Source of the DNA: Thermospira aquatica
GTDB taxonomy: Bacteria > Spirochaetota > Brevinematia > Brevinematales > Thermospiraceae
Length of the DNA: 64,000 bases
Assembly: GCF_023525255.1 (NCBI RefSeq)
Contig: NZ_CP073355.1
Span: forward strand, 1,178,001 to 1,242,000
Reading direction: 5' to 3'
In this document: one piece after another, positions 1 to 64,000 of the stretch
Numbering within the stretch: the stretch's first letter is position 1
How the letters are laid out: each line of letters begins with the position of its first letter
Made by a program: the position numbers and the translations under genes
The notes under the pieces: generated by a model
Seen by the model: only the letters and a program-made list of their open reading frames with translations
Databases searched by the model: none
Told to the model about the DNA's origin: nothing

Positions 1-111
1 TATTCTCTTTCATGAGTGGGATCAATAACTTGCTCACCATATTTATTTTTGTAAAAATACCAACCATACCATTTTTTATATACAGTAGTTAAGTAAAGGA
101 TCCCACCGGGT
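1..111 (-). pseudogene. SAM-dependent methyltransferase, 3' part beyond the IS insertion (partial)
   Basis: If the IS (112-1358) and one copy of the 8-bp duplication are removed, the minus-strand frame continues without any shift from KPG into G-I-L-Y-L-T-T, then a segment rich in W, Y and K (KKWYGWYFYKNKYGE) and DPTHERE at the window edge. LKPGGxLYLTT is the usual strand after motif III of type 11/12 methyltransferases, and the WYGWYFYxNKYGE...DPTHxRE stretch fits the family. The gene is cut by the window at position 1, so its end is not visible. The junction makes the two pieces one gene with high confidence. Confidence 0.8.
104..111. repeat. Target-site duplication, left copy
   Basis: CACCGGGT, identical to 1359-1366; removing one copy plus the IS restores the methyltransferase frame exactly. 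Confidence 0.88.
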
Positions 112-1358
112 GGGCAGTGTATACTTAATTGTGTCTGGTAGGAAAAAGATAACCTCCTGTGATAATATAAATAAAACTATCACAGGAGGCCAGATATGAT
201 TGAGACGAAGAATATTTTAGAGCTATTCAAACCAATTGTCAAGGAAGTATTAGAGAGTATGTTAAAAGAGGAAAGAGAGATTTACCTGGAAAACAATCCT
301 CCCACAAAAGGCAATGGCTTTTACGAAAGGGATTTAAAGACAGCTTTTGGCGAGCTTACAGCCATACGTGTTCCAAGAACAAGGGATAATGGATTTAAAA
401 GTGCCCTTCTTCCCTATCGCAAACGCATCACAGAAGACTTAGATGCATTAATCAGGGCTATGTTGATATCAGGAATGTCAACAAGGAAGATAGCAGAAGT
501 TTTAAAAGAGCTTTATGAAATAAAGATTTCTTATGCTAACATCTCAAGGATAAGCCAGGTAGGCATAGAAGAGATTCAGAAGTGGCGTAGTCGCCCTCTC
601 ATGGAAGAATATGCCGTGGTATTTCTGGATGCTATGGTGTTTCCTATCAAGAGAGATAGGGTAGAAAATGAATCAATATATGTAGCTATAGGCATTACAC
701 CTGAGGGAAGACGGGAGATTTTAGGATACTACCTGCCAGGAGGCATGGAAAGTGCTTATAACTGGCGGGAAATTTTGCAGATATAAGAGAAAGAGGTGTC
801 AAACAGATTCATTTTATTGTCTCTGATGGCTTAAGTGGTATGAAAAACGCAGTATCAACCCTGTGTAGTCCATGTCATGAGAAACATACTGGCTAAAGTG
901 AGAGTTCAACACAGAAATATCATTGCCACTGAAATAAAAGAGGTATTTCATGCCAAAGACAAACAGGAGGCAGAACAATTGTTTATGAAATTTACACAAA
1001 AATGGAAAAATATCTATCCCAACTTAATGAATAACCTCTTGACAATAAGAGAGAATATATTCACTTACATGGAATTACCTGAAGGAATACGAAGCATGGT
1101 GTATACAAACAATGCCCTGGAAAGACTCTTTAAAGAACTTAAAAGGAGATTAAAAACGATGGAAATGTGTCAAAGCGAGGCTTCAGCTGAGAAATATCTT
1201 TACCTGTTATTAAGATACCAAAATGAGAAGTTCTTAAAAAGAAAGTTAAAAAATTGGGAGTATTACTTTCAACTCTATCGTGAGCAACACTCATACACCA
1301 AAGAAAATATTCACAGCGAGGTTATCCTATGACTAGACACAATTTTCTTGACACAATG
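112..1358 (+). mobile_element. IS256-family insertion sequence, defective copy
   Basis: A 1247-bp element bounded by imperfect terminal inverted repeats: the left end (about 112-142) and the reverse complement of the right end (about 1326-1358) share GTGT-N6-AATTGTGTCT and then a looser match to TAGG. It is flanked by 8-bp direct repeats CACCGGGT at 104-111 and 1359-1366, the duplication size expected for IS256 relatives. It carries one transposase gene, broken by two lesions. It was inserted into a methyltransferase gene whose frame is otherwise intact on both sides, so the insertion is probably recent. Confidence 0.9.
196..1332 (+). pseudogene. IS256-family (mutator-type) transposase, frameshifted and internally deleted
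   Basis: Starts at ATG 196 after an AGGAGG site. The first frame (196-786) holds the N-terminal region and the first catalytic Asp (FLDAMVFPIK). At about 772-776 the expected WREIFADIRERG reads as WREILQI-stop, consistent with loss of one T from a T run. The next frame carries the second Asp (IVSDGLSGM). At about 860-862 a second shift occurs and roughly eight codons of the usual VYP...YQ stretch are missing; the last frame (from about 862, CVVHVMRN) holds the third catalytic residue in NALERLFKELKR and the C-terminus to 1332. All three DDE residues are recognisable but no single protein contains them. Confidence 0.9.
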
Positions 1359-1366
1359 CACCGGGT
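1359..1366. repeat. Target-site duplication, right copy
   Basis: CACCGGGT immediately after the right inverted repeat of the IS256-type element; see the left copy at 104-111. Confidence 0.88.
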
Positions 1367-1755
1367 TTTAAGAAAGCACTCATATTTTTTATGGCCTTTT
1401 CATCATCTGAAACATGTTCAATTACTTGATTGCATATAATAAAGTCTACTTTTTCAAGAATATTTAGATTGTTTAATATAGATATATCATCATGAATAAC
1501 AGTGATTTTCTCATCTATATTTTTAACTCTTTCTAGTCTTAACGATGAGACATCAAGAGCATATATTTTTTCAAACTTTTCAAAATAGTTGTTGGTTTTA
1601 AGGGAATATAAAAGAGCACCATCCCCACAACCTATGTCAGCAATCTTAGTGAAACGAAAATTCTCTAATAATTCCTTTATTTTTTCTGGAATATGATCGC
1701 TGTAATAATGGATAAACTTTTCAGAGTAATTTGTTATATTTTTGTTCTTCATCAT
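1359..1755 (-). pseudogene. SAM-dependent methyltransferase, 5' part, interrupted by IS256-type element
   Basis: Reads from an ATG at 1755 as a class I SAM methyltransferase: the glycine-rich motif I is visible as ADIGCGDGALL (about residues 39-49), an acidic motif II as ALDVSS, and the post-motif region as a CNQVIEH segment followed by FLKPG. This type commonly methylates sugars, lipids or small molecules; the substrate cannot be told. The frame reaches KPG and is then cut at 1359 by an inserted IS, after which it ends in IS-derived residues. The remainder of the gene resumes in frame at 103 and runs off the left edge. Upstream lies an AAGGAG-like ribosome site and a promoter at 1809-1839. 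The enzyme is presumably inactive as it stands. Confidence 0.85.
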
Positions 1756-1808
1756 TTTCTTCTTTTCTCCTTTAAAAAATAAGAAGACTCATACACTTTT
1801 ATGATTTT

Positions 1809-1839
1809 ATTATACTATAAGTATGTGATTTTTGTCCAA
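1809..1839 (-). promoter_or_regulatory. Sigma70-type promoter for the methyltransferase gene
   Basis: On the minus strand a TGGACA-like -35 (1833-1838) is followed by an 18-bp spacer and a perfect TATAAT -10 (1809-1814), about 55 bp upstream of the ATG at 1755. Confidence 0.55.
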
Positions 1840-1903
1840 TTTTTATCAGATTGAATTTTTATTTTTTTGAGAATAGAAGAACTTTTTCTTAAATAACTTA
1901 TTA

Positions 1904-2226
1904 CATTGTGTCAAGAAAAGTGTGTCTGGCCATACGATAGCCTTTATCTGAATATTTTTTGTTGTGTATGGGTGTTGCTTACAAGAGATTTGAAAAAATA
2001 GGTGGGGTTCTTTGACCCTCTTTTCAAGAACTTCTCATTTTAGTATCTTGATAACGGATAAAAATATTTCTTGCTAAAAGCTTGGCTTTGATACATTGCC
2101 ATCGTTTTTCATCTCCTTTTGAGTTTTTTAAAGAGTCTTTCCAGCGCATTGTTTGTATACACCATGCGTCGTATTTTTTCATGGAAGTGAATATATTCTT
2201 TTTTATTGTCGAGGAGAGTTCAGGCG
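1904..2226 (-). pseudogene. Decayed 3' remnant of a second IS256-family element
   Basis: Read on the minus strand, this stretch matches the C-terminal part of the transposase at 1000-1332: a MVYTNNALERLFK stretch is recognisable, followed by KLKRR, a stop, MAMYQSQAF and NEKFLKR with further stops and frame changes. It ends at 1904-1942 with the same right inverted repeat (CATTGTGTCAAGAAAA, then GTGTCTGGCCAT) as the element at 112-1358. The left end and 5' half are gone. It lies in the opposite orientation to the nearer copy, on the far side of the methyltransferase promoter. Confidence 0.8.
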
Positions 2227-2267
2227 GGATTTCTTCTTTTCTGTGGGCGGGCTAAAGAGATGGAAAT

Positions 2268-2296
2268 TTGATTTTTCCTCTTATCTTGTTTACAAT
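2268..2296 (+). promoter_or_regulatory. Sigma70-type promoter for the 2.3-8.9 kb gene run
   Basis: TTGATT (2268-2273), 17-bp spacer, TACAAT (2291-2296), 27 bp before the ATG at 2323. Confidence 0.6.
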
Positions 2297-2322
2297 AACC
2301 GTGTCTAAAAGGGCAACTGGAA

Positions 2323-3462
2323 ATGAAGAAAGAACTTCTTGGGCTTTTTCTCTGGCTTGCATGGGGAGGCGCAGCATTTTGTCAGGAGCACGATGAAATT
2401 TATCGCCTGGTAGAGAAAGGAATGGTATTGGATGGTTTTCAACGGATTTTGCACAATGATGTTCGTTATACGAACTTTTCTCTTATGATTCGGGCAGCCA
2501 ATCTTTTGCTTCAATGGGGGATTTCATCAAACGGGGAAGAGTTTCTTCTTTCGAATAGTGATGGAGAAAAGCGTTCCTATTATTTTCCTGTGGAGGCCGT
2601 TCTTCTCCCCTTTACCAATCAGTATGCTAAAGATGGTACTTTGTGGGAAACCCTTTGTCGGTACTATGCGAGGGGATTTGATGAAGGATGGTTTTTCACA
2701 GAAGAAAAGGCTCGTCGGTTTCTTCAGCTCATGGACACATACCAGAAGACCGTGAAAACACCGCTTCCCTCTCTGCTTGCCAGTCAGGTGAGGGCACTAA
2801 AAATTCTCCAGAATACCAATGAGGCGTGGTCACTTGCCACCAATCTTGTTGCTCGTTATCCCAAAGATCCTGACGTGGTATTTATCTATGCAGAGATGCT
2901 TTATTTTCGACAAAATGGGGGGGAGGCTCTTCAGACGCTCCAGCAGTTTTATCCCCAACTTGTTTCTCTTCGAGACAGGGTGCGTTTTGGACTTCTCTCT
3001 GCTCAGTTGTATCTTGAAAACCAAAAACCTCAGGAAGCTCTTTTCCTTGCAGAACGTCTTCTTGCCTACTATACCAATGAGACGGTTTTTTTCCTTATCC
3101 TTGAGGCTAGTTACCAGCTTAAACAGTGGAGAAGATTCACAGACCGTGGACTTCTTTTGTTGGGTTTTAATCCAGAGAGTACGGAAAACCTTGTCAGGAT
3201 AAGTCGTTTTTTTATCCTTGCTCGTCAACGAGAATGGGCTGAGGTGTTTTTTGAAAAAGCGCTGGATAATTATGGCGTGTCTCCTTTAAGGAGGGGACTC
3301 TTGTACTTTTACCTGGGGGAGGTGTACAGGAATCTCCAGCTACGGGACAACGCTATTGGTGCGTATGAACAAGCAAGGGCAGAGTTTCTTTTGGTTGAGC
3401 CTGTTCCGTCGGAGAATCTTGCCATGATTGATATGATGATTTACCGAACAAAAAATCCTTGA
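2323..3462 (+). CDS. Secreted TPR-like repeat protein
   Basis: 379 residues. The N-terminus MKKELLGLFLWLAWGGAAFCQ is a signal peptide; the Cys at the end could make it a lipoprotein but the lipobox is poor. The rest is almost wholly helical, with degenerate tetratricopeptide-like pairs (for example the DPDVVFIYAEMLYF, QEALFLAERLLAYY and LYFYLGEVYRNLQ segments). Such proteins are periplasmic or outer-membrane scaffolds; no partner can be named. It is the first gene of a tight plus-strand run that ends with LigA, and the next gene starts 9 bases after its stop. The ATG at 2323 has only a weak upstream AAAAGGG. Function unknown. Confidence 0.8.
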   Translation: MKKELLGLFLWLAWGGAAFCQEHDEIYRLVEKGMVLDGFQRILHNDVRYTNFSLMIRAANLLLQWGISSNGEEFLLSNSDGEKRSYYFPVEAVLLPFTNQYAKDGTLWETLCRYYARGFDEGWFFTEEKARRFLQLMDTYQKTVKTPLPSLLASQVRALKILQNTNEAWSLATNLVARYPKDPDVVFIYAEMLYFRQNGGEALQTLQQFYPQLVSLRDRVRFGLLSAQLYLENQKPQEALFLAERLLAYYTNETVFFLILEASYQLKQWRRFTDRGLLLLGFNPESTENLVRISRFFILARQREWAEVFFEKALDNYGVSPLRRGLLYFYLGEVYRNLQLRDNAIGAYEQARAEFLLVEPVPSENLAMIDMMIYRTKNP

Positions 3463-3470
3463 GGGGATAT

Positions 3471-3785
3471 ATGGGTTTTGTAAAAATTATCATTTTTCTT
3501 GGTTTTCTAGGAATAGGGCTTTTCTTTTTGTTTCAGACGATATTTCCTGTAAAGCTGGCATTTCTCTGGGCTGTAGCTGTAGTAGGATGGTTTGGTTTTT
3601 TGATTGCCTGGCTTTACTTTACCCATCAAATCCACTGGCTTGAAGACAGGGTCCTCACCTGTCCCAGATGTCAGCATGAGGTAGACATTACCTTTTTAGA
3701 TGGAAAGCCGGTTTTTCAACGGCATTGTCCCTATTGTGGTTTTGATCTCTCTGAACATCGTCATTTTATAAGGAGGGAGAAGTAA
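3471..3785 (+). CDS. Small membrane protein with C-terminal zinc ribbon
   Basis: 104 residues from the ATG at 3471 (an upstream in-frame TTG at 3459 overlaps the previous stop and is less likely; GAGGGG precedes the ATG). Two hydrophobic segments (about residues 3-22 and 26-50) are followed by a cytoplasmic tail with CPRC...CPYC, a four-cysteine zinc ribbon. The stop overlaps the start of the next gene (TAATG), so translation is probably coupled. The protein is not one I recognise; a regulatory or assembly role at the membrane is possible but not shown. Confidence 0.75.
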   Translation: MGFVKIIIFLGFLGIGLFFLFQTIFPVKLAFLWAVAVVGWFGFLIAWLYFTHQIHWLEDRVLTCPRCQHEVDITFLDGKPVFQRHCPYCGFDLSEHRHFIRREK

Positions 3786-4174
3786 TGTTTACCAATTTTA
3801 TTGTGGTGACGCTTCTTACCCAGCAGCTTCTTTTCCCCCTCGCGATCACGGAAACAGAACAGCGAACTGGTATGATGTATCGGAGGGGATGGGGAGAATG
3901 GGCAGGGATGATTTTTGTTTTTCCCGGGCCGCAACAGGTTGGTTTCTGGATGAAGAATACTTATCTTCCTATGAGTATTGTCTATACGGATGAGGAACTC
4001 AACATTCTTGAGATTCATCAGGGGATACCGTTCAATACGGAGGTGATGGTTTCTCGAACTTCACGAGTCCGCTATGTTCTGGAGCTTGATCCCGCAAAAA
4101 CCAATCTTATTTTTACTCATTACGAGAGTTTTCGTCGTTCTCTAAAGAAAAAACTCCAGAGGAGGGGTTTATGA
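3785..4174 (+). CDS. DUF192 family secreted protein
   Basis: 129 residues. It carries the DUF192 signature: RTGMMYRRGW, GMIFVF, then VGFWMKNTYLPMSIVY and a closing VRYVLEL. DUF192 proteins are small beta-barrel-like, usually exported proteins of unknown biochemical role. The hydrophobic N-terminus (MFTNFIVVTLLTQQLLFPLA) would act as a signal or anchor. Start and stop overlap the neighbouring genes by a few bases, marking a single operon. Confidence 0.88.
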   Translation: MFTNFIVVTLLTQQLLFPLAITETEQRTGMMYRRGWGEWAGMIFVFPGPQQVGFWMKNTYLPMSIVYTDEELNILEIHQGIPFNTEVMVSRTSRVRYVLELDPAKTNLIFTHYESFRRSLKKKLQRRGL

Positions 4175-5688
4175 GAAAATGGATAATCATTTTCGGGACC
4201 TGTGTGGTTCTCTTTGCGTGGGCACAGGAGGCTTTTGTCTACCGTGACAGGATTGTCATAGAACGAGATTTTCGTGCGGTTACTCAGATTGTTCTACCCC
4301 TTGGGGCAAAGGATGTTGAGATACGTCCTGAAGTGAGCCTTCTCAAGGAATGGGTGACGAATATCTACCCGGAAAACCTCAGTTCTACCGTTGTAGAGTA
4401 TATTTCTCTTACCAATCAAGTCGCCCAAAAAAGGAAAAACCTCCAGCAGCTTGAGAAAAAACTGGCAGGACAGAATGACAGGATAAAACTTTACCAGGAT
4501 CTTTTGCGAGGGTTTGCCAGTAGTCAGAATCCCAGAACAACAGAGCTTATGGAGAAGTATGAGAGGCAGTATGCCTCCGCTGAAAAAGCTATTCGTCAGC
4601 TGGAAACAGATATTCAGGTCCTTCGACAGGAGATTGCTCTGCTTGATGCCAGGATTCAAGAGATCTCAAGGTTTCTTTTATCAAAGATTATCCCTCTCAA
4701 AATACTGGAACTAGAAAAACCAGCCAGTGGAAGTTTACGCTACACACTTCCCGGCGGCTGGAGAGCGTCGTACACTCTCCAGGTGGAGAAGGAGACTCTT
4801 GGCGCGGAGGTGGAGATATTTTCGTCTCAGGGTTTTCAGGAGCGTGTGGATTCTCTCTGGATTCTCGGTTACTCCTACACAAGTCCTCAGATGGAGGAAT
4901 ATTTGCCAAGGCTAAAGCTTTATCTTCAAACTCCTGGGAGACAGAAAACATTTCTTAAATCAGCCCAGGCACCCGAGGTTCCACGAGCAATGTCCGAAGC
5001 AGAAGGGGTGTTTTTTGAGCCTGAATCCGGTAGCCCTTCACCGGTGGAGTCTTCAGAGGGACAGGGAACGGTATGGCGTATTACGAACCGCGTGACGCTT
5101 TCTCGGAATACGACGGTGAAACTCTGGGAACCACGAAAAGTGAGTCTTACGAATACCTATTTTGTTCTGGCACCACGGGCAAGTTGGGGATGGTATGCTA
5201 CCACTCTCTCCAATACTCTGGGCTATACCCTTATTCCTGGTGAGGTTATTCTTGATTCACAGGGGAAAACACAAAAGACGATACTTTCCCGGAGTCTTGT
5301 TGCCAGTAGTACCTACACTTTTCCTGGATTTGAGGTAAAAGATATCGAGGTGAGACGAGAAGTTGTCCGGGATTATAAAGAGATGCCCAGCCTTTTGCGA
5401 CCAACGGTTCAACATGAAAAACACTACCGGCTGACCGTAAGAAATAGGCTACCAAGAACCATCGCACTGACGGTGTGGGATAGATTTCCTCTTTCCTCCG
5501 AAGAGCGGATCACGGTAAAGAATATTTTTGCTACGGATAAAAGCTCCGCAGAGCTCAAAGCTATCCAGACGAATGATGGTATTGTCAAATGGCAGATCAG
5601 TCTAAAACCAGGAGAGGAGAAAGTGTTTTCTTTTGGATACACTATAGAATACCCCAAAGACACCTATTACTATGAACATGAGGAATAA
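4171..5688 (+). CDS. DUF4139/DUF4140 (mucoidy-inhibitor-like) secreted protein
   Basis: 505 residues with a signal peptide (about 1-19, ending AWAQ). The N-terminal part resembles DUF4140 (VTQIVLPLGAKDVEI...), residues about 70-165 form a coiled coil (QKRKNLQQLEKKLAG and further heptads), and the C-terminal half is DUF4139-like: WRASYTLQVE, a late VRNRLPRTIALTVWDRFPLS and VKWQISLKPGEEKVFSFGY. Proteins of this type were named for a mucoidy effect and are envelope proteins of unknown mechanism. The ATG overlaps the previous stop (ATGA). Confidence 0.82.
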   Translation: MRKWIIIFGTCVVLFAWAQEAFVYRDRIVIERDFRAVTQIVLPLGAKDVEIRPEVSLLKEWVTNIYPENLSSTVVEYISLTNQVAQKRKNLQQLEKKLAGQNDRIKLYQDLLRGFASSQNPRTTELMEKYERQYASAEKAIRQLETDIQVLRQEIALLDARIQEISRFLLSKIIPLKILELEKPASGSLRYTLPGGWRASYTLQVEKETLGAEVEIFSSQGFQERVDSLWILGYSYTSPQMEEYLPRLKLYLQTPGRQKTFLKSAQAPEVPRAMSEAEGVFFEPESGSPSPVESSEGQGTVWRITNRVTLSRNTTVKLWEPRKVSLTNTYFVLAPRASWGWYATTLSNTLGYTLIPGEVILDSQGKTQKTILSRSLVASSTYTFPGFEVKDIEVRREVVRDYKEMPSLLRPTVQHEKHYRLTVRNRLPRTIALTVWDRFPLSSEERITVKNIFATDKSSAELKAIQTNDGIVKWQISLKPGEEKVFSFGYTIEYPKDTYYYEHEE

Positions 5689-5690
5689 CG

Positions 5691-6917
5691 ATGCAACATC
5701 GAGTATTTCAAAAATCAAAGAAACTTGAAGGGATTTTTTATGATATTCGCGGGCCTGTGGTTGCTGAGGCTCAACGATTGGAACAGGAGGGGTACAACAT
5801 CATCAGGCTCAACACGGGGAATCCCCCTCGGTTTGGGGTTGATGCTCCGGATGAGATTATTCACGATGTAGCTTACAATCTCAGAGAGGCTCAGGGATAT
5901 ACCCATGAAAAGGGCGTCTTCTCTGCGAGAAAAGCTGTGATGCAGTACTACCAGCTGAAAGGGATACAGGATATTTCTATTGATGATATCTATATAGGTA
6001 ACGGCGTAAGTGAACTCATTCTTCTGTCACTTCAAGCCCTCCTTGATAGTGGGGATGAGGTGCTTGTGCCTATCCCGGATTATCCTCTCTGGACAGGGGC
6101 TGTCACTCTTTCGGGAGGAAAGGCTATCCACTACATCTGCGATGAAGAGGCAAACTGGTATCCTGATCTTGCGGACATACGCAAAAAAATCACTCCCAGG
6201 ACCAAAGGGATTGTGGTGATCAATCCCAACAATCCCACAGGTTCGGTATATCCCAGAGAGATTCTCGAGGAGATCATTAAGATTGCCGTAGAACACAAGC
6301 TTATCATCTTTTCAGATGAGATTTATGAAAAAATTGTTTACGAAGATGCCAAAGCGTACTGCATCGCGAGTATGACCGATGAAACACTGGTTCTCACCTA
6401 TAATGGACTCTCGAAATCCCACCGGATCCCTGGTTTTCGTGTGGGTTGGCTTCTCCTCTCCGGAAAAAAAGAATGGGCAACAGACTATATTGAAGGGCTT
6501 AATCTGGTAGCATCGATGCGTCTCTGTAGCAATGTTCCGGCCCAGTACGCCATTCAGACAGCGCTTGGGGGATACCAGAGTATTGATGACCTGGTGAGAC
6601 CTGGCGGGAGACTGAGAGAACAACGTGATTACTCATATCAGCTTCTCAATGATATTCCGGGTATTACCTGTGTGAAGCCCATGGGGGCGCTTTATCTTTT
6701 CCCCAAAGTAGATGTGAAGCGATTCAACATCAAAGATGACATGAAGCTGGTTTATGATATTTTGCGCACGAAACATATTCTTTTGGTGCAGGGGACGGGC
6801 TTCAATTGGCCCAAACCCGATCACTTCCGGTTTGTGTTTCTTCCTGATATAAAGGAACTTGAAGAGGTTGCAGGAAGACTGAAGGATTTCTTTGAAACTT
6901 ACAAACAGGAGGAATAG
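5691..6917 (+). CDS. alaA: Alanine-type aminotransferase, class I (AlaA-like)
   Basis: 408 residues, closely matching E. coli AlaA (YfbQ), a PLP enzyme that forms alanine from pyruvate and glutamate. Visible family segments are YDIRGPV near the start, LNTGNPPRFG, GNGVSELI, PDYPLWTGAV, NPNNPTG, the SDEIYEKI motif and the PLP-binding lysine in NGLSKSHRIPGFR (residue about 245), then ASMRLCSNVPAQ and LLVQGTGFNWP. It starts two bases after the DUF4139 stop and its own stop touches the ligA start. The link with envelope genes is positional only; alanine supply for peptidoglycan is a possible reason. Confidence 0.9.
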   Translation: MQHRVFQKSKKLEGIFYDIRGPVVAEAQRLEQEGYNIIRLNTGNPPRFGVDAPDEIIHDVAYNLREAQGYTHEKGVFSARKAVMQYYQLKGIQDISIDDIYIGNGVSELILLSLQALLDSGDEVLVPIPDYPLWTGAVTLSGGKAIHYICDEEANWYPDLADIRKKITPRTKGIVVINPNNPTGSVYPREILEEIIKIAVEHKLIIFSDEIYEKIVYEDAKAYCIASMTDETLVLTYNGLSKSHRIPGFRVGWLLLSGKKEWATDYIEGLNLVASMRLCSNVPAQYAIQTALGGYQSIDDLVRPGGRLREQRDYSYQLLNDIPGITCVKPMGALYLFPKVDVKRFNIKDDMKLVYDILRTKHILLVQGTGFNWPKPDHFRFVFLPDIKELEEVAGRLKDFFETYKQEE

Positions 6918-8930
<2,013 letters not shown>

Positions 8931-8946
8931 AAAAGGTATGACTTTT

Positions 8947-8975
8947 TTGCTAAGAATGATTCCCTGCAGTATAAT
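8947..8975 (+). promoter_or_regulatory. Sigma70-type promoter for the ABC exporter operon
   Basis: TTGCTA (8947-8952), 17-bp spacer, perfect TATAAT (8970-8975); AAAGGAG ribosome site at 8982-8988 before the ATG at 8998. Confidence 0.7.
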
Positions 8976-8997
8976 GATAACAAAGGAGTGAACCAGT

Positions 8998-9909
8998 ATG
9001 CCTGATGTAGCCATAGAAGTTCAGGGTGTCTCGAAAAGCTATGATCAGTTCCAGGCACTCAAGAATGTCTCGTTCTCTGTGTATCAGGGAGAATGCTATG
9101 CTCTGTTAGGGCCAAACGGAGCAGGGAAAACAACGATGATGAAGCTTCTTTATGGGCGTGTTGCTCATCATCCTGCAAACGGTCAGATCCGGGTTTTTGG
9201 ACTTGATTCTCTCAAAGACTCTCTTAAGATACGTTTCTTTACCGGGATTGTACCCCAGGATGACAACCTTGACTATGAGCTTTCTGTTCAGGAAAACCTC
9301 CGTATCTACAGTCTCTACTATGGGATGGATCAAAAAACGATCCAGAAGCGTATAGATGAGCTTCTTGAGTTTATGGACTTACGGGATAAAAAGAATGCCA
9401 ATATTCGGGAGCTTTCCGGCGGAATGCGAAGGAGGCTCGTTATTGCGAGGGCACTTCTTCATTCTCCGAGGCTTTTGATTCTCGATGAACCAACAACAGG
9501 GCTTGATCCCCAGGTACGCCATCATATCTGGGATAAGTTACGGGTCTTGTTGAGAGAAGGGGTGACTATTCTTCTTACGACCCACTACATGGATGAGGCG
9601 TTTCAGCTTGCTGATCGGTTGATGATCCTCCACGAGGGGGTAAAAATTGTTGAGGGAAAACCTGCTGAACTTATCAGGTCGCATATTGAACCGTATGTGT
9701 ATGAAGTTCCTGAGTCTAAAGCAAACAACTGTACACCTCCTGACTATGTGAGGCTTGAAAAATCGGGGGAAATGGTTCGCTTTTATGCTCACGATGTTTC
9801 TGTTCTTCAACACCTGGCCGAGTGTCTTCCTCCCGGGACAGGTTTTATCCGTCAGGCAAATCTTGAGGATGTTTTTCTAAAACTCACAGGGAGGCAGCTG
9901 CATGAATAA
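8998..9909 (+). CDS. ABC transporter ATP-binding protein (NodI/DrrA-like)
   Basis: 303 residues. Walker A GPNGAGKTT, Q-loop in VPQDDNLDYELSV, signature LSGGMRRRL, Walker B LLILDEPTTGLDP and the switch His in LTTHYMDEA are all present. The VPQDDNLD form and the C-terminal extension are typical of the NodI branch of ABC-2 exporters. Its stop overlaps the start of the permease by 8 bases, so the two form one transporter. The substrate is unknown; lipid, glycan or drug export are usual for this branch. The Omp85-like gene downstream hints at an envelope role. Confidence 0.92.
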   Translation: MPDVAIEVQGVSKSYDQFQALKNVSFSVYQGECYALLGPNGAGKTTMMKLLYGRVAHHPANGQIRVFGLDSLKDSLKIRFFTGIVPQDDNLDYELSVQENLRIYSLYYGMDQKTIQKRIDELLEFMDLRDKKNANIRELSGGMRRRLVIARALLHSPRLLILDEPTTGLDPQVRHHIWDKLRVLLREGVTILLTTHYMDEAFQLADRLMILHEGVKIVEGKPAELIRSHIEPYVYEVPESKANNCTPPDYVRLEKSGEMVRFYAHDVSVLQHLAECLPPGTGFIRQANLEDVFLKLTGRQLHE

Positions 9910-10672
9910 ACTTACACATCCTGTTAAAAGAATTTTGAGCGTATGGTACCGGCATTTCATGGTATACACGAGTAACCTTTTAAGTAATGGTTTTCCCCCG
10001 TTTTTTGAACCTCTGATCTTTCTGGCGGGGATTGGACTGGGTCTGGGGCAGGTCATTCGAGAGATGGATGGTATTCCGTATCTTGATTTTCTGGCAAGCG
10101 GGCTGTGTGTTTCTACGGCTATGATGACAGCAGCTTACGAGTGTACCTTTGGAAGTTTTATTCGTTTAGAGTATGAGAAGATCTATGATGCGATTCTGGC
10201 TGCCCCCATCTCCCTCACAGATATGGTGGTAGGGGAGATTCTGTGGGCGGGGAGCAAGGGATTTTTCTTTTCTTTTGCGGTGTTGCTGGTAGTGTCACTT
10301 TTCGGCCTTCTCAGAACACCCTGGGCGTTTTTTGTTCCTGTGGTGGGTTTTTTGACGGGGGTAATGTTTGCCTCTCTCAGTTTGTTTGTCACCTCGTTTG
10401 TGAAAAATATCGATCATTTTAGCTTTTATATGACGGGGTTTTTGTCTCCGATGTTTTTCTTTTCCGGGATTGTTTTTCCCACATCCTCTTTGCCTCGCTG
10501 GATCCAGCCCATCACGGAGGTTCTTCCTCTCACCCACGCGGTACGGATGGTCAGAGGGGTGGTGTTTGAAAGATATCAGGCGATTGGTTGGGATCTTGTG
10601 TTTATTGTACTGACTATTACTGTGTTTGGCACACTGAGTATCCATGGAATAAAAAAACGCATGATACAATAA
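9902..10672 (+). CDS. ABC-2 type permease (NodJ-like)
   Basis: 256 residues with six predicted membrane segments and the ABC-2 permease features of NodJ: an N-terminal amphipathic stretch, FFEPLIFLAGIGLGLG, the GSFIRLEYEKIYDAILAAPIS loop and the late SGIVFPTSSLPRWIQPITEVLPLTHAVRMVRG segment, only parts of which are quoted by family. It overlaps the ATPase gene by 8 bases and should form the exporter with it in the inner membrane. The next gene begins 10 bases after its stop, behind AAGGAG. Confidence 0.9.
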   Translation: MNKLTHPVKRILSVWYRHFMVYTSNLLSNGFPPFFEPLIFLAGIGLGLGQVIREMDGIPYLDFLASGLCVSTAMMTAAYECTFGSFIRLEYEKIYDAILAAPISLTDMVVGEILWAGSKGFFFSFAVLLVVSLFGLLRTPWAFFVPVVGFLTGVMFASLSLFVTSFVKNIDHFSFYMTGFLSPMFFFSGIVFPTSSLPRWIQPITEVLPLTHAVRMVRGVVFERYQAIGWDLVFIVLTITVFGTLSIHGIKKRMIQ

Positions 10673-10682
10673 AGGAGTGAGT

Positions 10683-11807
10683 ATGAAAAGAATCTTTTTC
10701 ATCCTTTTCTTTTGGTTTCTTGTAGGCTCTCTTTTTGCGGTAAAGATCGAAGATATTTTTATCCGGGGAAATAGTGATAGCAATTCCAGGACTATTCTTT
10801 TCTATTTTTTTGAGTATGATCCTGATAAAGACTATACGCCTGGCGAACTTGAGAGGGCTTTGCAGAACTGGGCACGAAGACTTGAAAGAACAGGATGGTT
10901 TCGTAATATTTATGTCACCAATGAGTATACTCCGGAGAATACGGTGAGAATTTCTCTTGAGTTAACAGAGAGTTTTTTTTACACGGCACAACTGTTTGAT
11001 AGAGCGGTAGGGTTTGGCAAACAAAACATCTGGGGAAAGGGCAAGGAGATATTCTTTGAGGTGGGAACGTTTCAAAAAAAGATTACACTCATCGATCATA
11101 TGTACAATTTTTCTCCCTTTTTCTATCAGGTTTCCCTGGGAACAACAGAGGAAGACCTCGTAGAGTATAGGGGGGATTTTTATCAGACATTTCTCACCCT
11201 GAGGCAAAAGGGGGAAGCCCTCGTAGGATGGCATGTTTTTCCGGATCATATCATGTGGGTGAGTCTGGGAGGACAGAGTATTGTCCAGACGAACCAGATG
11301 CCTCTTGAAAGAGGGGGATATCTCTCCCTTTCCTATCTTGTGGATACACGGCGGGGATATCCATCGTTTTCCTCAGGATGGCACTGGCAAAACGATGCGA
11401 GGTGGTTTTTTCTTTCGGGGGGAATTTCCTGGGAAACAACAGCATCATGGCATACTCCCCTGGGGAAAACCTGGCAACTGGGTCTCAAGTGGCACCATGG
11501 TCTTACCTATGGGAAGTTACAATCAAGTGAAAAGTATCTCCTTCGTCAGATTAATGGGCTCCATACGCTTTCACAAAGTCCTGGGCTCCTGGGGGACAAT
11601 TGTTGGGATGTGCATGGTGAGATCCGCTGGAAATTCTGGGAGGTGATTCCTTTTGTGATCTTTGATATGCAGCTGGAAGCGGTGGCTTTTCTCGAAGGAG
11701 GGGAGGCGTGGACCGAGTGGAGAGAGACTCCTTGTGACAACTATCCTTTCTGGACAGATGGTATCTCGTTTGCACTTCAGATGCGAACGTATTCATTAGA
11801 TGGATAA
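10683..11807 (+). CDS. Omp85/BamA-like outer-membrane protein with one POTRA-like domain
   Basis: 374 residues from ATG 10683, chosen over GTG 10677 because AAGGAG lies at 10672-10677. A signal peptide (to LFAVKIEDI) is followed by one POTRA-like unit: IEDIFIRGNSDSNSRTI, a helix of the ERALQNWARRLERTGWF type and a beta-strand EFRNIYV-like end. The rest is rich in alternating beta strands with aromatic residues and closes like a short barrel (ALQMRTYSLDG). Family members insert or export outer-membrane proteins or lipids. The short barrel and single POTRA suggest a specialised or reduced member. It is co-transcribed with the NodIJ-like exporter. Confidence 0.68.
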   Translation: MKRIFFILFFWFLVGSLFAVKIEDIFIRGNSDSNSRTILFYFFEYDPDKDYTPGELERALQNWARRLERTGWFRNIYVTNEYTPENTVRISLELTESFFYTAQLFDRAVGFGKQNIWGKGKEIFFEVGTFQKKITLIDHMYNFSPFFYQVSLGTTEEDLVEYRGDFYQTFLTLRQKGEALVGWHVFPDHIMWVSLGGQSIVQTNQMPLERGGYLSLSYLVDTRRGYPSFSSGWHWQNDARWFFLSGGISWETTASWHTPLGKTWQLGLKWHHGLTYGKLQSSEKYLLRQINGLHTLSQSPGLLGDNCWDVHGEIRWKFWEVIPFVIFDMQLEAVAFLEGGEAWTEWRETPCDNYPFWTDGISFALQMRTYSLDG

Positions 11808-11819
11808 AGAGATGTCTTT

Positions 11820-13229
11820 ATGTGCAATCCTTTTGTGTTTTTGATTCTTGGGCTTGAAGCTGGGTCTTCTCTCCCTTCAATAGAGGAGCTTTTCCCATCG
11901 TTGGAAAGAGGAAATCTTGTGTCCACTCTTCATGGATTTTCACGTATGGAACTTATTACACCTATAAAGACGAAGATCCCTGTTACTCTTACCGCGTATG
12001 ATTTTCAATTGTCTTCCCCGAAGATCAAAGGAACGGTTGTGGCTTTCCTCGATCAAATGAGCTCTGTACAGATTCAGGCACTTTTTGAGGAGGTAAGTAC
12101 CCTCACCTATGAACTTGAGACTGAACGAGTTTCGTTTAAAAATCTGTTAAATCGTCTTCAGAGTGGAATAATCTGGGGGAATAAAGAAAACATCTGGTAT
12201 GCCAACTCACGAACCAGGGATTTTGTGGCAGAATCCCTTTTGCGAGAAGGGGGGATTTCCGATCTTTTTGAAGATAGAGAAAAGATTCTCCACTATCTGG
12301 AGAGGCGTGTCAACATCTCAAATCTCGAGATGCGCCTTGTGACACAAGGCAGATCCCTCCCCTGTATGGTGAATATCTCCTGTCTCCCGAGGGGGAATGA
12401 AGAGGGGTGGCTGATTGAGATCCTCGATATAGAAGAAAAAAAGAAACTCGAGGATTCCATCATGGATATGACACAGATCTTTATCCAAGAACGCAATGAA
12501 CTACGCAAAAATCAGGAAACTTTGAGTCTTGAACTTCGTCTGGCGAGAGAGATTCAGTTTTCTCTTCTGCCACACAAGGAGTTTTCAACGATTGCTTATC
12601 TGTACCAACCGATGGAGGAGATTGGGGGGGATTTTCTTGATCTTGTTGAGATAGATCCTGACAATGTGGGGATATTTATCAGCGATGTGTGTGGACATGG
12701 TATTGCGGCTTCTCTTATCACTGTTATGTTGAAACAAAATATGACTGAATTAAAACCATTTGCCAGAAATCCTGCGCATTTTCTCTCAAGGCTTAATGGA
12801 AATCTCTTTCATCAGTTGAGGGGATATTTTCTTACTGCCATTTATGCCCTGTACAATCAAAAAGAAAAAAAACTTACCATCGCAAATGCTGGCCATCCGT
12901 ATCCCTTTCTTTACCGTCAGGGGCATTTTGCCACGCTCGCAACTATTCGTTCTCAGCCGATTGGTACGTTTCCAAGTATGGAGTATCAGCAGCAGACTAT
13001 TTGTTTGCAACCAGGAGAAAGAGTGCTTTTTTATACCGATGGTTTACTCGATACCTCGAACCCGGAAGGGGAAAGCTACGAGGAAAAAAACCTTGCCCAT
13101 TTTTTGCAAACGCACAGAGATTTTCAGGCGTATGATCTCATGCAAAACCTTCTGGAAGACTTGAGGGAGTTTCATGGAGAACGTCACTTGGAGGATGATA
13201 TTGCCTTCATCTGTCTGGATGTTTCTTAG
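11820..13229 (+). CDS. PAS-like/SpoIIE-type serine phosphatase (RsbU family)
   Basis: 469 residues. The N-terminal third resembles a sensory/PAS module (GIIWGNKENIWYANSRTRDF), a coiled-coil linker follows (about residues 200-245), and the C-terminal half is a PP2C-type SpoIIE phosphatase: GGDFLDLV, FISDVCGHGIAASLI, NAGHPYPFLY, LFYTDGLLD and DDIAFICLD supply the metal-binding aspartates. Such enzymes dephosphorylate anti-sigma-factor antagonists in partner switching; no antagonist or anti-sigma gene is nearby. The ATG at 11820 follows AAAGAG; another ATG at 11812 is out of frame. The stop overlaps that of the convergent small gene by three bases. Confidence 0.88.
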   Translation: MCNPFVFLILGLEAGSSLPSIEELFPSLERGNLVSTLHGFSRMELITPIKTKIPVTLTAYDFQLSSPKIKGTVVAFLDQMSSVQIQALFEEVSTLTYELETERVSFKNLLNRLQSGIIWGNKENIWYANSRTRDFVAESLLREGGISDLFEDREKILHYLERRVNISNLEMRLVTQGRSLPCMVNISCLPRGNEEGWLIEILDIEEKKKLEDSIMDMTQIFIQERNELRKNQETLSLELRLAREIQFSLLPHKEFSTIAYLYQPMEEIGGDFLDLVEIDPDNVGIFISDVCGHGIAASLITVMLKQNMTELKPFARNPAHFLSRLNGNLFHQLRGYFLTAIYALYNQKEKKLTIANAGHPYPFLYRQGHFATLATIRSQPIGTFPSMEYQQQTICLQPGERVLFYTDGLLDTSNPEGESYEEKNLAHFLQTHRDFQAYDLMQNLLEDLREFHGERHLEDDIAFICLDVS

Positions 13230-13387
13230 ACAATGATATCGACAATCTGGCCTTTGGTTTCTTCAAGAGGGGATTTTTGAATAGCTTTTTGCGTTACCTG
13301 GGCGAGTTCATGACGTGTCTGCAGAACTTCGTAGAGTATGGCATCAAGTTTGCCAAGGGTGGAGAGTGCCTGGATGTGTTCTATCAT
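13226..13387 (-). CDS. Small hypothetical protein (53 aa)
   Basis: 53 residues from ATG 13387, preceded by GAAGGA; the longer reading frame to 13426 has no ribosome site. The sequence starts MIEHIQALSTLGKLDAILYE and ends in QIVDIIV. It is a predicted single amphipathic helix pair, faintly like the small YjfB-type motility-associated proteins, but the match is too weak to name. It is convergent with the phosphatase gene and overlaps its stop codon by three bases. Confidence 0.5.
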   Translation of the reverse strand: MIEHIQALSTLGKLDAILYEVLQTRHELAQVTQKAIQKSPLEETKGQIVDIIV

Positions 13388-13564
13388 GATTTTTTCCTTC
13401 TCTTTTGTGTGATTATCGGCAAACATGCGAAAAGCATGAGAGAATGAGTTTTTTGTCCCAGGATCTCATGATGGTGGAAAAACAGAGAGGGATGTCGTTT
13501 ATCATGAGGAATTTTATTTTGAACCTGTAACGGTGTGCCGTCTATGAATGTGATAGAAAAGAGA

Positions 13565-13593
13565 TTGCTTTTTTCTCTCTTTTGTCCTATACT
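13565..13593 (+). promoter_or_regulatory. Sigma70-type promoter for argS
   Basis: TTGCTT (13565-13570), 17-bp spacer, TATACT (13588-13593), 33 bp before the ATG at 13627. Confidence 0.65.
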
Positions 13594-13626
13594 ATGATAA
13601 TCGAAAATTTTGTGTAAGGAAGTGCT

Positions 13627-15180
13627 ATGATTGTGAAGGCTTTTCTTCGAGAGAGGATAACAGATCTTCTTCAGAAACTCTGGGGGGTAGAAGTGCCCGT
13701 TCCTGTTTTGTACCCGGATCATGCACATTTTGGAGATTATTCTACCTCTGTAGCAATGTCCCTTGCCAAGACTCTGCGACAACGTCCGCTGGATATTGCT
13801 CAAAAGATTGCTGAGAACTGGTCATGGACCGATATCTGTCGTGTCGAGGTGATGGCGCCAGGGTATCTGAACTTTTTTGTGAATGAGACCAGGCTCGGCG
13901 AGATGGCTCAAAAAGATTTTTGTGAACCGCGTTATGGGGCAAGTGATCTTCTTTCCGGGCACAAGGTGCTTCTTGAGTATGTCAGTGCCAATCCCACAGG
14001 TCCTCTTCATGTTGGTCACGGGCGGTGGGCTGCTCTGGGAGATTCTTTGTATCGTGTTCTCAGTTATGCGGGTGCTGAGGTCTGGCGGGAGTTCTATGTC
14101 AACGATGCGGGCAATCAGATCAGGCTTTTACAACAGACGATTGAAGCAGTAAGAGCGGGGAAAGAAATCCCTGAGAATGGTTATCATGGAGCGTATATCG
14201 CTGAGGTGGCAAAGCAAGACGACGATCCTGTTTCCTTTATTCTTCGCTGGCAACAACAAACCCTGAAGGATTTTGGGGTGGAGTTTGATAGGTTCTTTTC
14301 GGAGAAAAGCCTTCATGAGAGTGGGGCAGTAAAAAGAACGCTCGATTTTCTTCGTGAAAAGGGGGTGGCTTATGAGTCTGAGGGGGCGCTGTGGTTACGG
14401 ACGACTGACCATGGGGATGACAAGGACCGTGTGCTTGTGAAATCAGACGGGGAATACACCTATTTTGCAGTTGATATTGCTTACCATCAGGATAAAATTA
14501 AAAGAGGATTTCGAAAACTGTACAATATCCTGGGAGCAGATCACCACGGCTATGTAAAGAGAATGGAATCGGCAGTCTGGCTTCTCTCTCAGGCGGATGG
14601 TGTGGAAACGGATTTTAAGATTCTCATAGGGCAGCTTGTGAGTCTTTATCGGAATGGTGAACCCGTGCGTATGTCAAAACGAACAGGGGATATGATCACC
14701 CTTGAAGAGGTGCTGGAGGAGCTGGGAAAGGATGTGCTTCGTTACTACATGGTGATGCGCAAGGCAGACACCCATCTTGAGTTTGATATCGAGGAGGCCA
14801 AGAAGCAGAGTGAGGAAAACCCTGTCTTTTACGTGCAGTATGCGCATGCTCGTATCTGTGGGATTCTTCGAAATCTTCCCGAATTGCCGGAACCGATAAG
14901 GGAGGAAATTATCGATAGTCCGGAGGCAAGGCTCCTTGCTACCCGGCTTTTGCGATTTCCTGAGATTGTTCAGGATGCTGCGTTGGCTCTGGAACCTCAT
15001 CGTATTCCTCAGTATCTTGAAGACCTGGCAACCATCTTTCACAAGTATTATACCGTCCATCGGATTATCACCGATGATCTTCAGAAGACAGCGAACAGGG
15101 CTGTCCTGGTGAAGGCAACCAAGAATGTGCTCTCATTGGGTTTAAACCTGATCGGAGTCAGTGCTCCAGAGAGAATGTAA
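13627..15180 (+). CDS. argS: Arginyl-tRNA synthetase
   Basis: 517 residues, somewhat shorter than the 550-580 usual. The N-terminal Add-1 domain has HFGDYSTSVAM, the class I catalytic domain has VEYVSANPTGPLHVGHGR-type motif (here EYVSANPTGPLHVGHG, the HIGH site), YVNDAGNQI and the KMSKS equivalent VRMSKRTGD. The C-terminal DALR anticodon-binding domain ends normally with LNLIGVSAPERM. It charges tRNA-Arg. It has its own promoter at 13565-13593 and may be transcribed into the TIGR03546/TIGR03545 pair 30 bp downstream. Confidence 0.97.
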   Translation: MIVKAFLRERITDLLQKLWGVEVPVPVLYPDHAHFGDYSTSVAMSLAKTLRQRPLDIAQKIAENWSWTDICRVEVMAPGYLNFFVNETRLGEMAQKDFCEPRYGASDLLSGHKVLLEYVSANPTGPLHVGHGRWAALGDSLYRVLSYAGAEVWREFYVNDAGNQIRLLQQTIEAVRAGKEIPENGYHGAYIAEVAKQDDDPVSFILRWQQQTLKDFGVEFDRFFSEKSLHESGAVKRTLDFLREKGVAYESEGALWLRTTDHGDDKDRVLVKSDGEYTYFAVDIAYHQDKIKRGFRKLYNILGADHHGYVKRMESAVWLLSQADGVETDFKILIGQLVSLYRNGEPVRMSKRTGDMITLEEVLEELGKDVLRYYMVMRKADTHLEFDIEEAKKQSEENPVFYVQYAHARICGILRNLPELPEPIREEIIDSPEARLLATRLLRFPEIVQDAALALEPHRIPQYLEDLATIFHKYYTVHRIITDDLQKTANRAVLVKATKNVLSLGLNLIGVSAPERM

Positions 15181-15209
15181 TGAGAGTTCGAGGATAAAAG
15201 GAGGGATAT

Positions 15210-15755
15210 ATGATCGTGGTAAATTGGCTCATAAAGATTTTTAAAGCCCTTAACTCAAACCAGCATCCCCTTGAGATTGCCGAGGGAATTGGGTTTGGTA
15301 TTCTTCTGGCACTGATTCCTTCTAATAATCTCTTGTGGTGGATGGTTTTTTTGATAAGTTTTTTCCTTACTATTCATCAGGGCATGATGATTGTCGTTAT
15401 GGCAATAGGCAAGCTTTTTATGCCATTTGTTGATCCGATGCTTGATACGCTGGGGTATGCTCTTCTTACTGTTTCAGCCCTTGAGGATTTTTATGATAGC
15501 TTTTTCAATATGCCCCTTGTCCCTCTTTTGAAACTTCATAATACAGTGGTGATGGGTGGATTTGCCCTGGGCGTGCTTTTGTATTTTCCTATTCTTTTTG
15601 TGATGGTGCCCGTGGTGAGGGGGTATCGTAAGTTTGTACGGGAAAAAATTGTTCAAAGTAAGTGGTTTAAGGCATTTACTTCCACTCCTCTTGTGGCTGG
15701 TTTGATGAAAATCTACAAAAGCACAACCCTTATCTCGAGCAAATTCAAATCCTAA
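15210..15755 (+). CDS. TIGR03546 family membrane protein
   Basis: 181 residues with several hydrophobic segments (about 25-45, 47-70, 85-100, 112-132) and the opening IKIFKALNSNQHPLEIAEGI, which fits the TIGR03546 family, a DUF2062-like membrane protein. TIGR03546 is known to occur as a two-gene pair with TIGR03545 in a scattered set of bacteria that have outer membranes, spirochaetes among them. Function unknown. AGGAGG precedes the ATG and the partner gene begins 15 bases after the stop. Confidence 0.85.
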   Translation: MIVVNWLIKIFKALNSNQHPLEIAEGIGFGILLALIPSNNLLWWMVFLISFFLTIHQGMMIVVMAIGKLFMPFVDPMLDTLGYALLTVSALEDFYDSFFNMPLVPLLKLHNTVVMGGFALGVLLYFPILFVMVPVVRGYRKFVREKIVQSKWFKAFTSTPLVAGLMKIYKSTTLISSKFKS

Positions 15756-15770
15756 GCGAAGGAGTAGTGT

Positions 15771-17852
15771 ATGGCAAAGGAAAAAAAGCCCCCAAAAGCC
15801 AAAATTCATAAGATGTTTAAGATAAAATACTCTCCAACCCATTGGGAGAGGTTTTTAGAGAAGTGTTATCATGAGTCAGATAGAGAAAAACTTCTCTCTT
15901 TTTTTGAGCAGGACAAGAAAAAACGCTATGTGCTTCGCAAAGACCTTACTGCCGAGGAAACTCAGGAGCTCTCCGAGATTGGAAAACGTATAGAGCTCGG
16001 ATACTCTTTTCTCCAGGTGTGGAAGCTTGTTGCCGTTGGCGTGATTTTTCTGGGTGTTTCGGCGTTTCTTGCCCTTTTTCAGAATAAACTCTTAGAAAAC
16101 GCTATTGAAAAATCCCTTGAGGCTGTTTTCGATGCAAAAGTGGATGTGGTGGGTGTTCGTCTCAATATCCCCGGGCTTTCTTTTTCATTTCGTTCTCTCA
16201 CCGTGGGGGATGCTGAAAATCCTTATCGTAATCTCTTTGAGCTCGGGAAAACTGAACTCAAGCTCAATCCTGATGCTCTGACCCTCGGGCGTGTGGTCTT
16301 TGAAAATGTGCAGTGTGAAGATATCCGCTGGGGAACTTCGCGAACGACACCAGGGACGCTTTCACGAGTTTCTCGTGGAGAAAAATCAATGGCGTCTTCA
16401 GAAGAGAAAGCTCCTGCCAATAAAGTTCCGACGATGGATTTTTCTCAGGTAAAAGAGAATTTTTCTAGTCTTATCTCCTCTCAGAGAACGAATCTGAAAA
16501 GCGAACAGACTCTTCTTAGAGTAAACACAGAGCTTTCCAATACAATTGAGCAGTGGATGAAAACCTACGAACAGAAGAATGCTCAGCTGGCGCAACTCTC
16601 GACACAGGCTGCCGAGATACAAAAGATACAGGTTGCTTCTCTTAAGACTGTGGAAGAGGCACAAAAGGCATTTTCCCAGATAGATGCCTTTTCGAAAAGT
16701 CTTTCTTCTATCGGGGGAGATATCAAGACGACGGGACAGCAGTTCAAAACCACCTATGAAAAGGCACTCCAGAGTCAGAAAACTATAGCAACAGCTATAG
16801 CTGAGGATAAAGCCTATTTGCAGTCTTTGATCTCTTTGCCCGTTACCGATGGGAAAAATATCCTCCAGGGAATGGCAGACAAATTTTTACGTCAGAAACT
16901 GGGTGCAATTTACACCTATGGGATGAGAGCGTGGAGGTATGCCGAGAAGATAAAATCCGATCCCTCTCAGAAACCGAAAAAACAGGGGTATCGTCGTCTC
17001 AATGGCAGAGATATCCCGTATCCCTCTGATCCTTACCCCTCGTTTCTTCTCAAAAACTTGCAGTCTTCCGTAGAGAATACGGATCGTCGTTTTGAGGCAA
17101 GGCTCCAGAATGTTTCTTCGGATCCCTACAAGTGGGATAAACCTATTCAGTTGACTTATCGACAGCTTGAAAAGCTTCAAAACTATGCGCTAAATGTTTC
17201 GCTGGATATCCGCTCCAACGCGGTAACACCTCTTGTGGCAGAGTTTAAGGGAGAAGGATTACCGTTTTCCGTGTCAGATCTTGGTTTTCTCAAGATCTCG
17301 AATTTGAGTGCGTCCATGAAGATTGTTTCCTCTTTTCAGTGGGATAGGGACAAAAGTACAGGAAAGATATCAGTAATACTGTCTGGTTTACGATGGGAGA
17401 AGGTGGATCTCGCAGACTTTGTGACCAAAGTGGTGACAGAAATTCTGGCCGAAACTCCCAGTATAGATGTGGTGGTAACGTATACCATACTTTCCGATGG
17501 CAATCTTCAGTTTACCCTTGCAAGTTCTCTGGATACAGTGCTTCAAAAAAAGATAGGGGAATATCTTGCCAAAACCGCAAAAGAGCTTGAGGAGATTGTT
17601 GAAAAACAACTCAATGTCTTGCTTCAACAGGGGCTTTCTCAGAACGAACTTCTTGCGAAGAATCTCCAAAATATCAATCAGCTCTCTCTCAAGAGTCTTT
17701 CGGATGTGACGAGCTATGAGAAGCTTGTAGAGACCAAGAAAAAAGAGGTGGAAAATCGTATTGAACAGATAAAGAAAGAACAAGAGGAGGCGCTGAAAAA
17801 GAAAGCCCAAGAAGCCGTGCAACAGCTTCCTCTTCCAAAGATCGGGAAATGA
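15771..17852 (+). CDS. TIGR03545 family AsmA-like protein
   Basis: 693 residues. After a charged N-terminal stretch (MAKEKKPPKAKIHKMFK and a cytoplasmic region of about 80 residues) there is one membrane segment (VWKLVAVGVIFLGVSAFLALF), then a large periplasmic part. It begins with an AsmA-like beta stretch (FDAKVDVVGVRLNIPGLSFS), has a long coiled coil (about residues 230-350) and ends with a charged helical tail. It is the partner of TIGR03546 upstream. A role in envelope lipid traffic is a reasonable guess from the AsmA-like fold but is not shown. Confidence 0.82.
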   Translation: MAKEKKPPKAKIHKMFKIKYSPTHWERFLEKCYHESDREKLLSFFEQDKKKRYVLRKDLTAEETQELSEIGKRIELGYSFLQVWKLVAVGVIFLGVSAFLALFQNKLLENAIEKSLEAVFDAKVDVVGVRLNIPGLSFSFRSLTVGDAENPYRNLFELGKTELKLNPDALTLGRVVFENVQCEDIRWGTSRTTPGTLSRVSRGEKSMASSEEKAPANKVPTMDFSQVKENFSSLISSQRTNLKSEQTLLRVNTELSNTIEQWMKTYEQKNAQLAQLSTQAAEIQKIQVASLKTVEEAQKAFSQIDAFSKSLSSIGGDIKTTGQQFKTTYEKALQSQKTIATAIAEDKAYLQSLISLPVTDGKNILQGMADKFLRQKLGAIYTYGMRAWRYAEKIKSDPSQKPKKQGYRRLNGRDIPYPSDPYPSFLLKNLQSSVENTDRRFEARLQNVSSDPYKWDKPIQLTYRQLEKLQNYALNVSLDIRSNAVTPLVAEFKGEGLPFSVSDLGFLKISNLSASMKIVSSFQWDRDKSTGKISVILSGLRWEKVDLADFVTKVVTEILAETPSIDVVVTYTILSDGNLQFTLASSLDTVLQKKIGEYLAKTAKELEEIVEKQLNVLLQQGLSQNELLAKNLQNINQLSLKSLSDVTSYEKLVETKKKEVENRIEQIKKEQEEALKKKAQEAVQQLPLPKIGK

Positions 17853-17853
17853 T

Positions 17854-18933
17854 ATGAATTATCTCAGGGTAGAGCATCTTTCCCTGACATTAGAGAGAGC
17901 AGAAGCAGATGAGGCAAAAGAACTCAATTCGGTTTCTTTCGAGGTGGATCAAAACGAGATAGTAGGTATTTTGGGCCCCAGTGGAGCAGGGAAAAGCCTG
18001 GTTTTGCGGGCCATTCTTGGTTTAGAAAGACCGGATGAGGGTGAGGTTTTTCTGGAGGGAGAGGCGCTCTCCGAGAGACCTGCTGCTGGGCGTGGGATGG
18101 CCTACCTGAGTCAGCGGCTTGTTCTGTATCCTCACCTACCCGGAGAGGTAAATGCGGGTTTTTTCTACTGGATTCGAAAACAGTTTTCAAAAAAACATGA
18201 GATACGTTTCCATCCTGTGGTGAGAGAGATTCTCACCCATCTTCATCTCACGGAGGCAAGTCTTCTTGAACGACTTCCAAGAAGTCTCGCCGGTGGAGAG
18301 AAACAGCGGATAGCTTTAGCCAGAGCCCTTGCATCGGAGGCAAAAATTCTTCTCCTCGATGAGCCGCTGGCCAATATTGAGGATAATTTTCGGGATGTGC
18401 TGAGGCATTTTCTTAGAGATTGGATCAAAAAACGGGGTCAGACTGCTCTGGTGGTTTCTCATAATCAGGAGGAGATGGCATCCCTCTGTGATAGGCTTTT
18501 ACTTATGGATCAGGGGAGGATCATTCAGCAAGGGGGATATGAAGAGCTTTGTTTTTCTCCCGTAAGTCGTATTACAGCCCTTTTTATGGGAAATTCCCGG
18601 AAGAATTTTCTTTCTGCTGAGTTTATAGAAAAACGCTGGAAAAAAAAGTGTGAGTACGATGTGGTGTTACTTCCTCAGCTGGGCAAGGCTACCGCCGATG
18701 ATCCCTGGGATCTGGAAGTAGAGGGAAAGGTGATTATGGTGGAACATTTTTTTCGAGAGAAGAAAAAACTCCTCTGTGTTGAAGAGAAAAATGAGCTTTT
18801 TTTCTGGGAGGTAGCGGAAACCATGTCGCTCAATCGGGGAGATCGGGTAAGGTTTTTTCTGCCAGTGAAGGAAGGGTGGTTTTTTGAGAGGGTGTATCCA
18901 TACAAAAGAATATATCAAGGAGTGTTTGAGTGA
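17854..18933 (+). CDS. MalK-like ABC transporter ATP-binding protein
   Basis: 359 residues. Walker A GPSGAGKS, signature in an altered form LAGGEKQR (usual LSGGQ), Walker B ILLLDEPLANIED and switch His in VVSHNQEEM. The C-terminal third has TOBE-like beta strands (KVIMVEHFFREKKKLLCVE), as in sugar-importer ATPases of the CUT1 type. No permease or binding protein is adjacent, so it may serve unlinked transporters, as shared MalK-type ATPases do. It starts one base after the TIGR03545 stop and its end overlaps the dihydroorotase start. Confidence 0.85.
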   Translation: MNYLRVEHLSLTLERAEADEAKELNSVSFEVDQNEIVGILGPSGAGKSLVLRAILGLERPDEGEVFLEGEALSERPAAGRGMAYLSQRLVLYPHLPGEVNAGFFYWIRKQFSKKHEIRFHPVVREILTHLHLTEASLLERLPRSLAGGEKQRIALARALASEAKILLLDEPLANIEDNFRDVLRHFLRDWIKKRGQTALVVSHNQEEMASLCDRLLLMDQGRIIQQGGYEELCFSPVSRITALFMGNSRKNFLSAEFIEKRWKKKCEYDVVLLPQLGKATADDPWDLEVEGKVIMVEHFFREKKKLLCVEEKNELFFWEVAETMSLNRGDRVRFFLPVKEGWFFERVYPYKRIYQGVFE

Positions 18934-20213
18934 TTTTGTCAGGTGGTATAGTATGTGATCCAGTGATAGCACCTTCGGGAAAGAGGCTTGATGTCTGGAT
19001 AGAAAATGGGAGAATAAAAAAGATTGCCCGCAACATACAGGAAAAACACGTTACCCGCATGGACATAAAAGGAAAACGGATTTATCCTGGTTTTGTGGAT
19101 ATGCATGTTCATCTCAGGGAGCCAGGACAGACGCACAAAGAAGACATGGCCACGGCAACGCGGGCAGCAGCAGCAGGTGGTGTCACCACTGTGCTTGCTA
19201 TGCCCAATACTATCCCCCCCATTGATAGGAAAGAGAGATACCAGGAGGTTATGAGCATCGCGCGGGAAAAGGCCTGTATAGAGGTTTTACAGGCGTGTGC
19301 CATGACAGTTGGAAGGAAGGGAGAAAAGCTGACAGACTTTGAGTCTCTCAAAGAAACAGGGTGTTTGTGGCTTAGTGACGATGGTTCAAGTATCCAGGAT
19401 CAAAAGCTTCTTTTCATGGCATGTGAACGTCTTCGCTTGACCGGGCAACTCTGGGTAGAGCATCCGGAGATTGCCTTGTTGGCTATGGGGAAACCGCTTC
19501 ATGATGGTTCTGTTTCACGAGAGAGAGGATGGCAGGGACAGCCCCGGGAGGCAGAAAGTCTCGCGGTATTGCAGGCGGGACTTCTTGCTGGTCTTGCCGG
19601 GGTGAGGGTGCATTTTACCCATCTTTCCAGCTGGCAGTCTGTGGAAGCGGTAAGAATGCTGAAGCGATGGTATCCCGGTCTGATAACCTCGGACACGGCG
19701 CCGCATTATCTTCTTTTGACAGAGGAGGATGTCAAACAAAGCGGCTATGATCCAAACAAAAAGATGAATCCACCGCTTCGCAAGCCACGTGACCGTCAGG
19801 CACTTCTCGATGGGCTTCTCGATGGTACAATCGATTGTGTTGCATCGGATCATGCCCCTCATACACAGGAGGAAAAAGCGGTAGGAATAGAAAAAGCGCC
19901 TTTTGGCGTGGTTGGAGTGCAAACTCTTTTTTCAGCGCTTGTTACCCTGGCAAAAAAGCAAAATATTCCCTCCAAAAAATGGCTTCCGTGGATTACGCTG
20001 AATCCAGCTCGTATTCTCGGGATTGATCGGGGAAGGTTTGCTCCGGGCATGATTGCCAATCTTACTATCGTTGACCAGGAGACATCATGGGAGGTCAGTG
20101 AACACACGCTTTTTTCTCGTTCTCACAACTCGGCGTTTCTTGGCATGCGACTTGATGGACGTGTTCTTGCTACCTATGCCGGCGGGAAACTTGTCTATGA
20201 GGTGGGTAAATAA
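18930..20213 (+). CDS. pyrC: Dihydroorotase, class I
   Basis: 427 residues from a GTG at 18930 that overlaps the previous stop; AAGGAG at 18917-18922 sets this start. The amidohydrolase metal motifs are clear: DMHVHLREPGQTHKED near residue 60, MPNTIPP, and SDHAPH (about residue 308), with NPAR near the end. It catalyses the third step of pyrimidine synthesis, ring closure of carbamoyl aspartate. No other pyr gene is in the window. The substrate residues LREPG and NPNKKMNPPLR fit true dihydroorotase rather than allantoinase. Confidence 0.93.
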   Translation: MILSGGIVCDPVIAPSGKRLDVWIENGRIKKIARNIQEKHVTRMDIKGKRIYPGFVDMHVHLREPGQTHKEDMATATRAAAAGGVTTVLAMPNTIPPIDRKERYQEVMSIAREKACIEVLQACAMTVGRKGEKLTDFESLKETGCLWLSDDGSSIQDQKLLFMACERLRLTGQLWVEHPEIALLAMGKPLHDGSVSRERGWQGQPREAESLAVLQAGLLAGLAGVRVHFTHLSSWQSVEAVRMLKRWYPGLITSDTAPHYLLLTEEDVKQSGYDPNKKMNPPLRKPRDRQALLDGLLDGTIDCVASDHAPHTQEEKAVGIEKAPFGVVGVQTLFSALVTLAKKQNIPSKKWLPWITLNPARILGIDRGRFAPGMIANLTIVDQETSWEVSEHTLFSRSHNSAFLGMRLDGRVLATYAGGKLVYEVGK

Positions 20214-20243
20214 TCACATGAGAAGGGGGAAAAAGGAGGAAAT

Positions 20244-20645
20244 ATGGAGGCTGCACTTCTTTTGTTTCTGATAGGTGTTGCCCTTGGTGGAGTGGGAGGC
20301 TTTTTTCTTGGCTCCGGCAGAACTGTAGAAGTGAGTAACAGTCAGTATACTGAGGTGGTGAATACCTCTATTCAGAATCAGGCGCAGGTGACGATTCTTC
20401 GAGATGATACGGTGCAGAGGGTTCGTTTTGTCATCACCAATCTTTCCTCAAAGAGGGAACTTGAGAATTGTCTCGTCAGTCTTGATCCTTTTCAGATAGC
20501 TAACTGTAAACTTCTCGCGGAAAAGGAGTTGTTTGGGACGAGATATACTCTTGTTTATCCTGAATACACAGAGGGCGTGGTGACAAATACCATTCGTGTT
20601 ATTCTTACCAACACCTCTTCAACAAACCAGATGAAGATAAAATAA
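20244..20645 (+). CDS. Hypothetical membrane-anchored protein
   Basis: 133 residues: one N-terminal membrane segment (LLLFLIGVALGGVGGFFLG) followed by a beta-rich exported domain (about 30-133). AAGGAGG lies just before the ATG. It is downstream of pyrC and ends at a strong terminator. I do not recognise the family. Confidence 0.65.
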   Translation: MEAALLLFLIGVALGGVGGFFLGSGRTVEVSNSQYTEVVNTSIQNQAQVTILRDDTVQRVRFVITNLSSKRELENCLVSLDPFQIANCKLLAEKELFGTRYTLVYPEYTEGVVTNTIRVILTNTSSTNQMKIK

Positions 20646-20649
20646 AAAA

Positions 20650-20678
20650 AGCCCTCTTTCTGAAAAGGAAAGAGGGCT
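20650..20678. terminator. Bidirectional intrinsic terminator
   Basis: Stem AGCCCTCTTT / AAAGAGGGCT with a 9-base loop, preceded by an A tract; it serves the 20244-20645 gene and the convergent groES. Confidence 0.8.
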
Positions 20679-20703
20679 TATCTGTTAGAGATACTCCACC
20701 TAT

Positions 20704-20967
20704 TTATTCGATGATGGCGAGAATATCGTCAGCTGAAAGAACAAGATGCTCCACATCATCGATCTTGATCTGGGTGCCGGCGTACTTGTCGTAGAGAACC
20801 TGGTCCCCAACCTTCACCTTAATGGATTCATCGGTTCCTACAGCCACGACAACACCTGTCTGTGTCTTTTCTTGAGCGGTCTGAGGGATGTAGATACCGC
20901 CTTTGGTTTTTTCCTCTGTTTCCTTAACCTTAACGAGAACACGATTTCCAAGGGGCTTTACAACCAT
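20704..20967 (-). CDS. groES: Co-chaperonin GroES
   Basis: 87 residues from ATG 20967, preceded by GGAGG; a longer frame to 21006 lacks a ribosome site. Family segments are [24 protein letters not shown] (mobile loop region), [23 protein letters not shown] and [10 protein letters not shown] at the end. It caps GroEL during protein folding. No groEL gene is adjacent, which is less usual, and no CIRCE operator is visible upstream. Confidence 0.96.
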
Positions 20968-20995
20968 AGTTTTCCTCCGTTGTTTTTTTACTATA

Positions 20996-21025
20996 AATAT
21001 ACTCATAACCCCTGAATATCGTCAA
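20996..21025 (-). promoter_or_regulatory. Sigma70-type promoter for groES
   Basis: On the minus strand TTGACG (21020-21025), 18-bp spacer, TATATT (20996-21001), between radC and groES. Confidence 0.55.
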
Positions 21026-21028
21026 GTG

Positions 21029-21733
21029 TTAAAGATGACCTTCGATAGCAAAACTGTAATAGTCTGAGGGGTTCTTGCCGATGATGATGTGATCGATAAC
21101 GCGAGCTCCCACCATTTCGCAGGCTGAGGCAAGCCTTTTGGTGAGGTTTTGGTCATCTTGAGAGGGAGTACACTCTCCTGAGGGATGATTGTGAACGAGG
21201 ATTACCCCACTGGCCTGGTGGAGGCAGATCTGGCGAACCACTTCTCTTGGATCAACCACGGTGGCATAGGCACTCCCACGGCTTATTTCCAGGTGGTGCA
21301 GGGGTTTATTGCGGATATCGAGCAAGATGATCGAAAACACCTCCTGTCTGGCATCCCTGAGGACGGGGCCGTAGTATTGCTGAACGTAGTTGATAGCCTC
21401 CTGAGCAGAGGAGATTTTTGGGGGCTTTTTTACCTCCTCTCGCATGAGGCGTTTTCCCAGCTCAAGACAGGCTTTGATTTCGATAGCCTTTGCCTGCCCT
21501 ATCCCATGGATACGGCAGAGGTCACCAAGCGAGGCGCTATCCAGTCCTCGTAGGTGAGAAAACTTTTCGAGGAGTTCACTTGCTATCTCCAGCGCACTCT
21601 TGCCTTCGCTTCCTGTCCTGATGAGGATGGCGAGGAGTTCAGTGGTAGAGAGTGCTTCTGGTCCGCGCTGGAGAAGCTTCTCTCGGGGTCTATCTTCCTC
21701 ACGCCAGGTTTTAATAGGTTTGTGTGTTTTCAT
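21029..21733 (-). CDS. radC: RadC family JAB-domain protein
   Basis: 234 residues. An N-terminal helix-hairpin-helix region (LGDLCRIHGIGQAKAIEIKA) is followed by the JAMM/MPN domain: EVFSIILLD, then VHNHPSGECTPSQDD, whose HxH...S...D residues bind zinc. RadC-type proteins are metal-dependent peptidase-fold proteins; the old DNA-repair role was not upheld. AAGGAGG precedes the ATG. It lies upstream of groES on the same strand. Confidence 0.93.
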   Translation of the reverse strand: MKTHKPIKTWREEDRPREKLLQRGPEALSTTELLAILIRTGSEGKSALEIASELLEKFSHLRGLDSASLGDLCRIHGIGQAKAIEIKACLELGKRLMREEVKKPPKISSAQEAINYVQQYYGPVLRDARQEVFSIILLDIRNKPLHHLEISRGSAYATVVDPREVVRQICLHQASGVILVHNHPSGECTPSQDDQNLTKRLASACEMVGARVIDHIIIGKNPSDYYSFAIEGHL

Positions 21734-21941
21734 ACAAGCCTCCTTGAAAGATCTTATTTTTTCTCTAATATATATCGAATTTTTTTTGTTATATTTGTTA
21801 TATAAAAGTTTTTATTTTATAATAATAAAGCAGCATTTTGCGAAGCAAGTTTTTTCTCATAAAAGACTTAGGATTTTTTTTTGTATTGGTGAAAAATCTG
21901 GAAAAATTTTGGAAACATCTCTATGTAAGAGTATGGTTAGA

Positions 21942-22049
21942 ATGAAGGGAAAGATAGCTATAACCCTGTTACCGTTCTCAAAGAGGGATAAGCAGGGAAA
22001 AAGGTTCGATGTCATGCTGCAACAGGGTAAGAGCTTTTCGCGCGAATGA
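21942..22049 (+). CDS. Possible small protein overlapping a 19-bp-repeat hairpin
   Basis: A 35-codon frame from ATG 21942 reads MKGKIAIT near its start and MLQQGKSF near its end; these two parts are the two arms of the hairpin repeat at 21957-22035. A frame at 40629-40763 has the same pattern. The ribosome site here is weak. It may be a real small gene or a by-product of the repeat; the coding call is uncertain. Confidence 0.2.
   Translation: MKGKIAITLLPFSKRDKQGKRFDVMLQQGKSFSRE
21957..22035. repeat. Inverted pair of the 19-bp dispersed repeat (hairpin)
   Basis: GCTATAACCCTGTTACCGT at 21957-21975 faces CTGCAACAGGGTAAGAGC at 22018-22035, with about 42 bases between. Both arms carry the CCCTG form, so the stem is kept; the fourth base gives an A-G mismatch, as in the other pairs. 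The rest of the 450-bp space 21734-22184 holds AT-rich DNA and the lemA promoter. Confidence 0.75.
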
Positions 22050-22125
22050 TCCTTGAACATTTTATATCATTAATGGTTTTTAGCGTATTTTTATGGTCTT
22101 TTTTATTGGAAAAAAAGAATAAAAA

Positions 22126-22154
22126 TTGACAAAAATTGTTCTATTCTTTATACT
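22126..22154 (+). promoter_or_regulatory. Strong sigma70-type promoter for lemA
   Basis: Perfect TTGACA (22126-22131), 17-bp spacer, TATACT (22149-22154); AAGGAGG precedes the ATG at 22185. Confidence 0.85.
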
Positions 22155-22184
22155 TAAGGCAGAAGTAATGAAGGAGGAAATACC

Positions 22185-22736
22185 ATGATAATAGGTTGGG
22201 TGGTCCTGGGTTTGGTTATTCTTTCAGTGGGGTATGGTATATTTGTCTACAATCGCCTGGTTGGGCTACGAAATCAGGTGGATGAAGCCTGGTCCGGTAT
22301 TGATGTGCAACTCAAGCGGCGCTATGACCTTATCCCCAATCTTGTGGAAACCGTGAAAGGCTATGCGAAACACGAGCAGCAAACCCTTGAAAAGGTTATC
22401 CAGGCAAGAAATATGGCTATGCAGGCAACAGGTATTGAGGATAAGATAGCGGCGGAAAACCAGCTTGCCAGTACGCTGAAAACGCTTTTTGCTTTGAGTG
22501 AAAATTATCCGGACCTCAAAGCCAATACCAATTTTCTCGATCTTCAGAAAAACCTCGCCGACATAGAGGAGCAGATTTCTCTTGCTCGTCGTTACTATAA
22601 TGCTGTAACGAGGGATTTTAATATTCTCTGTGAGACTTTTCCCTCTGTGATTATTGCCAATATGACAGGTTTTCGGAAACGGCCGTTCTTTGAGGCTGCT
22701 GAGGGTGAACGGCAGAATGTGAAGGTACAGTTTTAG
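22185..22736 (+). CDS. lemA: LemA family protein
   Basis: 183 residues. One N-terminal membrane segment (VVLGLVILSVGYGIFVYN) is followed by the LemA core: RLVGLRNQVDEAWSGIDVQLKRRYDLIPNLVETVK is the family hallmark (quoted in parts), then ISLARRYYNAVTRDFN and the F-P-x-x-I-I-A segment. LemA proteins are helical, membrane-anchored and of unknown function. Here it sits with a DUF2207 gene 69 bp downstream, a combination found in many bacteria, so the two may work together. Confidence 0.93.
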   Translation: MIIGWVVLGLVILSVGYGIFVYNRLVGLRNQVDEAWSGIDVQLKRRYDLIPNLVETVKGYAKHEQQTLEKVIQARNMAMQATGIEDKIAAENQLASTLKTLFALSENYPDLKANTNFLDLQKNLADIEEQISLARRYYNAVTRDFNILCETFPSVIIANMTGFRKRPFFEAAEGERQNVKVQF

Positions 22737-22805
22737 GGTGTTTCTCTTTTTTCCTTCAGGGAAGATAAAGCCGGGAAGAATGTTTCCAGGCGAAAGGGGA
22801 AAGCG

Positions 22806-24485
22806 ATGAACAAGCGAGCAATCGTTTTTTGTTTTATTTTTTTTGTATTTTCGTGGGTGTGGGGAGAGTTTTTTGAGATCAGTAACTACATGGTGAGGGC
22901 ACATATTCTCTCTAACGGGATGATGGATATGACGGAAGAGATTACCGTCTTGTTTTATCAACCGAGGCATGGGATATACCGAACTATTCCCACCAGGATC
23001 CAGTTTGAAAACTTTGCCCGTCGTTTTGGGATACGGGATATTCGTGTGGAGAATTTCTCCTATGATACCTCGTGGGAGAGTGGACTTCTTACTATCAAGA
23101 TTGGTTCGGCTTCGCGGTATGTGGAGGGACTCCAGGTGTATACCATCCATTACACGGTGGTAAACCCTATCCTTGCGTTTACCAATGAGGGTGAATCTTT
23201 TCAGAGCTTGTACTGGAATCTCATTGGTACGGACTGGGATGTGCCTATACGAAATGCTACCTTTGAAGTGAAAATAGATAGGCCCTGGGAGAAAGCCGAG
23301 TTTGTCGTTTATGCTGGTGCGTATGGGGGGACCAATACCTCGCGTGTTTTCTCGAGCTATGATACTTCCTCGCAAACCATTAGCGGGAAGCTTCGAGGAG
23401 AGCTTGCTCCAAAAGAGGGGATAACCATCCTTGCTTTTTTTCCGGATGGATTTTGGCCTATCAATGATGGGAGAAATTTTTTTGAAAGGTATGTGGATGT
23501 GCTCTCGTTTGGTTTTCTCATCGTGTATACGATTGTTCTTTTCTTTCTCTGGAGAAAGTTCGGGAAGGATAAACCCTTTGTAAAAATGGTGCATTTTTAT
23601 CCGCCCTCTGAACTTACCCCCGCTGAAGCAGGGATGCTCATTGATGACAAAATAGACCAGAGGGATGTGGTGGCCACGTTTTTTGATTGGGCATGGCGGG
23701 GGCATATCGTTATCGAGGAAAAAAAGAAAACCTTCTCCAGGGATTTTGTTTTCCATAAGAAAAAACCTCTGGAAAATCCTCATCCTCATGAGGCTGTTTT
23801 GTGGCTGGGACTGTTTTCTGATAGAAGAGAAGCTGCTCTTCCTGGTGAGGTGCTGGAAAAAGAGAGTGTTGCGCTCTCTGATCTTCAAGATGTTTTTTAT
23901 ACCTCGTTTGAGCGTGCGAAGGGAGAGATTGACGAAAGTGTGAAGGATAAACAGCTTTATAAGCCCTACTCTCGAGAGCTAAGTTTTCTCTGTGTTTTTC
24001 TTGGGTTTGGATTTTTTATTGGAGGGGTGGCGCTTTCAGCGATGACTGAGGTAGCACCTCCTTTTGTGGTTGGGGCACTTGCTGCTGTCGTGTCGTTTTT
24101 CTTTGCGTCTATCATGCCTGCTCGTACTCCTGAGGGGCAAAAATACTATGAACAACTGGTAGGTTTTCGGGAGTTTATTAAACGTGCGGAGTGGCCAAGG
24201 TTAGAACGAATTCTCAAGGATGATCCCCTCTACTTTGATAAGACCTTGCCGTATGCGATTGTTTTTGGCCTGGAGAAGAAGTGGATCCAGAAGTTTGCTC
24301 CCATTCTTACAACCCCGCCCTCCTGGTATGTTGGGGGAGGACGTTTTTCGGCGGTATACCTCTCCGACGTTATCCACTCCTCTATCTCTCAGATGGGGAC
24401 AGTGATGTCGTCGTCTCCTTCAAGGAGTGGAGGTGGCGGATTTTCAGGTGGCGGTGGCGGTGGAGGAGGTGGCGGAAGCTGGTAG
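22806..24485 (+). CDS. DUF2207 family membrane protein with Gly-rich tail
   Basis: 559 residues. Signal peptide, then the DUF2207 extracytoplasmic domain (ILSNGMMDMTEEITVLF, RHGIYRTIP), a membrane segment near 235-255, a cytoplasmic part and a membrane hairpin near 395-440. It ends in a low-complexity tail of SGGGGFS-type with about ten consecutive glycines and SW, typical of this family. Function unknown; it pairs with LemA. AAAGGGGAAA precedes the ATG. Confidence 0.88.
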   Translation: MNKRAIVFCFIFFVFSWVWGEFFEISNYMVRAHILSNGMMDMTEEITVLFYQPRHGIYRTIPTRIQFENFARRFGIRDIRVENFSYDTSWESGLLTIKIGSASRYVEGLQVYTIHYTVVNPILAFTNEGESFQSLYWNLIGTDWDVPIRNATFEVKIDRPWEKAEFVVYAGAYGGTNTSRVFSSYDTSSQTISGKLRGELAPKEGITILAFFPDGFWPINDGRNFFERYVDVLSFGFLIVYTIVLFFLWRKFGKDKPFVKMVHFYPPSELTPAEAGMLIDDKIDQRDVVATFFDWAWRGHIVIEEKKKTFSRDFVFHKKKPLENPHPHEAVLWLGLFSDRREAALPGEVLEKESVALSDLQDVFYTSFERAKGEIDESVKDKQLYKPYSRELSFLCVFLGFGFFIGGVALSAMTEVAPPFVVGALAAVVSFFFASIMPARTPEGQKYYEQLVGFREFIKRAEWPRLERILKDDPLYFDKTLPYAIVFGLEKKWIQKFAPILTTPPSWYVGGGRFSAVYLSDVIHSSISQMGTVMSSSPSRSGGGGFSGGGGGGGGGGSW

Positions 24486-24487
24486 GG

Positions 24488-24690
24488 GGCGCCTTGTCGC
24501 AGTGAGCGCGAAAAATTCCCCCGCCTTCCTTTATTGCAGGGGAAGAGGTTTCCGCCTGGCAAGGAAAGAAACGTCTCGAGACGAGGGGGTGGCGGTTGCT
24601 TCGATACGCTCCGCTACTCAGTGACCAGGCTTCGATACGCTTCGGTAGTCGCGAGAGAAAAACCTTTGGCTCTTCTCTTATCACAGTGAC
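24488..24690. repeat. Composite dispersed repeat, copy 1
   Basis: Starts two bases after the DUF2207 stop with the tail of a 19-bp unit (CTTGTCGCAGTG), then GCGAAAAATTCCCC, a degenerate 19-bp unit, AAGGAAAGAAACGTCTCGAGAC, GAGGGGG, two CTTCGATACGCT units and CTACTCAGTGACC, and closes with a 19-bp unit at 24668-24686. The copy at 45404-45635 has the same blocks in the same order. The CTTCGATACGCTCC/CTACTCAGTGAC blocks resemble intergenic repeats I recall from unrelated genomes. Confidence 0.75.
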
Positions 24691-24787
24691 TTCCCTGAGA
24701 GAAGCTCACTGAAACAAGGTAATAGCACGCTCTTTCCTACTGCAACAGGGTAAGAGCTTTCTCCCCAACTGCAACAAGGGAAGAGCA
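24668..24787. repeat. Cluster of four 19-bp dispersed repeats
   Basis: Units at 24668-24686 (plus), 24708-24726, 24739-24757 and 24769-24787 (all minus), matching GCTMTTACCYTRTYRCAGT or its complement with one to three changes. The second to fourth are close together, the first and second face each other. Confidence 0.85.
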
Positions 24788-24844
24788 TGTCACGTCTTTT
24801 TACGAGAAAAACCACCCCCTGGAAAAAGGGAGAGGCGCTTCTCT

Positions 24845-25129
24845 TTATTTGGAGACCATCACCCTTTTGTAGACCATCACGGTGGCGTTGGAGCCATGTG
24901 CCTCATCCACATAAGCCACATAAGGGGTACCGTTGTAGACATAGAGAGAGATATAGGAGGCCTCTCCCGTTGAAAATCCCGGGTTTCCGACGGGTTGCCA
25001 GCCTTTTGACCATTTTGGGAAAAAAAGATCGATGAATTCATCAAGGGTCATGGTAGGAATGAGAGATCATCCATAAAAACCACTCATTATGAGAATAACT
25101 ATGCCAAAAATGAGATTTTTTCTTTTCAT
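24845..25129 (-). pseudogene. Remnant of a secreted beta-propeller-type surface protein, in-frame stop
   Basis: From ATG 25129 the minus strand encodes a good signal peptide (MKRKNLIFGIVILIMSGFYG) but codon 21 is TGA (25069-25067). The same frame then goes on as SLIPTMTLDEF and a segment VGNPGFSTGEASYISL, YNGTPYVAYVDE, ATVMVYK, which is the repeat of secreted propeller-like proteins, ending at 24845. Only about one repeat is present. One base change would restore the signal peptide. The space from here to 25343 is AT-rich and holds nothing else I can name. Confidence 0.6.
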
Positions 25130-25342
25130 ATATTTCCCCCGAAGTAATAATATTTGTAAAAATTATACGCCTTTTGAAGATTTTTGTCAAAAAATGAATG
25201 AAGAAGCAATATTTTTTAAAACCTGATTTCACGAAAAAAAAGTATCAAAAAGTTTGGAAAATATCACTAATTTTTTTAGTTTTTTCCCAAAAGATAAGCG
25301 GTAAATAATGAAAAATAAAACAAAAAAAATTTTTTAAAATAC

Positions 25343-25371
25343 TTGACTTTTCGAAGGAAAGTTTGTATACT
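25343..25371 (+). promoter_or_regulatory. Sigma70-type promoter for htrA
   Basis: TTGACT (25343-25348), 17-bp spacer, TATACT (25366-25371); GGAGGA precedes the ATG at 25416. Confidence 0.8.
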
Positions 25372-25415
25372 ATAGGTGTATTAGTTAAATAGAACACTAA
25401 AACGGAGGAACAGCT

Positions 25416-26888
25416 ATGAAACACAAACACGCATCGTTTTCCTGGCGATGGCCATGGGTATTGTCAGCTCTGGTGATTGTCTTTGCCCTGGGGCTTTCTT
25501 GCAGTCATCTTTTTTCCCAGAGCATAAGCTACCAGAACAAAAATGACCTTGTGGAGAAGACCCCCAATCTTAGTAGTGTCCTTGCCCTTCAGGAGGTTTT
25601 ACGAAACATTGCTCAGAGTGTTATGCCAGCGGTGGTAAGTATCACGGTAGAGGGAGAAGAGGTTATTCCCAATCCTTATGCGGACTTTTTTGATGATCCC
25701 TTTTTGAGACGATTCTTTGGTTTTGATGAGATGCCAAAAGAGTATCGGAGAAAACTCCAGGGAGCAGGCTCTGGGTTCATTGTAAGCAAGGACGGCTACA
25801 TCTTTAGCAACTACCATGTGGTAAAAGGGGCAAACAAGATTGTGGTTATTCTTTCAGACAATCGTCAATTTCAGGCAAAGGTTGTAGGCTACGATGAAGA
25901 GCTTGATTTTGCTATTTTGAAAATCAACGCCAACAACCTCCCTGTCGTGGCAATAGGAGATTCTGATACGGTACAGGTAGGCGATTTTGCCATTGCTATT
26001 GGCAATCCCTTTGGGCTTTCGGGAACATATACCCTCGGCGTAGTGAGTGCCCTGGGAAGACAGGGTATGACGGGCTTCCAGCGTTTTATCCAGACAGATA
26101 CAGCGGTGAACCCTGGTAACTCAGGGGGCCCTCTTATCAATATTCGTGGGCAGGTTATTGGTATCAATACAGCGATTCGATCTCAAACGGGGGCATATGA
26201 AGGGATTAGTTTTGCCATTCCTATCAATACAGCCCTTGCTTCAGCAGATCAGATTCTTACCAAAGGGCGTGTAGAACGGGGATACATGGGAGTGGTTCTC
26301 GGAGAGATAGATGAAACTACCCGTAAACTGTTGAAAATAGACGGGGGAGTTCTCATTGCTCGCGTGGAGAAAAACTCTGCTGCAGAAAAAGCTGGATTAA
26401 AGGCTCGAGATATTATCCTCAAGGTGAATGGAAAATCCGTTTCTAAACCCGAAGATGTTCAAATTATGATTGGAAGTCAAAAGCCTGGTGCTACGGTAAC
26501 GCTCGAGATCCTGAGAGAAAACAAAAAACAGAATATTCAGGTAACCCTCGATAAACGTCCCACGACATCATCGGCGCAGAAAGAACCTTCTCAAGAGCAG
26601 CCTGGTCTGGCAACCGTAGAATTTCTGGGAGGTATTTTTGCAGAGGCTAACAAGAGTCAACTTGATGCCAATGGAGCGGAGTATGGTGTTATCCTTCAGG
26701 ATGTCAAAGAGGACAGTGTGCTTACCCAGATCATGCGTCCCGGGGATATTGTGATGGCTATCAATAACCAGCCCATCAAAAATATTTCAGATTTCAGGGA
26801 TTTTGTCAAACGATATGGAAACGAACGATCCTACCTTTTTGTGATAGCTTCACGTGGTTATGTGTACTATCGGGGCATAGAACGATAA
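25416..26888 (+). CDS. htrA: Periplasmic serine protease, DegP/HtrA family
   Basis: 490 residues. A signal or anchor segment (WVLSALVIVFALGLSCSHLF) precedes the trypsin-like domain with GAGSGFIVSKDGYIFSNYHVV-type motif; the catalytic residues are His134 (NYHVV), Asp164 (LDFAIL) and Ser236 (NPGNSGGPL). Two PDZ domains follow (about 285-380 and 400-490; GYMGVVLGEID starts the first, DVKEDSVLTQIMRPGDIV lies in the second). It degrades or refolds damaged envelope proteins. It is single, with its own promoter and a terminator shared with the convergent lipoprotein gene. Confidence 0.96.
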   Translation: MKHKHASFSWRWPWVLSALVIVFALGLSCSHLFSQSISYQNKNDLVEKTPNLSSVLALQEVLRNIAQSVMPAVVSITVEGEEVIPNPYADFFDDPFLRRFFGFDEMPKEYRRKLQGAGSGFIVSKDGYIFSNYHVVKGANKIVVILSDNRQFQAKVVGYDEELDFAILKINANNLPVVAIGDSDTVQVGDFAIAIGNPFGLSGTYTLGVVSALGRQGMTGFQRFIQTDTAVNPGNSGGPLINIRGQVIGINTAIRSQTGAYEGISFAIPINTALASADQILTKGRVERGYMGVVLGEIDETTRKLLKIDGGVLIARVEKNSAAEKAGLKARDIILKVNGKSVSKPEDVQIMIGSQKPGATVTLEILRENKKQNIQVTLDKRPTTSSAQKEPSQEQPGLATVEFLGGIFAEANKSQLDANGAEYGVILQDVKEDSVLTQIMRPGDIVMAINNQPIKNISDFRDFVKRYGNERSYLFVIASRGYVYYRGIER

Positions 26889-26987
26889 CCCCCTTTTTCT
26901 ATAAAACCTCCTTACATGCCTTCCGGGATGCTCCCGGGGGCATGCCCTCCTTTCCCTGGTTCACCTCCGCCAGGGGTATAAAAAAAG

Positions 26988-27019
26988 ATAACAGGCTGTC
27001 TTGTAAGGCAGCCTGTTAT
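26988..27019. terminator. Bidirectional intrinsic terminator
   Basis: Stem ATAACAGGCTG / CAGCCTGTTAT with a 10-base loop, between htrA and the convergent lipoprotein gene. Confidence 0.8.
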
Positions 27020-27041
27020 TTATTGTGTCTCTTTTTCAATT

Positions 27042-27476
27042 CTAGAGATTTTGAGAATTTTCGTAGGCTTCTTTATACTGAGGATTTTTTTCGAGAAAAT
27101 CCTGAATCTTCTGGTAATGGTCAAAGCTATACTGATTATAGAGGTCTTCACTTAAACCAAGGCTCTGAAAAAATTCCTCTCTCTTGTTTTGAAGATAGAG
27201 ATAAGCCTCTTCATCAGACACATCCTCGTTGGTATTGGTTTGCTCAGCAAGCCACTTTTTTTGTTCATAATTTAACAGGATAGTGATCTCCCAGAAGACC
27301 TGAGGAGAATTTAAGATGACCTTGTCACCCGGCCGAATTTTGATGAAATCGGGGATCTCTTGAACAGTTTCTTGCTTTGAAGAAACTTCCTCTGACTCTT
27401 TTGCTGAAGATTTCTTGGGAGAACAACCTACAAAAACAACAGCCAGGAGTGTCACAAAAAACACATACTTTTTCAT
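27042..27476 (-). CDS. Hypothetical lipoprotein
   Basis: 144 residues. Signal peptide with lipobox VFVGC (Cys18), followed by a low-complexity Ser/Glu/Lys linker and a compact domain with Asp/Glu and Gln-rich helices (DEEAYLYLQNKREEFF). Probably membrane-anchored in the envelope. AGGAGGG precedes the ATG. No family recognised. Confidence 0.75.
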   Translation of the reverse strand: MKKYVFFVTLLAVVFVGCSPKKSSAKESEEVSSKQETVQEIPDFIKIRPGDKVILNSPQVFWEITILLNYEQKKWLAEQTNTNEDVSDEEAYLYLQNKREEFFQSLGLSEDLYNQYSFDHYQKIQDFLEKNPQYKEAYENSQNL

Positions 27477-27497
27477 AGAACCCTCCTTTATATTTTA

Positions 27498-27526
27498 AGT
27501 ATAGCGAAAATGGGAGAAAAATGCAA
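27498..27526 (-). promoter_or_regulatory. Sigma70-type promoter for the lipoprotein gene
   Basis: On the minus strand TTGCAT (27521-27526), 17-bp spacer, TATACT (27498-27503). Confidence 0.65.
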
Positions 27527-27735
27527 GTTTTTATTTACCTTTTAATAGCAAATGGTTTAGCAAGCATGGGATATTTTCATGCCCAAAAGACAAAGAAGTA
27601 TGTATAACTTTTTTGCAATGGCAGGGTATTTTTGATGAAAAATAACCAGACTCTTTGTTGGTAGGAGGCTTTTTCTCGTTTTTATTGAAAAAGAGTCCCT
27701 TTTTCACTTGATTTTTTTTTCAAAAATGGTTACAT

Positions 27736-27741
27736 TATAAT
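27736..27741 (+). promoter_or_regulatory. -10 element for the 27791 operon
   Basis: Perfect TATAAT, but the nearest TTGATT (27708-27713) is 22 bp away, so the -35 is poor. The space 27527-27735 shows no gene. Confidence 0.4.
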
Positions 27742-27790
27742 ACAAAGAAAAATAAGCAGAGAATGTAACCGTGAATTCAGAGGAGGGAAG

Positions 27791-28285
27791 ATGGTACAAA
27801 AGATATCGCGATCTACGTATGTGCCCATGCATTTTGAAAAAGTTATCGTAGATCCCCATCTCAATCGTTATACTCTCAGGCTTGTGTCTCAAGAAAAGGA
27901 TAACAAAAGTGTGCTTCATATCCCTATTCAGGGGATGGCAGAGGAGATAATGGGGGCTCCTTTTCTACTCACCGATCCTTTATTGAGACGGATTTTTCGA
28001 GCTCTTCGTATACGGATAAAACATATTGAACTTTTTCAGGATGAGGGTGTCTGGAAGGGGAAGATTCTGCTTTCGTGGTGGTTGTGGCGGAAGTATATAG
28101 AAGTCCGTCCTTTAGATGTTGTACGTTTCTCTCTTGAGTTTCACAAACCTATTGAAGTTCCCCATGATATGATTCGGCCCTTAGCAGATGGTATGGCAAC
28201 CCCAGAAAAAGAAGAGGCACATAAGAAACTTTTTCTCTTCCGGCAATCGAGACGGGGGGTTATCTCTCATGAGGAGATTATGTGA
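27791..28285 (+). CDS. Bifunctional-nuclease (DUF151/BFN) domain protein
   Basis: 164 residues. The central part matches the BFN/DUF151 pattern: a LHIPIQGMAEEI strand-helix, PLLRRIFRALRIRIKHIEL, a WKGKILLSW strand, then EVRPLDVVRFSLEFHKPIEVP, which replaces the usual RPSDAIxLAxxxxxPI. Family members were reported to have DNase and RNase activity in plants; bacterial roles are unclear. GAGGAGGG precedes the ATG. The stop overlaps the GTG start of the next gene. Confidence 0.72.
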   Translation: MVQKISRSTYVPMHFEKVIVDPHLNRYTLRLVSQEKDNKSVLHIPIQGMAEEIMGAPFLLTDPLLRRIFRALRIRIKHIELFQDEGVWKGKILLSWWLWRKYIEVRPLDVVRFSLEFHKPIEVPHDMIRPLADGMATPEKEEAHKKLFLFRQSRRGVISHEEIM

Positions 28286-29706
28286 AACGGTTTGGAGTTG
28301 TTTTTCTCTTTTTGGGAGTGTTTTTTCAGGGTTTTGCCAGCAGTTCTCTTGAGCCGATTCTGGCGTCTGGAGAGCTTGTTATCGTTGTTCCTTCTCATGG
28401 CTATCTGGTGAATTCTTTGCGTTTTCTTTATAGCCATTTTTATGGGGCAAATTTTACTCAAAAGTGGGCAGAGTTGTCCGCGCAGAGTAAAGCCGGCTAT
28501 GGGGTGGATGTTCTGGACCCCGGTAGTCTTGCTTCGATTGGTATTCAGACCAATGCCCCGATGGCTTTTGTTCACGTGGAGGCTGATAGGGGATATCTTG
28601 CTCTGCCTTTAGCCAATCAGAAAACATTTGAGGTTTATCTTAAAAAGAATTTACCTCAGACGGCCTTTCGTTTTGTCTCAAACTATGTGCTTCTTTCCCA
28701 GAATGAGGGAGTCTTTGCTGCTCTCTCAAACCGTCTTTTAAAAACGGATGCTTTTGTGATGTCTGAAGCAAAGCTTCCTGGTCTCTGGTCCAATGGGTGG
28801 ATATGGTTTGAAAGTCGTTACCTGAGTTCTATCACTCGTGGAACGGGGGTTTCGGACAGGGTAAATCTTCCGTTGGGATTTGGTCTTGTAAACGTGATTT
28901 TTTCTCAAAAGAGTCTTCTTTTGAGAATGTACACTGCGGCTATAGATAAATCTCAACAGGAACTTCTTTATCAGCTTCAGCGTTTTGAGAATAACCCACG
29001 GTTTCAGGTGTTGGACTTTGTTCGGGGAAATCCTCTTTTGTTAGGGCAGGTTTCTCTCAACATCTCTCAGCTCTATCGGTATTACCGTGCTGTTGACAAG
29101 CTGGATATCCTGGGGATTGGACAAATGGTGGTCTCGCTCCGTCGCGATTATGGAGTAGACATGGAAAGAGATCTTATCCACAACAGTGAAGGAAGGCTGG
29201 TGCTCATCGTCGATCGTTATCAAAATAACCAGTTCCTGTACTACGGTTCAATTGGGATAAAGAACACAACTTTGGCAAAAAATCTGATGGAATCGCTCAA
29301 AAACATGGTCCTTCAGAAAGGAGACCAGTTGTATGCCTTTGAGGTTTTTACGATACCTTTTTACCACTACAAGATGACAAATAGCTCTTTTTATTTTGGT
29401 CTGGTTGACAATGAGTTTTTCTTTGCTTCTGATAAGGATTTACTTGTTCAGTGTATTAAAGATATTTACGAGAAAAAGTCAGGAAACCCACAACCGCCGT
29501 TTTTTATGAATCCGAAGCAACGGACAGGGATGCAGCTCAAAGTCGACGTTCAAACCTTGCTTGCAAGTTTTGCTCAGGATAGTGGTATTCGGCTTGCTCG
29601 AGAGTTTTTTGTAGGGATGGAGTCTATAGAAATGGAGAGCTATCCCGATACTACCACGCCTGCCTATGGGTGGAGTACCGAAGTAAGACTAAATTTTTAC
29701 AAATAA
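28282..29706 (+). CDS. Secreted hypothetical protein (DUF3352-like)
   Basis: 474 residues from a GTG at 28282, set by GAGGAG at 28271-28276 and a signal peptide (VVFLFLGVFFQGFAS). The rest is alternating helix and strand with segments such as GVDVLDPGSLASIGI and FYFGLVDNEFFFASD that recall DUF3352-type proteins, but I cannot confirm it. Probably periplasmic or outer-membrane. It is translationally coupled to the BFN gene and followed by the tRNA promoter. Confidence 0.6.
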   Translation: MKRFGVVFLFLGVFFQGFASSSLEPILASGELVIVVPSHGYLVNSLRFLYSHFYGANFTQKWAELSAQSKAGYGVDVLDPGSLASIGIQTNAPMAFVHVEADRGYLALPLANQKTFEVYLKKNLPQTAFRFVSNYVLLSQNEGVFAALSNRLLKTDAFVMSEAKLPGLWSNGWIWFESRYLSSITRGTGVSDRVNLPLGFGLVNVIFSQKSLLLRMYTAAIDKSQQELLYQLQRFENNPRFQVLDFVRGNPLLLGQVSLNISQLYRYYRAVDKLDILGIGQMVVSLRRDYGVDMERDLIHNSEGRLVLIVDRYQNNQFLYYGSIGIKNTTLAKNLMESLKNMVLQKGDQLYAFEVFTIPFYHYKMTNSSFYFGLVDNEFFFASDKDLLVQCIKDIYEKKSGNPQPPFFMNPKQRTGMQLKVDVQTLLASFAQDSGIRLAREFFVGMESIEMESYPDTTTPAYGWSTEVRLNFYK

Positions 29707-29718
29707 TGATAAAAACAG

Positions 29719-29748
29719 TTGACAAAAGAAGCAGGCTTGCCGTATAAT
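29719..29748 (+). promoter_or_regulatory. Strong promoter for the tRNA-Gln/tRNA-Glu unit
   Basis: Perfect TTGACA (29719-29724), 18-bp spacer, perfect TATAAT (29743-29748). Confidence 0.85.
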
Positions 29749-29760
29749 ATATACCCTTAT

Positions 29761-29831
29761 TGGGGCGTTGTCTAATGGCAGGACGACAGACTCTGGATCT
29801 GTTTGTGAGGGTTCGAATCCTTCCGCCCCAG
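29761..29831 (+). tRNA. tRNA-Gln(CTG)
   Basis: A full cloverleaf: acceptor TGGGGCG/CGCCCCA, anticodon stem ACAGA/TCTGT with loop CTCTGGA (anticodon CTG, 29793-29795), T-loop GTTCGAATC and discriminator G. CCA is not encoded. Confidence 0.93.
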
Positions 29832-29840
29832 CAGCAAGAT

Positions 29841-29915
29841 GGCCCTATCGTCTAGCCTGGTCTAGGACACCGCCCTCTCACGGCGGCGACTCGGGTTCAA
29901 ATCCCGATAGGGCTA
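29841..29915 (+). tRNA. tRNA-Glu(CTC)
   Basis: Acceptor GGCCCTA/TAGGGCT (last pair G-T), anticodon stem CCGCC/GGCGG with loop CTCTCAC (anticodon CTC, 29877-29879), T-arm TCGGG-TTCAAAT-CCCGA. CCA is not encoded. Nine bases after tRNA-Gln, same transcript. Confidence 0.93.
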
Positions 29916-29919
29916 ATAT

Positions 29920-29952
29920 ACCCTCTGTTTTACTCAAACAGAGGGTTTTTTT
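29920..29952 (+). terminator. Intrinsic terminator of the tRNA unit
   Basis: Stem ACCCTCTGTTT / AAACAGAGGGT, loop TACTC, then a run of T. Confidence 0.88.
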
Positions 29953-30048
29953 GTTTTTTCTTTATCCTTTCATACCTTTTTCTTTTTATTGCTTTCGATT
30001 ACTTTCGTGTCATTTCTGGTATCAAACGAAAATTGTGACAAATGCCCA

Positions 30049-30077
30049 TTGACATTTTTATCTCTTCTGACTATCCT
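30049..30077 (+). promoter_or_regulatory. Promoter for the TPR/lamin-tail/beta-barrel operon
   Basis: TTGACA (30049-30054), 17-bp spacer, TATCCT (30072-30077); TTGGAGG ribosome site at 30096-30102. Confidence 0.65.
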
Positions 30078-30108
30078 ATCGTCAGTAAAAATTTTTTGGA
30101 GGATTACC

Positions 30109-30825
30109 ATGCGTTGGAAAATATTCTTTTTTCTCATGGTTTGCCAAGTTTGCCAGGTTTGGGCAAAAGAGAGTCTTTCATCGCAGGTACGAGAGCTTCT
30201 TAAGGTAAGTAACTATCAGGAGGCAAGAAGGCTTGTTCAAGAAAAAATTCAAAAACAGCCGGACATTGCCTCGCACTACATCCTCCTCTCCCAGATCTAC
30301 CGGGAAGAAGGCAAATACTCCAATGCCTATTTTGTAGCTCTTCAAGCCTACAGGGATTTCCCCCAAAACCCCTGGGTGGCGAAAGAGCTTGCTGATGTTT
30401 ATCGAGGGCTTGGTGTGTATCGAAAGGCTCTAGGGATTTATGAAAAGTTTCTTCCAGAGGTAGATGAAAAACAAAGGCCCTTGTGGTATTATGGGATGGG
30501 CGTGTGTTATTTTGAGATTGAGGATTATCCTGGCCTTCTCTTCTGGGGACTGTACTACCTCGGACGAACCTACCTCGCTCAGGCAAAATCTCCTCTGGCC
30601 CTATGGGCTTTTGAAAGGGCTGAACTTGAGCTTCGTTTTCAGCCAGATTGGGCAACCAATCTCCTCTACTATCAATGGGGTGTAGCTCTTATTGAATATG
30701 CACTTCAAGTTAAAACTACTAACCAGCAGGCAGCCAAACAGATGTTTGTCACTATGTTGAAAGACAAGCGTTTTACGGATAGGCGGGTAAGAGAACGGGT
30801 AGAATTCTGGGAGAAAAGGTTATGA
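30109..30825 (+). CDS. Secreted TPR protein
   Basis: 238 residues from ATG 30109 (a longer frame to 29989 has no ribosome site and would cover the promoter). Signal peptide (WKIFFFLMVCQVCQVWA) followed by four or five TPR units, for example IASHYILLSQIYREEGKYSNA and LADVYRGLGVYRKALGIYEKF (parts). Likely a periplasmic scaffold. Its stop overlaps the start of the next gene (ATGA), so the three genes to 33346 form one operon. Confidence 0.8.
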   Translation: MRWKIFFFLMVCQVCQVWAKESLSSQVRELLKVSNYQEARRLVQEKIQKQPDIASHYILLSQIYREEGKYSNAYFVALQAYRDFPQNPWVAKELADVYRGLGVYRKALGIYEKFLPEVDEKQRPLWYYGMGVCYFEIEDYPGLLFWGLYYLGRTYLAQAKSPLALWAFERAELELRFQPDWATNLLYYQWGVALIEYALQVKTTNQQAAKQMFVTMLKDKRFTDRRVRERVEFWEKRL

Positions 30826-32672
30826 GAGGTTTTCTTTTTTTCCTTTTGTTTCCCTGTTGGGGGATATCCCTTACGATAAGTGAGATTTTTTATGGAGGGG
30901 ATCTTTTTATTCCCGATAGTGAACGTTACCTGGAGATTCTCAACGATGGAAGTGAACCCGTTGATATGAGCAAATTAACCGTTTTGGTGCCTCGTTCGGA
31001 TACCTCTACTGTGGCTATTACCCTCAAGCAGGGGAATTTTATTCTCTTTGAAGGAGAAGCACACACTACCAATTGGATTCTGCTGCCGGGGAGAAGGGCC
31101 GTTATCCTCTCTGAAGATTACAATACTGGAGGGAGACTGCTCTCATGGGATACGAACACACTTCTTTTTAAACCTTCTTCCAAGACATCCTGGACGTATA
31201 GCTGGGCGAATCGACTTCACCTCTTTCGTTTGGTGTACAATGGAGAGGAAATCTCGCCTCCGCCAAACATACCCCTTTCCATTTCTGAAAAAGGAAAAGC
31301 TCTTGTCTGGAGAAATGGGAGCTGGCAAGAGGATTTTCCAAGACCAGGACAGGCAAAATCTGTTCGTATTCTTGCCCCTCGTGTGGTTTGTCTGGGGACT
31401 TCTGTACCGATTGTTATCGAAAGCGGTGAATCGGTTTCAGCGCTTTGTGTGAAACGATATCCCTCGGGACAGCAAGACATCTATCCACTTTCCGGGACGT
31501 CGCCCTATGTGGTGACTTTACCGGGGGCTTTTTCCCACGGGGAGACATGGATTCTTTCCTGCGGGGGTGTCTTTCACAAGATCCGTTTTCTGGATACAAA
31601 TCTCTCTTCGCCGTATTCTGCCCATCTGATGATTAGTGAAATTCTCACCTCTCCCAAAAAGGATTACTCGGGAGGGGGGTGGACGGGATCCGATGGTGGA
31701 GGAACGGTGAATGAAAATGACGAGTGGATAGAAATTTTCAACAGGAGTTCTGAGAGTATACGTATTTCTAACTGGTACCTGGAGCATATTACCTCCCAGG
31801 GACGGGGGTACAGACGACTTCGTCTTCGGTATGATGGGAGTACAGGAGTGGTCTCTTCATCCGATGGTTTTCTCTCTCCAGAGAGTTTGGGCATTCTTTC
31901 GGTGGAGAATGGGCTTGCGAACAAGGCAACGATTATCCTCTACGACGATCATCCACTCTGGGGACGGAAGGTAGCGATGTTTTCCTATGAATTTAAGAAT
32001 GTTTCCTCGTCCCTGGCTACCTATGAGGAATATTCCTTACAACGTGTTCCTCACAATGCCCCGGATCATATAGCTCGATGGGAGATTTTCCCCTCAACGT
32101 ATGGTGCTATCAATGGTTCTGGACCGTATCTTGTAATGCAGTGGAATGAAAGCGATCCAAAAAGACTCGATATTTTTATGAGTGATCCTCAAATTCAAAG
32201 AGGGAAAGTTTTTCTTCAAGCAAGAAGTGAACTCGGGAAAGCCTTTGTTGAGTTTGGCGGCGAGGATGGATTTTTCTCTGGTTTTCTCAGGGTTGGCCGA
32301 TCAGGGGAGGTTTGTGATCTTTTTGTGAAAAATGGAGGGAAAAATACCCTCATCTATACGAATGAATACGGGATTTTTTCCTGGGACTTTTTTTACCGGG
32401 AAGATGGATGGAATTTTCCTGAACAAGGGCAGACAGTAAAAGATTTTGTGATTTATCCCAATCCTGCTTTTCGTTCCTCAGAAATTTATCTCTCAAAAGT
32501 GATCTCAGGAGCGAAGATTATCATTTTTGATGAAAAAGGTAGGGTTCTTACCACTATGCAATCTCATGGGGAGGAATATCTTGTATGGAAGACACCAGAA
32601 AAACCAGGACTTTATTGCTTTCTTGTTTCCTATGGGGGAGTTTCTGTTTCTCGATGGCTTTTGGTCAGATAG
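30822..32672 (+). CDS. Secreted lamin-tail-domain protein with T9SS-like C-terminal sorting domain
   Basis: 616 residues, signal peptide at the start. An LTD-like stretch near the N-terminus (LTISEIFYGGD...YLEILNDGSEPVDMSKL) and a clearer second LTD near residues 265-400 (LMISEILTSP, NDEWIEIFNRSSESIRISNW). The C-terminal 75 residues read FVIYPNPAF, a strand AKIIIFDEKGRVL, W(K)TPEKPGLYCF and RWLLVR at the end: the type A layout of T9SS sorting domains. It is odd in a spirochaete-like setting, where a T9SS is not expected. It is most likely a surface or cargo protein. The next gene starts inside it. Confidence 0.75.
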   Translation: MRGFLFFLLFPCWGISLTISEIFYGGDLFIPDSERYLEILNDGSEPVDMSKLTVLVPRSDTSTVAITLKQGNFILFEGEAHTTNWILLPGRRAVILSEDYNTGGRLLSWDTNTLLFKPSSKTSWTYSWANRLHLFRLVYNGEEISPPPNIPLSISEKGKALVWRNGSWQEDFPRPGQAKSVRILAPRVVCLGTSVPIVIESGESVSALCVKRYPSGQQDIYPLSGTSPYVVTLPGAFSHGETWILSCGGVFHKIRFLDTNLSSPYSAHLMISEILTSPKKDYSGGGWTGSDGGGTVNENDEWIEIFNRSSESIRISNWYLEHITSQGRGYRRLRLRYDGSTGVVSSSDGFLSPESLGILSVENGLANKATIILYDDHPLWGRKVAMFSYEFKNVSSSLATYEEYSLQRVPHNAPDHIARWEIFPSTYGAINGSGPYLVMQWNESDPKRLDIFMSDPQIQRGKVFLQARSELGKAFVEFGGEDGFFSGFLRVGRSGEVCDLFVKNGGKNTLIYTNEYGIFSWDFFYREDGWNFPEQGQTVKDFVIYPNPAFRSSEIYLSKVISGAKIIIFDEKGRVLTTMQSHGEEYLVWKTPEKPGLYCFLVSYGGVSVSRWLLVR

Positions 32673-33346
32673 GGTTTTTGGGGGGCATTTTGTCGGGGAT
32701 ATGGAGTGGAGGAGAGGCAAAAACCACTCTCGGGAAAAATACTGTTGCCTTCTGGACGTTGTATCGGGATGATTCTGTGTCTTTGTGGCTAAAAACAGGA
32801 TACCAATGGATAGAGGGTTTTGTGAAGACAGAGGCACTGGATTACGGGTATCAGGATAAAAGGGATACCGGACCGGTAAAGTATGATTTTGAGAGTGAAA
32901 TTGCCTTGAAGTTCTGGTCATCTACCGGGGCTGTTTGGTATAGGTTTTCGCAAATACACTATGACGAGGTTACCCTTCCCCAAAACGAATGGAATGTATC
33001 TTTTGTATTGCCTTTGTGGCTGTGGAAGACTCGTTTGAGGTGGGGAAGTGATGGGGCAATGATGGGATTTGGATATAACTTCTGGTGGGAACGTTGCTTT
33101 ATAGACATCGCACTTTTGGGGTATCTGAATGATGGCCAGGAAGTCAGTTTCGATATCCAGATATGGAATCGCACGAGAGATCTTGGTTTTTTCTGGAAAG
33201 CTCTCCTCTATAGAAGCTTTCAAGACCAGGAACTTGGGAGAATTGGATTTTTTAAACAATTAGGAACAAAATTTGTAAGTTTTGAGGCAGGTTACAGTGA
33301 GTGGGATGCGGGGATGGTTTGCATACGAGGTGGATGGAAGTGGTAA
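32585..33346 (+). CDS. Small outer-membrane beta-barrel-like protein
   Basis: 253 residues. The ATG at 32585 overlaps the previous gene by 88 bases, but GGGGAGGA at 32568-32575 and a signal peptide (TLLLSCFLWGSFCFSMAFG) support it. The rest alternates polar and aromatic residues (WLKTGYQWIEGFVKTEALDYG, FSFEAGYSEWDAG-like end GMVCIRGGWKW), as in small barrels ending in an aromatic residue. No family named. It could be the surface partner of the lamin-tail protein. Confidence 0.6.
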   Translation: MEDTRKTRTLLLSCFLWGSFCFSMAFGQIGFLGGILSGIWSGGEAKTTLGKNTVAFWTLYRDDSVSLWLKTGYQWIEGFVKTEALDYGYQDKRDTGPVKYDFESEIALKFWSSTGAVWYRFSQIHYDEVTLPQNEWNVSFVLPLWLWKTRLRWGSDGAMMGFGYNFWWERCFIDIALLGYLNDGQEVSFDIQIWNRTRDLGFFWKALLYRSFQDQELGRIGFFKQLGTKFVSFEAGYSEWDAGMVCIRGGWKW

Positions 33347-33350
33347 AAAA

Positions 33351-33425
33351 TGGGCGCTATAGGATTCGAACCTATGACCCCCTGCTTGTAAGGCAGGTGC
33401 TCTGAACCATCTGAGCTAAGCGCCC
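33351..33425 (-). tRNA. tRNA-Val(TAC)
   Basis: Minus-strand cloverleaf: acceptor GGGCGCT/AGCGCCC, anticodon stem CCTGC/GCAGG with loop CTTACAA (anticodon TAC at 33388-33390), T-loop GTTCGAATC, discriminator A. CCA is not encoded. Confidence 0.93.
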
Positions 33426-33487
33426 AACATAGGAGATATAGTATAACATATTTTTGAAAAAAAGTCAACCCCTACGAGGGTTTTGTT

Positions 33488-34243
33488 TTAGTCCAGCCAT
33501 TGGGGATAATAAAGGAAACGGAAACAATGGGGGCACTGCTGGAGTTCAATCTCTTCCTCGGGAAGATTTGGTCCAATCTCTCCCTGGATAACGGTAGGAA
33601 GTATAGTATAACATCCCGAACATGTATCACCATCGAGCACGGAAACAATTGCCTGTCCTTTTGTTTTCCGAAGCAAGAGGATAAAGTATTCAATCACAGA
33701 GACATCGAATTCAGAGGCAATATTTTTTTGTGTTTCGAGGATATACGTGAGCTCATCCTTGTGTTTGGCTTCAATAGCCGCAATTGTTTCACGAAGGGCT
33801 TTGATTTTTGCATCGTTTTCCAGCATTTTGGCGTTTACCTGATTGAGCTCTTCCATCGTATCGGTTTGTTTATGTGTCTCATAATCAATCTGGTGGATGA
33901 TCATGTTGAGATCTTGCTGGAGGGTTTCCATTTCTTTTTCCCAGGTTTTGATCTGGCGGGTAATTTTGACCTTGTCTTTGTTTTCATCAAGCTCTTTGAG
34001 TCTTTGCTCGAGTTGAAGTTTTTTCTGCTGTTCCTCTTCCAGCTTTTTTTGGGTTGCATAAATGATCATTTCAAGATCATTTTTTCTCGCAACCAGGGTA
34101 GCGTTATCAGCGAGGAGTTTATCCATCTTTTTTTCTTCATCTTGATACTTTTTGCGTATCTCCTGTTCACGATTGTAGAGGTTTTGATACTCTACAAGCT
34201 TTTTTATCTTATCAAGGCGAATACCGGTCCCGAATGAAATCAT
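33488..34243 (-). CDS. CdsZ-like coiled-coil protein with C4 zinc ribbon
   Basis: 251 residues. About 170 residues of coiled coil (for example LEEEQQKKLQLEQRLKELDE) are followed by a C-terminal zinc ribbon, DTCSGCYTILP ... LQQCPHCFRFLYYP (COG1579/zf-RING_7 type). Proteins of this kind bind nucleic acid; chlamydial CdsZ is an example. AAAGGAGGAAA precedes the ATG at 34243. It lies between two tRNA genes on the same strand and may be transcribed with them. Confidence 0.85.
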   Translation of the reverse strand: MISFGTGIRLDKIKKLVEYQNLYNREQEIRKKYQDEEKKMDKLLADNATLVARKNDLEMIIYATQKKLEEEQQKKLQLEQRLKELDENKDKVKITRQIKTWEKEMETLQQDLNMIIHQIDYETHKQTDTMEELNQVNAKMLENDAKIKALRETIAAIEAKHKDELTYILETQKNIASEFDVSVIEYFILLLRKTKGQAIVSVLDGDTCSGCYTILPTVIQGEIGPNLPEEEIELQQCPHCFRFLYYPQWLD

Positions 34244-34269
34244 GGATTTCCTCCTTTGTGATAGGAAAA

Positions 34270-34343
34270 TGGGCCCACCTGGGCTCGAACCAGGGACCCA
34301 CTGATTATGAGTCAGTTGCTCTAACCGACTGAGCTATGGGCCC
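34270..34343 (-). tRNA. tRNA with CAT anticodon (Ile2 or elongator Met)
   Basis: Minus-strand cloverleaf: acceptor GGGCCCA/TGGGCCC, anticodon stem ACTGA/TCAGT with loop CTCATAA (CAT, 34307-34309), T-arm CCTGG-TTCGAGC-CCAGG, discriminator A. The CAT anticodon may be tRNA-Ile whose C is changed to lysidine; an initiator is excluded by the paired first position and lack of the GGG/CCC anticodon-stem pairs. Confidence 0.85.
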
Positions 34344-34391
34344 ATTGCCTGTTTCCAGGAAATAGTATTATAAGGAAAAATTGTTTATTTG

Positions 34392-36152
34392 TCAACTTTT
34401 CTTGTCTGGTGGTGTGGGTTGAAAACGGTTGGTAATAGGCATGCGTCTATCTTTTCCAAATGCGCGAACGCTCACCTTGATCCCTGGAGGTGCCTGTCTT
34501 CGTTTGTATTCACTGGTATCGATGAGTCGTATAACCCTCTTGACGATTTCTGGTGACGGGGAGAGGTGACAGAGATCCTCGAACGAGAGATCTTCTTCCA
34601 CGTACCCTTGAATTAATCTGTCAAGAATCTCATAAGGGGGAAGAGTGTCGGTATCTTTTTGATCGGGGCGAAGCTCAGCTGTAGGTGGCCGTTCAAGAAT
34701 TCTTTGGGGGATGACAGGAGTGATACTATTTCTATAATGAGCAAGGGCATATACTTCGGTTTTGAGAACATCTTTGATGACCGCAAAACCACCTGCCATA
34801 TCCCCATAGAGGGTGGCATAGCCGGTGCTCATTTCACTTTTATTGCCTGTGGTGAGGACTAGGTACCCAAATTTATTTGAGAGGGCCATGACAATATTTC
34901 CCCGGATCCGGGATTGGAGATTTTCTTCAGCAATACCAAAAGGAGTGTTATGGAAAAATGGTTGGAGTTCTTCCAGATATTTCCCAAACAGACCTTCGAT
35001 AGAAAGTTCTTTGAGGTCAATACCCAGGTTTTTAGCAAGAAGAAAGCTATCTTCACGGCTGATATCTGCCGAAAAACGGGTAGGCAAAAATATTCCATGC
35101 ACTCTGTGTTCTCCTAGGGCGTCGGTAGCAATAGTGGCGACAAGAGCAGAATCAATCCCACCGCTGATACCAACGATCACTTCTTTGAAACCGTTTTTCT
35201 CTACGTAATCTCGGGTTCCCACAACCAGAGCCTTATACAAAAGAGCAATCGAATCCATCTGGGGTTCAATGACTCCAAAGGCAGGTTTTTTTTGAGAAGG
35301 GGAGAGTTCTATGGTTTTTTTGTGTAATGTCCATGGGAGAGGAATCTCCTGAAAGTAGAGTTTTTGTTGGCGGCGCCGGGCATCTTTGAGACGGTTCTGG
35401 AGGACACTAACAAAAGAAACATCAACACATTGGTAGTCCTCTTCAAAGGCTTTGAGTCTTGCAACAATGTTGCCTTTTGGACCAATGATACAGGAATGCC
35501 CGTCGAAGACCAGTTCATCCTGTCCTCCCACAGCGTTTACCATCACGACCATTGTGTTTTCGTCTGAGGCGCGGGTAGTAAGCATACGCTCTCTCTGGGA
35601 GGGTTTCTCTTTGTGAAAGGGAGAGGCACTGAGATTGAATACTACCTGGACGTCTTCTATAAGCGAGCTGAAGTGCATTGGGCCATCGGGATACCATATA
35701 TCTTCACAGATGCTTATGGCTGTCTTGATCCCGTTGATGGTACAAACGGAGAGGTGTTTTCCCTCGTTGAAGTAACGCTTTTCGTCAAAAACACCATAAT
35801 TGGGGAGAAAGATCTTGTGGTAAATGTCGATAATTTCTCCGTTGGCAATGAGAGCAGCGGCGTTGTAGATACCGCTTTCATCCTGGTCGATAAATCCAAC
35901 TATAAGGGCGGTAGGAATTTTTTGTGAGGACTCAACAAGCCTATTGAGTGCCGCAAGATTTGCTTGTAAAAATTCTGTTTTGTAGAGGAGGTCTTCGGGG
36001 GGATATCCCGGGAGGCATAACTCAGGAAAAACAGCGATATGAGCACCGTCATGGGAAGCATTTTTCCAGAAAGAGAGAATCTTTTCTGTGTTGTTGTGAA
36101 TATCCCCAACGGTAGGATTTACCTGGCAGAGGGCAATCCGAAGAGATGACAT
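34392..36152 (-). CDS. nadE: Glutamine-dependent NAD+ synthetase
   Basis: 586 residues. The N-terminal nitrilase-type glutaminase domain shows the catalytic triad Glu (FPELCLPGY), Lys (YHKIFLPN) and Cys (ISICEDIW); the C-terminal NAD synthetase domain has the P-loop GISGGIDSALV and TGNKSEMSTGY. It amidates nicotinic acid adenine dinucleotide with Gln-derived ammonia. It lies four bases after the deacetylase gene, on the minus strand, at the end of the recA-argC-argJ run. A CAT tRNA gene follows. Confidence 0.96.
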   Translation of the reverse strand: MSSLRIALCQVNPTVGDIHNNTEKILSFWKNASHDGAHIAVFPELCLPGYPPEDLLYKTEFLQANLAALNRLVESSQKIPTALIVGFIDQDESGIYNAAALIANGEIIDIYHKIFLPNYGVFDEKRYFNEGKHLSVCTINGIKTAISICEDIWYPDGPMHFSSLIEDVQVVFNLSASPFHKEKPSQRERMLTTRASDENTMVVMVNAVGGQDELVFDGHSCIIGPKGNIVARLKAFEEDYQCVDVSFVSVLQNRLKDARRRQQKLYFQEIPLPWTLHKKTIELSPSQKKPAFGVIEPQMDSIALLYKALVVGTRDYVEKNGFKEVIVGISGGIDSALVATIATDALGEHRVHGIFLPTRFSADISREDSFLLAKNLGIDLKELSIEGLFGKYLEELQPFFHNTPFGIAEENLQSRIRGNIVMALSNKFGYLVLTTGNKSEMSTGYATLYGDMAGGFAVIKDVLKTEVYALAHYRNSITPVIPQRILERPPTAELRPDQKDTDTLPPYEILDRLIQGYVEEDLSFEDLCHLSPSPEIVKRVIRLIDTSEYKRRQAPPGIKVSVRAFGKDRRMPITNRFQPTPPDKKS

Positions 36153-36155
36153 TTT

Positions 36156-36887
36156 TTACTCCTTTAAGGCAATATGATTGGTATTGGTGAGCAACTTCGC
36201 GAGATGATTCCACATCGAGGGTGTCATAAGATAGCGGGGAATGCGGTAGGGATCAGAGGGAGGCCAAAGAGCAGGTTTTCTCACGATGGTAAAGGCATAG
36301 CGATACCCCTCTTGACGAAGGGGTTCAATCGTTAGAGGACTATAAACACCGAATGGAAAACCAAATAATATTATATTTTCGCTTGTTTTCTTTTCCAATA
36401 CTTGTTTGCTATAACGGATCTCCCGGTAAAAAGCTTTTCTATCGTTTTCATAGAGTTGTTGATTGATAAAGAGATGATTGTAACCATGGGCGCCAATGGT
36501 CCATCCCTTGGCTTTCATACGATCAAGATCCTCCCATGTAAGGGCATAAGGTACTTTCCCGATAATCGCGGGATAAATAAAGAGAATAGGTTTGATTCCC
36601 ATCTCATCAAGGAGGGCTTCGATAGTACGAACAGATGTGTTTCCATCATCGATGGTGATGAGGATGTTTTTCGTTCCTGTGAGAGTATTGTTTGTGACAT
36701 CTTGCCAGGAGACAAAACGGTACCACGCTTTTTGAATGGTCAGTATGTGGTTAGAAAATGTGTCTGGAGAAAAATTATATGGGCTCTGAAGGTGTGGAGA
36801 AAAGGTGTGATAACAAAGGATAAGAAGACTACATTCCTCTGCGTGCAGGAGCCCCATGAGGGAAAGGAACCACATATATTTTTGCAT
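36156..36887 (-). CDS. Secreted polysaccharide deacetylase (NodB-like)
   Basis: 243 residues. Signal peptide (MQKYMWFLSLMGLLHAEEC) and a NodB-type domain: ILCYHTFS, ITIDDG (metal Asp pair), IGAHGYNH (metal His pair), and FGFPFGVYS. These enzymes remove acetyl groups from peptidoglycan or other surface glycans. It is placed between argJ and nadE by position, without clear pathway link. Start codon near 36887 is close to the argJ stop (10 bases). Confidence 0.88.
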   Translation of the reverse strand: MQKYMWFLSLMGLLHAEECSLLILCYHTFSPHLQSPYNFSPDTFSNHILTIQKAWYRFVSWQDVTNNTLTGTKNILITIDDGNTSVRTIEALLDEMGIKPILFIYPAIIGKVPYALTWEDLDRMKAKGWTIGAHGYNHLFINQQLYENDRKAFYREIRYSKQVLEKKTSENIILFGFPFGVYSPLTIEPLRQEGYRYAFTIVRKPALWPPSDPYRIPRYLMTPSMWNHLAKLLTNTNHIALKE

Positions 36888-36897
36888 AAACCTTTTC

Positions 36898-38124
36898 CTA
36901 GGAAATATAGTGAGAGTTGATTTTTACATAGTCATGGGAAAGATCGCACGTCCAGAGGAAATAGTCTTTGTGTCCTATGGCAAGATCGATTTCAATAGTC
37001 AGTTCATTCTCTCTCATGAGGACGTCTGCCTGGCCTATGCCTGTTTTTTGTGGTTCTCCACGCGAGAAGATCTCTACACCGTTTAGTTTCACGACGACAC
37101 GGTCAAGTTCAAACTTTGCTCCGGAATACCCCATTGCAGCGAGAATACGCCCCCAGTTCGGGTTTTGGCCAAAGATGGCGGTTTTTACAAGATAGGAATC
37201 AGCGATGCTTCTGGCTATTTTCTCTGCGTCAGTGGAAGTAAGGGCATTTTTGATGTCAATCTTGACGAGTTTCGTTGCTCCTTCACCGTCTTTTACTATC
37301 ATTTTGGCAATTTCCTGACAGACAAAGATCAGTGCTTCTTTGAAACGAGAAAAAGCCTCTCCTTCTTGGGTGATAGAAGGGTTTTCAGCGAGACCATTGG
37401 CGAGTAAAAAGACGCTATCATTGGTGCTGGTATCATTGTCAACAGAAATACGGTTAAAGGAAAGAGAAAGAGCTTCATCAAGGGCAAGTTCTAACATTTC
37501 ATGGGAAATGGCGGCATCCGTGGTGATGTAGACCAGCATGGTGGCATGAGGAATTTTGAGATTGGGTTTGATCATCCCTGCTCCTTTGGCGGTTATTCCT
37601 ATCCGAACAGGAACACCCTCAATATCAAATTCGCATGCAAGGGTTTTTTGTTTGGTGTCTGTTGTCATAATGGCAGTAGCATAACTGCGGATATCATTGT
37701 CTGTTTTGATGGTATTACAGATACGTTGAATACCATAGCGGATCTTTTCCATATCGAGTTTTCTTCCGATGACACCAGTAGAGGCTACCATCACTGAGCC
37801 CGCCGGAATATCCAGAAATTTTTCCGTCATTTCTGCCATTTCACGGGCATTTTGGATACCTTCTTCACCTGTGACACAGTTGGCATTGCCACTGTTGGTA
37901 ATGATGGCCTGTATTTTGTTGTCAAGTCTTTCCATATTGATCAGAATAGGGGCGGCTTTGACCCTGTTTTGCGTGAAAGCGCATACTGTTTCGCAGGGGA
38001 TACTGCTATAAAGGAGAGCGATGTCCTTGTAGCCACCCTCTTTGAGACCACAGGAAACTCCAGTAGCCCTGAACCCTTTTGGTGAATTGATGCCACCGTT
38101 TTCAAGAATACGAAAATTTTCCAT
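36898..38124 (-). CDS. argJ: Bifunctional glutamate N-acetyltransferase / amino-acid acetyltransferase ArgJ
   Basis: 408 residues. The self-cleavage site lies in PHATMLVYITTDA, where the Thr becomes the nucleophile of the beta chain; the alpha chain has TNSGNANC, VMVASTGVIG and AKGAGMIKPN. The C-terminal end is normal (WGRILAAMGYSG, LTIEIDL, WTCDLSHDYVKIN). It recycles the acetyl group in arginine synthesis. It follows argC by 3 bases. Confidence 0.95.
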   Translation of the reverse strand: MENFRILENGGINSPKGFRATGVSCGLKEGGYKDIALLYSSIPCETVCAFTQNRVKAAPILINMERLDNKIQAIITNSGNANCVTGEEGIQNAREMAEMTEKFLDIPAGSVMVASTGVIGRKLDMEKIRYGIQRICNTIKTDNDIRSYATAIMTTDTKQKTLACEFDIEGVPVRIGITAKGAGMIKPNLKIPHATMLVYITTDAAISHEMLELALDEALSLSFNRISVDNDTSTNDSVFLLANGLAENPSITQEGEAFSRFKEALIFVCQEIAKMIVKDGEGATKLVKIDIKNALTSTDAEKIARSIADSYLVKTAIFGQNPNWGRILAAMGYSGAKFELDRVVVKLNGVEIFSRGEPQKTGIGQADVLMRENELTIEIDLAIGHKDYFLWTCDLSHDYVKINSHYIS

Positions 38125-38127
38125 AAT

Positions 38128-39165
38128 TTATACCCCTTTTTGAGTTATGAGTCCTAAGGTATCGGGTAGTCCTACCATCAAATTCGCGTTCTGGATTGCC
38201 TGTCCTGAAGCACCTTTAACAAGGTTATCTATACTGCTTAAGATGATGCCCATCTTTTGGGAAGGAAGGTAGGTGAAGCTCATGTGGATTTCGTTGGTAT
38301 TTTGTACCCATTTGATTTGAGGGGCTTTTCCTCTGAAAATACGTACAAACGGGCTGTCTTTGTAGGTTTTTGTCCAGAGATCATAGATATCTTGTGTTGG
38401 ATCGGTATCAAAAGGCACATAAATCGTACTCAACATGCCTCTATCTATAGGCATAATATGAGGGGTAAAGATCAGGGAAACAGGTGAAAAATTGGTCGCC
38501 TCTAACTCCTGCACAATCTCAGGGTGATGTCGATGGTTGCCCACACTGTAAGCATAGAAATTTTCGTTCATTTCAGAAAAAAGGCCTGGAATGTCTGTTT
38601 TTCTTCCCCTGCCTGAAAATCCAGACTTGGAGTCTGCGATGATGGTGCTGTTTTGTATAAGCCCTGCTTTGAAAAGTGGAATCAGGGGCAGAAGAATACT
38701 TGTCGGGTAGCATCCTGGATTGGCTACAAGGCGGGCCTGGCAAATGCTTTCCCGAGAAAGTTCTGGAAGACCATACACAGCCTCCTGGGTGAGGGGAAAT
38801 GACGGATGGGTAAACCCATAGGCTTTTTCAAAAACCTGTTGATTTTTGATTCTGTAGGCTGCGCTGAGATCGACTACTTTAATACCCGCGGCAAGAAATT
38901 GAGGGGTAACTTTGGCGGAAGCCTCATGAGGCAGGGCAAGAAAAACAAGGTCTATATCCGTACGTTGGGTGGCATCGTCGAGGGTGATGTAGACCATATC
39001 CGTATAGGCAAAAAGATAGGGTTCACAGGATCCAATGGTTTTTCCAGCCTGGCTTTCAGAGGTGACAAAAACCACCTCAAAGGCAGGATGACGTGTAAGC
39101 CATTTGAGAAGCTCAATGCCAGTATATCCACTTCCTCCACAGATACCTATACGATAGGTTTTCAT
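38128..39165 (-). CDS. argC: N-acetyl-gamma-glutamyl-phosphate reductase
   Basis: 345 residues. Nucleotide-binding [14 protein letters not shown] at the start, catalytic Cys in [20 protein letters not shown], and HRHHPEI in the dimer region. NADPH-dependent third step of arginine synthesis. Its start overlaps the recA stop by four bases (ATGA) and argJ follows 3 bases after. Confidence 0.95.
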
Positions 39166-40208
39166 GCCTCGGTATTCTCCTCTTCGTCGTCACTTCCAAA
39201 GTCTATCTGGGGTGATTCAGCAAGATGCTTTCGTACACTTTCTTCGATCTTTTGAAATATTTCTGGTTTACTTTCTACAAGGGAGATGAGGTTTTCTCTT
39301 CCCTGGGCCACACGTTCACCATTCACCGAGTACCATGTGCCATGACGCTCGATAACACCACAGGCGAGTCCTGCATCGACAAGACATCCTGCTTTTGATA
39401 TTCCCTTGCCAAATATGATGTCAAATTCTGCTGAACGGAAGGGGGCGGCAAGTTTATTTTTGACCACTTTGACTTTAATACGGTTGCCGTAGTTTTCTTC
39501 ACCCTTTTTGAGGGTGTCTTTTTTTCGTATTTCCATACGGATAGACGAGTAAAACTTCAGAGCAAGACCACCCGTCGTGGTTTCAGGGTTTCCGTACGTG
39601 CCTATCTTCATACGGATCTGGTTGATAAAGATGAGTGCTGTTTTGGTTTTGTTGAGGATGGCGGTGAGTTTTCTGAGGGCCTGGCTCATGAGACGGGCCT
39701 GCATCCCCATAACAGCATCTCCCATGTCACCATCAATCTCTGCCCGTGGCACAAGAGCCGCTACAGAGTCCACAACAATCAGGTCGATGGCGTTACTTCT
39801 GATGAGGCTCTCGACAATCTCAAGGGCTTGCTCTCCGGTGTCTGGCTGGGAGATGTAGAGATTATCTATATCGACACCGAGGCTTTTGGCATAGAAGGGA
39901 TCAAGGGCATGTTCTGCGTCGATGAAGGCACAAATCCCCCCACGTTTCTGACATTCTGCAATGATGGAGAGGGTAAGGGTGGTTTTTCCCGAGGATTCTG
40001 GACCGTAGATTTCGGTTACTCTTCCAACGGGGATACCTCCAATCCCTAAAGCCAGGTCAAGGGTTAACGCCCCAGTAGGAATGACGGGGATGTCGTTTGT
40101 TTTACCCCGTTCTCCGAGACGCATAATGGCACCCTTGCCAAACTGTTTTTCTATCTGGGAGATTGCAATCTGCAATGCCCTTTCACGTTCTGCATTGGTC
40201 TCCGCCAT
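39162..40208 (-). CDS. recA: Recombinase RecA
   Basis: 348 residues. Walker [49 protein letters not shown] (Walker B), MSQALRKLT and INQIRMKIG are all present; the C-terminus is acidic ([13 protein letters not shown]) as usual. Homologous recombination and SOS signalling. It is the first gene of the minus-strand run down to nadE. No SOS-type operator was recognised upstream. Confidence 0.98.
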
Positions 40209-40243
40209 AGCGTATCCTCTCTTTTTCTGTGTTGATAAGAAAA

Positions 40244-40272
40244 ATTATAAAGAAAGAAAAGAAAAAAAACAA
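40244..40272 (-). promoter_or_regulatory. Promoter of the recA operon
   Basis: On the minus strand TTGTTT (40267-40272), 17-bp spacer, perfect TATAAT (40244-40249). An imperfect palindrome CTCTTTTATTATAAAGAG lies just upstream at 40273-40290 and might be an operator. Confidence 0.55.
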
Positions 40273-40354
40273 CTCTTTTATTATAAAGAGGGAAAGTAAA
40301 ATGCTTGTTGATAAAAAGTTTCTCTCAAAACTTTCCAAAAATGAAAAAATATGT

Positions 40355-40360
40355 TATAAT
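40355..40360 (+). promoter_or_regulatory. -10 element for tRNA-Pro
   Basis: Perfect TATAAT, 23 bp before the tRNA; no good -35 box. Confidence 0.5.
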
Positions 40361-40383
40361 ATACAGTGTCACGTGTATCATGA

Positions 40384-40458
40384 CGGGCCGTAGCGCAGTT
40401 TGGCTAGCGCGCTTGGTTCGGGTCCAAGAAGTCGGGGGTTCAAATCCCCCAGGCCCGA
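40384..40458 (+). tRNA. tRNA-Pro(CGG)
   Basis: Acceptor CGGGCCG/AGGCCCG (one mismatch at the last pair), anticodon stem CTTGG/CCAAG with loop TTCGGGT (CGG), T-arm GGGGG-TTCAAAT-CCCCC, discriminator A. CCA is not encoded. Confidence 0.92.
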
Positions 40459-40462
40459 TATT

Positions 40463-40492
40463 CCCCTCTTTTGCGAGAAGAGGGGTTTTTTG
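40463..40492 (+). terminator. Intrinsic terminator of tRNA-Pro
   Basis: Stem CCCCTCTT / AAGAGGGG, 7-base loop, then six T. Confidence 0.85.
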
Positions 40493-40628
40493 TTTTTAGG
40501 GGAAAGAGTCTTGTTGGGTTGGTCTGTGAGATACAGGTTTGAGGGGACAAGGAGTTCATCGCAGGATAGGAATTTTTTTGTTGGTAAACAACAAAGAATC
40601 CGGAAATGATCAAGAAAGGGGTGTTTTA

Positions 40629-40763
40629 ATGGGGGGAAAGATTGCTATTACCATGTTTCAGCAAAAAGAGAATGAAAAGTCTTTTTGGGGGATGATAAAA
40701 CTGAAAAATGGTAAGAGCTTTTTCTTGTTTGCCAAGAACGATAAAGATAGAAGCTTCCTTTGA
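40629..40763 (+). CDS. Possible 44-residue small protein overlapping a repeat hairpin
   Basis: ATG 40629 follows AAAGGGG at 40615-40621 with a normal 7-base gap. It starts MGGKIAIT, has a middle with K, E and F, then NGKSFFLF. The frame at 21942-22049 shares MxGKIAIT near its start and GKSF near the end, and both overlie an inverted pair of the 19-bp repeat. Either a small gene family or a frame forced by the repeat. The rest of 40493-40779 shows nothing else. Confidence 0.3.
   Translation: MGGKIAITMFQQKENEKSFWGMIKLKNGKSFFLFAKNDKDRSFL
40644..40719. repeat. Inverted pair of the 19-bp dispersed repeat (hairpin)
   Basis: GCTATTACCATGTTTCAG at 40644-40661 faces CTGAAAAATGGTAAGAGC at 40701-40718. 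Both arms depart from the consensus in the same way (CCAT and TTTCAG forms), so the stem is kept by paired changes except for the usual A-G mismatch and one more. Confidence 0.75.
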
Positions 40764-40779
40764 AAAGAAGATAGCGCTC

Positions 40780-42144
40780 TCACAGCTTCTCTAAGAGAAT
40801 GCGAATCTCCTCGATTACTGAAGTAAGCCATGCTTTGTCGGTAGACTCTCCGATAAGTCGCATGATGGGTTCTGTGTTGGATGGGCGGATGTGTACCCAG
40901 AGACGGTCTTTTCCACGAGAGAGATCCATTCTCACGCCGTCAGTGCTGTTGAGGGTGGCATCAGGGTAGTGTTTGGCAAGTTTTTTTGCAAGTGTGGGAA
41001 TGTCGGCTATTTTTGAGAACTTTTCTTTTATGGAGAAAAGTTGAGGGAAATCAGACACCAATTCTGAAAGTGACTTGCCTGAGAGTGCCATAGCCTCAAG
41101 GATGAGACTTATACCCACGAGGCTATCTCGTCCAAGATTCATGGTGGGATAAATCACGCCACCGTTTCCTTCTCCTCCAATGCGGGCATGATATTTTTTG
41201 ATCCCCTCGACAACGTTTGCTTCCCCTACCTTGGTGTAATAGCAGGGTTGGTTGTACGTTTTCGCAAACATCTCGCTAAGAAGAGAAGTAGAAAGATTAA
41301 CCACCACAGGTCCGGGGTTTTGTGAAAGAACATGGCGAACAGCAAGTGCCAGCGTCCATTCTTCGCTGAGGATTCTCCCTCTGGCATCAACAACAACAAG
41401 TCTGTCAGCATCAGGGTCCTGAGCAAATCCTATGTCAGCCTTTTCTTTCTGGATAATTTCAGAAAGATGAGACAGATTGGCAGGCGTAGGTTCTGCGACA
41501 CGGTGGAAGTTTCCTGTCACTTCGGTGTTGATCCCAATGACGTGGCAGCCGAGGGCTTTTAAGAGCTGGATGGTGATAGGTCCGCCGGCACTATTCACGG
41601 GATCGAGAACAACAGTAAAATGACGACTCTGGATGGCTCTGGTATCTATGTGGGAGAGAATACGATCGATATGTGCCTGAGCGATCTCAGTGGTGAGGGT
41701 GGTAGTACCAATCTCATCCCACTTTGCGTGAAAAGAGGGTGAGGGGAGAGAATCAAGAATTTCAGAAAGATCGTTTTCTGTGGTAAATGTTCCCCCATGA
41801 ACGACAAACTTGAGAGCGTTCCATTCAATGGGATTATGGGAGGCGGTGACAATGACGCCGCCGTCAAGGTTCCACTCCCGTACGCCAAAAAGAACTGTTG
41901 GAGTAGGAACAAGTCCTGCGTCAATAACGTCAATCCCCAGACTATTGAGAATGGCGCTCACGTAGGAAACGATCATGGGACCGGTTTTTCTCCCGTCCCG
42001 TCCAATGAGGACCCGGGGGCGCTGTGAAGTTGCCCTTTTTCGTATGAACAGGCCAAAAGCTCGTGTGTATTTTAAGAGTTCCTCAAGGGTGAGACTCTCT
42101 CCCCAGATTCCTCGAATGCCGGAAACACTTACCTTGAGTGACAT
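40780..42144 (-). CDS. glmM: Phosphohexomutase, GlmM-like
   Basis: 454 residues of the alpha-D-phosphohexomutase family: SGIRGIWGES, the phospho-Ser motif TASHNP, metal loop DPDADRL, sugar-binding GEGNGGVIYP (in place of GEQSGH or GEMSGH) and the C-terminal phosphate-binding RPSNTEPIMR. GEGNGGV and the absence of an RFGT start point to the archaeal-type GlmM branch, converting glucosamine-6-P to -1-P, but a phosphogluco- or phosphomannomutase is possible. It starts three bases after ileS. Confidence 0.75.
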   Translation of the reverse strand: MSLKVSVSGIRGIWGESLTLEELLKYTRAFGLFIRKRATSQRPRVLIGRDGRKTGPMIVSYVSAILNSLGIDVIDAGLVPTPTVLFGVREWNLDGGVIVTASHNPIEWNALKFVVHGGTFTTENDLSEILDSLPSPSFHAKWDEIGTTTLTTEIAQAHIDRILSHIDTRAIQSRHFTVVLDPVNSAGGPITIQLLKALGCHVIGINTEVTGNFHRVAEPTPANLSHLSEIIQKEKADIGFAQDPDADRLVVVDARGRILSEEWTLALAVRHVLSQNPGPVVVNLSTSLLSEMFAKTYNQPCYYTKVGEANVVEGIKKYHARIGGEGNGGVIYPTMNLGRDSLVGISLILEAMALSGKSLSELVSDFPQLFSIKEKFSKIADIPTLAKKLAKHYPDATLNSTDGVRMDLSRGKDRLWVHIRPSNTEPIMRLIGESTDKAWLTSVIEEIRILLEKL

Positions 42145-42147
42145 GGT

Positions 42148-44919
42148 CTAACCCTGCATTTTGGATACAATCGGGGCACAACGTTCGCAGAGATCGGGGT
42201 AGTCGGAAAATTCTCCAACGTGAACAGAGTAGTTCCAGCAACGGGCACACTTCTGTCCGTCTGCTTTTTCTGCTTTTACTTTGACATTGTCGTCTTCGGC
42301 ATCGGCCTGGTTGACAGAGGTAATCTCTACCTGAGACACGATAAAGAAGAAACGAATGTCTTTTTCGTATTTCTCAAGCAGACCCCGGGTATAAGGATTC
42401 TTTGGTTCGAGGAGGATCTTGGTCTCAAGGGAGCCCCCAAGATCTGTTTCTCGACTTCTCAGGGCTTCAATAGCTTTGAGAACACTTTCTCTTATAGCTT
42501 TGAGAGCATCAAAGTCTTTTGCAAGATCATCGTTTCGCCATTCTTGAGGAATCTCTGGCCAATCCTGAAGGAGGACACTGTCCCCTTCGCTTTTGGCAAA
42601 GTAGGTCTGATAAACCTCTTCCATAGTAAAAGAAAGAATCGGTGCAAACAGGATAGTAAGGACTCGCAGGATTTCATAGAGAACGGTTTGGGCAGAAAGT
42701 CTCTCATAGCTCTCTTTTTCGTAGATATAGAGCCTATCTTTGAGTATATCGAGATAAAAAGCGCTCAGATCAACGGCACAGAAATTGTACAGTTCCCTGA
42801 ATCCTCGGTAGAATTCGTATTGATCAAAAAAGCGTGTAACCCTGTCTGCAAGGTTGGCCAGTTCAGAGAGCATGTAGGCATCGACAGGTTTGAGTTTGGA
42901 GACGGGAAGTTTTTTGTCCGTGGAAAAGCCATCGAGATTGCCCATGATGAAGCGGAAGGTGTTTCGGACCTTGCGGTAGCTGTCGGCAGCCTTTTGAATA
43001 AGCTGGGAACCGATTCGCAGATCCCCACGGTAGTCTTCGGTAACGACCCACAGGCGAAGCACGTCTGCCCCAAACTTCTCATATATTTCTCGGGGGGAGA
43101 CAGCGTTTCCCAGGCTTTTGTGCATCTGGCGTCCCTGTTCATCAAGTACCCATCCATGGGTGATGATGGCTTTGAATGGGGCTTTGTCTTTTACGGCGAC
43201 GGATGGCCAGAGAGAGGCCTGGAACCAACCACGGTACTGGTCATTGCCTTCGAGGTAGACGTCCGCCGGAGAATGAAGCTGAGGATGTTTATCAAGAACA
43301 GCAATATTGCTTACACCAGAGTCAAACCATACATCGAGAATGTCGGTTTCCTTGCGGAAGGTTTTGCCACCACAGTTGTGGCAAACAGTTCCAGTAGGGA
43401 GAAGCTCGGCGGCATCTCGATCAAACCAGACATCGATACCGTGTTCGTGGATGAGACCAATGATGTGGTCGATGGTTTTCTTGTCAAGATGAGGCTCGTT
43501 ACAGTATTCACAGTAAAAGGCAGGAATGGGTACTCCCCAGTGTCTCTGACGGGAAAGACACCAGTCTGGTCTGTCTTTGAGCATGTTTTCTATACGTGTT
43601 TGTCCCCATGCGGGTATCCACTGGATATGGGGTAGGGTTTCGAGTGCCTTTTTGGCAAGTTGTGGGTCGGAAACCTTGAAAAACCACTGTGGTTTCGAAC
43701 GGAAGATAATGGGTTTTTTACAGCGCCAGCAGTGGGGATAACTGTGTTCGATGTCTGTGCGTGCGTAGAGTCTGTTTTTCTCCTCAAGGAATTGTATGAT
43801 TTTTTCGTTGGCATCAAAGACGTTCATTCCTTGAAACTCGGGGACTTCGGGGGTGAATTCTCCTTTGTCGTTGACGGGAGAAAGCATTTCCAGGCCTGTT
43901 TCCTTGCCGATGAGATAGTCTTCCATACCATGACCGGGCGCTGTATGAACAATCCCTGTACCGGTGTCCATCGTAACATGTTCTCCAAAAACGACACGAG
44001 ACTCTCGATCAATCCAGGGATGCATCACCTTAAGACTTTCGAGTTCTTTTTGTGTGAGGATGTGGATGTTGCCGATCTTTGCTTCGATTACAGAAGCTAC
44101 GGAGGGGAGGAGTTTTTCTGCTACGATGAGATATTCTCCGTTGATCTCAGCGGCCACATAGGCTTCTTCAGGATGAAAAGAGAGACCGGTATTGGCTGGC
44201 AGGGTCCAGGGGGTTGTGGTCCATATAAGAACAAAGAGAGGTTTTTCTTGAAGAGCACTCACATTATGCTTTATGACAGGGAATTTTACGTAAATAGAAG
44301 GAGAGTGGTGATCATGATACTCGATCTCGGCTTCGGCAAGTGAGGTGCAGCAGTGAAGACACCAGTGAACAGGACGGAGGCCTCGATAGATGAGACCTTT
44401 CTCGACAATTCGACCAAAAGCCTCTACAATTGCTGCCTCGTATTCGTGTGACATGGTGAGATAGGGGTTTTCCCAATCTCCGATACAACCGAGACGACGG
44501 AAACCATCTCTCTGGATGGTGATGTATTTTTCAGCATACTTGCGACATTCTGCCCGGAGTTTTTTTACAGGAATTTCGCTGGCTTTTCCACCGAGTTGTT
44601 CGACTACTTTGAGTTCGATGGGAAGTCCATGACAATCCCAGCCGGGAATAAAAGGAGTCTTGTGCCCTCGGAAAAACTTATATTTGACGATCATGTCTTT
44701 GAGGATTTTGTTGAGAGCGGTACCAAGGTGAATTTCACCATTGGCATAGGGAGGACCATCGTGAAGAATAAATGTGGGAGCCTTGGCTCTTTTTTCGAGC
44801 TGTTTGAAGTAGATGCGGTTTTTCTCCCACATTTCGATGATTTTTGGTTCTTTTTCGACGAGGTTTGCCTTCATCGAAAATGGTGTGTTGGGGAGGTTCA
44901 CGGTTTTGCTATAGTCCAT
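42148..44919 (-). CDS. ileS: Isoleucyl-tRNA synthetase
   Basis: 923 residues. HIGH-equivalent in DGPPYANGEIHLGTALNK, editing domain with TTPWTLPANTG, KMSKS-equivalent MHKSLGN, tRNA-contacting region and a C-terminal zinc ribbon CARCWNYSV...CERCAPI. It charges tRNA-Ile and edits valine. No T-box leader is visible upstream; 44920-45045 holds only AT-rich DNA. Confidence 0.97.
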   Translation of the reverse strand: MDYSKTVNLPNTPFSMKANLVEKEPKIIEMWEKNRIYFKQLEKRAKAPTFILHDGPPYANGEIHLGTALNKILKDMIVKYKFFRGHKTPFIPGWDCHGLPIELKVVEQLGGKASEIPVKKLRAECRKYAEKYITIQRDGFRRLGCIGDWENPYLTMSHEYEAAIVEAFGRIVEKGLIYRGLRPVHWCLHCCTSLAEAEIEYHDHHSPSIYVKFPVIKHNVSALQEKPLFVLIWTTTPWTLPANTGLSFHPEEAYVAAEINGEYLIVAEKLLPSVASVIEAKIGNIHILTQKELESLKVMHPWIDRESRVVFGEHVTMDTGTGIVHTAPGHGMEDYLIGKETGLEMLSPVNDKGEFTPEVPEFQGMNVFDANEKIIQFLEEKNRLYARTDIEHSYPHCWRCKKPIIFRSKPQWFFKVSDPQLAKKALETLPHIQWIPAWGQTRIENMLKDRPDWCLSRQRHWGVPIPAFYCEYCNEPHLDKKTIDHIIGLIHEHGIDVWFDRDAAELLPTGTVCHNCGGKTFRKETDILDVWFDSGVSNIAVLDKHPQLHSPADVYLEGNDQYRGWFQASLWPSVAVKDKAPFKAIITHGWVLDEQGRQMHKSLGNAVSPREIYEKFGADVLRLWVVTEDYRGDLRIGSQLIQKAADSYRKVRNTFRFIMGNLDGFSTDKKLPVSKLKPVDAYMLSELANLADRVTRFFDQYEFYRGFRELYNFCAVDLSAFYLDILKDRLYIYEKESYERLSAQTVLYEILRVLTILFAPILSFTMEEVYQTYFAKSEGDSVLLQDWPEIPQEWRNDDLAKDFDALKAIRESVLKAIEALRSRETDLGGSLETKILLEPKNPYTRGLLEKYEKDIRFFFIVSQVEITSVNQADAEDDNVKVKAEKADGQKCARCWNYSVHVGEFSDYPDLCERCAPIVSKMQG

Positions 44920-45049
44920 GATGGGCTCCTTTGTGAAATAAAAATTTTTCTTTTATTATAAGGAGAAAGGGGAAAGAAATGCAAAAAAGCTAGAGGGTTA
45001 TAAAGAAAGAGATTATTGGTGTTTTATGGTTCAGGCAGGAGAGGGCTTA

Positions 45050-45805
45050 GCTATGACGATATCACAGTGTGGTGGGGATTTTTTTGTTAGGGGGAGCTTG
45101 CTCTTCCTTTGTTGCAGTGGAAAGCAAAAGAAAGCTCACCAGCTCTTACCCTGTTGCAGTTAAAAACCACCAGTGTGATGGCTATTCCCTTATCGCAGTT
45201 AAAAAGACTGCCATGCTCTTCCCTTGTTACAGTGTGTCTGTCATGCGGGCTATTCCCTTATTGCAGTGTAAGAGGAAGAAAAGTTTTTTGCTCTTACCAT
45301 ATCACAGTGAGGGGGAAACTTCTAAGCTCTTCCCTTATTGCAGTATGGGCTATGAGAGAAAGGCTATTACCTTATCGCAGTAAGAAAACTTGCTATTACC
45401 TTGTTACAGTGAACGCGAAAAATTCCCCTGCTCTTCCTTTCTTGTAGGAGAAAAAGTTGCCGGTTGTCAAGGAAAGAAATGTCTCGAGACGAGGGGGATG
45501 GTCACCTCGATACGTTCCTGGGGAACTACTCGGCGACCGGGCTTCGGTACGCTTCGCTACTCAGCAACCGCTTCGATACGCTCCTTCGGAGCTACTCAGT
45601 GACAGAAAAACCCTCGGCTATTACCCTATCGCAGTAAAAAATTTTCCCCTGCTATTACCTTACCGCAGTGAAGGTGAAAACCAAAAACTCTTCCTTTATC
45701 ACAGAAAAAAGTTGCTATTACCTTTTTACAGGATGGAGGCAATTCCAGCTATTACCTTATCACAGTCTAAGGTTAAGGGATCATACACTGCAACAAGGTA
45801 AGAGC
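45050..45805. repeat. Left array of the 19-bp dispersed repeat (about 17 copies)
   Basis: Copies at 45050, 45100, 45142, 45181, 45215, 45249, 45290, 45326, 45363, 45392, 45430, 45617, 45651, 45687, 45714 and 45748 are on the plus strand; the last at 45787-45805 is on the minus strand. Consensus GCTMTTACCYTRTYRCAGT; copies at 45050, 45430, 45687 and 45714 are more degenerate. Spacing is irregular (29 to 50 bases, with the composite element between 45448 and 45617). This fills the 1-kb space before the IS1595-like gene. Confidence 0.92.
45404..45640. repeat. Composite dispersed repeat, copy 2
   Basis: Same blocks as 24488-24690: end of a 19-bp unit, GCGAAAAATTCCCC, a degenerate unit at 45430, AAGGAAAGAAATGTCTCGAGAC, GAGGGGG, three CTTCG(A/G)TACG units with CTACTC(A/G)GYGACC-like ends, and a closing 19-bp unit at 45617-45635. 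Copy 2 has one extra CTTCGATACGCTCCTTCGGAG unit, containing the palindrome GCTCCTTCGGAGC. Confidence 0.78.
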
Positions 45806-45933
45806 ATTTTTCTCAACCCCCAAAATCTCCCCATCGATCTTACTTTTAAAATATATAAAACATCTTTTTTAACAACTATAACAAAAAATTTTCGATATAT
45901 ATAGTATGAAAAAATTTCTCTAAGGAGAAAACC

Positions 45934-46734
45934 ATGGAAAAAGATTTTTTCACCCTCTCAGAAAACGAATCTTACCAAATCCTCGAAAAAGCCCTCTGGC
46001 CAGAAGGGGCGATTTGTCCCCACTGTAAGGCAAAAGCACGCCTTCTCTCGTGCCGGCTGGTGTATCAGTGCCCCAAGTGTGGAAGGCAATTTTCCTTAAA
46101 AAGCCAGTCCATCATGCGAAAAAGTCACCTCTCGCCAAAGGTTTGGCTTATCGCCATCTTTCTTGTCTCTCAAGATGGTGGCATAAACGCCGTGAAACTT
46201 TCCCAACTTCTTCATATTAGCTACAAGGCAAGCTGGCTTCTTCTTCAAAAGCTACGAAGCCTCATGCGGCTTACTAACCGTCACCACACAAAATCCATAC
46301 GAAAACTTGTCAAAACCTTTTTCTTTCTCTCGGGTATCAAACGCCGCCAGCGAAAAAATTTCTCCCCGATGCAGGTTGTCGAAATTGATGCAGATGATAT
46401 CCCTTCTAAACTTCACATTCACCTTGTGGATGATGTGAGTAGCGATTGGCTTTCAGACTTTTTTGGCAAGTTTTTCCGCCACACCTCGGTGGAAAAAAGA
46501 ACGCCGTGGCTTTCCCACATTAACGATGGGTTGAAAAACCTTCTTGAAGACGTCTATCACTATGGTTGTCGAAAGCACATGCAGCGCTATCTTGATGAAT
46601 TCTGTTTTCGGTTTAACATCGAGGGGGTTTCTTCCAGGCTTGAAGAGCTTTTAAGAAGGCTTGGCAAACGTCGTCAGCTCCTCCCGTGGAAAAAGCTTAT
46701 TGCTGAAGGGCTTATTCTCCCCATCCACGCGTAG
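45934..46734 (+). CDS. IS1595-like transposase-derived protein with shortened DDE domain
   Basis: 266 residues from ATG 45934 behind AAGGAG. The N-terminal zinc ribbon CPHC...CPKCGRQFSL and the SQDGGINAVKLSQLLHISYKASW helix region match IS1595/ISSpo3-type transposases; the C-terminal stretch KHMQRYLDEFCFRFN is the family's YLDEFxFRFNRR signature. Between them the catalytic core is short: VVEIDADD (first Asp) is only about 50 residues from the INDGLKNLL segment that aligns with the late SNLK region, where about 100-120 would be usual. So two strands of the RNase H fold seem to be lost. Flanked on both sides by the 19-bp repeat. Likely domesticated or non-autonomous. Confidence 0.72.
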   Translation: MEKDFFTLSENESYQILEKALWPEGAICPHCKAKARLLSCRLVYQCPKCGRQFSLKSQSIMRKSHLSPKVWLIAIFLVSQDGGINAVKLSQLLHISYKASWLLLQKLRSLMRLTNRHHTKSIRKLVKTFFFLSGIKRRQRKNFSPMQVVEIDADDIPSKLHIHLVDDVSSDWLSDFFGKFFRHTSVEKRTPWLSHINDGLKNLLEDVYHYGCRKHMQRYLDEFCFRFNIEGVSSRLEELLRRLGKRRQLLPWKKLIAEGLILPIHA

Positions 46735-46911
46735 GTTCTGGTTTTTTCTTTCTCACAACGTTTCCTGAGTCTGTCAAATGAGAATGGAAGGTTTTTGTTT
46801 TACTTTTTTCTTTCTGGATTTTTTTTATCCTTTTGAAAGAAAAAGAGAGGAGAAACTCGAAAATTCATGGTGAAAACGTTTTTTCGTGAGGGGAAAGAAG
46901 AAAAAACATGT

Positions 46912-47405
46912 GCTATTACCTTGTTGCAGTTTTTAGCACCTTATACCCCACGGTATGGTGACGGCTTTCCTGCGATAAGGTAAGAGCAATTTTGGCAAGT
47001 CTCGCGTTAAACGTTTAACTTGAGTTTCTCTTCCACACTCTTGAGTGAAAAGACATTTGATCTTACCTTCTTACAGCTAAAAACTGTTTTTTAGCTATTA
47101 CCCTGTTGCAGTAAAAAAACCGTCCACAAGCACCATAAAAACTGAAACAGGGTAAGAGCAGTGCCTCCTCCACCGTCTCCCGATGATACCTTTGGAGAAA
47201 AAAGAAAAGAACAAAACAAAAGCTCTTCCCTTATCACAGTTTTTTTCTTTCACTTTTTTGCTGTAACAGGGTAAGAGCAGTTCTCTCCCACTGCAACAAA
47301 GTAATAGCTAAACCCCAAATCCCCTTGTCCCACACTGCAACAAGGGAAGAGCATCCCCCACTGCAACAAGGGAAGAGCAATACAAAACTGCAACAAGGCA
47401 ACAGC
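46912..47405. repeat. Right array of the 19-bp dispersed repeat (about 11 copies)
   Basis: Plus copies at 46912, 47059 (degenerate), 47094 and 47222; minus copies at 46970, 47141, 47261, 47290, 47334, 47360 and 47387. 46912/46970, 47094/47141 and 47222/47261 face each other as hairpin pairs. The six outer right copies include five consecutive minus ones. Space 46735-46911 has no gene. Confidence 0.92.
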
Positions 47406-47642
47406 CGCCCCCCAAAAAAAAATTTATTTTCCATTTCACTTTTTAGTAAATTTTTGAGTATATTATACAGAGAGTACAGCGGAGTCTGTCCTCTCCAATG
47501 ATAAATTCTTTTACGTCACGGACGACACCTCTATCAAAAAGCGATTTCCTATCAAAAATTTCTCCTCCTATCAACAAAGAGCGGCGTGAAGCCGATATAC
47601 AAAAAAAGTCATACTGAAACAGAGTTACAGCAAGGAGGCGAT
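47406..47642. other. Upstream region of the giant-protein operon
   Basis: AT-rich near 47440-47470, with a possible -10 TATTAT at 47461 but no clear -35. A sequence ACTGAAACAGAGTTACAGC at 47613-47631 looks like a degenerate minus-strand copy of the 19-bp repeat and ends right before the AAGGAGG ribosome site of the giant gene. Confidence 0.4.
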
Positions 47643-50600
47643 ATGAAATCGCATCGCATTCTTTTCCCCCTGATTCTATGGCTGGGAGCTCTTCCCGGAT
47701 GGGCAGAGTATTTCTTCACGACGTTTAACGCAGCGGAGAATACTATCTTCCAGTACAATTTTTTGTACTCGCCCCAGATGGGAGTGCACAATGTGGGAAA
47801 CAACTACGCTACGGCTTTTAATACAAGTACCCTTAGGATTACCGGTCAAGGGAACACGGCAGCATACTATAATGAGCTTTACGGTTTTTTTGTCCGCAAA
47901 ACCAATGTAATATATACCGCAACCAAGGAAAGACCCATAGGTTTTGAATTGACGAGGACGTTTTGTCGACTGGACCCAGATAGAGGGATTCAGGCCGAGT
48001 CAGGACGTATGCGTGAAGCGTTTCACCTCATGTGGGTCCAGCACGATCCTGCGGTTGATACTGTTGGAGAATTTCTTTCCAATTTTGTCCATTTCTCCGA
48101 ACTTATGCGCCCTCAACTTGGGACCAATGACGGTTTTCCCAGTGAACCAAATATTCTTCCCCGGTCATTCTGGGCATCTGACCTCGCCTTTACGAGAAGC
48201 TCTGCATACTCCTTTTCAAATCTTACCCCTCCAAATGGGGGAGGAAGCCACGATCTCTCGGCCCTTTTCCTGTGGGGATATGATGATAATTATGGGTTGG
48301 GGATTTACGAAGGAAATACGGGTTCTATTAATTGGCCCTACTTTAATAACAACAATGTTGTACGTTTCCGTGTCACAATCGATGGAGAGTATGCCTACTT
48401 TTATGTGAATCCTAATCCTACCGGGGTAGGTAAGACAGACTATGATGGTACTCCTCGTGCAGCGGGATACTATTCCAACCAGTTCTATTTGGTGGGGAAG
48501 GTAGCAGTGAATTTCTCCAATAACCTTATCCCCATGTTTGGTGTTTCAGATAATCGTCCTGATGGAGAGATGCTTTCTTACTATGTGGATGACATGACGA
48601 TCCGCACCATTGCGGCAAGCAACGTCGCTGAGATTTCGCCTGTCATGACCAGAGCAGGGACAACGAATGCCCTGCGGATAGCCATCCATCCCTGGTTTTC
48701 GACCGTAAACGAAGCGGGAGTGCAGGAGGTGTATGTTGATTTACCGCAGAGCTATCTTAGCTATACCAACTGGACAGCCTTTACCAATCAGGTGGGAGTG
48801 TTCTGGGCACAAACCAATGGGCAGACCATCTATCGTACTTTTAATCGACAATGGGCAGATGTCAATCCTGCAGGAGGGACGGTAGCGATCTCTGTAAAAG
48901 AGAATGGCAAACGACTCAAGATCCGCTTTAATGCCGCAGCAACTCCCGATGTTTTCCATCCCAATTATAGTGGTTTTGGGGGAAGTATTGCTACAACCCA
49001 CCAGTACATGATCTATATCGTGGTGAGTAACTTTTCCACTCCTGCAGGAGCCGACATAGCGGGAAAGACGATAGAGGTGTATGTAAATAACGAAAAATAC
49101 CAGGATACCACCTGGGCAAATAATGCGACCACGGGACCGGCAAAGGCATATGCAGGCAATGTAACAGCCTTTTCAGGCTTTATGGCAGACAACAACACCC
49201 TCTCCTTTTCCACAGCCAACGATCCCGTTGGTGTCGCTGCGATTCGACCCAACTTTACCTATGAGGGAGAGTCCAAGACATGGTTTGTCGATGTAGCCGC
49301 CAAAGATGCAAGCGAATCCGCAGACAACAATGCTGATATTGTGCAAGTGGAGATTTATCTTCCACCGGGCTTCGAGGCTCAACCAGGCAGCTTCTCAAGC
49401 GAAAGGCTGACCAATACCTCGAGTATTGCGTATGATACGGCGCTGCGTCGTATCTCCGTGTATTATACCAACGAGAACAAATACCTCATTGCAGGTTCCG
49501 GGATTGATACCATCCGTTTTAACAATATTTCTACCACCAATCTTGATACCATCCCTCCTGCAGGAACCAACCAGATCTCCAACTCGATTCTCGTGGTAAG
49601 CTATGCCGCCCTTCCGGGGACAAAGCCCGTTACCAATGTAACGAGTCTCTCTTACCCCCTGCAGAGTTTTCTCATCCGTAAAAAACCCCCGAAAATGCAG
49701 GGAGCGATGCTTCCCACCGAGGTAAGTAACACCCTGGTAAGTAACCAGTATGCCTATCTCATCCAGAACAAAGCAGAAAACACAGGAAACAATATCCGTC
49801 GTCTTTTGGTTCGTCTTGACAGAATATTTACGAATGTGGTGGGAGTGGTAGCAGATAGACCGGCAGTGATTACCTTTTCCTACAATATTACAAACAACAA
49901 TATTACCAATACGGAGGGATATTGGTGGATTCTCGTGGACTATGCAGCCGCTTCTACCAACGTTGTCAAGGGGGAGAGTGCGACAGTGACGTTTTGGGCG
50001 TATGATACAGCTCCCTCGTTGGCAAATGATCTCTACGCTACCAATATAAGCTATGCCGACAACTTCAATGGCGATGGTTGGGTAGCGGCTACCGAGGAAC
50101 CTACCACAGGATGGGTTACCAAATTCTATACTCCACCGGCAAATGTGCGTTCGTATATTGTAGAGCCCCTCAACGAAGATGGCATCCTGGATGCGAGTTA
50201 TAACCACCATCGATATACAGACAGAGAAGATAGCTTCCTTGTCCGCCTGCGTATCAAAAACTGGGGAGAACCAGAGAATAGTATCTACAAGGTTCGCGTG
50301 ACCCTCCCTGATGGGATAACCAACATTGATAGCGTTTCTTCATTACGGATAGGACCTTCGCAGATGAGGACCTATACAACCAATGGTGGTCAGAACGTGG
50401 TCGCTGAATTCTTCTACACCAATAGCCCCATTCCCCCCACCGAAGTGGATGACCTGCTTCTCTGGATTCGGGATGATATTCATGCTCCCGTGACGAAGAC
50501 CATCCAGGTTGAGGCAGCCAATACCACCAACTATGCCCTCGGTGGGCTTGAGGGGGCAGACAATCTCGATCTTCGCTTTATTTATCCGAAGCCAGCAGCT

Positions 50601-53600
50601 GAAGGGTATGTCATTGTTCCTGATGGTTTCATTGATGCGGCAACCAACGAGGCCACTATTTATTACGCTATCTCCAATACAGGCCTCCACGAGAATCAGA
50701 TCAAAGAGCTCTATCTCTGGATTAATACCAACTATATCACCAATGTGCAGTTCCTCTCTTCCTCTCTGGGAGGCACCTACACAGGATTTGTTCCGGATAC
50801 CCCACCGTATTATCGTTTCCAGGTACAGTACTACACCACCTTTTACGGGGCATCCAACGAACTCCTTACCTTCAAAGTGTTTGATAACGTGGAAAACCGT
50901 GCTGAATTTCCGATTTATTTCTCTGTTTCCAATCTCCGAATGTGGAGTAACCAGCTTCCTGCACCCCCCACTCAAACGCAGAACGTCAAAATGATTCCAC
51001 CCCCTGTTTTCTATGCTTACGGGATAGAGCGTACCGTTGCCTTTAAGGCTGTAAGTCTAGGGGAAACCAATACACTGACCGTGAGACTCCGTGTTACCAA
51101 CCTCGGATGGGGGAGCAATAAGCTTCACAAACTGCGTCTCTGGATTCCGTTTGGGCTCACCAATCAACTGCAACAGGTCAGTAACGCCCTTCTCGAGCGT
51201 ACCAATGAGCCCGCAGGACCGGTGAAACTCGTGGCTTCTAACCTTATTGAGATCAGTTACATTGATGGTGGTCAGGAACTTCTGGCAGGAAATGCCGATG
51301 ACACCTATCTTACCTTTGGCGTGTTTACCAATCAGTCGATAACAGGACACTTTGTCTTGGCGGTAGCAAACAACTCCCTGGATGAGGGAGGTCAGTATCA
51401 GTGGACCAATTACTGGACAAATGTGGCTGTTTTAAGTGCTACCAATATCTTTACGCTGGTGGATCCTGCGAGATTCTATATCCAGCCAACCGTCATTGCC
51501 ACGCCGGCAACCTCAACGATTCTTTCCAATCGTATTGAGAATGGGGTGGAGGCTTTCGGACGAAAAATCCGTCGTGTTGAACTCACCTATGATGATAATT
51601 TCATTACAAACGTTGAGGTGCTGAATGCAGGTTCAGGAGGTTTGGCAACAGTGATTGGTGGTACCAATGTTCGCGTGGATTATACCCCTGCTCTGGATCC
51701 CAATGCAGGACGGTGGATCGTTGTACGAGTCTACGATAGGTGGCTCGAGGGCGATACCAATATGCTGGTGACAGCAAAGGTATGGTACGAGGCTGATCCA
51801 CTTGGGGGAGGAGAACCTGCCCTCATCAAGGAAGGCTACACCAACCTTGTGGATTTTAAGAACCCAGCAGCATCTGCGCAGGGGTACGTAACTCCATCGA
51901 TAGTGTGGCAGGATTTTTTGGCAACAAACTACACCCTTTTTATCACCAATACCGGGGATACAGGGAACGATATCAAGTGGGTCAGGATTGTGCCTCCTTC
52001 CTTTATTACAGGGATGTCTGCGGGAGTTTCTACAAAAGGGGCGGTAGTGTTCGTCTATCCTTCGGTGATAGATGTCTATTATACGAATGTAAGCTTTGCC
52101 CCGGGCGAGGTGGATACTATTTCCTGGCAGGCTTCTGACAATATTAGTAACACAGAGGTTTCGGAAGTGTGGGACCTCTATGTCAACAATACTTTGCAGG
52201 ATACCCTCTTCCAGAGTGTTGGAGTTTTGCCAGGATATAGCCAGATTCTTACTATTCGACGTCCTGCGTATCAGGTAAACTACTATGTAGAGTTTACCAA
52301 TAGCATCAATACCTCTCAGCGCAACCGGATGTATGCCACAGAGGAAACAAACAGTGTTAAGATCTTTATCAACAATACTGGTTCCACCGGGAATGATATC
52401 GTTGCTGTACGGATTCCCATTCCATCGATTTATGATCCTACGACAGCACCGGACAACCTTTTTATTACCAACGATATGACGGTAACAAGTCTCAAGGGAA
52501 CGGTTGCCCTCTCCAACGATAGCGTATGGGTGAACTACAGTAGCAATCCGATTCTCCCGATGGATGGGGATGAGGTGCTGATTACCCTGCGAGACAGAAT
52601 AGATCACTATGAGACCAATCTCACCTGGACACTCCAGGCAAACCTCAATACGACAGCAGACCAGTACAAAGATGCTTCTGTCCAGGTAGGTCAGTCAGCA
52701 ACAGCTTTCTATGTGATGCCTTCGCCTCAGGCGATGGCGACCCTTTTGCCATCAGAGATCTATCTTGAACGTCGAAGCTTCTGGCTTAGCCTTGTGGTGA
52801 GCAATACAGGACGGGGAACAAGCGATATCGATCAGGTTCAGATTACCCTTCCATCAGTGTTGCAGAGCGACTTTGATATCACAAAAGTTTCCAATACGGT
52901 AGCCTCCTCTACCAACTATAGTAGTGGAGTACTCACACTTTCCTATAGTCCGCCGATTGTACCTGGAGCTAAAGATACCATCTACCTCCTGGTAACCAAT
53001 ACAGCCTCCTCGGTCAACGACGATGTGACACTCACGGTAACCGTACGCAACTTTGTGAAAACAGGACCGGCCTCGGGAAACACCGTACTCTCCCTTTCAA
53101 CGCTTCCTACCTATTATGTGTACGTCAACCAATCCGAGGCAAATCGCACGGTAGATACCACCACGATGACGAACATCTTCTCGATCAATATTGACAACTC
53201 GGTGAATACGTCTCTCCGTGTCGGAAGGATCCGTGTTGCCTTCCCGACGAATTGGTTTACCAATGGAGATGCCTACGGGAGTGAGCGCTACATTACCAAC
53301 ACGGCTCACATCACAGGGCATCCAACCAACATCATCGCAGAATACGCCCTTGACGGACGGAAGATCGTAAGTGGCGATTACGATGTACTGAATTTCAGAC
53401 TCTGGGATAATCTCAGGATTGGGAGCTTTACAAACTATGTAGAGGTATATGTTGACGATGGACTCGCGATAGAAGAGAGCGAACGCTGGATCAAGCTTCC
53501 TGTGGCAGGTGGCAAGACCAACCAGTTCATCTTTGAGATGCCGCCGACAGAGACGGCTCAGTCCATGACTACGACAACCATCTACGTAGATACCGAAGTA

Positions 53601-55442
53601 ACCAATACCACGATACGACTCACCAACCGGGCAACAACCGACAATCCTGTCTCCATGGCCCGGATTGTCCTGCCGATGGGGATTACCAACATTGACAGTC
53701 TCTTTAGCACCAAAGGAACTGCAACCTATGAGGCAACCACGCATCGTATTGTGGTGGATTATCGTCCAGCTTTCCTGGAAACCAACCAGATGGATGAGAT
53801 AACCTTCACTTTCTCCAATCTCTACCGTGTTCCCACCAATGTAGGCTTCTATGTCGATACAGCAAACCTTACCAACGAGAGTGAGATGCTCTTCACGGTA
53901 GCACCTGGAATAAATGGCTCAGTTTCCCTCCTCAAGATTAACTATCCCCTTGTTGCAGTCGAGGGAGGCTTCTACGGTGACAATCGCATCTATCTCATTG
54001 ATACCAATGCCACCCTTATCTACAGGGTATTGAACCGAACCTTTGAGAGTGTGGTGACGCAGGTGGTTATCACGTTTGAGAAGGATATCACGAACTACTT
54101 CTCAGAGATAAGCCTGGCCAATACGATAGCCACAGTGACGCGTCCGGATACCAATACCAACCAGTTTATCCTGAGTTATACAACAGCAGATGGAATCAGG
54201 CAGGGATACTACGAGGATCTGGTGTTTACGCTTCGTTACAACCTCTCCAACACGGATGTAATCCCCATCACGACCCGTGTCTGGCTTGAAAAGACAGGAC
54301 CCAACGGAACCAACGTCAACGCCCTCAAGGTGCTTGCCTCAAGCGCTGAGGTGAACCTCCTCTTCATCACCAATGCGAACTGGGGTGTGGTACGGGGAAG
54401 TGTCTTCCCAACCAACAGAACCGTCAATGTCAAGATCTATGCGCCTGAGAGCTCGACTCCATCGTTGGATATTAATGGACAGGTGCTCTCCACCTCCAGT
54501 CGTGTGCCAGAGGGAACCTATGTGATCCGCAAGATCCCGGGCGGTACGTATGATATTGAGTTCTCTGCGCCCTACTACCGCAGTCAGCGCTACAGGACAA
54601 ACATCCAGCCCAATGTGATCACCGAGATTCCTCAGATCCCGATGCGCAATGCTCCACTGTTGGGTGGTGAGGATGAAGCGCAGGTGGTAGAATGTTACGA
54701 AGAGACCAATAGCTTTATTGTCTTCCCTGGCGGTTCAGTGGGTAAGGAATTCTCGGTAGATATCACACGGGTACCCCTGACAGCCGAGCAAAAGCGTAAC
54801 CTTACGGAGAACAAGGCGGTAAAAGCCCCATCTACGACTGAGAACATGTATGGGTACCGTTTTGCCCTCAACACGAGAGACGATAAGCCCATGGATGGAG
54901 CTATTGTAAAGCGTGATGCTATTCTGTATCTTGCCTACGATCCAGTGGATATAGCTTCTCGCGGCTGGAGTGAACAGGATCTTGCGATCTACTACTGGGA
55001 TGACAATGGTCTCAATCCTCGTTGGGTGAGGATCGGAGGCGAGGTAGATACGACGGCGAAGCGAGTGGTAGCTCGTGTAAGCTATGTGCATAGCATTTAC
55101 GGTGTCTTTAGCCGTGCTGGTGAAGAGAGGCCCGGTATAATCACGGCTGTGACGCTTCGACCAAAGGTATTTACCCCCAGCAGGTCGGGGGACGGCTACT
55201 ACGGCTCGATACGGGTAACGATAGAGTTTCGAGAGGCGGTAAAGCGCTACGAGGTCAAGATCTTTGATCTCAAGGGCAACCTCATCCGGCGGTTTATCCG
55301 TGAGGATGGTCCGTATACGCAGGGAGAGATAGCCTGGGATGGCAAAGACACGGAAGGCTACGATGTGAAAAATGGTGTGTACGTGTACAAGATATATGCC
55401 GGCGGTGAGACCTACAGTGGTACGCTGGTGATTGCACGGTAG
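47643..55442 (+). CDS. Giant secreted Asn/Thr-rich repeat protein, copy 1
   Basis: About 2599 residues from ATG 47643, set by AAGGAGG and the signal peptide (MKSHRILFPLILWLGALPGWA); a GTG frame to 47586 lacks support. Residues about 20-345 form a beta-sandwich/lectin-like region ending DDMTIRTIAASNVAEISP, shared with the next gene. Then come many diverged Ig-like repeats of 100-180 residues, recognisable by NTG-x2-(G)ND-I-x2-V and a later V-x-Y...G-x-x-D-x-I. The C-terminus has a carboxypeptidase-regulatory-like module (GVVRGSVFP), a ZU5-like part (LAIYYWDDNG...WVRIGGEVDT) and an FlgD/T9SS-like end (VKIFDLKGNLIRR, WDGKDTEGYDVKNGVYVYKI, GTLVIAR). Surface or fibre protein. Confidence 0.82.
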   Translation: MKSHRILFPLILWLGALPGWAEYFFTTFNAAENTIFQYNFLYSPQMGVHNVGNNYATAFNTSTLRITGQGNTAAYYNELYGFFVRKTNVIYTATKERPIGFELTRTFCRLDPDRGIQAESGRMREAFHLMWVQHDPAVDTVGEFLSNFVHFSELMRPQLGTNDGFPSEPNILPRSFWASDLAFTRSSAYSFSNLTPPNGGGSHDLSALFLWGYDDNYGLGIYEGNTGSINWPYFNNNNVVRFRVTIDGEYAYFYVNPNPTGVGKTDYDGTPRAAGYYSNQFYLVGKVAVNFSNNLIPMFGVSDNRPDGEMLSYYVDDMTIRTIAASNVAEISPVMTRAGTTNALRIAIHPWFSTVNEAGVQEVYVDLPQSYLSYTNWTAFTNQVGVFWAQTNGQTIYRTFNRQWADVNPAGGTVAISVKENGKRLKIRFNAAATPDVFHPNYSGFGGSIATTHQYMIYIVVSNFSTPAGADIAGKTIEVYVNNEKYQDTTWANNATTGPAKAYAGNVTAFSGFMADNNTLSFSTANDPVGVAAIRPNFTYEGESKTWFVDVAAKDASESADNNADIVQVEIYLPPGFEAQPGSFSSERLTNTSSIAYDTALRRISVYYTNENKYLIAGSGIDTIRFNNISTTNLDTIPPAGTNQISNSILVVSYAALPGTKPVTNVTSLSYPLQSFLIRKKPPKMQGAMLPTEVSNTLVSNQYAYLIQNKAENTGNNIRRLLVRLDRIFTNVVGVVADRPAVITFSYNITNNNITNTEGYWWILVDYAAASTNVVKGESATVTFWAYDTAPSLANDLYATNISYADNFNGDGWVAATEEPTTGWVTKFYTPPANVRSYIVEPLNEDGILDASYNHHRYTDREDSFLVRLRIKNWGEPENSIYKVRVTLPDGITNIDSVSSLRIGPSQMRTYTTNGGQNVVAEFFYTNSPIPPTEVDDLLLWIRDDIHAPVTKTIQVEAANTTNYALGGLEGADNLDLRFIYPKPAAEGYVIVPDGFIDAATNEATIYYAISNTGLHENQIKELYLWINTNYITNVQFLSSSLGGTYTGFVPDTPPYYRFQVQYYTTFYGASNELLTFKVFDNVENRAEFPIYFSVSNLRMWSNQLPAPPTQTQNVKMIPPPVFYAYGIERTVAFKAVSLGETNTLTVRLRVTNLGWGSNKLHKLRLWIPFGLTNQLQQVSNALLERTNEPAGPVKLVASNLIEISYIDGGQELLAGNADDTYLTFGVFTNQSITGHFVLAVANNSLDEGGQYQWTNYWTNVAVLSATNIFTLVDPARFYIQPTVIATPATSTILSNRIENGVEAFGRKIRRVELTYDDNFITNVEVLNAGSGGLATVIGGTNVRVDYTPALDPNAGRWIVVRVYDRWLEGDTNMLVTAKVWYEADPLGGGEPALIKEGYTNLVDFKNPAASAQGYVTPSIVWQDFLATNYTLFITNTGDTGNDIKWVRIVPPSFITGMSAGVSTKGAVVFVYPSVIDVYYTNVSFAPGEVDTISWQASDNISNTEVSEVWDLYVNNTLQDTLFQSVGVLPGYSQILTIRRPAYQVNYYVEFTNSINTSQRNRMYATEETNSVKIFINNTGSTGNDIVAVRIPIPSIYDPTTAPDNLFITNDMTVTSLKGTVALSNDSVWVNYSSNPILPMDGDEVLITLRDRIDHYETNLTWTLQANLNTTADQYKDASVQVGQSATAFYVMPSPQAMATLLPSEIYLERRSFWLSLVVSNTGRGTSDIDQVQITLPSVLQSDFDITKVSNTVASSTNYSSGVLTLSYSPPIVPGAKDTIYLLVTNTASSVNDDVTLTVTVRNFVKTGPASGNTVLSLSTLPTYYVYVNQSEANRTVDTTTMTNIFSINIDNSVNTSLRVGRIRVAFPTNWFTNGDAYGSERYITNTAHITGHPTNIIAEYALDGRKIVSGDYDVLNFRLWDNLRIGSFTNYVEVYVDDGLAIEESERWIKLPVAGGKTNQFIFEMPPTETAQSMTTTTIYVDTEVTNTTIRLTNRATTDNPVSMARIVLPMGITNIDSLFSTKGTATYEATTHRIVVDYRPAFLETNQMDEITFTFSNLYRVPTNVGFYVDTANLTNESEMLFTVAPGINGSVSLLKINYPLVAVEGGFYGDNRIYLIDTNATLIYRVLNRTFESVVTQVVITFEKDITNYFSEISLANTIATVTRPDTNTNQFILSYTTADGIRQGYYEDLVFTLRYNLSNTDVIPITTRVWLEKTGPNGTNVNALKVLASSAEVNLLFITNANWGVVRGSVFPTNRTVNVKIYAPESSTPSLDINGQVLSTSSRVPEGTYVIRKIPGGTYDIEFSAPYYRSQRYRTNIQPNVITEIPQIPMRNAPLLGGEDEAQVVECYEETNSFIVFPGGSVGKEFSVDITRVPLTAEQKRNLTENKAVKAPSTTENMYGYRFALNTRDDKPMDGAIVKRDAILYLAYDPVDIASRGWSEQDLAIYYWDDNGLNPRWVRIGGEVDTTAKRVVARVSYVHSIYGVFSRAGEERPGIITAVTLRPKVFTPSRSGDGYYGSIRVTIEFREAVKRYEVKIFDLKGNLIRRFIREDGPYTQGEIAWDGKDTEGYDVKNGVYVYKIYAGGETYSGTLVIAR

Positions 55443-55452
55443 GAGGTGGAGT

Positions 55453-58400
55453 ATGAAGGCGATGAGATACATCCTTTTCCTGGCTTTGGCAGTGAGTATG
55501 TGGGGACGGTCTCTCTACTACTACCAGGGATTCTCAGACCCGGCTATGGATACCAATAGCTACAACAGCGGTGGCTGGCAGTGGAATTTCCCCATGAGTA
55601 GAGATATGATGGTGTGGGATGTGCAGGATCTGTTTGGGGCTACAGATAGGGATTTCCCAGCTACGGTGAGGCGCTACAATGGGCTCCTTGAGATCTATGG
55701 GAGACCCAACAAGAGTTCGCTTGCTTGGAATAACTGGTATATTGGTGATGGGGCGAAGTTTAGTCCTGCTGGTGCTGGGCTGGGGACGATCAATGCCACG
55801 CCTGAGGAGCCCTTTGGGTTTACGGTGATTCGCTATACCAATAGCATGGATCCGCGGGGGGATGCGGGCGAGGCATATGGCTATTCTTCAACTCCCAACC
55901 AGAAATCATTTGTCAACGTCTGGATAGCAAGTGATAACGGGGCATCCCAGCCCTATGATCGGTGGAACGATTTTGCCTACTTTTTTGAGAAGCAACACTG
56001 GAACCAGACAAGTACCTACGGCTTTTTTGAGACGCGGGAATATGTGGTGGGATTTCCCACGACGGATATAGACGGTGTTTCGGTAGGTACCGCTGCAACT
56101 ATTACCGCTACTTTTCAAAGAAACTACGATGATAATAACCAGAATTACCAAAACACACTTTCTAGACATTTTACAGGCGGGGATGGTTACTTTAATCCTG
56201 TGAATGCGCCCCTGGGGATTCGTGTGACCCATGATGGGCGCAAGGTGAGTTTCTACGTTAACTACAATCCTCTGGGGACGACGCCCAATCTGAGCAATGC
56301 GTGGGTTAAGGTAGGGGAAAAAGAGGTTCCCTGGAGTACCAACCTTGTGGCGTTTCTCTCGACGGAGAGTCCGTTTTTCCGTGAGGGAGAGGTAGAGACC
56401 CAGTTTGATCATTTTCTTATCCGGACGGTGGCAAGTAATCTCACAGCGAGAATCTCTCCTGTTCGCGTGATGACCAACCGTTCTCTTCAGTTCAAGCTTA
56501 CCGTTCATGTGGAGACCGCACCAGAGGATAGTGGTGTCCAGGAACTGTATATCAAGAAGCCAGCAGGCTACGGAGCATGGAACACCGCAAGTGTGGCGCT
56601 AACCAACTCTTCGGGAGGAGTGCCGATTCGAGGCTTTATCAACAATGGAGCGTCTGCTCCGACAAGCGGAAGATTTCAGGTAAAGGTGTTGGCTTCAGGT
56701 GATCTTTATATCCGTTTCTGGGCCCAGAGTCAGTCTCAGAATGATATTATCCGCAGTGATGATATAGATGTGTACTTTACCCTGACGACACCCTCTACCC
56801 CCAATCCGGCAGGAGACAATTTTGAGGTTTATGTGGATAGTGTGAAGCACACCGATACCGCGCAGGATGTTCTTTTTGATACGGTGAATGGACTCCCTTA
56901 CGCCACAACAGGACGCCAAAAAGCCCGTGAGGCTTTTGCTGATAGTTTACGGGTACGGGTGTACAGTGCCCCTCAGGCATATGCCAAGGTAGAGTATAGC
57001 CCTTCTCCGATTATTATCGGGACCGAAGAGAGCAGCTTCACCGTGAAGCTCTCCACCGAAGGGCTAACAACGATTCCGCCGATCTCGAGTGCGCGTATTT
57101 ATATTCCTTCAGGATTTACGGTATCAAACAACACCACAACGCTGACAAATATTGTGTCGACCGTGTTGGGGGCATCAGCCAGTGCCAACAATATCCGGGT
57201 GACAAACATCAGTGGCAGTAACTTTATCTGGATCTACTATACCAACCTGGTGACCCTGGGACTCCCTCCTGCAAGTGGATTTGACAAGATCAACTTCAAG
57301 GTATATGGGACGCCTTTGTTTACAGGAATTCCTTACTCTAACTATCTGTGGCAGGTTGAAGTCAACAGTGATGAGGTTGTGAGCGGTGTTTCGTGGGCCA
57401 AGGCGGGTACCAACATCGTTTATTCGAGTCAGCTTGTACGTGTAGCCTCTTCCAATGCCCAGGTAGCGGCAGCCATCAGTCCTGCAGAGGTGGCTATCAA
57501 TGCCGCCTATAGTTCCAATGCGATTCGTTATAGCTATACCATCAAAAACGATGGTCCAACAGGCAATAACGTCCATCGGATCTTCATCCAGCTACCGGGG
57601 AACTACTCTGACAATTCCGTTTCCAATATCACCGTATCCACACCGGGAGCAACGGCAGCCTACTCCAATGGAGCAATATGGGTAACCTATGGGACGCCTC
57701 TCTCTTCCGGAGCTACCTCAACGATTCAGTTCTGGGCTGCCTTTACCAATACCAATGTCACGGGAGCATCAGAGACGGCAGAGTTTATTCTCTACGCCGA
57801 CAACAACAACTCAGCAGGCTACACCCTCCAGTACGAGAATGCCCCCCTCACCTGGAGGGTTTCTATCCTTCCGCCGAGAGTGAAGGGAGAACATGCTATC
57901 AACGTTGTAGAAGGAAGTGTCACCAATGCCCCTGAAATCACGACAGACAAGGTCTCTAGCAGACTTATCCACTGGATCTACAACACCTCTCCCAAGGGAG
58001 TGATGATACAAAGTATTGATATCCTCTATCCCCAGACACTTCTCACCAATATCGTGCCAATATCAAGCAGTCTGACAACCAATACCACTCTCTCCGTGAT
58101 AGAAGAGGGAAACTATTTCGTCGTAAGGCTTGCTTACACGAATTTCCTCTCGTTGTACGATGATGTAGCCTCTTCAAAAGACCAGGTGGTAGTCGATGTT
58201 TTCGACAGTATTGAGCTTCCTACCAATTTCATCATCCCTGTCCGCGTGTACAAGACGGATGTTCCTACGTCGGATTTTTACTCTTCTAACGATGCAACGA
58301 TAGGTATCATGTTCTCGGGCTCCAATCGATTGTATGTAAATTATCCTCTTCCCGAGATTTCATGGGGTGTGAAGCCAGGGGATCTTGATTCTACCACAGA

Positions 58401-61400
58401 GACGAACCGCATGACCTGGGTGATCAGTAACAGAGGTCTTTCAGGCAATAAAATCTATCAGGCCCGTTTAACCATTCCGACCAATGTCACCACCAATATT
58501 GTTAACACCATCATAACGAATAGTGCAGGGACCGTAGTGGGAGCTCTTCTCTATACACCTACAACGGGAGTTATCCAGGTAAACTTCTCTTCCCCTCTTG
58601 TCGGTGGAGAGACAGCGTATGCCCACTTTGACATGGTAGATCACGTAGACAACATGGATCTTCTCAATCAGCTTCTCTCATGTCAGGTAACAAACGATAG
58701 AGGGTGGTTTACTGTTTCCAACATCGTGGGGGATTACTATTCCTCGCTTAACTTCCGTCTTCCTAAACCCTCTGGTGGTGGCTGGGTGACACCCAATATC
58801 TTCTTTGTCAATACCAATGGACCATCGGTAGTGACCCAGCAAGTGGTGGTGTTTGTCACCAACACAGGAGGCCAGAACGATCGTTTCAACAGTGTGGAGA
58901 TCAAGCTTCCACTGCCGTGGACCAATACTGTCGCATGGGCCTCAAGTACCCTTCTGGGTCTTACCTCTACCAACAGTGGATTCTTTACCATTACACCAAC
59001 CAATGTGAGGATTACGTATCCTGTGGGAAGTCATGAGTTCAAGTCGGGAATGGGCGATTATGTCACGTTAGAGCTTCGTATCTCCAACCGCACAACCCTG
59101 CCCGTAAGCGGCACATGGCAGATTCTGGCTAACAATGGGTTTGTGGACTATGGTTTTAGCCCTCCCAAAGACTATTTTGAGATTACCAATGTGGGTACTG
59201 AGGCTCAGCGACAGGCCTATGGAACGGCTATGCTCGTGGCTTCACTCGATACGACGAATGTGACTCGTACCGTTACAAATGGTCAATTCAGATTCTCTGT
59301 GACCAATGGTATTGCGGGAGGCATGGCTGTAAAATGGATGAAGATAGAGATCCCATCCCTCTATGTCGTTTTGACCAACACGATCACGGTAGATGGTTAT
59401 AGTCCTCTCAAGACGATCTCCAATAACGCCATCTGGCTCGATTTTTCAGCAAGCGAGCTTGTAGCGGGAGCAAACTTTACCGTAGACTTCCAGTGGAAGA
59501 AAGGAATCCAGCAGACACTCACCAATCAATTCTGGCGGGTGACGGTTGCCTATTCAAGTAACTTTACAGAATATGAGATGGACAGCTATGGGGCACAGGA
59601 TCAGAATATCATCAATGTGCCACTTACTTTCTATGCCGCGGTTTCTCCCAACAAGGTAAACAAAGACCTTGCATACATGCAGTATACGGTGACGATCACG
59701 AATACAAGTGAAGAAGGGAATAACATCACGCTTCTCAAGATTGTACCACCATCAACCAATGCTAATCTCAAAGAGATACTCACCAATATCACGGGTGTGA
59801 ATTCCTCTCGTATTGGAAACAACGCTGTTTACTCCAATGATGGGGTGATCTATGTGGATTATCTCTCCCAGGGAACCTCAATTAAGCGTGGAGAAGTGGA
59901 CACGATTGTCTTTACGGCGTATGATAGGGAGAATACAGCGTACTTTAGTGGGACAAGGGCTCTCTCGTGGCAGATTCTTGCAGCAAACGCAAGCTGGGAT
60001 CTTCCAACCAATCAGGGACAGCCTAACCTTGCACTGTGGACAAATGATCTCTCCCTCGAGTTTGTTGTCCCTCCTTACAAGACGGTTTACGCTATTGCAC
60101 CGACCAATCTTAACACGGTTGATGTGACCAATACCCTCGAGTTTGCTCTCCAGAACACAAGTGAAAGTTTTGCAGATGTGATTGAGAGACTTAGGATTTC
60201 GATACCATGGCCCTTCCGCACCAATACCATTGCCTTTGTAAGTACCAAAGCCTCAGGGTATACTATTACCAATGAAAATGGTACCAACTATCTTGAGATA
60301 AGCTATCCGGTAGGGCGCATGGCACCGGGATCGAATGACATTATAACCCTCAAGTGGTTAGATGATTTTGAGCATGGTGAAACCAATACAACCCTTGCCC
60401 TGAGTGTCCGTTATACGACATCGGGTTCTACCTATGTAGAGGCTCTTCCACAGATCGGGGCAACGAATGTTGTCAACTTTAAGATGCCTGTTCCTGAGAT
60501 GAGAGCAGGGCTTGTGGTAAATGAGATCTATACGACACTCAGAGAAGGAACCCTCACCTTCGTGCTTACCAACAAGGGATACGGTCAAAATACGGTGCAG
60601 AGAATGCGTCTCGAGGTTCCTGAAGGATTTACCAACATTCTGGATGTGAGTAAGATTCGCTTTGTTTCACCTGTTGATATTACCAACACCAATGTGATAC
60701 TCCCCAATATCTACGAATTTTATCCAACAGGACTTCTCACCAATCAGGTAATCCGCGTCGAGATTGATGTAACCAACACGCTGACCAACACCACCTATGA
60801 TGTGCCATGGGTATGGACGATGGACAATGGCTATGTGACGACGAATATCACGATCCTTTCCCATGTGATTGATCCAGGTTCGGCAGAGTTGATAGAAAGA
60901 ACAGTTGCCTCTGACAAAAAGAGTCACACCATAACCCTCAAAGTGTACAATAATACGCCTGGTTTGCTTCCACTCTTGCGGGTGAAAGTAGAGCCTAATA
61001 ACAGTTTCTACACCAATATTAACAGTATAACGAGCTCTGCTGGGACAATTTCCAACGTCACAGAGAACAGTTTCTGGATCGTGTATACCACACCTCTTGC
61101 CAAAGGATCGGTCGATACGGTGACAATGACCCTGTATGACAATACCAACCAGCTTATAACCAATGATCTTGAGTGGAAGGTATGGGGAGACAACGGAACA
61201 GAACCGGCGATTCTGAGAGAAAAATCAGCCGGTGCTTTGAAGCAGAACACCACTATTTCTAAACCTGATGTCACAAATATCTGGCATACCTCGTGGTACA
61301 TTATTCCAGGTAATGATCGCATAGCGGACTTCCGTCTGACCGTATCCAATAGAAGTGCAGATGAGGTAGTGGTGATCACTAACATCCTTACCATTCCTGC

Positions 61401-63102
61401 CGAGCTCACCAATATCACACCGGCTGGTATTGCTACAACGCATCCTCGTGCAACCCTGACCAGACTCAATGCTACCACGATTCAGATAGTGTATAGTGCT
61501 CCGTATTTTGTTCCAGGAGAATCTGATACGATTAGTTTCCAGTTTACCAATAGCGTGGGTGTTCCTAAACTTGTGGATGTTTCTCTGAGAGCGTATAACA
61601 AGGGTTCTCAGGTCTTTGAGGAGACAAGGCAAATTGATTTTACCCAACCACCACAACCTACCGAGGGGTATATCAAGAACCGCCAAACCATTTACAGCAT
61701 AGACAACTATGCTGTTGTTACCTATGTTGTACGAAATGGACTCTATGATAGAGATATCAAGGAGGTTATGATTGCCTCGAGTAATGAAGTACTCCTGGTA
61801 ACGAACATTCGTTCGGTGAAACTGGGGAGAAATCTCTCGTTCACAACGAACAGTACGAATATTGTCATTAGTTACGGAGATGATGGCATTCTCCACAGTG
61901 ATACCGATGAACTTCGAATTGAGTTGATATACACGAACAACGCCAACTGGACAAATGATATGCCTGCCAAGGTACGTTATGATGGTTCGATAAACTTTGA
62001 GGATGCTATTGTGCCGACAGGAGAACAGAACATTCTGCCAGTTTTGTTAGCAGACTTTGGTCGTGTGAGAGGTGTTGTGTTGCCCGGATTTGCAAACCCG
62101 AGTATAAAACTCTACAAACCAGGCACTTCTGAAGTAGCCACGAATAAATTTGGAGAACTCCTGGTAACAGGTGCAGCTGGAACAGGAGCTTATACGGTAG
62201 ACTTTGCTATGCCAGGAATCTATGATGTTGGACTAAGCGGGAGAAACTACCGTGAGGTTCGTGTCAGAAATATAGAGGTTTTTGCCAATGTAGTCACCAA
62301 CATCGGGACGAACAAGATGGAGCATGATCTTTTGAGTCCGGATGCGACTGGAGAACAGACGGTGGTATGTCTGGATGACATGGAGACGGCGATCACGTTC
62401 CCATCCGGGACGATAGGGGAGAACTTCCGACTGGATATCTGGATTACGAACATGACACCTGAGCAGCAGGAAGCAACGGGACAGAAACCCATTCAGGCGC
62501 CACTTGACAAAGCGAACGCCAAGGCGTGGATATTTGTGATTCGGAATGCGAAGGGAAAAGAGCAGCCCGAGCAGTGGTTGAGAAACGATGCGACGATTAC
62601 GATAGCGTATGATCCGGCGTATATCAGTGCGCAGGGTTGGAGTGAGGAGAAGCTCTCGATTTACTACTGGCGAGCCACGACGAAGCAGTGGGTAAAGCTT
62701 GGAGGCGTAGTTGATCGCAATGCTCGTACGGTAAAAGTCAAGGTGAGTTATCTCCACAAATACTACACGGTGATGGCTGACATAGCGGAGAAGGTGAAGG
62801 AAGGCTTCATCAGTGTACGTACGGATCCGAAGGTATTTACGCCGCGCCGTGGTGGACGTGAGGTTCAGAACATGAAGCTTTCGATAGTGTTTGAAAAACC
62901 TGTTGAGAAGTATGTGGTGAAGATCTATGATCTGAAGGGGAATCTGGTGTACAAAGTCGAGAGGAGTGGTGAGTTTGCCAATGGAGAGGTTTATTGGGAT
63001 GGTAAGGATCTCTCCGGATATGATGTTGCTGGTGGGGTGTATGTGTACAAGATTGAGGCAGGAGGGTATGTGTACAGTGGGACGATTGTGATAGCGAGAT
63101 AA
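55453..63102 (+). CDS. Giant secreted Asn/Thr-rich repeat protein, copy 2
   Basis: About 2549 residues from ATG 55453 (AGGAGGT at 55441-55447), 10 bases after the first giant gene. Signal peptide to about MWGRS. The architecture is the same: N-terminal region ending FDHFLIRTVASNLTARISP, many Ig-like repeats, ARVRGVVLP-type module, SIYYWRATTKQWVKLGGVVD and the C-terminal VKIYDLKGNLVYKV...WDGKDLSGYDVAGGVYVYKI...GTIVIAR. The ends are well conserved between the two copies while the centre has diverged, so this looks like an old tandem duplication. Ends at a strong terminator. Confidence 0.82.
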   Translation: MKAMRYILFLALAVSMWGRSLYYYQGFSDPAMDTNSYNSGGWQWNFPMSRDMMVWDVQDLFGATDRDFPATVRRYNGLLEIYGRPNKSSLAWNNWYIGDGAKFSPAGAGLGTINATPEEPFGFTVIRYTNSMDPRGDAGEAYGYSSTPNQKSFVNVWIASDNGASQPYDRWNDFAYFFEKQHWNQTSTYGFFETREYVVGFPTTDIDGVSVGTAATITATFQRNYDDNNQNYQNTLSRHFTGGDGYFNPVNAPLGIRVTHDGRKVSFYVNYNPLGTTPNLSNAWVKVGEKEVPWSTNLVAFLSTESPFFREGEVETQFDHFLIRTVASNLTARISPVRVMTNRSLQFKLTVHVETAPEDSGVQELYIKKPAGYGAWNTASVALTNSSGGVPIRGFINNGASAPTSGRFQVKVLASGDLYIRFWAQSQSQNDIIRSDDIDVYFTLTTPSTPNPAGDNFEVYVDSVKHTDTAQDVLFDTVNGLPYATTGRQKAREAFADSLRVRVYSAPQAYAKVEYSPSPIIIGTEESSFTVKLSTEGLTTIPPISSARIYIPSGFTVSNNTTTLTNIVSTVLGASASANNIRVTNISGSNFIWIYYTNLVTLGLPPASGFDKINFKVYGTPLFTGIPYSNYLWQVEVNSDEVVSGVSWAKAGTNIVYSSQLVRVASSNAQVAAAISPAEVAINAAYSSNAIRYSYTIKNDGPTGNNVHRIFIQLPGNYSDNSVSNITVSTPGATAAYSNGAIWVTYGTPLSSGATSTIQFWAAFTNTNVTGASETAEFILYADNNNSAGYTLQYENAPLTWRVSILPPRVKGEHAINVVEGSVTNAPEITTDKVSSRLIHWIYNTSPKGVMIQSIDILYPQTLLTNIVPISSSLTTNTTLSVIEEGNYFVVRLAYTNFLSLYDDVASSKDQVVVDVFDSIELPTNFIIPVRVYKTDVPTSDFYSSNDATIGIMFSGSNRLYVNYPLPEISWGVKPGDLDSTTETNRMTWVISNRGLSGNKIYQARLTIPTNVTTNIVNTIITNSAGTVVGALLYTPTTGVIQVNFSSPLVGGETAYAHFDMVDHVDNMDLLNQLLSCQVTNDRGWFTVSNIVGDYYSSLNFRLPKPSGGGWVTPNIFFVNTNGPSVVTQQVVVFVTNTGGQNDRFNSVEIKLPLPWTNTVAWASSTLLGLTSTNSGFFTITPTNVRITYPVGSHEFKSGMGDYVTLELRISNRTTLPVSGTWQILANNGFVDYGFSPPKDYFEITNVGTEAQRQAYGTAMLVASLDTTNVTRTVTNGQFRFSVTNGIAGGMAVKWMKIEIPSLYVVLTNTITVDGYSPLKTISNNAIWLDFSASELVAGANFTVDFQWKKGIQQTLTNQFWRVTVAYSSNFTEYEMDSYGAQDQNIINVPLTFYAAVSPNKVNKDLAYMQYTVTITNTSEEGNNITLLKIVPPSTNANLKEILTNITGVNSSRIGNNAVYSNDGVIYVDYLSQGTSIKRGEVDTIVFTAYDRENTAYFSGTRALSWQILAANASWDLPTNQGQPNLALWTNDLSLEFVVPPYKTVYAIAPTNLNTVDVTNTLEFALQNTSESFADVIERLRISIPWPFRTNTIAFVSTKASGYTITNENGTNYLEISYPVGRMAPGSNDIITLKWLDDFEHGETNTTLALSVRYTTSGSTYVEALPQIGATNVVNFKMPVPEMRAGLVVNEIYTTLREGTLTFVLTNKGYGQNTVQRMRLEVPEGFTNILDVSKIRFVSPVDITNTNVILPNIYEFYPTGLLTNQVIRVEIDVTNTLTNTTYDVPWVWTMDNGYVTTNITILSHVIDPGSAELIERTVASDKKSHTITLKVYNNTPGLLPLLRVKVEPNNSFYTNINSITSSAGTISNVTENSFWIVYTTPLAKGSVDTVTMTLYDNTNQLITNDLEWKVWGDNGTEPAILREKSAGALKQNTTISKPDVTNIWHTSWYIIPGNDRIADFRLTVSNRSADEVVVITNILTIPAELTNITPAGIATTHPRATLTRLNATTIQIVYSAPYFVPGESDTISFQFTNSVGVPKLVDVSLRAYNKGSQVFEETRQIDFTQPPQPTEGYIKNRQTIYSIDNYAVVTYVVRNGLYDRDIKEVMIASSNEVLLVTNIRSVKLGRNLSFTTNSTNIVISYGDDGILHSDTDELRIELIYTNNANWTNDMPAKVRYDGSINFEDAIVPTGEQNILPVLLADFGRVRGVVLPGFANPSIKLYKPGTSEVATNKFGELLVTGAAGTGAYTVDFAMPGIYDVGLSGRNYREVRVRNIEVFANVVTNIGTNKMEHDLLSPDATGEQTVVCLDDMETAITFPSGTIGENFRLDIWITNMTPEQQEATGQKPIQAPLDKANAKAWIFVIRNAKGKEQPEQWLRNDATITIAYDPAYISAQGWSEEKLSIYYWRATTKQWVKLGGVVDRNARTVKVKVSYLHKYYTVMADIAEKVKEGFISVRTDPKVFTPRRGGREVQNMKLSIVFEKPVEKYVVKIYDLKGNLVYKVERSGEFANGEVYWDGKDLSGYDVAGGVYVYKIEAGGYVYSGTIVIAR

Positions 63103-63108
63103 AGAAAA

Positions 63109-63135
63109 AGCCCGGCTTTCCGCCGGGCTTTTTTT
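63109..63135. terminator. Intrinsic terminator of the giant-protein operon
   Basis: Stem AGCCCGGC / GCCGGGCT, loop TTTCC, then a T run; A tract before it may also serve the convergent ssb. Confidence 0.9.
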
Positions 63136-63166
63136 GTGGAGGTGAGCGAAGGTTGGGATTTTACTT

Positions 63167-63514
63167 TTACGAGTTCTTTTTCTGTTTTGAGGGTGGCATA
63201 AACTTGACATCGTTAGCGGTGATGGTAACCTTTGCGTGTTTTTGTCCGGTTGGGTCTTCCCAACGGCTTTTATGGAGTTTTCCTGAGACGATGATTCTGC
63301 GGCCCTTTTTGAGGTAGGCGGCACAGATTTCGGCTATTTTTCCCCAGGCGGTCACCTCGAAGTAGCTGGTTTCCTTTTTTTCAGCTTGCTTTTGGGAGAA
63401 GGCTGTATGAGCGATAGCGAATCGAGTGTAAGCAGAACCTTCTGAGGTATAGCGGATCTGGGGTTCACGGACAACACCACCTTCAACAACCACCACATTA
63501 ACGGATTTGGACAT
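63167..63514 (-). CDS. ssb: Single-stranded DNA-binding protein, short form
   Basis: 115 residues forming one OB fold: VNVVVVEGGVVREPQIRYTSEG, FAIAHTAF, YFEVTAWGKIAEICAAYLKKGRRIIVSG and VTITANDVKF (parts). It is shorter than most bacterial SSBs (150-180) and ends PPSKQKKNS, without the Gly-rich linker and acidic DDIPF-type tip that recruits repair enzymes. AAGGAGG precedes the ATG; a -10 TATAAT lies at 63549-63554. Confidence 0.9.
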   Translation of the reverse strand: MSKSVNVVVVEGGVVREPQIRYTSEGSAYTRFAIAHTAFSQKQAEKKETSYFEVTAWGKIAEICAAYLKKGRRIIVSGKLHKSRWEDPTGQKHAKVTITANDVKFMPPSKQKKNS

Positions 63515-63646
63515 AGGATCCTCCTTGTTTTTTGTTTTTTTGCTACATATTATATCGAAAAAAATTTGTTATAATTGTTAAAAAAAGGCACCTTTGCGGG
63601 TCTTTTGAAAAAAAATTTTTTTAAGAAGGTGGAGTATCGAGAGGGT

Positions 63647-63692
63647 GCTATTTCCTTTTTGCAGTGGGGAAGAGCTATTACCATGGTACAGG
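63647..63692. repeat. Two direct copies of the 19-bp dispersed repeat
   Basis: GCTATTTCCTTTTTGCAGT at 63647-63665 and GCTATTACCATGGTACAGG at 63674-63692, both plus strand. The rest of 63515-63824 has only the ssb promoter region and no gene. Confidence 0.7.
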
Positions 63693-63824
63693 GAAAACAC
63701 TTTGTTGGTTTTACCATCTGCCGGTAACAAAGAAAAGAGGGTTTATTTTTTGATTTCTTCCAGGTATAGTGTATGCATGGAAACTGCAAAAAGCTAACCC
63801 AACTTGCAACCTAATGCTCTAAAA

Positions 63825-64000
63825 CTAAGATGTATCAAGGCTTTCATTTTTTCGATTCTCCCTTTTAGGTAACACGGATTTTTTCTGAAAGAAGGGACAT
63901 TCCTTATAGTTCAGGGCATGATATATCTCCCTTACACGAACGATGGGTTTACTGCATTTCTTTATGTAAATCGTCCTCCCTGTCCTCGTCTTCATCTCAC
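63825..64000 (-). CDS. Partial open frame at the right edge, possibly a transposase end
   Basis: Open on the minus strand from the window edge to a TAG at 63825; includes ATG 63995 and reads MKTRTGRTIYIKKCSKPIV, then REIYHALNYKECPFFQKK. It loosely recalls the end of IS1182-type transposases, but is too short to call. It may be a real gene tail or chance. Confidence 0.25.
   Translation of the reverse strand, partial: EMKTRTGRTIYIKKCSKPIVRVREIYHALNYKECPFFQKKSVLPKRENRKNESLDTS

Follow-up and report, generated by a model that had tools for sequence, protein, structure and literature searches.

REP-type repeats are among the commonest repeats of bacterial genomes, and their described partner is an active HUH protein. 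In REP/RAYT systems (REPtron, REPIN), that is, the partner is a Y1 HUH protein which has kept its catalysis, the repeats are palindromic with a GTAG-type head, and the partner gene, tnpA-REP, is mostly single copy and non-mobile, with the repeats of some REPtrons concentrated near that gene (PMC2817692, PMC8266576, PMC3116915). Cleaving or joining of the repeat in single-stranded form is likewise expected of that partner. A second, unrelated partner, one from which catalysis has been lost, would show that repeat populations can be kept and indeed enlarged without transposition chemistry. The other described relatives of relevance here are insertion sequences of the IS1595 family and their eukaryotic relative, Merlin, the family features of which are available (PMC8101967).

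The window, i.e., the whole 64-kb stretch of DNA analysed here, comes from a genome (G000) that consists of a single contig of 2,515,453 bp. Its repeat system resembles REP/RAYT in several respects: inverted repeats flank the gene (in 15 of 16 elements of this genome and at most of the Paenibacillus loci read), there are more than 100 dispersed copies (688 in this genome, 331 in a same-genus relative, G002), inverted doublets occur, repeat abundance is tied to gene presence, and the associated protein is of transposase ancestry. Unlike REP/RAYT, however, that ancestry is IS1595/DDE rather than HUH tyrosine, catalysis has been lost rather than kept, the repeats have no GTAG-type head and form long convergent arrays of direct copies, and the gene is present as 13 intact copies plus three broken loci. 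The system thus is REP/RAYT-like by organisation without being a member of REP/RAYT, as there is no HUH domain, no GTAG head, and instead many gene copies.

The reading preferred here, with a probability of about 0.6, is that this would be a REP/RAYT-like system whose partner is a catalytically ‘dead’ derivative of an IS1595-family transposase, with the repeats as its putative sites. No published IS1595-linked REP system was found in the open-access literature, in keeping with the original prediction, which knew of none, and the ‘dead’-transposase repeat system looks like a previously undescribed counterpart of REP/RAYT.

The array in the window and its copies across the genome

From 45050 to 47405 of the window, 27 copies of the 19-mer GCTMTTMCCYTRTYRCAGT occur within 2.35 kb at no more than 3 mismatches, and a 4-mismatch copy at 45430 brings the total to 28, which is the number noted beforehand (about 28 in 2.4 kb). 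Random first-order Markov sequences with the window's composition average 0.3 copies per 64 kb and never exceed 2. The gene, at 45934..46734 on the plus strand, separates a left array (45050..45805, plus strand) of 15 plus copies and 1 minus, besides the copy at 45430, from a right array (46912..47405, minus strand) of 7 minus copies and 4 plus, with a minus copy outermost. The arrangement described at first, almost all plus on the left and mostly minus on the right, is thereby borne out. A minus copy at 45787..45805 lies 129 bp before the ATG and is a candidate autoregulatory site.

A CRISPR identity was rejected because the spacing is variable and the repeats are found in both orientations. 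Recent tandem duplication as the source of this array likewise is unsupported by its spacers, which are mutually unlike (identity 0.19 versus 0.17 when shuffled), unlike those of Paenibacillus (about 0.8). The left array also is broken, at about 45490-45610, by a GC-rich insertion with several CTTCGNTACGCT/GCTACTCAG-type motifs. Segments of CTTCGACTTCGCTCAGTA, which are similar to the motifs of that insertion, adjoin doublets in G002, and motifs of these types perhaps represent a separate dispersed repeat family.

Outlying copies had been described as single or paired, and pairs are indeed what is found at 22.0 kb (21957..22034, i.e., 21957+ then 22016-), at 40.7 kb (40644..40718, i.e., 40644+ then 40700-, with 3 mismatches in each copy), and at 63.7 kb (63647..63692, two direct plus-strand copies, 63647+ and 63674+, with 2 and 3 mismatches, respectively). 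That description fails at 24.7 kb, where there are four copies making up an isolated mini-array without a gene (24669..24786: 24669+, 24708-, 24739-, and 24768-). A weak match at 53941, within a long ORF, probably is due to chance.

The 688 copies found genome-wide (382 forward, 306 reverse; at most 2 mismatches) are to be compared with 0 for a reversed-pattern control at the same threshold, a count of the kind called for by the original prediction. The notion of a single gene, by contrast, has to be given up, as the window's gene is one of the 13 intact copies noted above, with the other 12 being 91-94% identical to its 266-aa protein. All 16 gene loci, broken ones included, sit within arrays of their own. 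In 15 of these 16 elements the array opens with a plus repeat at its left edge and closes with a minus repeat at its right. Likewise in 15 of 16 elements, the first 19-mer met upstream of the start codon has minus orientation and is 129-131 bp away, the exception being an element with an insertion sequence in its left array. Arrays without a gene are found as well, e.g., at genome positions 31, 39, 299, and 424 kb. The paralogous loci align without a break across the gene and some 100-400 bp of its surroundings, and as a patchwork within the arrays, as would be expected were arrays to recombine with each other. The 19-mer itself is not palindromic, and hairpins form only from plus/minus doublets.

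Conventional insertion sequences (about 1.3-2 kb, of several types, with families assigned by eye) are found within or at the edge of arrays at L041, L044, L046, L048, L051, L054, and L056, as if arrays were safe landing places for them. As drivers of the arrays these neighbours were rejected, since they look like ordinary insertion sequences of other families which have landed in or near intergenic arrays. In the stretches put through Rfam, tRNAs alone were matched.

Ancestry of the protein and selection on it

The 266-aa protein encoded at 45934..46734 has a zinc ribbon, an HTH-like region, and a truncated RNase-H-like remnant. The zinc ribbon matches Pfam PF12760 (Zn_ribbon_IS1595) at 2.5e-9, with 37.4 bits versus a cut-off of 25.4, and the gene thus is IS1595-like as had been predicted. 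By contrast with that match, PF12762 (the DDE domain) is matched over its final 42 positions only (112-153) and under cut-off, and NCBIfam transpos_IS1595, at 62.2 bits, is under its cut-off of 75. Zinc ribbon and DDE remnant are the only meaningful matches from the Pfam scan of this protein, in which a Y1 HUH domain (Transposase_17) was not found. Upon alignment with catalytically intact relatives, the positions of the first Asp, the second Asp, and the third residue (Asn) are seen to be lost (D1/D2/N3 absent), and the strand bearing the second Asp to be deleted. Homologues from Paenibacillus and Desulfobulbales have lost the catalytic columns also, with different residues in their place. An AlphaFold model (pLDDT 84, pTM 0.84) gave no significant PDB match with Foldseek, and PDB sequence and fold searches led to ribosomal zinc ribbons and to retroviral integrases at E 0.08. 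The prediction of a DDE-type protein consequently stands as to ancestry, for which these sequence features argue, but not as to function, as with its catalytic residues lost the protein presumably is not a working DDE partner.

Shared with the IS1595 family are the N-terminal IS1595 zinc ribbon, the conserved C-terminal H..RYLDEF block, and TIR-like ends in the form of inverted outer repeats. Not shared is a DDE/N triad. As for an 8-bp target duplication, no clear one was detected at 42 doublets of G002. Unlike in the family, too, the ends have been amplified into arrays as well as dispersed single ends and doublets. The system, that is, descends from the IS1595 family and falls short of the family's catalytic criterion. 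The rest of the window's genome yields no further DDE_Tnp_IS1595 match and lacks an intact transposase domain of the IS1595 type.

A tree built from 71 proteins groups the main ‘dead’ lineages into a single clade (support 95/92, which may have been helped by long-branch attraction) that adjoins intact DDN proteins and covers the Brevinematales, Paenibacillus, and Desulfobulbales branches. Two further ‘dead’ proteins, L118 from another genus of the order and L179 from a Cryomorphaceae MAG, are placed elsewhere in the tree, and catalytic loss therefore probably happened more than once. The homologue at L094/L118 (G007), without catalytic Asp residues and with no obvious repeats nearby, perhaps is an independent inactivation.

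The gene copies are under strong purifying selection, with a median dN/dS of 0.11 across the 13 intact ones. Between paralogous elements, codon positions 1, 2, and 3 diverge by 3.9, 4.0, and 14.5%, respectively, the eleven core positions of the 19-mer by 1.2%, its degenerate positions by 9.1%, and the rest of the arrays, i.e., the spacers, by 6.9%. The 19-mer core is constrained. Choosing sites by motif should explain little of this gap between core and spacer, by our estimate, because the repeat definition (at most 3 mismatches) is loose relative to the divergence seen. Conserved sites amid unconstrained spacers would have the look of binding sites.

These same data speak to whether the loci could be ordinary, decaying IS1595 insertion sequences with MITE-like remnants. 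Zinc-ribbon and TIR ancestry is as that would require, as is the presence of a few broken gene copies. All intact copies lack catalytic residues, however, and yet display a dN/dS of 0.11, their cores are conserved while spacers diverge, and the ‘dead’ lineage extends across three phyla. Plain IS1595 elements plus MITEs were rejected, as very improbable indeed, because the catalytic residues are gone while selection persists. The resemblance to bacterial insertion-sequence MITEs, i.e., gene-less TIR-TIR doublets of about 54 bp in G002, is limited, too, in that the window's genome has yielded no active parental transposase, target duplications are not clearly seen, and the repeat core is constrained.

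Repeats and genes in relatives

Two same-genus relatives, G001 and G002, carry homologues of 36-44% identity that are flanked by diverged repeats. In G002 there are three complete homologues (41-44%), with additional partial ones where contigs end, and they are flanked by GCTATTACCYTRTTTCAGC, of which there are 331 copies in that genome (control 0) and 8 in G001 (control 2). The G002 stretches read hold 145 repeats, including 44 plus/minus doublets, 42 of which are 51-56 bp in length; two of these doublets, folded as single-stranded DNA, form strong hairpins. In G001, one homologue is accompanied by a further repeat variant and a second paralogue (36%) by GTTCTCTCCTTTTCTCA, which is found in 33 copies, often paired at 67-68 bp apart, with 24 of the 33 on the gene's own 124-kb contig. 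Repeat sequence thus differs between species together with the protein, and a search of the other relatives gave no enrichment of the window's own 19-mer. The predicted pairing of a dispersed repeat with an IS1595-type protein, REP/RAYT-like in character, accordingly recurs in two further species of the genus, as it does in Paenibacillus (below).

At least five cases were seen of repeats of the window's genome and of G002 occupying common intergenic regions: upstream of ileS, upstream of a 2618-aa ORF, beside the L050 and L058 genes, and at the L041/L089 element. This sharing of sites is only suggestive because the loci were picked for carrying repeats. Synteny between two Brevinematales species also breaks at repeats (L089 versus L041/L058; L197 and L203 versus the window), suggesting that repeats act as rearrangement points.

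A larger dispersed, non-coding repeat is present in G002 as well (L197, L200, L206-L209, L212, and L216), with a sharp left end, TGTCGTTCCACATATGAAACTGAAT, and a REP-like doublet inside; scanned copies of it had no match in Rfam. As one doublet subfamily is embedded in this larger repeat, some G002 copies may have been carried along by something else.

Doublets also bear on the idea of a selfish element that is still transposing, that is, one for which an unrecognised active site in the remodelled protein, or another transposase acting in trans, moves both TIR-bounded gene copies and gene-less doublets. In favour of this, copies are found at many loci with their outer ends in terminal-inverted-repeat orientation, purifying selection over 13 copies would fit a protein needed for its own spread, and near-identical doublets along with the larger dispersed family of G002 suggest past mobility. 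Against this, the D1, D2, and N3 positions are lost and the D2 strand deleted, the genome is without an intact IS1595 transposase, and several repeat sites are common to another species. In addition, a target-site duplication test of 42 G002 doublets returned none that was clear, the best z being 3.0 among 150 tests (identity 0.30 versus 0.23). Ongoing transposition is, on balance, unlikely.

Beyond the order, the homologues found by searching GTDB genomes are ‘dead’ in Paenibacillus and Desulfobulbales, with intact ones turning up elsewhere. Of the ‘dead’ Paenibacillus genes, 9 of 10 have tandem arrays within 1.5 kb; among intact relatives the figure is 2 of 31, and in Desulfobulbales it is 0 of 20. 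At most of the Paenibacillus gene loci read, the ‘dead’ gene is flanked by inverted CACTMTCCCNTTNRCTCAG-like ends, which resemble both TGACTATCCCTTTCCCTCA, the end of a catalytically intact element (L125), and the window's GCTATTCCCTTATTGCAGT. As the 19-mer thus resembles the terminal inverted repeats of intact IS1595-type elements, it probably is a former transposon end. Gene-less convergent arrays also occur between Paenibacillus genes, e.g., with 6 plus copies followed by 15 minus, or 12 followed by 7, spaced about 45-52 bp apart, and their spacers are alike (identity about 0.8), which points to tandem duplication. At L134 and L158, the ‘dead’ gene is accompanied not just by TIR-like repeats but also by tandem repeats of very short period, 10 bp and 9 bp, respectively.

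Co-occurrence was followed across 19 species of one Paenibacillus genus. The 10 species with the gene have 160, 10, 81, 141, 89, 79, 4, 106, 7, and 111 repeats, versus 0-2 in the 9 species without it (Spearman 0.94; Mann-Whitney p 1e-4, a guide only because the species are related and their counts, through shared ancestry, not independent). A search for the repeat in relatives lacking the gene, as had been proposed, therefore comes out in favour of the pairing, with 0-2 copies in these gene-less Paenibacillus species and more distant relatives of the window's genome being without the 19-mer. It follows as well that the repeats are hardly credible as sites of some different host protein, with IS1595-like genes merely hitch-hiking in the arrays: in Paenibacillus the repeat comes and goes with the gene, in three lineages of Brevinematales a change in the protein is accompanied by a change in the repeat, and the 19-mer resembles IS1595-type ends.

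What the protein may do for its repeats

Most likely, judging from sequence comparisons, the protein is DNA-binding and the repeats are its sites. Under the preferred reading, that of a catalytically ‘dead’ partner, the protein would bind the 19-mer via its N-terminal domains and may repress or otherwise regulate its own gene from the conserved upstream site, with the repeats being kept as binding sites. Arrays would then enlarge by tandem duplication of site plus spacer, by recombination or replication slippage, direct support for which is confined to the Paenibacillus spacers. Gene copies, in turn, would move between arrays via ectopic homologous recombination or gene conversion rather than DDE transposition. 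A point against the ‘dead’-partner reading is that spread to 16 gene loci is unaccounted for without catalysis.

A bolder version, which we entertain tentatively, is that a transposase without chemistry, solely by binding, maintains its former ends and multiplies them into dispersed doublets as well as convergent arrays, which might serve as a platform for organising the chromosome. Amplification would come about through what bound arrays do to replication or recombination, and this would represent an undescribed class present in at least two phyla.

Domesticated eukaryotic transposases can keep binding dispersed transposon ends. As with these (e.g., CSB-PGBD3; PMC2268245), the window system combines a transposase derivative with many dispersed former ends; unlike these, it is bacterial, and its gene is multi-copy and surrounded by arrays of sites. 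That the protein has been fully domesticated for work on the host chromosome, with copies kept for the host and with arrays on which the nucleoid would be organised, segregation carried out, or transcription insulated, is compatible with the constraint on 19-mer cores, with repeats persisting at orthologous intergenic sites while undergoing coordinated sequence change, and with cognate doublets clustering around the gene in G001. The Desulfobulbales state, that of a single operator, suggests in addition that the protein can be a single-site DNA-binding factor. Thirteen near-redundant gene copies would be odd for host service, however, copy number is highly variable among species of one genus, and the system is absent from many species, such that we view full domestication as quite improbable.

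With the catalytically ‘dead’ partner again as the working view, the system lends itself to asking cleanly whether a DNA-binding protein of transposase descent serves its repeats through regulation, through chromosome structure, or through selfish spread. More generally, it may be worth going back to genes annotated as IS1595 transposase and checking their catalytic residues. The three branches could be read as a progression in stages, in which Desulfobulbales would have a lone operator, Paenibacillus genes flanked by TIRs together with arrays, and Brevinematales sites by the hundreds.

As to the first of those would-be stages, a search of Desulfobulbales for a TIR-like repeat turned up none, and revealed instead a different, single-copy palindrome. 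This palindrome, GCCACACTTnTGTnnnATCAnAAGTGTGGC, occurs at one place per genome in 10 of 10 genomes and is upstream of the ‘dead’ gene in the loci read, consistent with what may be an operator-like state. At L139-L181, where the ‘dead’ IS1595-like gene has its upstream palindrome along with a conserved AAGTGGATAAGT element, the gene itself has the appearance of a domesticated regulator.

Follow-up and report, generated by a model that had tools for sequence, protein, structure and literature searches.

Triad-less IS1595-derived proteins form a selected, recombining family within arrays of terminal-repeat-like motifs in a spirochaete genome

Within a 64,000-nucleotide stretch of the Thermospira aquatica chromosome (the window), one gene encodes a protein that looks like an IS1595-family transposase at both ends and is short in between. 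What such a gene is, and how it is kept and spread in its genome, is the question raised by this locus. A first-pass annotation had described an IS1595-like protein with well-kept ends and a short middle, and had read it as domesticated. The open reading frame is real, with the place, strand and length given there (Table 1), and 13 paralogues of the same length and layout put it far beyond chance. Judged by its sequence, it evidently derives from an IS1595-family transposase.

The zinc ribbon expected of that family is present (PF12760, Pfam E 2.5e-9, 37 bits, over the cut-off). The IS1595 DDE profile, PF12762, matches only at its positions 112-153, the last 42 of 153, with an E value of 2e-5 that falls just under the cut-off; this match covers the C-terminal YLDEFCFRFN region and leaves the remaining DDE profile, and with it a complete DDE/N catalytic domain, unmatched. 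Against the NCBIfam IS1595 model NF033547 the protein scores 62.2 bits (E 6e-17), where the curated cut-off is 75. The annotation was thus right that the ends, both the DNA-binding zinc ribbon and the C-terminus, are well kept and that the middle is reduced.

The reduction had been placed differently. The Asp of VEID had been taken as the first Asp of the triad (D1), about 50 residues before INDGLKNLL; the distance holds (44 residues from D152 to I196) and the register does not. In an alignment with canonical relatives (VEVDE ... TDG ... ISN/aS), the first-Asp strand VEVDE aligns to KLVKTFFFL, and the alignment together with two structure models rules out VEID as D1, since it sits on strand 2 and not on strand 1. 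The Asp of VEID also varies within the genus, with ECD, ECN and ECT in sister species. At the aligned triad positions the window protein has K for D1, a gap where the D2 segment is deleted, and G for N; across seven Brevinematales proteins the D1 position is K, R, H or T. With D1 substituted, the D2 segment deleted and N replaced, strand transfer would be unlikely, as the annotation had supposed.

An AlphaFold2 model of the window protein, built from 23 input sequences, has a pLDDT of 85.5 and a pTM of 0.84. It contains strands at residues 124-128, 146-151 and 160-165, a helix at 170-180, a three-residue strand at 183-185 and C-terminal helices at 191-207, 213-228 and 232-244. The model of a canonical relative (L049; pLDDT 85, pTM 0.83) has strands at 144-151, 169-176 and 182-190 and then a helix, beyond which lie a strand at 211-214 ending at D2, a short helix, a strand at 227-230 and the same helices as in the window protein. 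In these models strands 1-3 of the RNase H-like core and the following helix are kept, and most of strand 4, the D2 loop and strand 5 are missing, contrary to the earlier view that strands 2-3 were lost. Neither a complete RNase H fold nor an intact DDE/N triad is seen in predicted structure or alignment. A search of the PDB with the window model gave no significant match; the best were weak retroviral-integrase-like matches at E 0.03 and above, which, insignificant as they are, would be in keeping with a zinc-binding and RNase H-like layout.

The 2.515-Mb genome carries 13 intact copies of the gene, 91-94% identical, and 3 broken ones. Among the intact copies mean dN is 0.028 and mean dS 0.251 (dN/dS about 0.11), and 2888 of 4154 pairwise differences fall on third positions, which shows that they evolve under purifying selection. 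The copies also recombine (PHI p 0.002; 56% of the informative site pairs are incompatible). All 13 are identical over a 50-bp stretch of the C-terminal helix region (coding positions 600-650), and the best conserved part of the leader, from -60 to -30, has diverged by 1.4%. Recombination is also suggested past the end of the gene (46735-46900 in the window, and the counterparts at other copies), where two unrelated versions are exchanged between copies. A search for PF12762 and PF12760 in this 99.8%-complete, one-contig genome detected neither a complete IS1595 DDE domain nor another full zinc-ribbon transposase that might act as a helper in trans.

Table 1. Features of the locus and related motif sites, in window coordinates
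Feature	Position	Strand	Remark
Further inverted motif pair	21957-22034		
Small solo array (+---) of GCTMTTMCCYTRTYRCAGT motif, no gene	24669-24786	.	
Left array of 15 + strand copies of GCTMTTMCCYTRTYRCAGT (up to 3 mismatches), mostly 27-50 bp apart	45050-45766	+	
Left inverted motif pair directly 5' of gene (+ 45748-45766, - 45787-45805)	45748-45805	.	Single-strand fold z -3.1
Unit common to copies, from ACTGCAACAAGGTAAGAGC (45787) to GCTATTACCTTGTTGCAGT (46930)	45787-46930	+	Homology of many copies ends here
Possible promoter, weak consensus match, in best conserved leader part	45878-45905	+	Consensus match alone not above chance
IS1595-derived protein, 266 aa, DDN triad lost	45934-46734	+	One of 13 intact copies
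Zinc ribbon with invariant Cys 28, 31, 46 and 49, aa 9-52	45958-46089	+	Pfam
Helical region, aa 68-121; family-conserved W71, Y97, W101, R108	46135-46296	+	Presumed DNA-binding helix-turn-helix
Reduced RNase H-like core (predicted), aa 124-185: strands 1-3, helix, strand 4 remnant; no catalytic residues	46303-46488	+	
C-terminal helices, aa 191-244, with conserved YLDEFCFRFN	46504-46665	+	Model and copy comparison
Right inverted motif pair (+ 46912-46930, - 46969-46987)	46912-46987	.	Single-strand fold z -4.6
Right array, 9 motif copies, mixed order, then all -	47059-47405	.	

The surroundings of the gene are as unusual as the protein. Genome-wide pattern counts give 470 occurrences of the 19-bp terminal-repeat-like motif GCTMTTMCCYTRTYRCAGT at no more than 1 mismatch, and 0 of a reversed-pattern control. 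Array statistics come from a 400-kb sample, in which the arrays are mostly intergenic, often have their motif copies 30-40 bp apart and often pass from a run on one strand through a mixed zone to a run on the other; the sample holds 7 clusters of four or more motif copies without the gene and 3 gene loci with arrays on both sides. Every gene copy sits between inverted motif pairs, inside directional arrays, and the pairs fold as hairpins (z -9.2 at L033). The common unit has terminal inverted repeats of about 20 bp at 45787 and 46930, as an IS1595 insertion sequence does. Beyond these ends, several types of left and right flank occur in mosaic combinations among the copies. Target-site duplications, which are of 8 bp in IS1595 insertion sequences, are absent from all 16 copies examined. 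A search for one left flank type (A) lacking the gene brought up no clean empty site; its matches were at 70-76% in solo arrays, apart from one copy that another insertion sequence splits.

At L013 (about 680-2740; near 1558680-1560740 of G000:C1) the left hairpin of a gene copy is split by an unrelated insertion sequence, whose 459-aa ORF appears to be a DDE-type transposase and whose terminal sequence is CCCAACTTGCAAC. The recA gene (39162-40208, - strand) has an inverted motif pair 436 bp upstream, at 40644-40718 of the window, and one arm of the pair matches the motif form of a sister species. The right array is followed, at 47586-63102, by two very large ORFs on the + strand (about 2,600 aa each), the first of which resembles a repetitive cell-surface protein.

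Two sister species in the Brevinematales carry diverged relatives, about 40-44% identical and in the same reduced form. Their genomes hold 2-6 matches each, compared with the 13 intact copies in the window genome (G000); three in the sister genome G002 are full copies, 41-44% identical to the window protein. In G002 the motif has its own version, GCTATNACNNTRTTTCAGC, counted 310 times against 3 for the window motif, and G000 has 12 of GCTATNACNNTRTTTCAGC and 470 of its own. The layout, (+ -) gene (+ -), is found in G000, at all 3 full G002 copies and, with more mismatches, at one G001 copy. Since G000 and G002 each have their own motif version and the layout is shared, protein and repeat have diverged together. 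Close to L032 and L027, two relatives at a greater distance, no copy of the motif was seen.

Members of the Paenibacillaceae hold the same type of protein as many intact paralogues, with 12 matches in P. profundus, 6 in P. apiarius and 15, fragments included, in Cohnella fermenti. The triad is not intact in the 36 ORFs aligned from six genomes of this family, and for the closest P. profundus and P. apiarius pairs dN/dS lies at 0.11-0.25, a sign of purifying selection. Tandem arrays (TRF score at least 100, period at least 20) occur within 1.5 kb of 18 of the 36 genes and of 10 of 138 background genes. Two motifs flank the gene in Cohnella, CTTATCCCCT upstream in several copies and AGGGGATAAG downstream, and each is an inverted copy of the other. 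A GAAC-N4-GTTC box (up to 1 mismatch), which is the Bacillus-type LexA box, lies near the open-frame start at 35 of the 36 genes against a background of 0.41 per kb, and such boxes are often paired about 28 bp apart; LexA is present in both Paenibacillaceae genomes tested. Boxes of this SOS/LexA type stand at the start of Paenibacillaceae IS1595-like genes (L126-L165), triad-bearing P. filicis copies included. A LexA (PF01726) profile search of G000-G002 found none, which speaks against LexA control in the spirochaete, and the Paenibacillaceae observation therefore does not carry over to the window genome. A tree sets the Brevinematales proteins apart from those of the Paenibacillaceae; placing all triad-less forms in one clade is not rejected (p-AU 0.31), and convergence is accordingly not claimed.

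Three known kinds of element invite comparison. With the IS1595 family (ISXO2/Merlin-like; PF12760 and PF12762, NF033547) the window protein shares the zinc ribbon, the helical region, an RNase H-like scaffold and the C-terminal YLDEFCFRFN. It differs in having no D1, D2, N, strand 5 or D2 loop and a score under the cut-off, and its gene is bordered by motif arrays where the family has single terminal repeats; without a complete catalytic domain or target duplication, the system lacks defining features of an IS1595 insertion sequence. In RAYT/REP systems a transposase-derived gene accompanies inverted short repeats dispersed extragenically in hundreds, and gene and repeat are confined to a lineage; RAYT-type bacterial repeat-associated transposase genes use HUH nucleases, and RAYTs as generally described keep their catalytic residues. 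The window gene is likewise flanked by inverted, dispersed extragenic repeats and confined to one lineage. However, its protein is built on an IS1595 DDE-type scaffold and not on the HUH tyrosine nuclease (Y1) of TnpA-REP, there are 13 copies per genome, the catalytic residues are lost and the arrays are long and directional; in the absence of an HUH protein, the system is not a RAYT. MITEs and insertion sequences that target REP-like repeats are also known, for example ISPpu9 (PMC8450116). They resemble the window system in their dispersed inverted motif pairs and in gene copies lying inside repeats, but here no intact partner transposase of the same family was found in the genome, and the ends of the gene unit are themselves motif copies.

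The family has lost the triad, is maintained by selection, exists as recombining copies and is tightly associated with its repeat across species, with no same-family helper in the genome searched. We judge it probable, at roughly 60%, that the gene encodes a transposase-derived DNA-binding protein without DDE/N chemistry and forms with its array a selfish or co-opted unit of RAYT/REP-like kind that spreads by recombination. The zinc ribbon and helices would bind the 19-bp motif, and gene and array would act as one unit functionally like RAYT/REP. Homologous recombination or gene conversion through the arrays, and not DDE transposition, would spread and homogenise the copies. Against this stand the exact ending of the common unit at terminal-repeat-like sequences, as in a transposon, and the lack of motif matches near L032 and L027. 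The alternative to a non-catalytic protein would be an active site of noncanonical kind or help from an unrelated transposase.

That alternative amounts to an active insertion sequence, transposing by unusual catalytic residues or another transposase and preferring its own arrays as targets. The 19-20 bp inverted ends of the unit, the different places of its 13 intact copies and their several left and right flanks would suit it, as would the canonical, triad-bearing P. filicis relatives. These are compact and IS-like, carry terminal inverted repeats of 24-35 bp and, in one case, show an apparent 9-bp direct repeat at the ends. We nevertheless consider it unlikely. The conserved acidic triad is absent, as are target-site duplications and a complete IS1595 transposase elsewhere in the genome; copies 91-94% identical with a dS of about 0.25 do not point to a recent burst, and the long array flanks common to copies suggest segmental exchange.

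A domesticated host regulator or chromosome organiser, binding the arrays for control of neighbouring genes, nucleoid structure or repair and kept for the benefit of the host, seems to us less likely again. Strong purifying selection, the mostly intergenic position of the arrays, the SOS-type boxes at nearly all Paenibacillaceae genes and two cases of a neighbourhood common to P. profundus and P. apiarius are in its favour. Copy number is nevertheless high and variable between sister genomes, three copies are broken, and a 470-copy motif is nearly absent from the sister genomes, as expected of a selfish system. The annotation's proposal of domestication fits only partly: a recombining multicopy family amid hundreds of terminal-repeat-like motifs is not a single-copy host gene. 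Plain decay, in which a dead insertion sequence with a deletion is copied passively, would account for the catalytic-domain deletion and the broken copies and is very improbable, being refuted by the dN/dS over the intact copies and opposed by the same reduced form in the sister species.

Beyond the window genome, we put forward more tentatively, and at odds somewhat against, that IS1595-derived proteins without DDE catalysis, lost possibly more than once, make up a previously undescribed gene-repeat class: recombining or paralogous families in arrays of transposon-end motifs, under SOS control in Paenibacillaceae, that would bind the arrays and steer recombination. A search of open-licence papers found none describing an IS1595-derived gene-repeat system or its SOS/LexA link. 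If such a class exists, a gene-plus-repeat lifestyle does not need transposase chemistry, and there would be a direct way to test how families of this kind spread and, in Paenibacillaceae, whether damage-induced control ties them to recombination. Several Paenibacillaceae members pass the NF033547 cut-off, and proteins named transposases by the NCBI IS1595 model would then be non-catalytic.

Two further observations come from this family. By eye, the P. filicis end TTATCC...CTCAGG is similar to the Cohnella motif; its likeness to that of the spirochaete is looser. In P. psychroresistens (L145) a triad-less gene adjoins a divergent gene that keeps both the D1 and the D2 position intact, and a 26-bp tandem array of about 12 copies lies downstream of the triad-less gene.

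Follow-up and report, generated by a model that had tools for sequence, protein, structure and literature searches.

The closest described counterpart of the locus reported here is SprB of Flavobacterium johnsoniae, a giant type B cargo of the type IX secretion system (T9SS), which adjoins and depends on the barrel SprF according to the available part of PMC9143113. The same excerpt describes PorV and the PorP-like proteins as FadL-family barrels, and type B cargo genes are given there, as in the accessible sections of PMC12618676, as frequently linked to PorP/SprF shuttle genes; in the latter source, one orphan shuttle is able to serve several cargos. As far as the accessible texts go, T9SS was found in Bacteroidetes only (PMC4793230), rarely if ever outside Bacteroidetes (PMC5837995), and its genes were absent outside the FCB phyla in a paper of 2024 (PMC11285876). 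In the open-licence literature, whose scope leaves out most subscription journals and preprints, we found no report of T9SS parts in Spirochaetota. Thermospira and Longinema are cultured Brevinematales, as stated in the available part of PMC12236494.

On the complete chromosome of Thermospira aquatica (one contig, 2,515,453 bases), two adjacent giant genes, A and B, were analysed in a 64-kb window, which is the whole stretch of DNA under analysis (bases 1178001-1242000). We consider, at a rough probability of 0.68, that A and B encode giant surface fibres, inherited together as a pair and anchored to the outer membrane, which are adhesive and exported by a T9SS-like route. The pair is out of the ordinary. 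It resembles SprB/SprF in the giant repetitive surface protein, the C-terminal export domain, the adjacent gene for a putative FadL-family barrel and the SprA-like translocon, but differs in that two co-inherited cargos with a lectin-like tip apparently share one barrel, in Spirochaetota, and in that the export domain falls between the type A, type B and FlgD_ig models and the motor part GldM was not found here. Compared with the T9SS as a whole (SprA/Sov, PorV, PorU, GldKLMN/PorKLMN), the likeness lies in SprA-like and PorV/PorP-like proteins and in cargo with T9SS-type C-terminal domains, whereas the hosts of A and B lie outside the FCB phyla to which the accessible text of PMC11285876 confines the system.

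A preliminary description of this DNA had placed two giant genes with a shared domain order at 47643-63102. Both open frames were found there (2599 and 2549 aa, Table 1), and the proteins aligned end to end with 28.3% identity over 2393 aligned positions. The Shine-Dalgarno-like stretch of B abuts the stop codon of A, and immediately past B there is a hairpin that carries a T run; therefore, A and B are most likely one two-gene transcript. The scan places this hairpin on the minus strand, and on the plus strand the T run was counted within the stem. Codon usage of both genes was average (index 0.62-0.63, against a mean of 0.627 for the 23 other genes of the window), with ribosomal and elongation-factor genes at 0.62-0.75. 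Promoter-like sites were not enriched near A and B (25 against 23.1 in shuffles), and the Rfam scan of the window revealed five tRNAs and nothing else. Between the IleRS gene and gene A (window 45093-47420), there is an interspersed repeat of about 20-25 bp, GCTATTACCTTGTTGCAG, with its inverse. An IS1595-like transposase (45934-46734) divides the copies: those on its left mostly share one orientation, whereas both orientations occur on its right. Elsewhere in the window, a Lamin Tail Domain (PF00932) is present in the 616-aa product of 30822-32672.

Table 1. Features of the A-B locus in window coordinates, with the basis of each assignment.
Feature	Position	Strand	Basis or remark
Gene A (A1), 2599 aa	47643..55442	+	ATG 47643 after Shine-Dalgarno-like AAGGAGGCGAT; TAG stop 55440-55442
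A: putative signal peptide, about 20 residues	47643..47702	+	N-terminus and cleavage site judged by eye; no lipobox Cys
A: L-type-lectin / ConA-like jelly-roll, residues 20-324	47700..48614	+	Predicted model
A: two further beta-sandwich domains, residues 325-681	48615..49685	+	Integrin alpha leg-like in the predicted model
A: 11 diverged repeats of 132-156 aa, residues 682-2244	49686..54374	+	Repeat profile
A: CarboxypepD_reg / transthyretin-like domain, about residues 2245-2336	54375..54650	+	Predicted model; teneurin 8fia
A: further beta domain, about residues 2337-2496	54651..55130	+	Confident model; barely covered by structural matches
A: predicted C-terminal T9SS-type sorting domain, about residues 2497-2599	55131..55439	+	PorZ/PorU ends
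A: C-terminal tract homogenised with A2	54640..55442	+	803 nt, 90.9%
Gene B (B1), 2549 aa	55453..63102	+	ATG 55453; colinear with A
B: 12 repeats, residues 507-2177	56971..61983	+	Repeat profile
B: C-terminal tract homogenised with B2	62277..63102	+	826 nt, 90.9%
B: predicted C-terminal sorting domain	62797..63099	+	FlgD_ig 32.9 bits, cut-off 27
Hairpin with flanking A/T runs, strong G+C, directly 3' of B	63105..63133	.	Likely end of the A-B transcript

The long centre of diverged repeats that had been proposed, with the suggestion to build an HMM of it, was recovered by a profile made from the 11 clear units of A, which share a mean pairwise identity of 19%. Through this profile, we found 12 units each in A1, B1 and the second-copy proteins A2 and B2 (described below), mostly at E 1e-14 to 1e-30 and weakest on the first unit of A1 and A2 (3e-3 to 4e-3), with zero units at E<0.01 in shuffled versions of the proteins. 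The noted richness in Asn and Thr was likewise evident: gene A encodes 10.3% T and 8.2% N, and the TN dipeptide occurs 66 and 68 times in A and B, against approximately 22 expected by shuffling. The NTGxxGNDI-type motif had been taken as a marker of the repeats, but its strict form, NxGx(1-3)[GN]Nx[IVL], has just two occurrences per protein (in shuffles, mean 0.1 and maximum 2), so that it marks some of the repeats and not all. No characterised family had been recognised for the whole layout, and this held in the searches of Pfam and NCBIfam, neither of which gave a full-length match: the last approximately 65 residues were the only part over a Pfam cut-off (FlgD_ig), and the whole A and B proteins exceeded no NCBIfam cut-off.

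Two AlphaFold2 models of A were made from alignments of 19 and 20 rows, covering residues 20-830 (mean pLDDT 83.8, with weak loops) and 1965-2599 (mean pLDDT 89.2, taking in the last two A repeats). In the Foldseek rankings for both models, beta proteins of many domains (ciliary apparatus, integrins) prevailed, and these rankings were never used alone. On the predicted model, the N-terminal domain of A is an L-type-lectin-like jelly-roll by fold, matching best with ERGIC-53 (8jp7, Z 12.5, rmsd 3.8, 193 aligned) and also resembling legume lectins, the galectin-like 1oq1 and two enzymes, kappa-carrageenase 1dyp and laminarinase 4dfs. The two following domains, together with the first A repeat, match an integrin calf-like region (4nen, Z 11.6, rmsd 3.5, 254 aligned across two domains); the second of them reached just E 3e-3 with the repeat profile. 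The predicted stalk and tip thus resemble integrin alpha legs (calf-1, calf-2) and ERGIC-53-type lectins as a similarity of fold at identities of about 5-12%, from which we claim neither common descent nor ligand. Streptococcal antigen I/II, UafA and BcpA were also among the structural matches (Z 9-11) as stacked beta-sandwich surface adhesins; these are Gram-positive cell-wall proteins, and unlike A and B they lack a T9SS-type domain. Considering the predicted tip, we may reasonably infer that A and B are adhesive.

The preliminary description had offered a sheath, a surface layer or an adhesive fibre, among which the fibre is favoured by the lectin-like tip and beta-sandwich stalk, and nothing was found for a sheath or a layer as such. 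Proteins that build a regular surface layer or sheath, joined laterally through beta domains, would be giant, secreted and beta-only, as A and B are, two paralogues always found together, and surface-layer proteins appeared among the structural matches (7ptp Z 9.9, 8qox Z 9.4). However, a surface layer would be expected to be expressed very highly, while the codon usage is average, and single fibres agree better with a lectin tip and with a partner for export or shuttling; we regard this arrangement as unlikely. The jelly-roll also ties lectins with the GH16 enzymes 1dyp (Z 11.6) and 4dfs (Z 11.4), by which A and B might be surface polysaccharide degraders with a laminarinase/carrageenase domain at the N-terminus. 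The GH16 signature is ExDx(x)E. This was missing from the N-terminal region in all nine proteins checked, and that region lacked any Pfam glycoside hydrolase match, so that GH16 identity of the A tip was rejected on the absent motif and a degrading role appears very improbable.

The end of the proteins gave a divided signal by sequence, split among FlgD_ig, T9SS type A and T9SS type B domains. TIGR04183 scored 23.6 bits on the tail of A scanned alone (cut-off 23) and 19.7 in the whole protein, and the tail of B matched the CHU_C type IX signal at E 7e-4, below the cut-off. Among 20 tail rows at E<=0.1, TIGR04183 was matched in 12, TIGR04131 in six, CHU_C in 13 and PF13620 in 15. A PDB sequence search with the tail profile returned FlgD, cellulosomal scaffoldin and PorU at E 0.003-0.006. 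By structure, the top two among 978 chains aligned to the C-terminal domain of A were PorZ (5m11, Z 11.3, rmsd 2.6, 91 aligned) and PorU (6za2, Z 11.3, rmsd 2.7, 93 aligned), each at the C-terminal end of those proteins. Judged by the predicted model, A carries a T9SS-type C-terminal Ig-like sorting domain. Upstream of it, the CarboxypepD_reg-like domain matches teneurin 8fia (Z 11.2, rmsd 1.8, 82 aligned); the poor coverage of residues 2337-2496 by structural matches does not show a new fold. The Thermospira aquatica genome encodes two other FlgD_ig proteins (890 and 1355 aa).

Spirochaetes have periplasmic flagella, and FlgD_ig is the sole Pfam model above its cut-off in A and B. They could accordingly be read as periplasmic scaffolds whose FlgD-like Ig domain has no role in export. 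We hold this to be a slight chance, considering the linkage to a PorV/PorP-like barrel, the co-distribution with a SprA-like protein, the PorZ and PorU ends as best structural matches, and extended stalks of a dozen domains that would hardly fit the periplasm.

Through neighbourhood comparison, we found a third gene, C, of about 400-450 aa directly behind B (a 614-codon frame in one relative). C is a predicted FadL-type barrel nearest to the PorV and PorP/SprF models, with all matches under the cut-offs (E down to 8.9e-12 with NF033709 PorV_fam and down to 3.9e-10 with TIGR03519 PorP/SprF). The C proteins have a signal-peptide-like start and a conserved NPA motif, and a PDB search with their profile gave only weak matches to TodX/TbuX/CymD (FadL-family TodX at E 0.04). 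C is adjacent to A/B in 16 of the 20 genomes holding both: it directly follows the end of a gene of the A/B family in 13 (G003, G004, G006, G009, G011, G013, G014, G015, G017, G037, G041, G048, G051) and directly precedes A in three (G033, G061, G100). It lies apart in four, namely Thermospira aquatica (G000), its same-genus relatives G001 and G002, and G019; C is therefore unlinked in the window's own genus. By contig coordinates and identity, G001 and G002 correspond to SKW221 and Ch60, the nearest of the 'Brevinematales bacterium' assemblies found with A. In Thermospira aquatica it is single-copy, at about 589.7-591.0 kb, and this single unlinked C fits the orphan-shuttle precedent in the available part of PMC12618676. 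The 614-codon C (L037:25278-27119) has a TN-rich C-terminal extension, with 20 TN among its final 184 residues, a composition reminiscent of A and B. In three genomes (G029, G041, G051), a first look gave dozens of candidates for A/B-like tails and C-like barrels, which suggests many cargo-shuttle pairs.

The NCBIfam SprA model TIGR04189 gave piecewise matches, for the most part within frames of about 1,900 codons, in 28 of 60 relatives; none exceeded the 200-bit cut-off, and 14 control genomes had no match. In Thermospira aquatica, the SprA-like protein has 1886 aa and an aromatic last residue (about 968.8-974.5 kb). Nine SprA-like proteins align, seven of them matched by TIGR04189 (best 2.9e-37), and their profile found SprA 6h3j/6h3i in the PDB at E 2e-30, colinear in several stretches, with PDB sequences other than SprA absent at E<=1. 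On this sequence evidence, a SprA/Sov-type translocon is encoded in these genomes. The genomes with A/B appear to differ from described T9SS hosts in GldM, PorU and SprA_N. GldM (TIGR03517) gave faint matches in two of the 60 genomes (E about 0.004-0.008), both without A/B, and no positive control rang. Among the matches listed for PorU (NF033707), only the C-terminal part was covered (from about 905 on) and no positive control passed the cut-off; the exception among them was G046, a genome without A/B. Pfam SprA_N (PF14349) matched none of the 60 genomes, the control genomes being likewise silent, which is hence no evidence of absence. Membership in the T9SS is supported for the pore and the cargo domain and is less firm for shuttle, motor and sortase. 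Upstream of the SprA-like gene, a 932-aa protein (L076:4256-7054, about 964.3-967.1 kb) has the same placement in the sister species Ch60 (62%); judged by eye, its C-terminal part resembles an Omp85-type barrel.

In a sample of 159 Spirochaetota genomes, A/B (E<=1e-25) were present in 24, C (E<=1e-12) in 21 and the SprA-like protein (E<=1e-5, some partial or faint) in 69. C occurred in 20 of the 24 A/B genomes against one of 135 others (Fisher p 2e-20), and the SprA-like protein in 23 of 24 against 46 of 135 (Fisher p 6e-9), with kinship ignored in both tests and significance thus overstated. All 15 A/B genomes at least 90% complete contained both partners; the four without C were 80-86% complete. 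The co-distribution is partly shared ancestry. Independent of the Fisher tests are the linkage of C and the sister family f4 of the same order, in which A/B, C and the SprA-like protein are all missing in four of four genomes. The 46 genomes with a SprA-like protein but without A/B indicate that other cargo must exist. These genomes, and G048 (76% complete), which has A/B and C but no SprA-like match, leave a marginal chance that A and B are surface fibres sent by another route and the SprA-like protein carries other cargo, against the 23 of 24 A/B genomes and the family f4 lacking all three.

The A-B order was kept in 12 loci of 11 genomes where both genes are visible (window, L005/L006, L010, L028, L031, L033, L035, L036, L037, L041, L042/L043, L051). 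The exceptions were G019, with a lone, non-tandem relative of 4187 aa (L047/L048, contig 27), and L044, with the second gene scattered across several frames. In a tree of 32 A/B sequences (a quick method with long branches, rooted for drawing only), the A sequences and the B sequences separate into two clades. G033 and G048 belong to other families of the phylum; their first genes group with A and their second genes with B, and the genes of G019 and G051 form their own group near the root. From this tree, the A/B duplication is older than the class and probably older than several families.

A second pair, A2-B2, lies in the same gene order on the minus strand of the Thermospira aquatica chromosome (about 346.2-361.6 kb). 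A1 and A2 share 53% identity and B1 and B2 58%, but the final approximately 200-250 residues are 94-98% identical. With Ch60 as the yardstick, nucleotide identity over B residues 2301-2549 was 88-94% between the copies inside each species against 77-82% between orthologues, the opposite of residues 801-2200 (copies 40-61%, orthologues 56-80%). The A tail was 95% identical within the species against 77-81% to the sole A tail sequenced in Ch60. The tails were therefore homogenised in each species, most simply by gene conversion, and shorter conversion-like tracts lie nearer the N-termini of A and B. Probably, one shared tail type is kept by both pairs because C is single-copy, while the stalks diverge. 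The mosaic of tracts would be compatible with phase or antigenic variation, but a switching mechanism was not seen and we do not claim this reading. Three loci in metagenome assemblies have A or B broken by a change of frame or a TAG stop (L028 9914-17802, L035 9719-17442, L031 14872-22611), and contigs of the genus stop in several cases at or close to the homogenised tails, probably from assembly trouble.

The surface location and dedicated exporter foreseen in the preliminary description are supported by the signal-peptide-like N-termini, the T9SS-type C-terminal domain, the linked PorV/PorP-like barrel and the SprA-like translocon, and in spirochaetes a T9SS-like route probably serves to export and anchor the two giant proteins. 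Counting against it, the T9SS matches of C and the SprA-like protein are below curated cut-offs, and the tail resembles the FlgD Ig domain about equally by sequence. In the fibre reading, Sec would deliver A and B to the periplasm and the SprA-like pore would carry them across the outer membrane; the C-terminal domain would be passed to the barrel C, which would retain them at the cell surface, where the lectin tips may bind glycans of neighbours, biofilm or particles. By analogy, the whole arrangement would operate like SprB with SprF of Flavobacterium johnsoniae.

More tentatively, and at somewhat less than an even chance, many Spirochaetota may own a reduced type-IX-like system with a SprA-like pore and PorV/PorP-like shuttles but no GldLM, a main cargo of which in Brevinematia would be the lectin-tipped fibre pair. 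Such a system lacking the GldLM motor would imply a different power source. The presence of a SprA relative in 69 of the 159 Spirochaetota genomes sampled, partly tied to export-domain cargo and shuttle-like barrels, would bring the T9SS into a further phylum and offer a test of whether the pore functions without its known motor. The homogenised tails next to diverging stalks would be a natural record of the cargo part constrained by its exporter. If the proposal is true, the T9SS would predate the Bacteroidota/FCB group or be more mobile than that group, and the lectin-tipped giant fibres may give Brevinematia cells a grip for adhesion or crawling.
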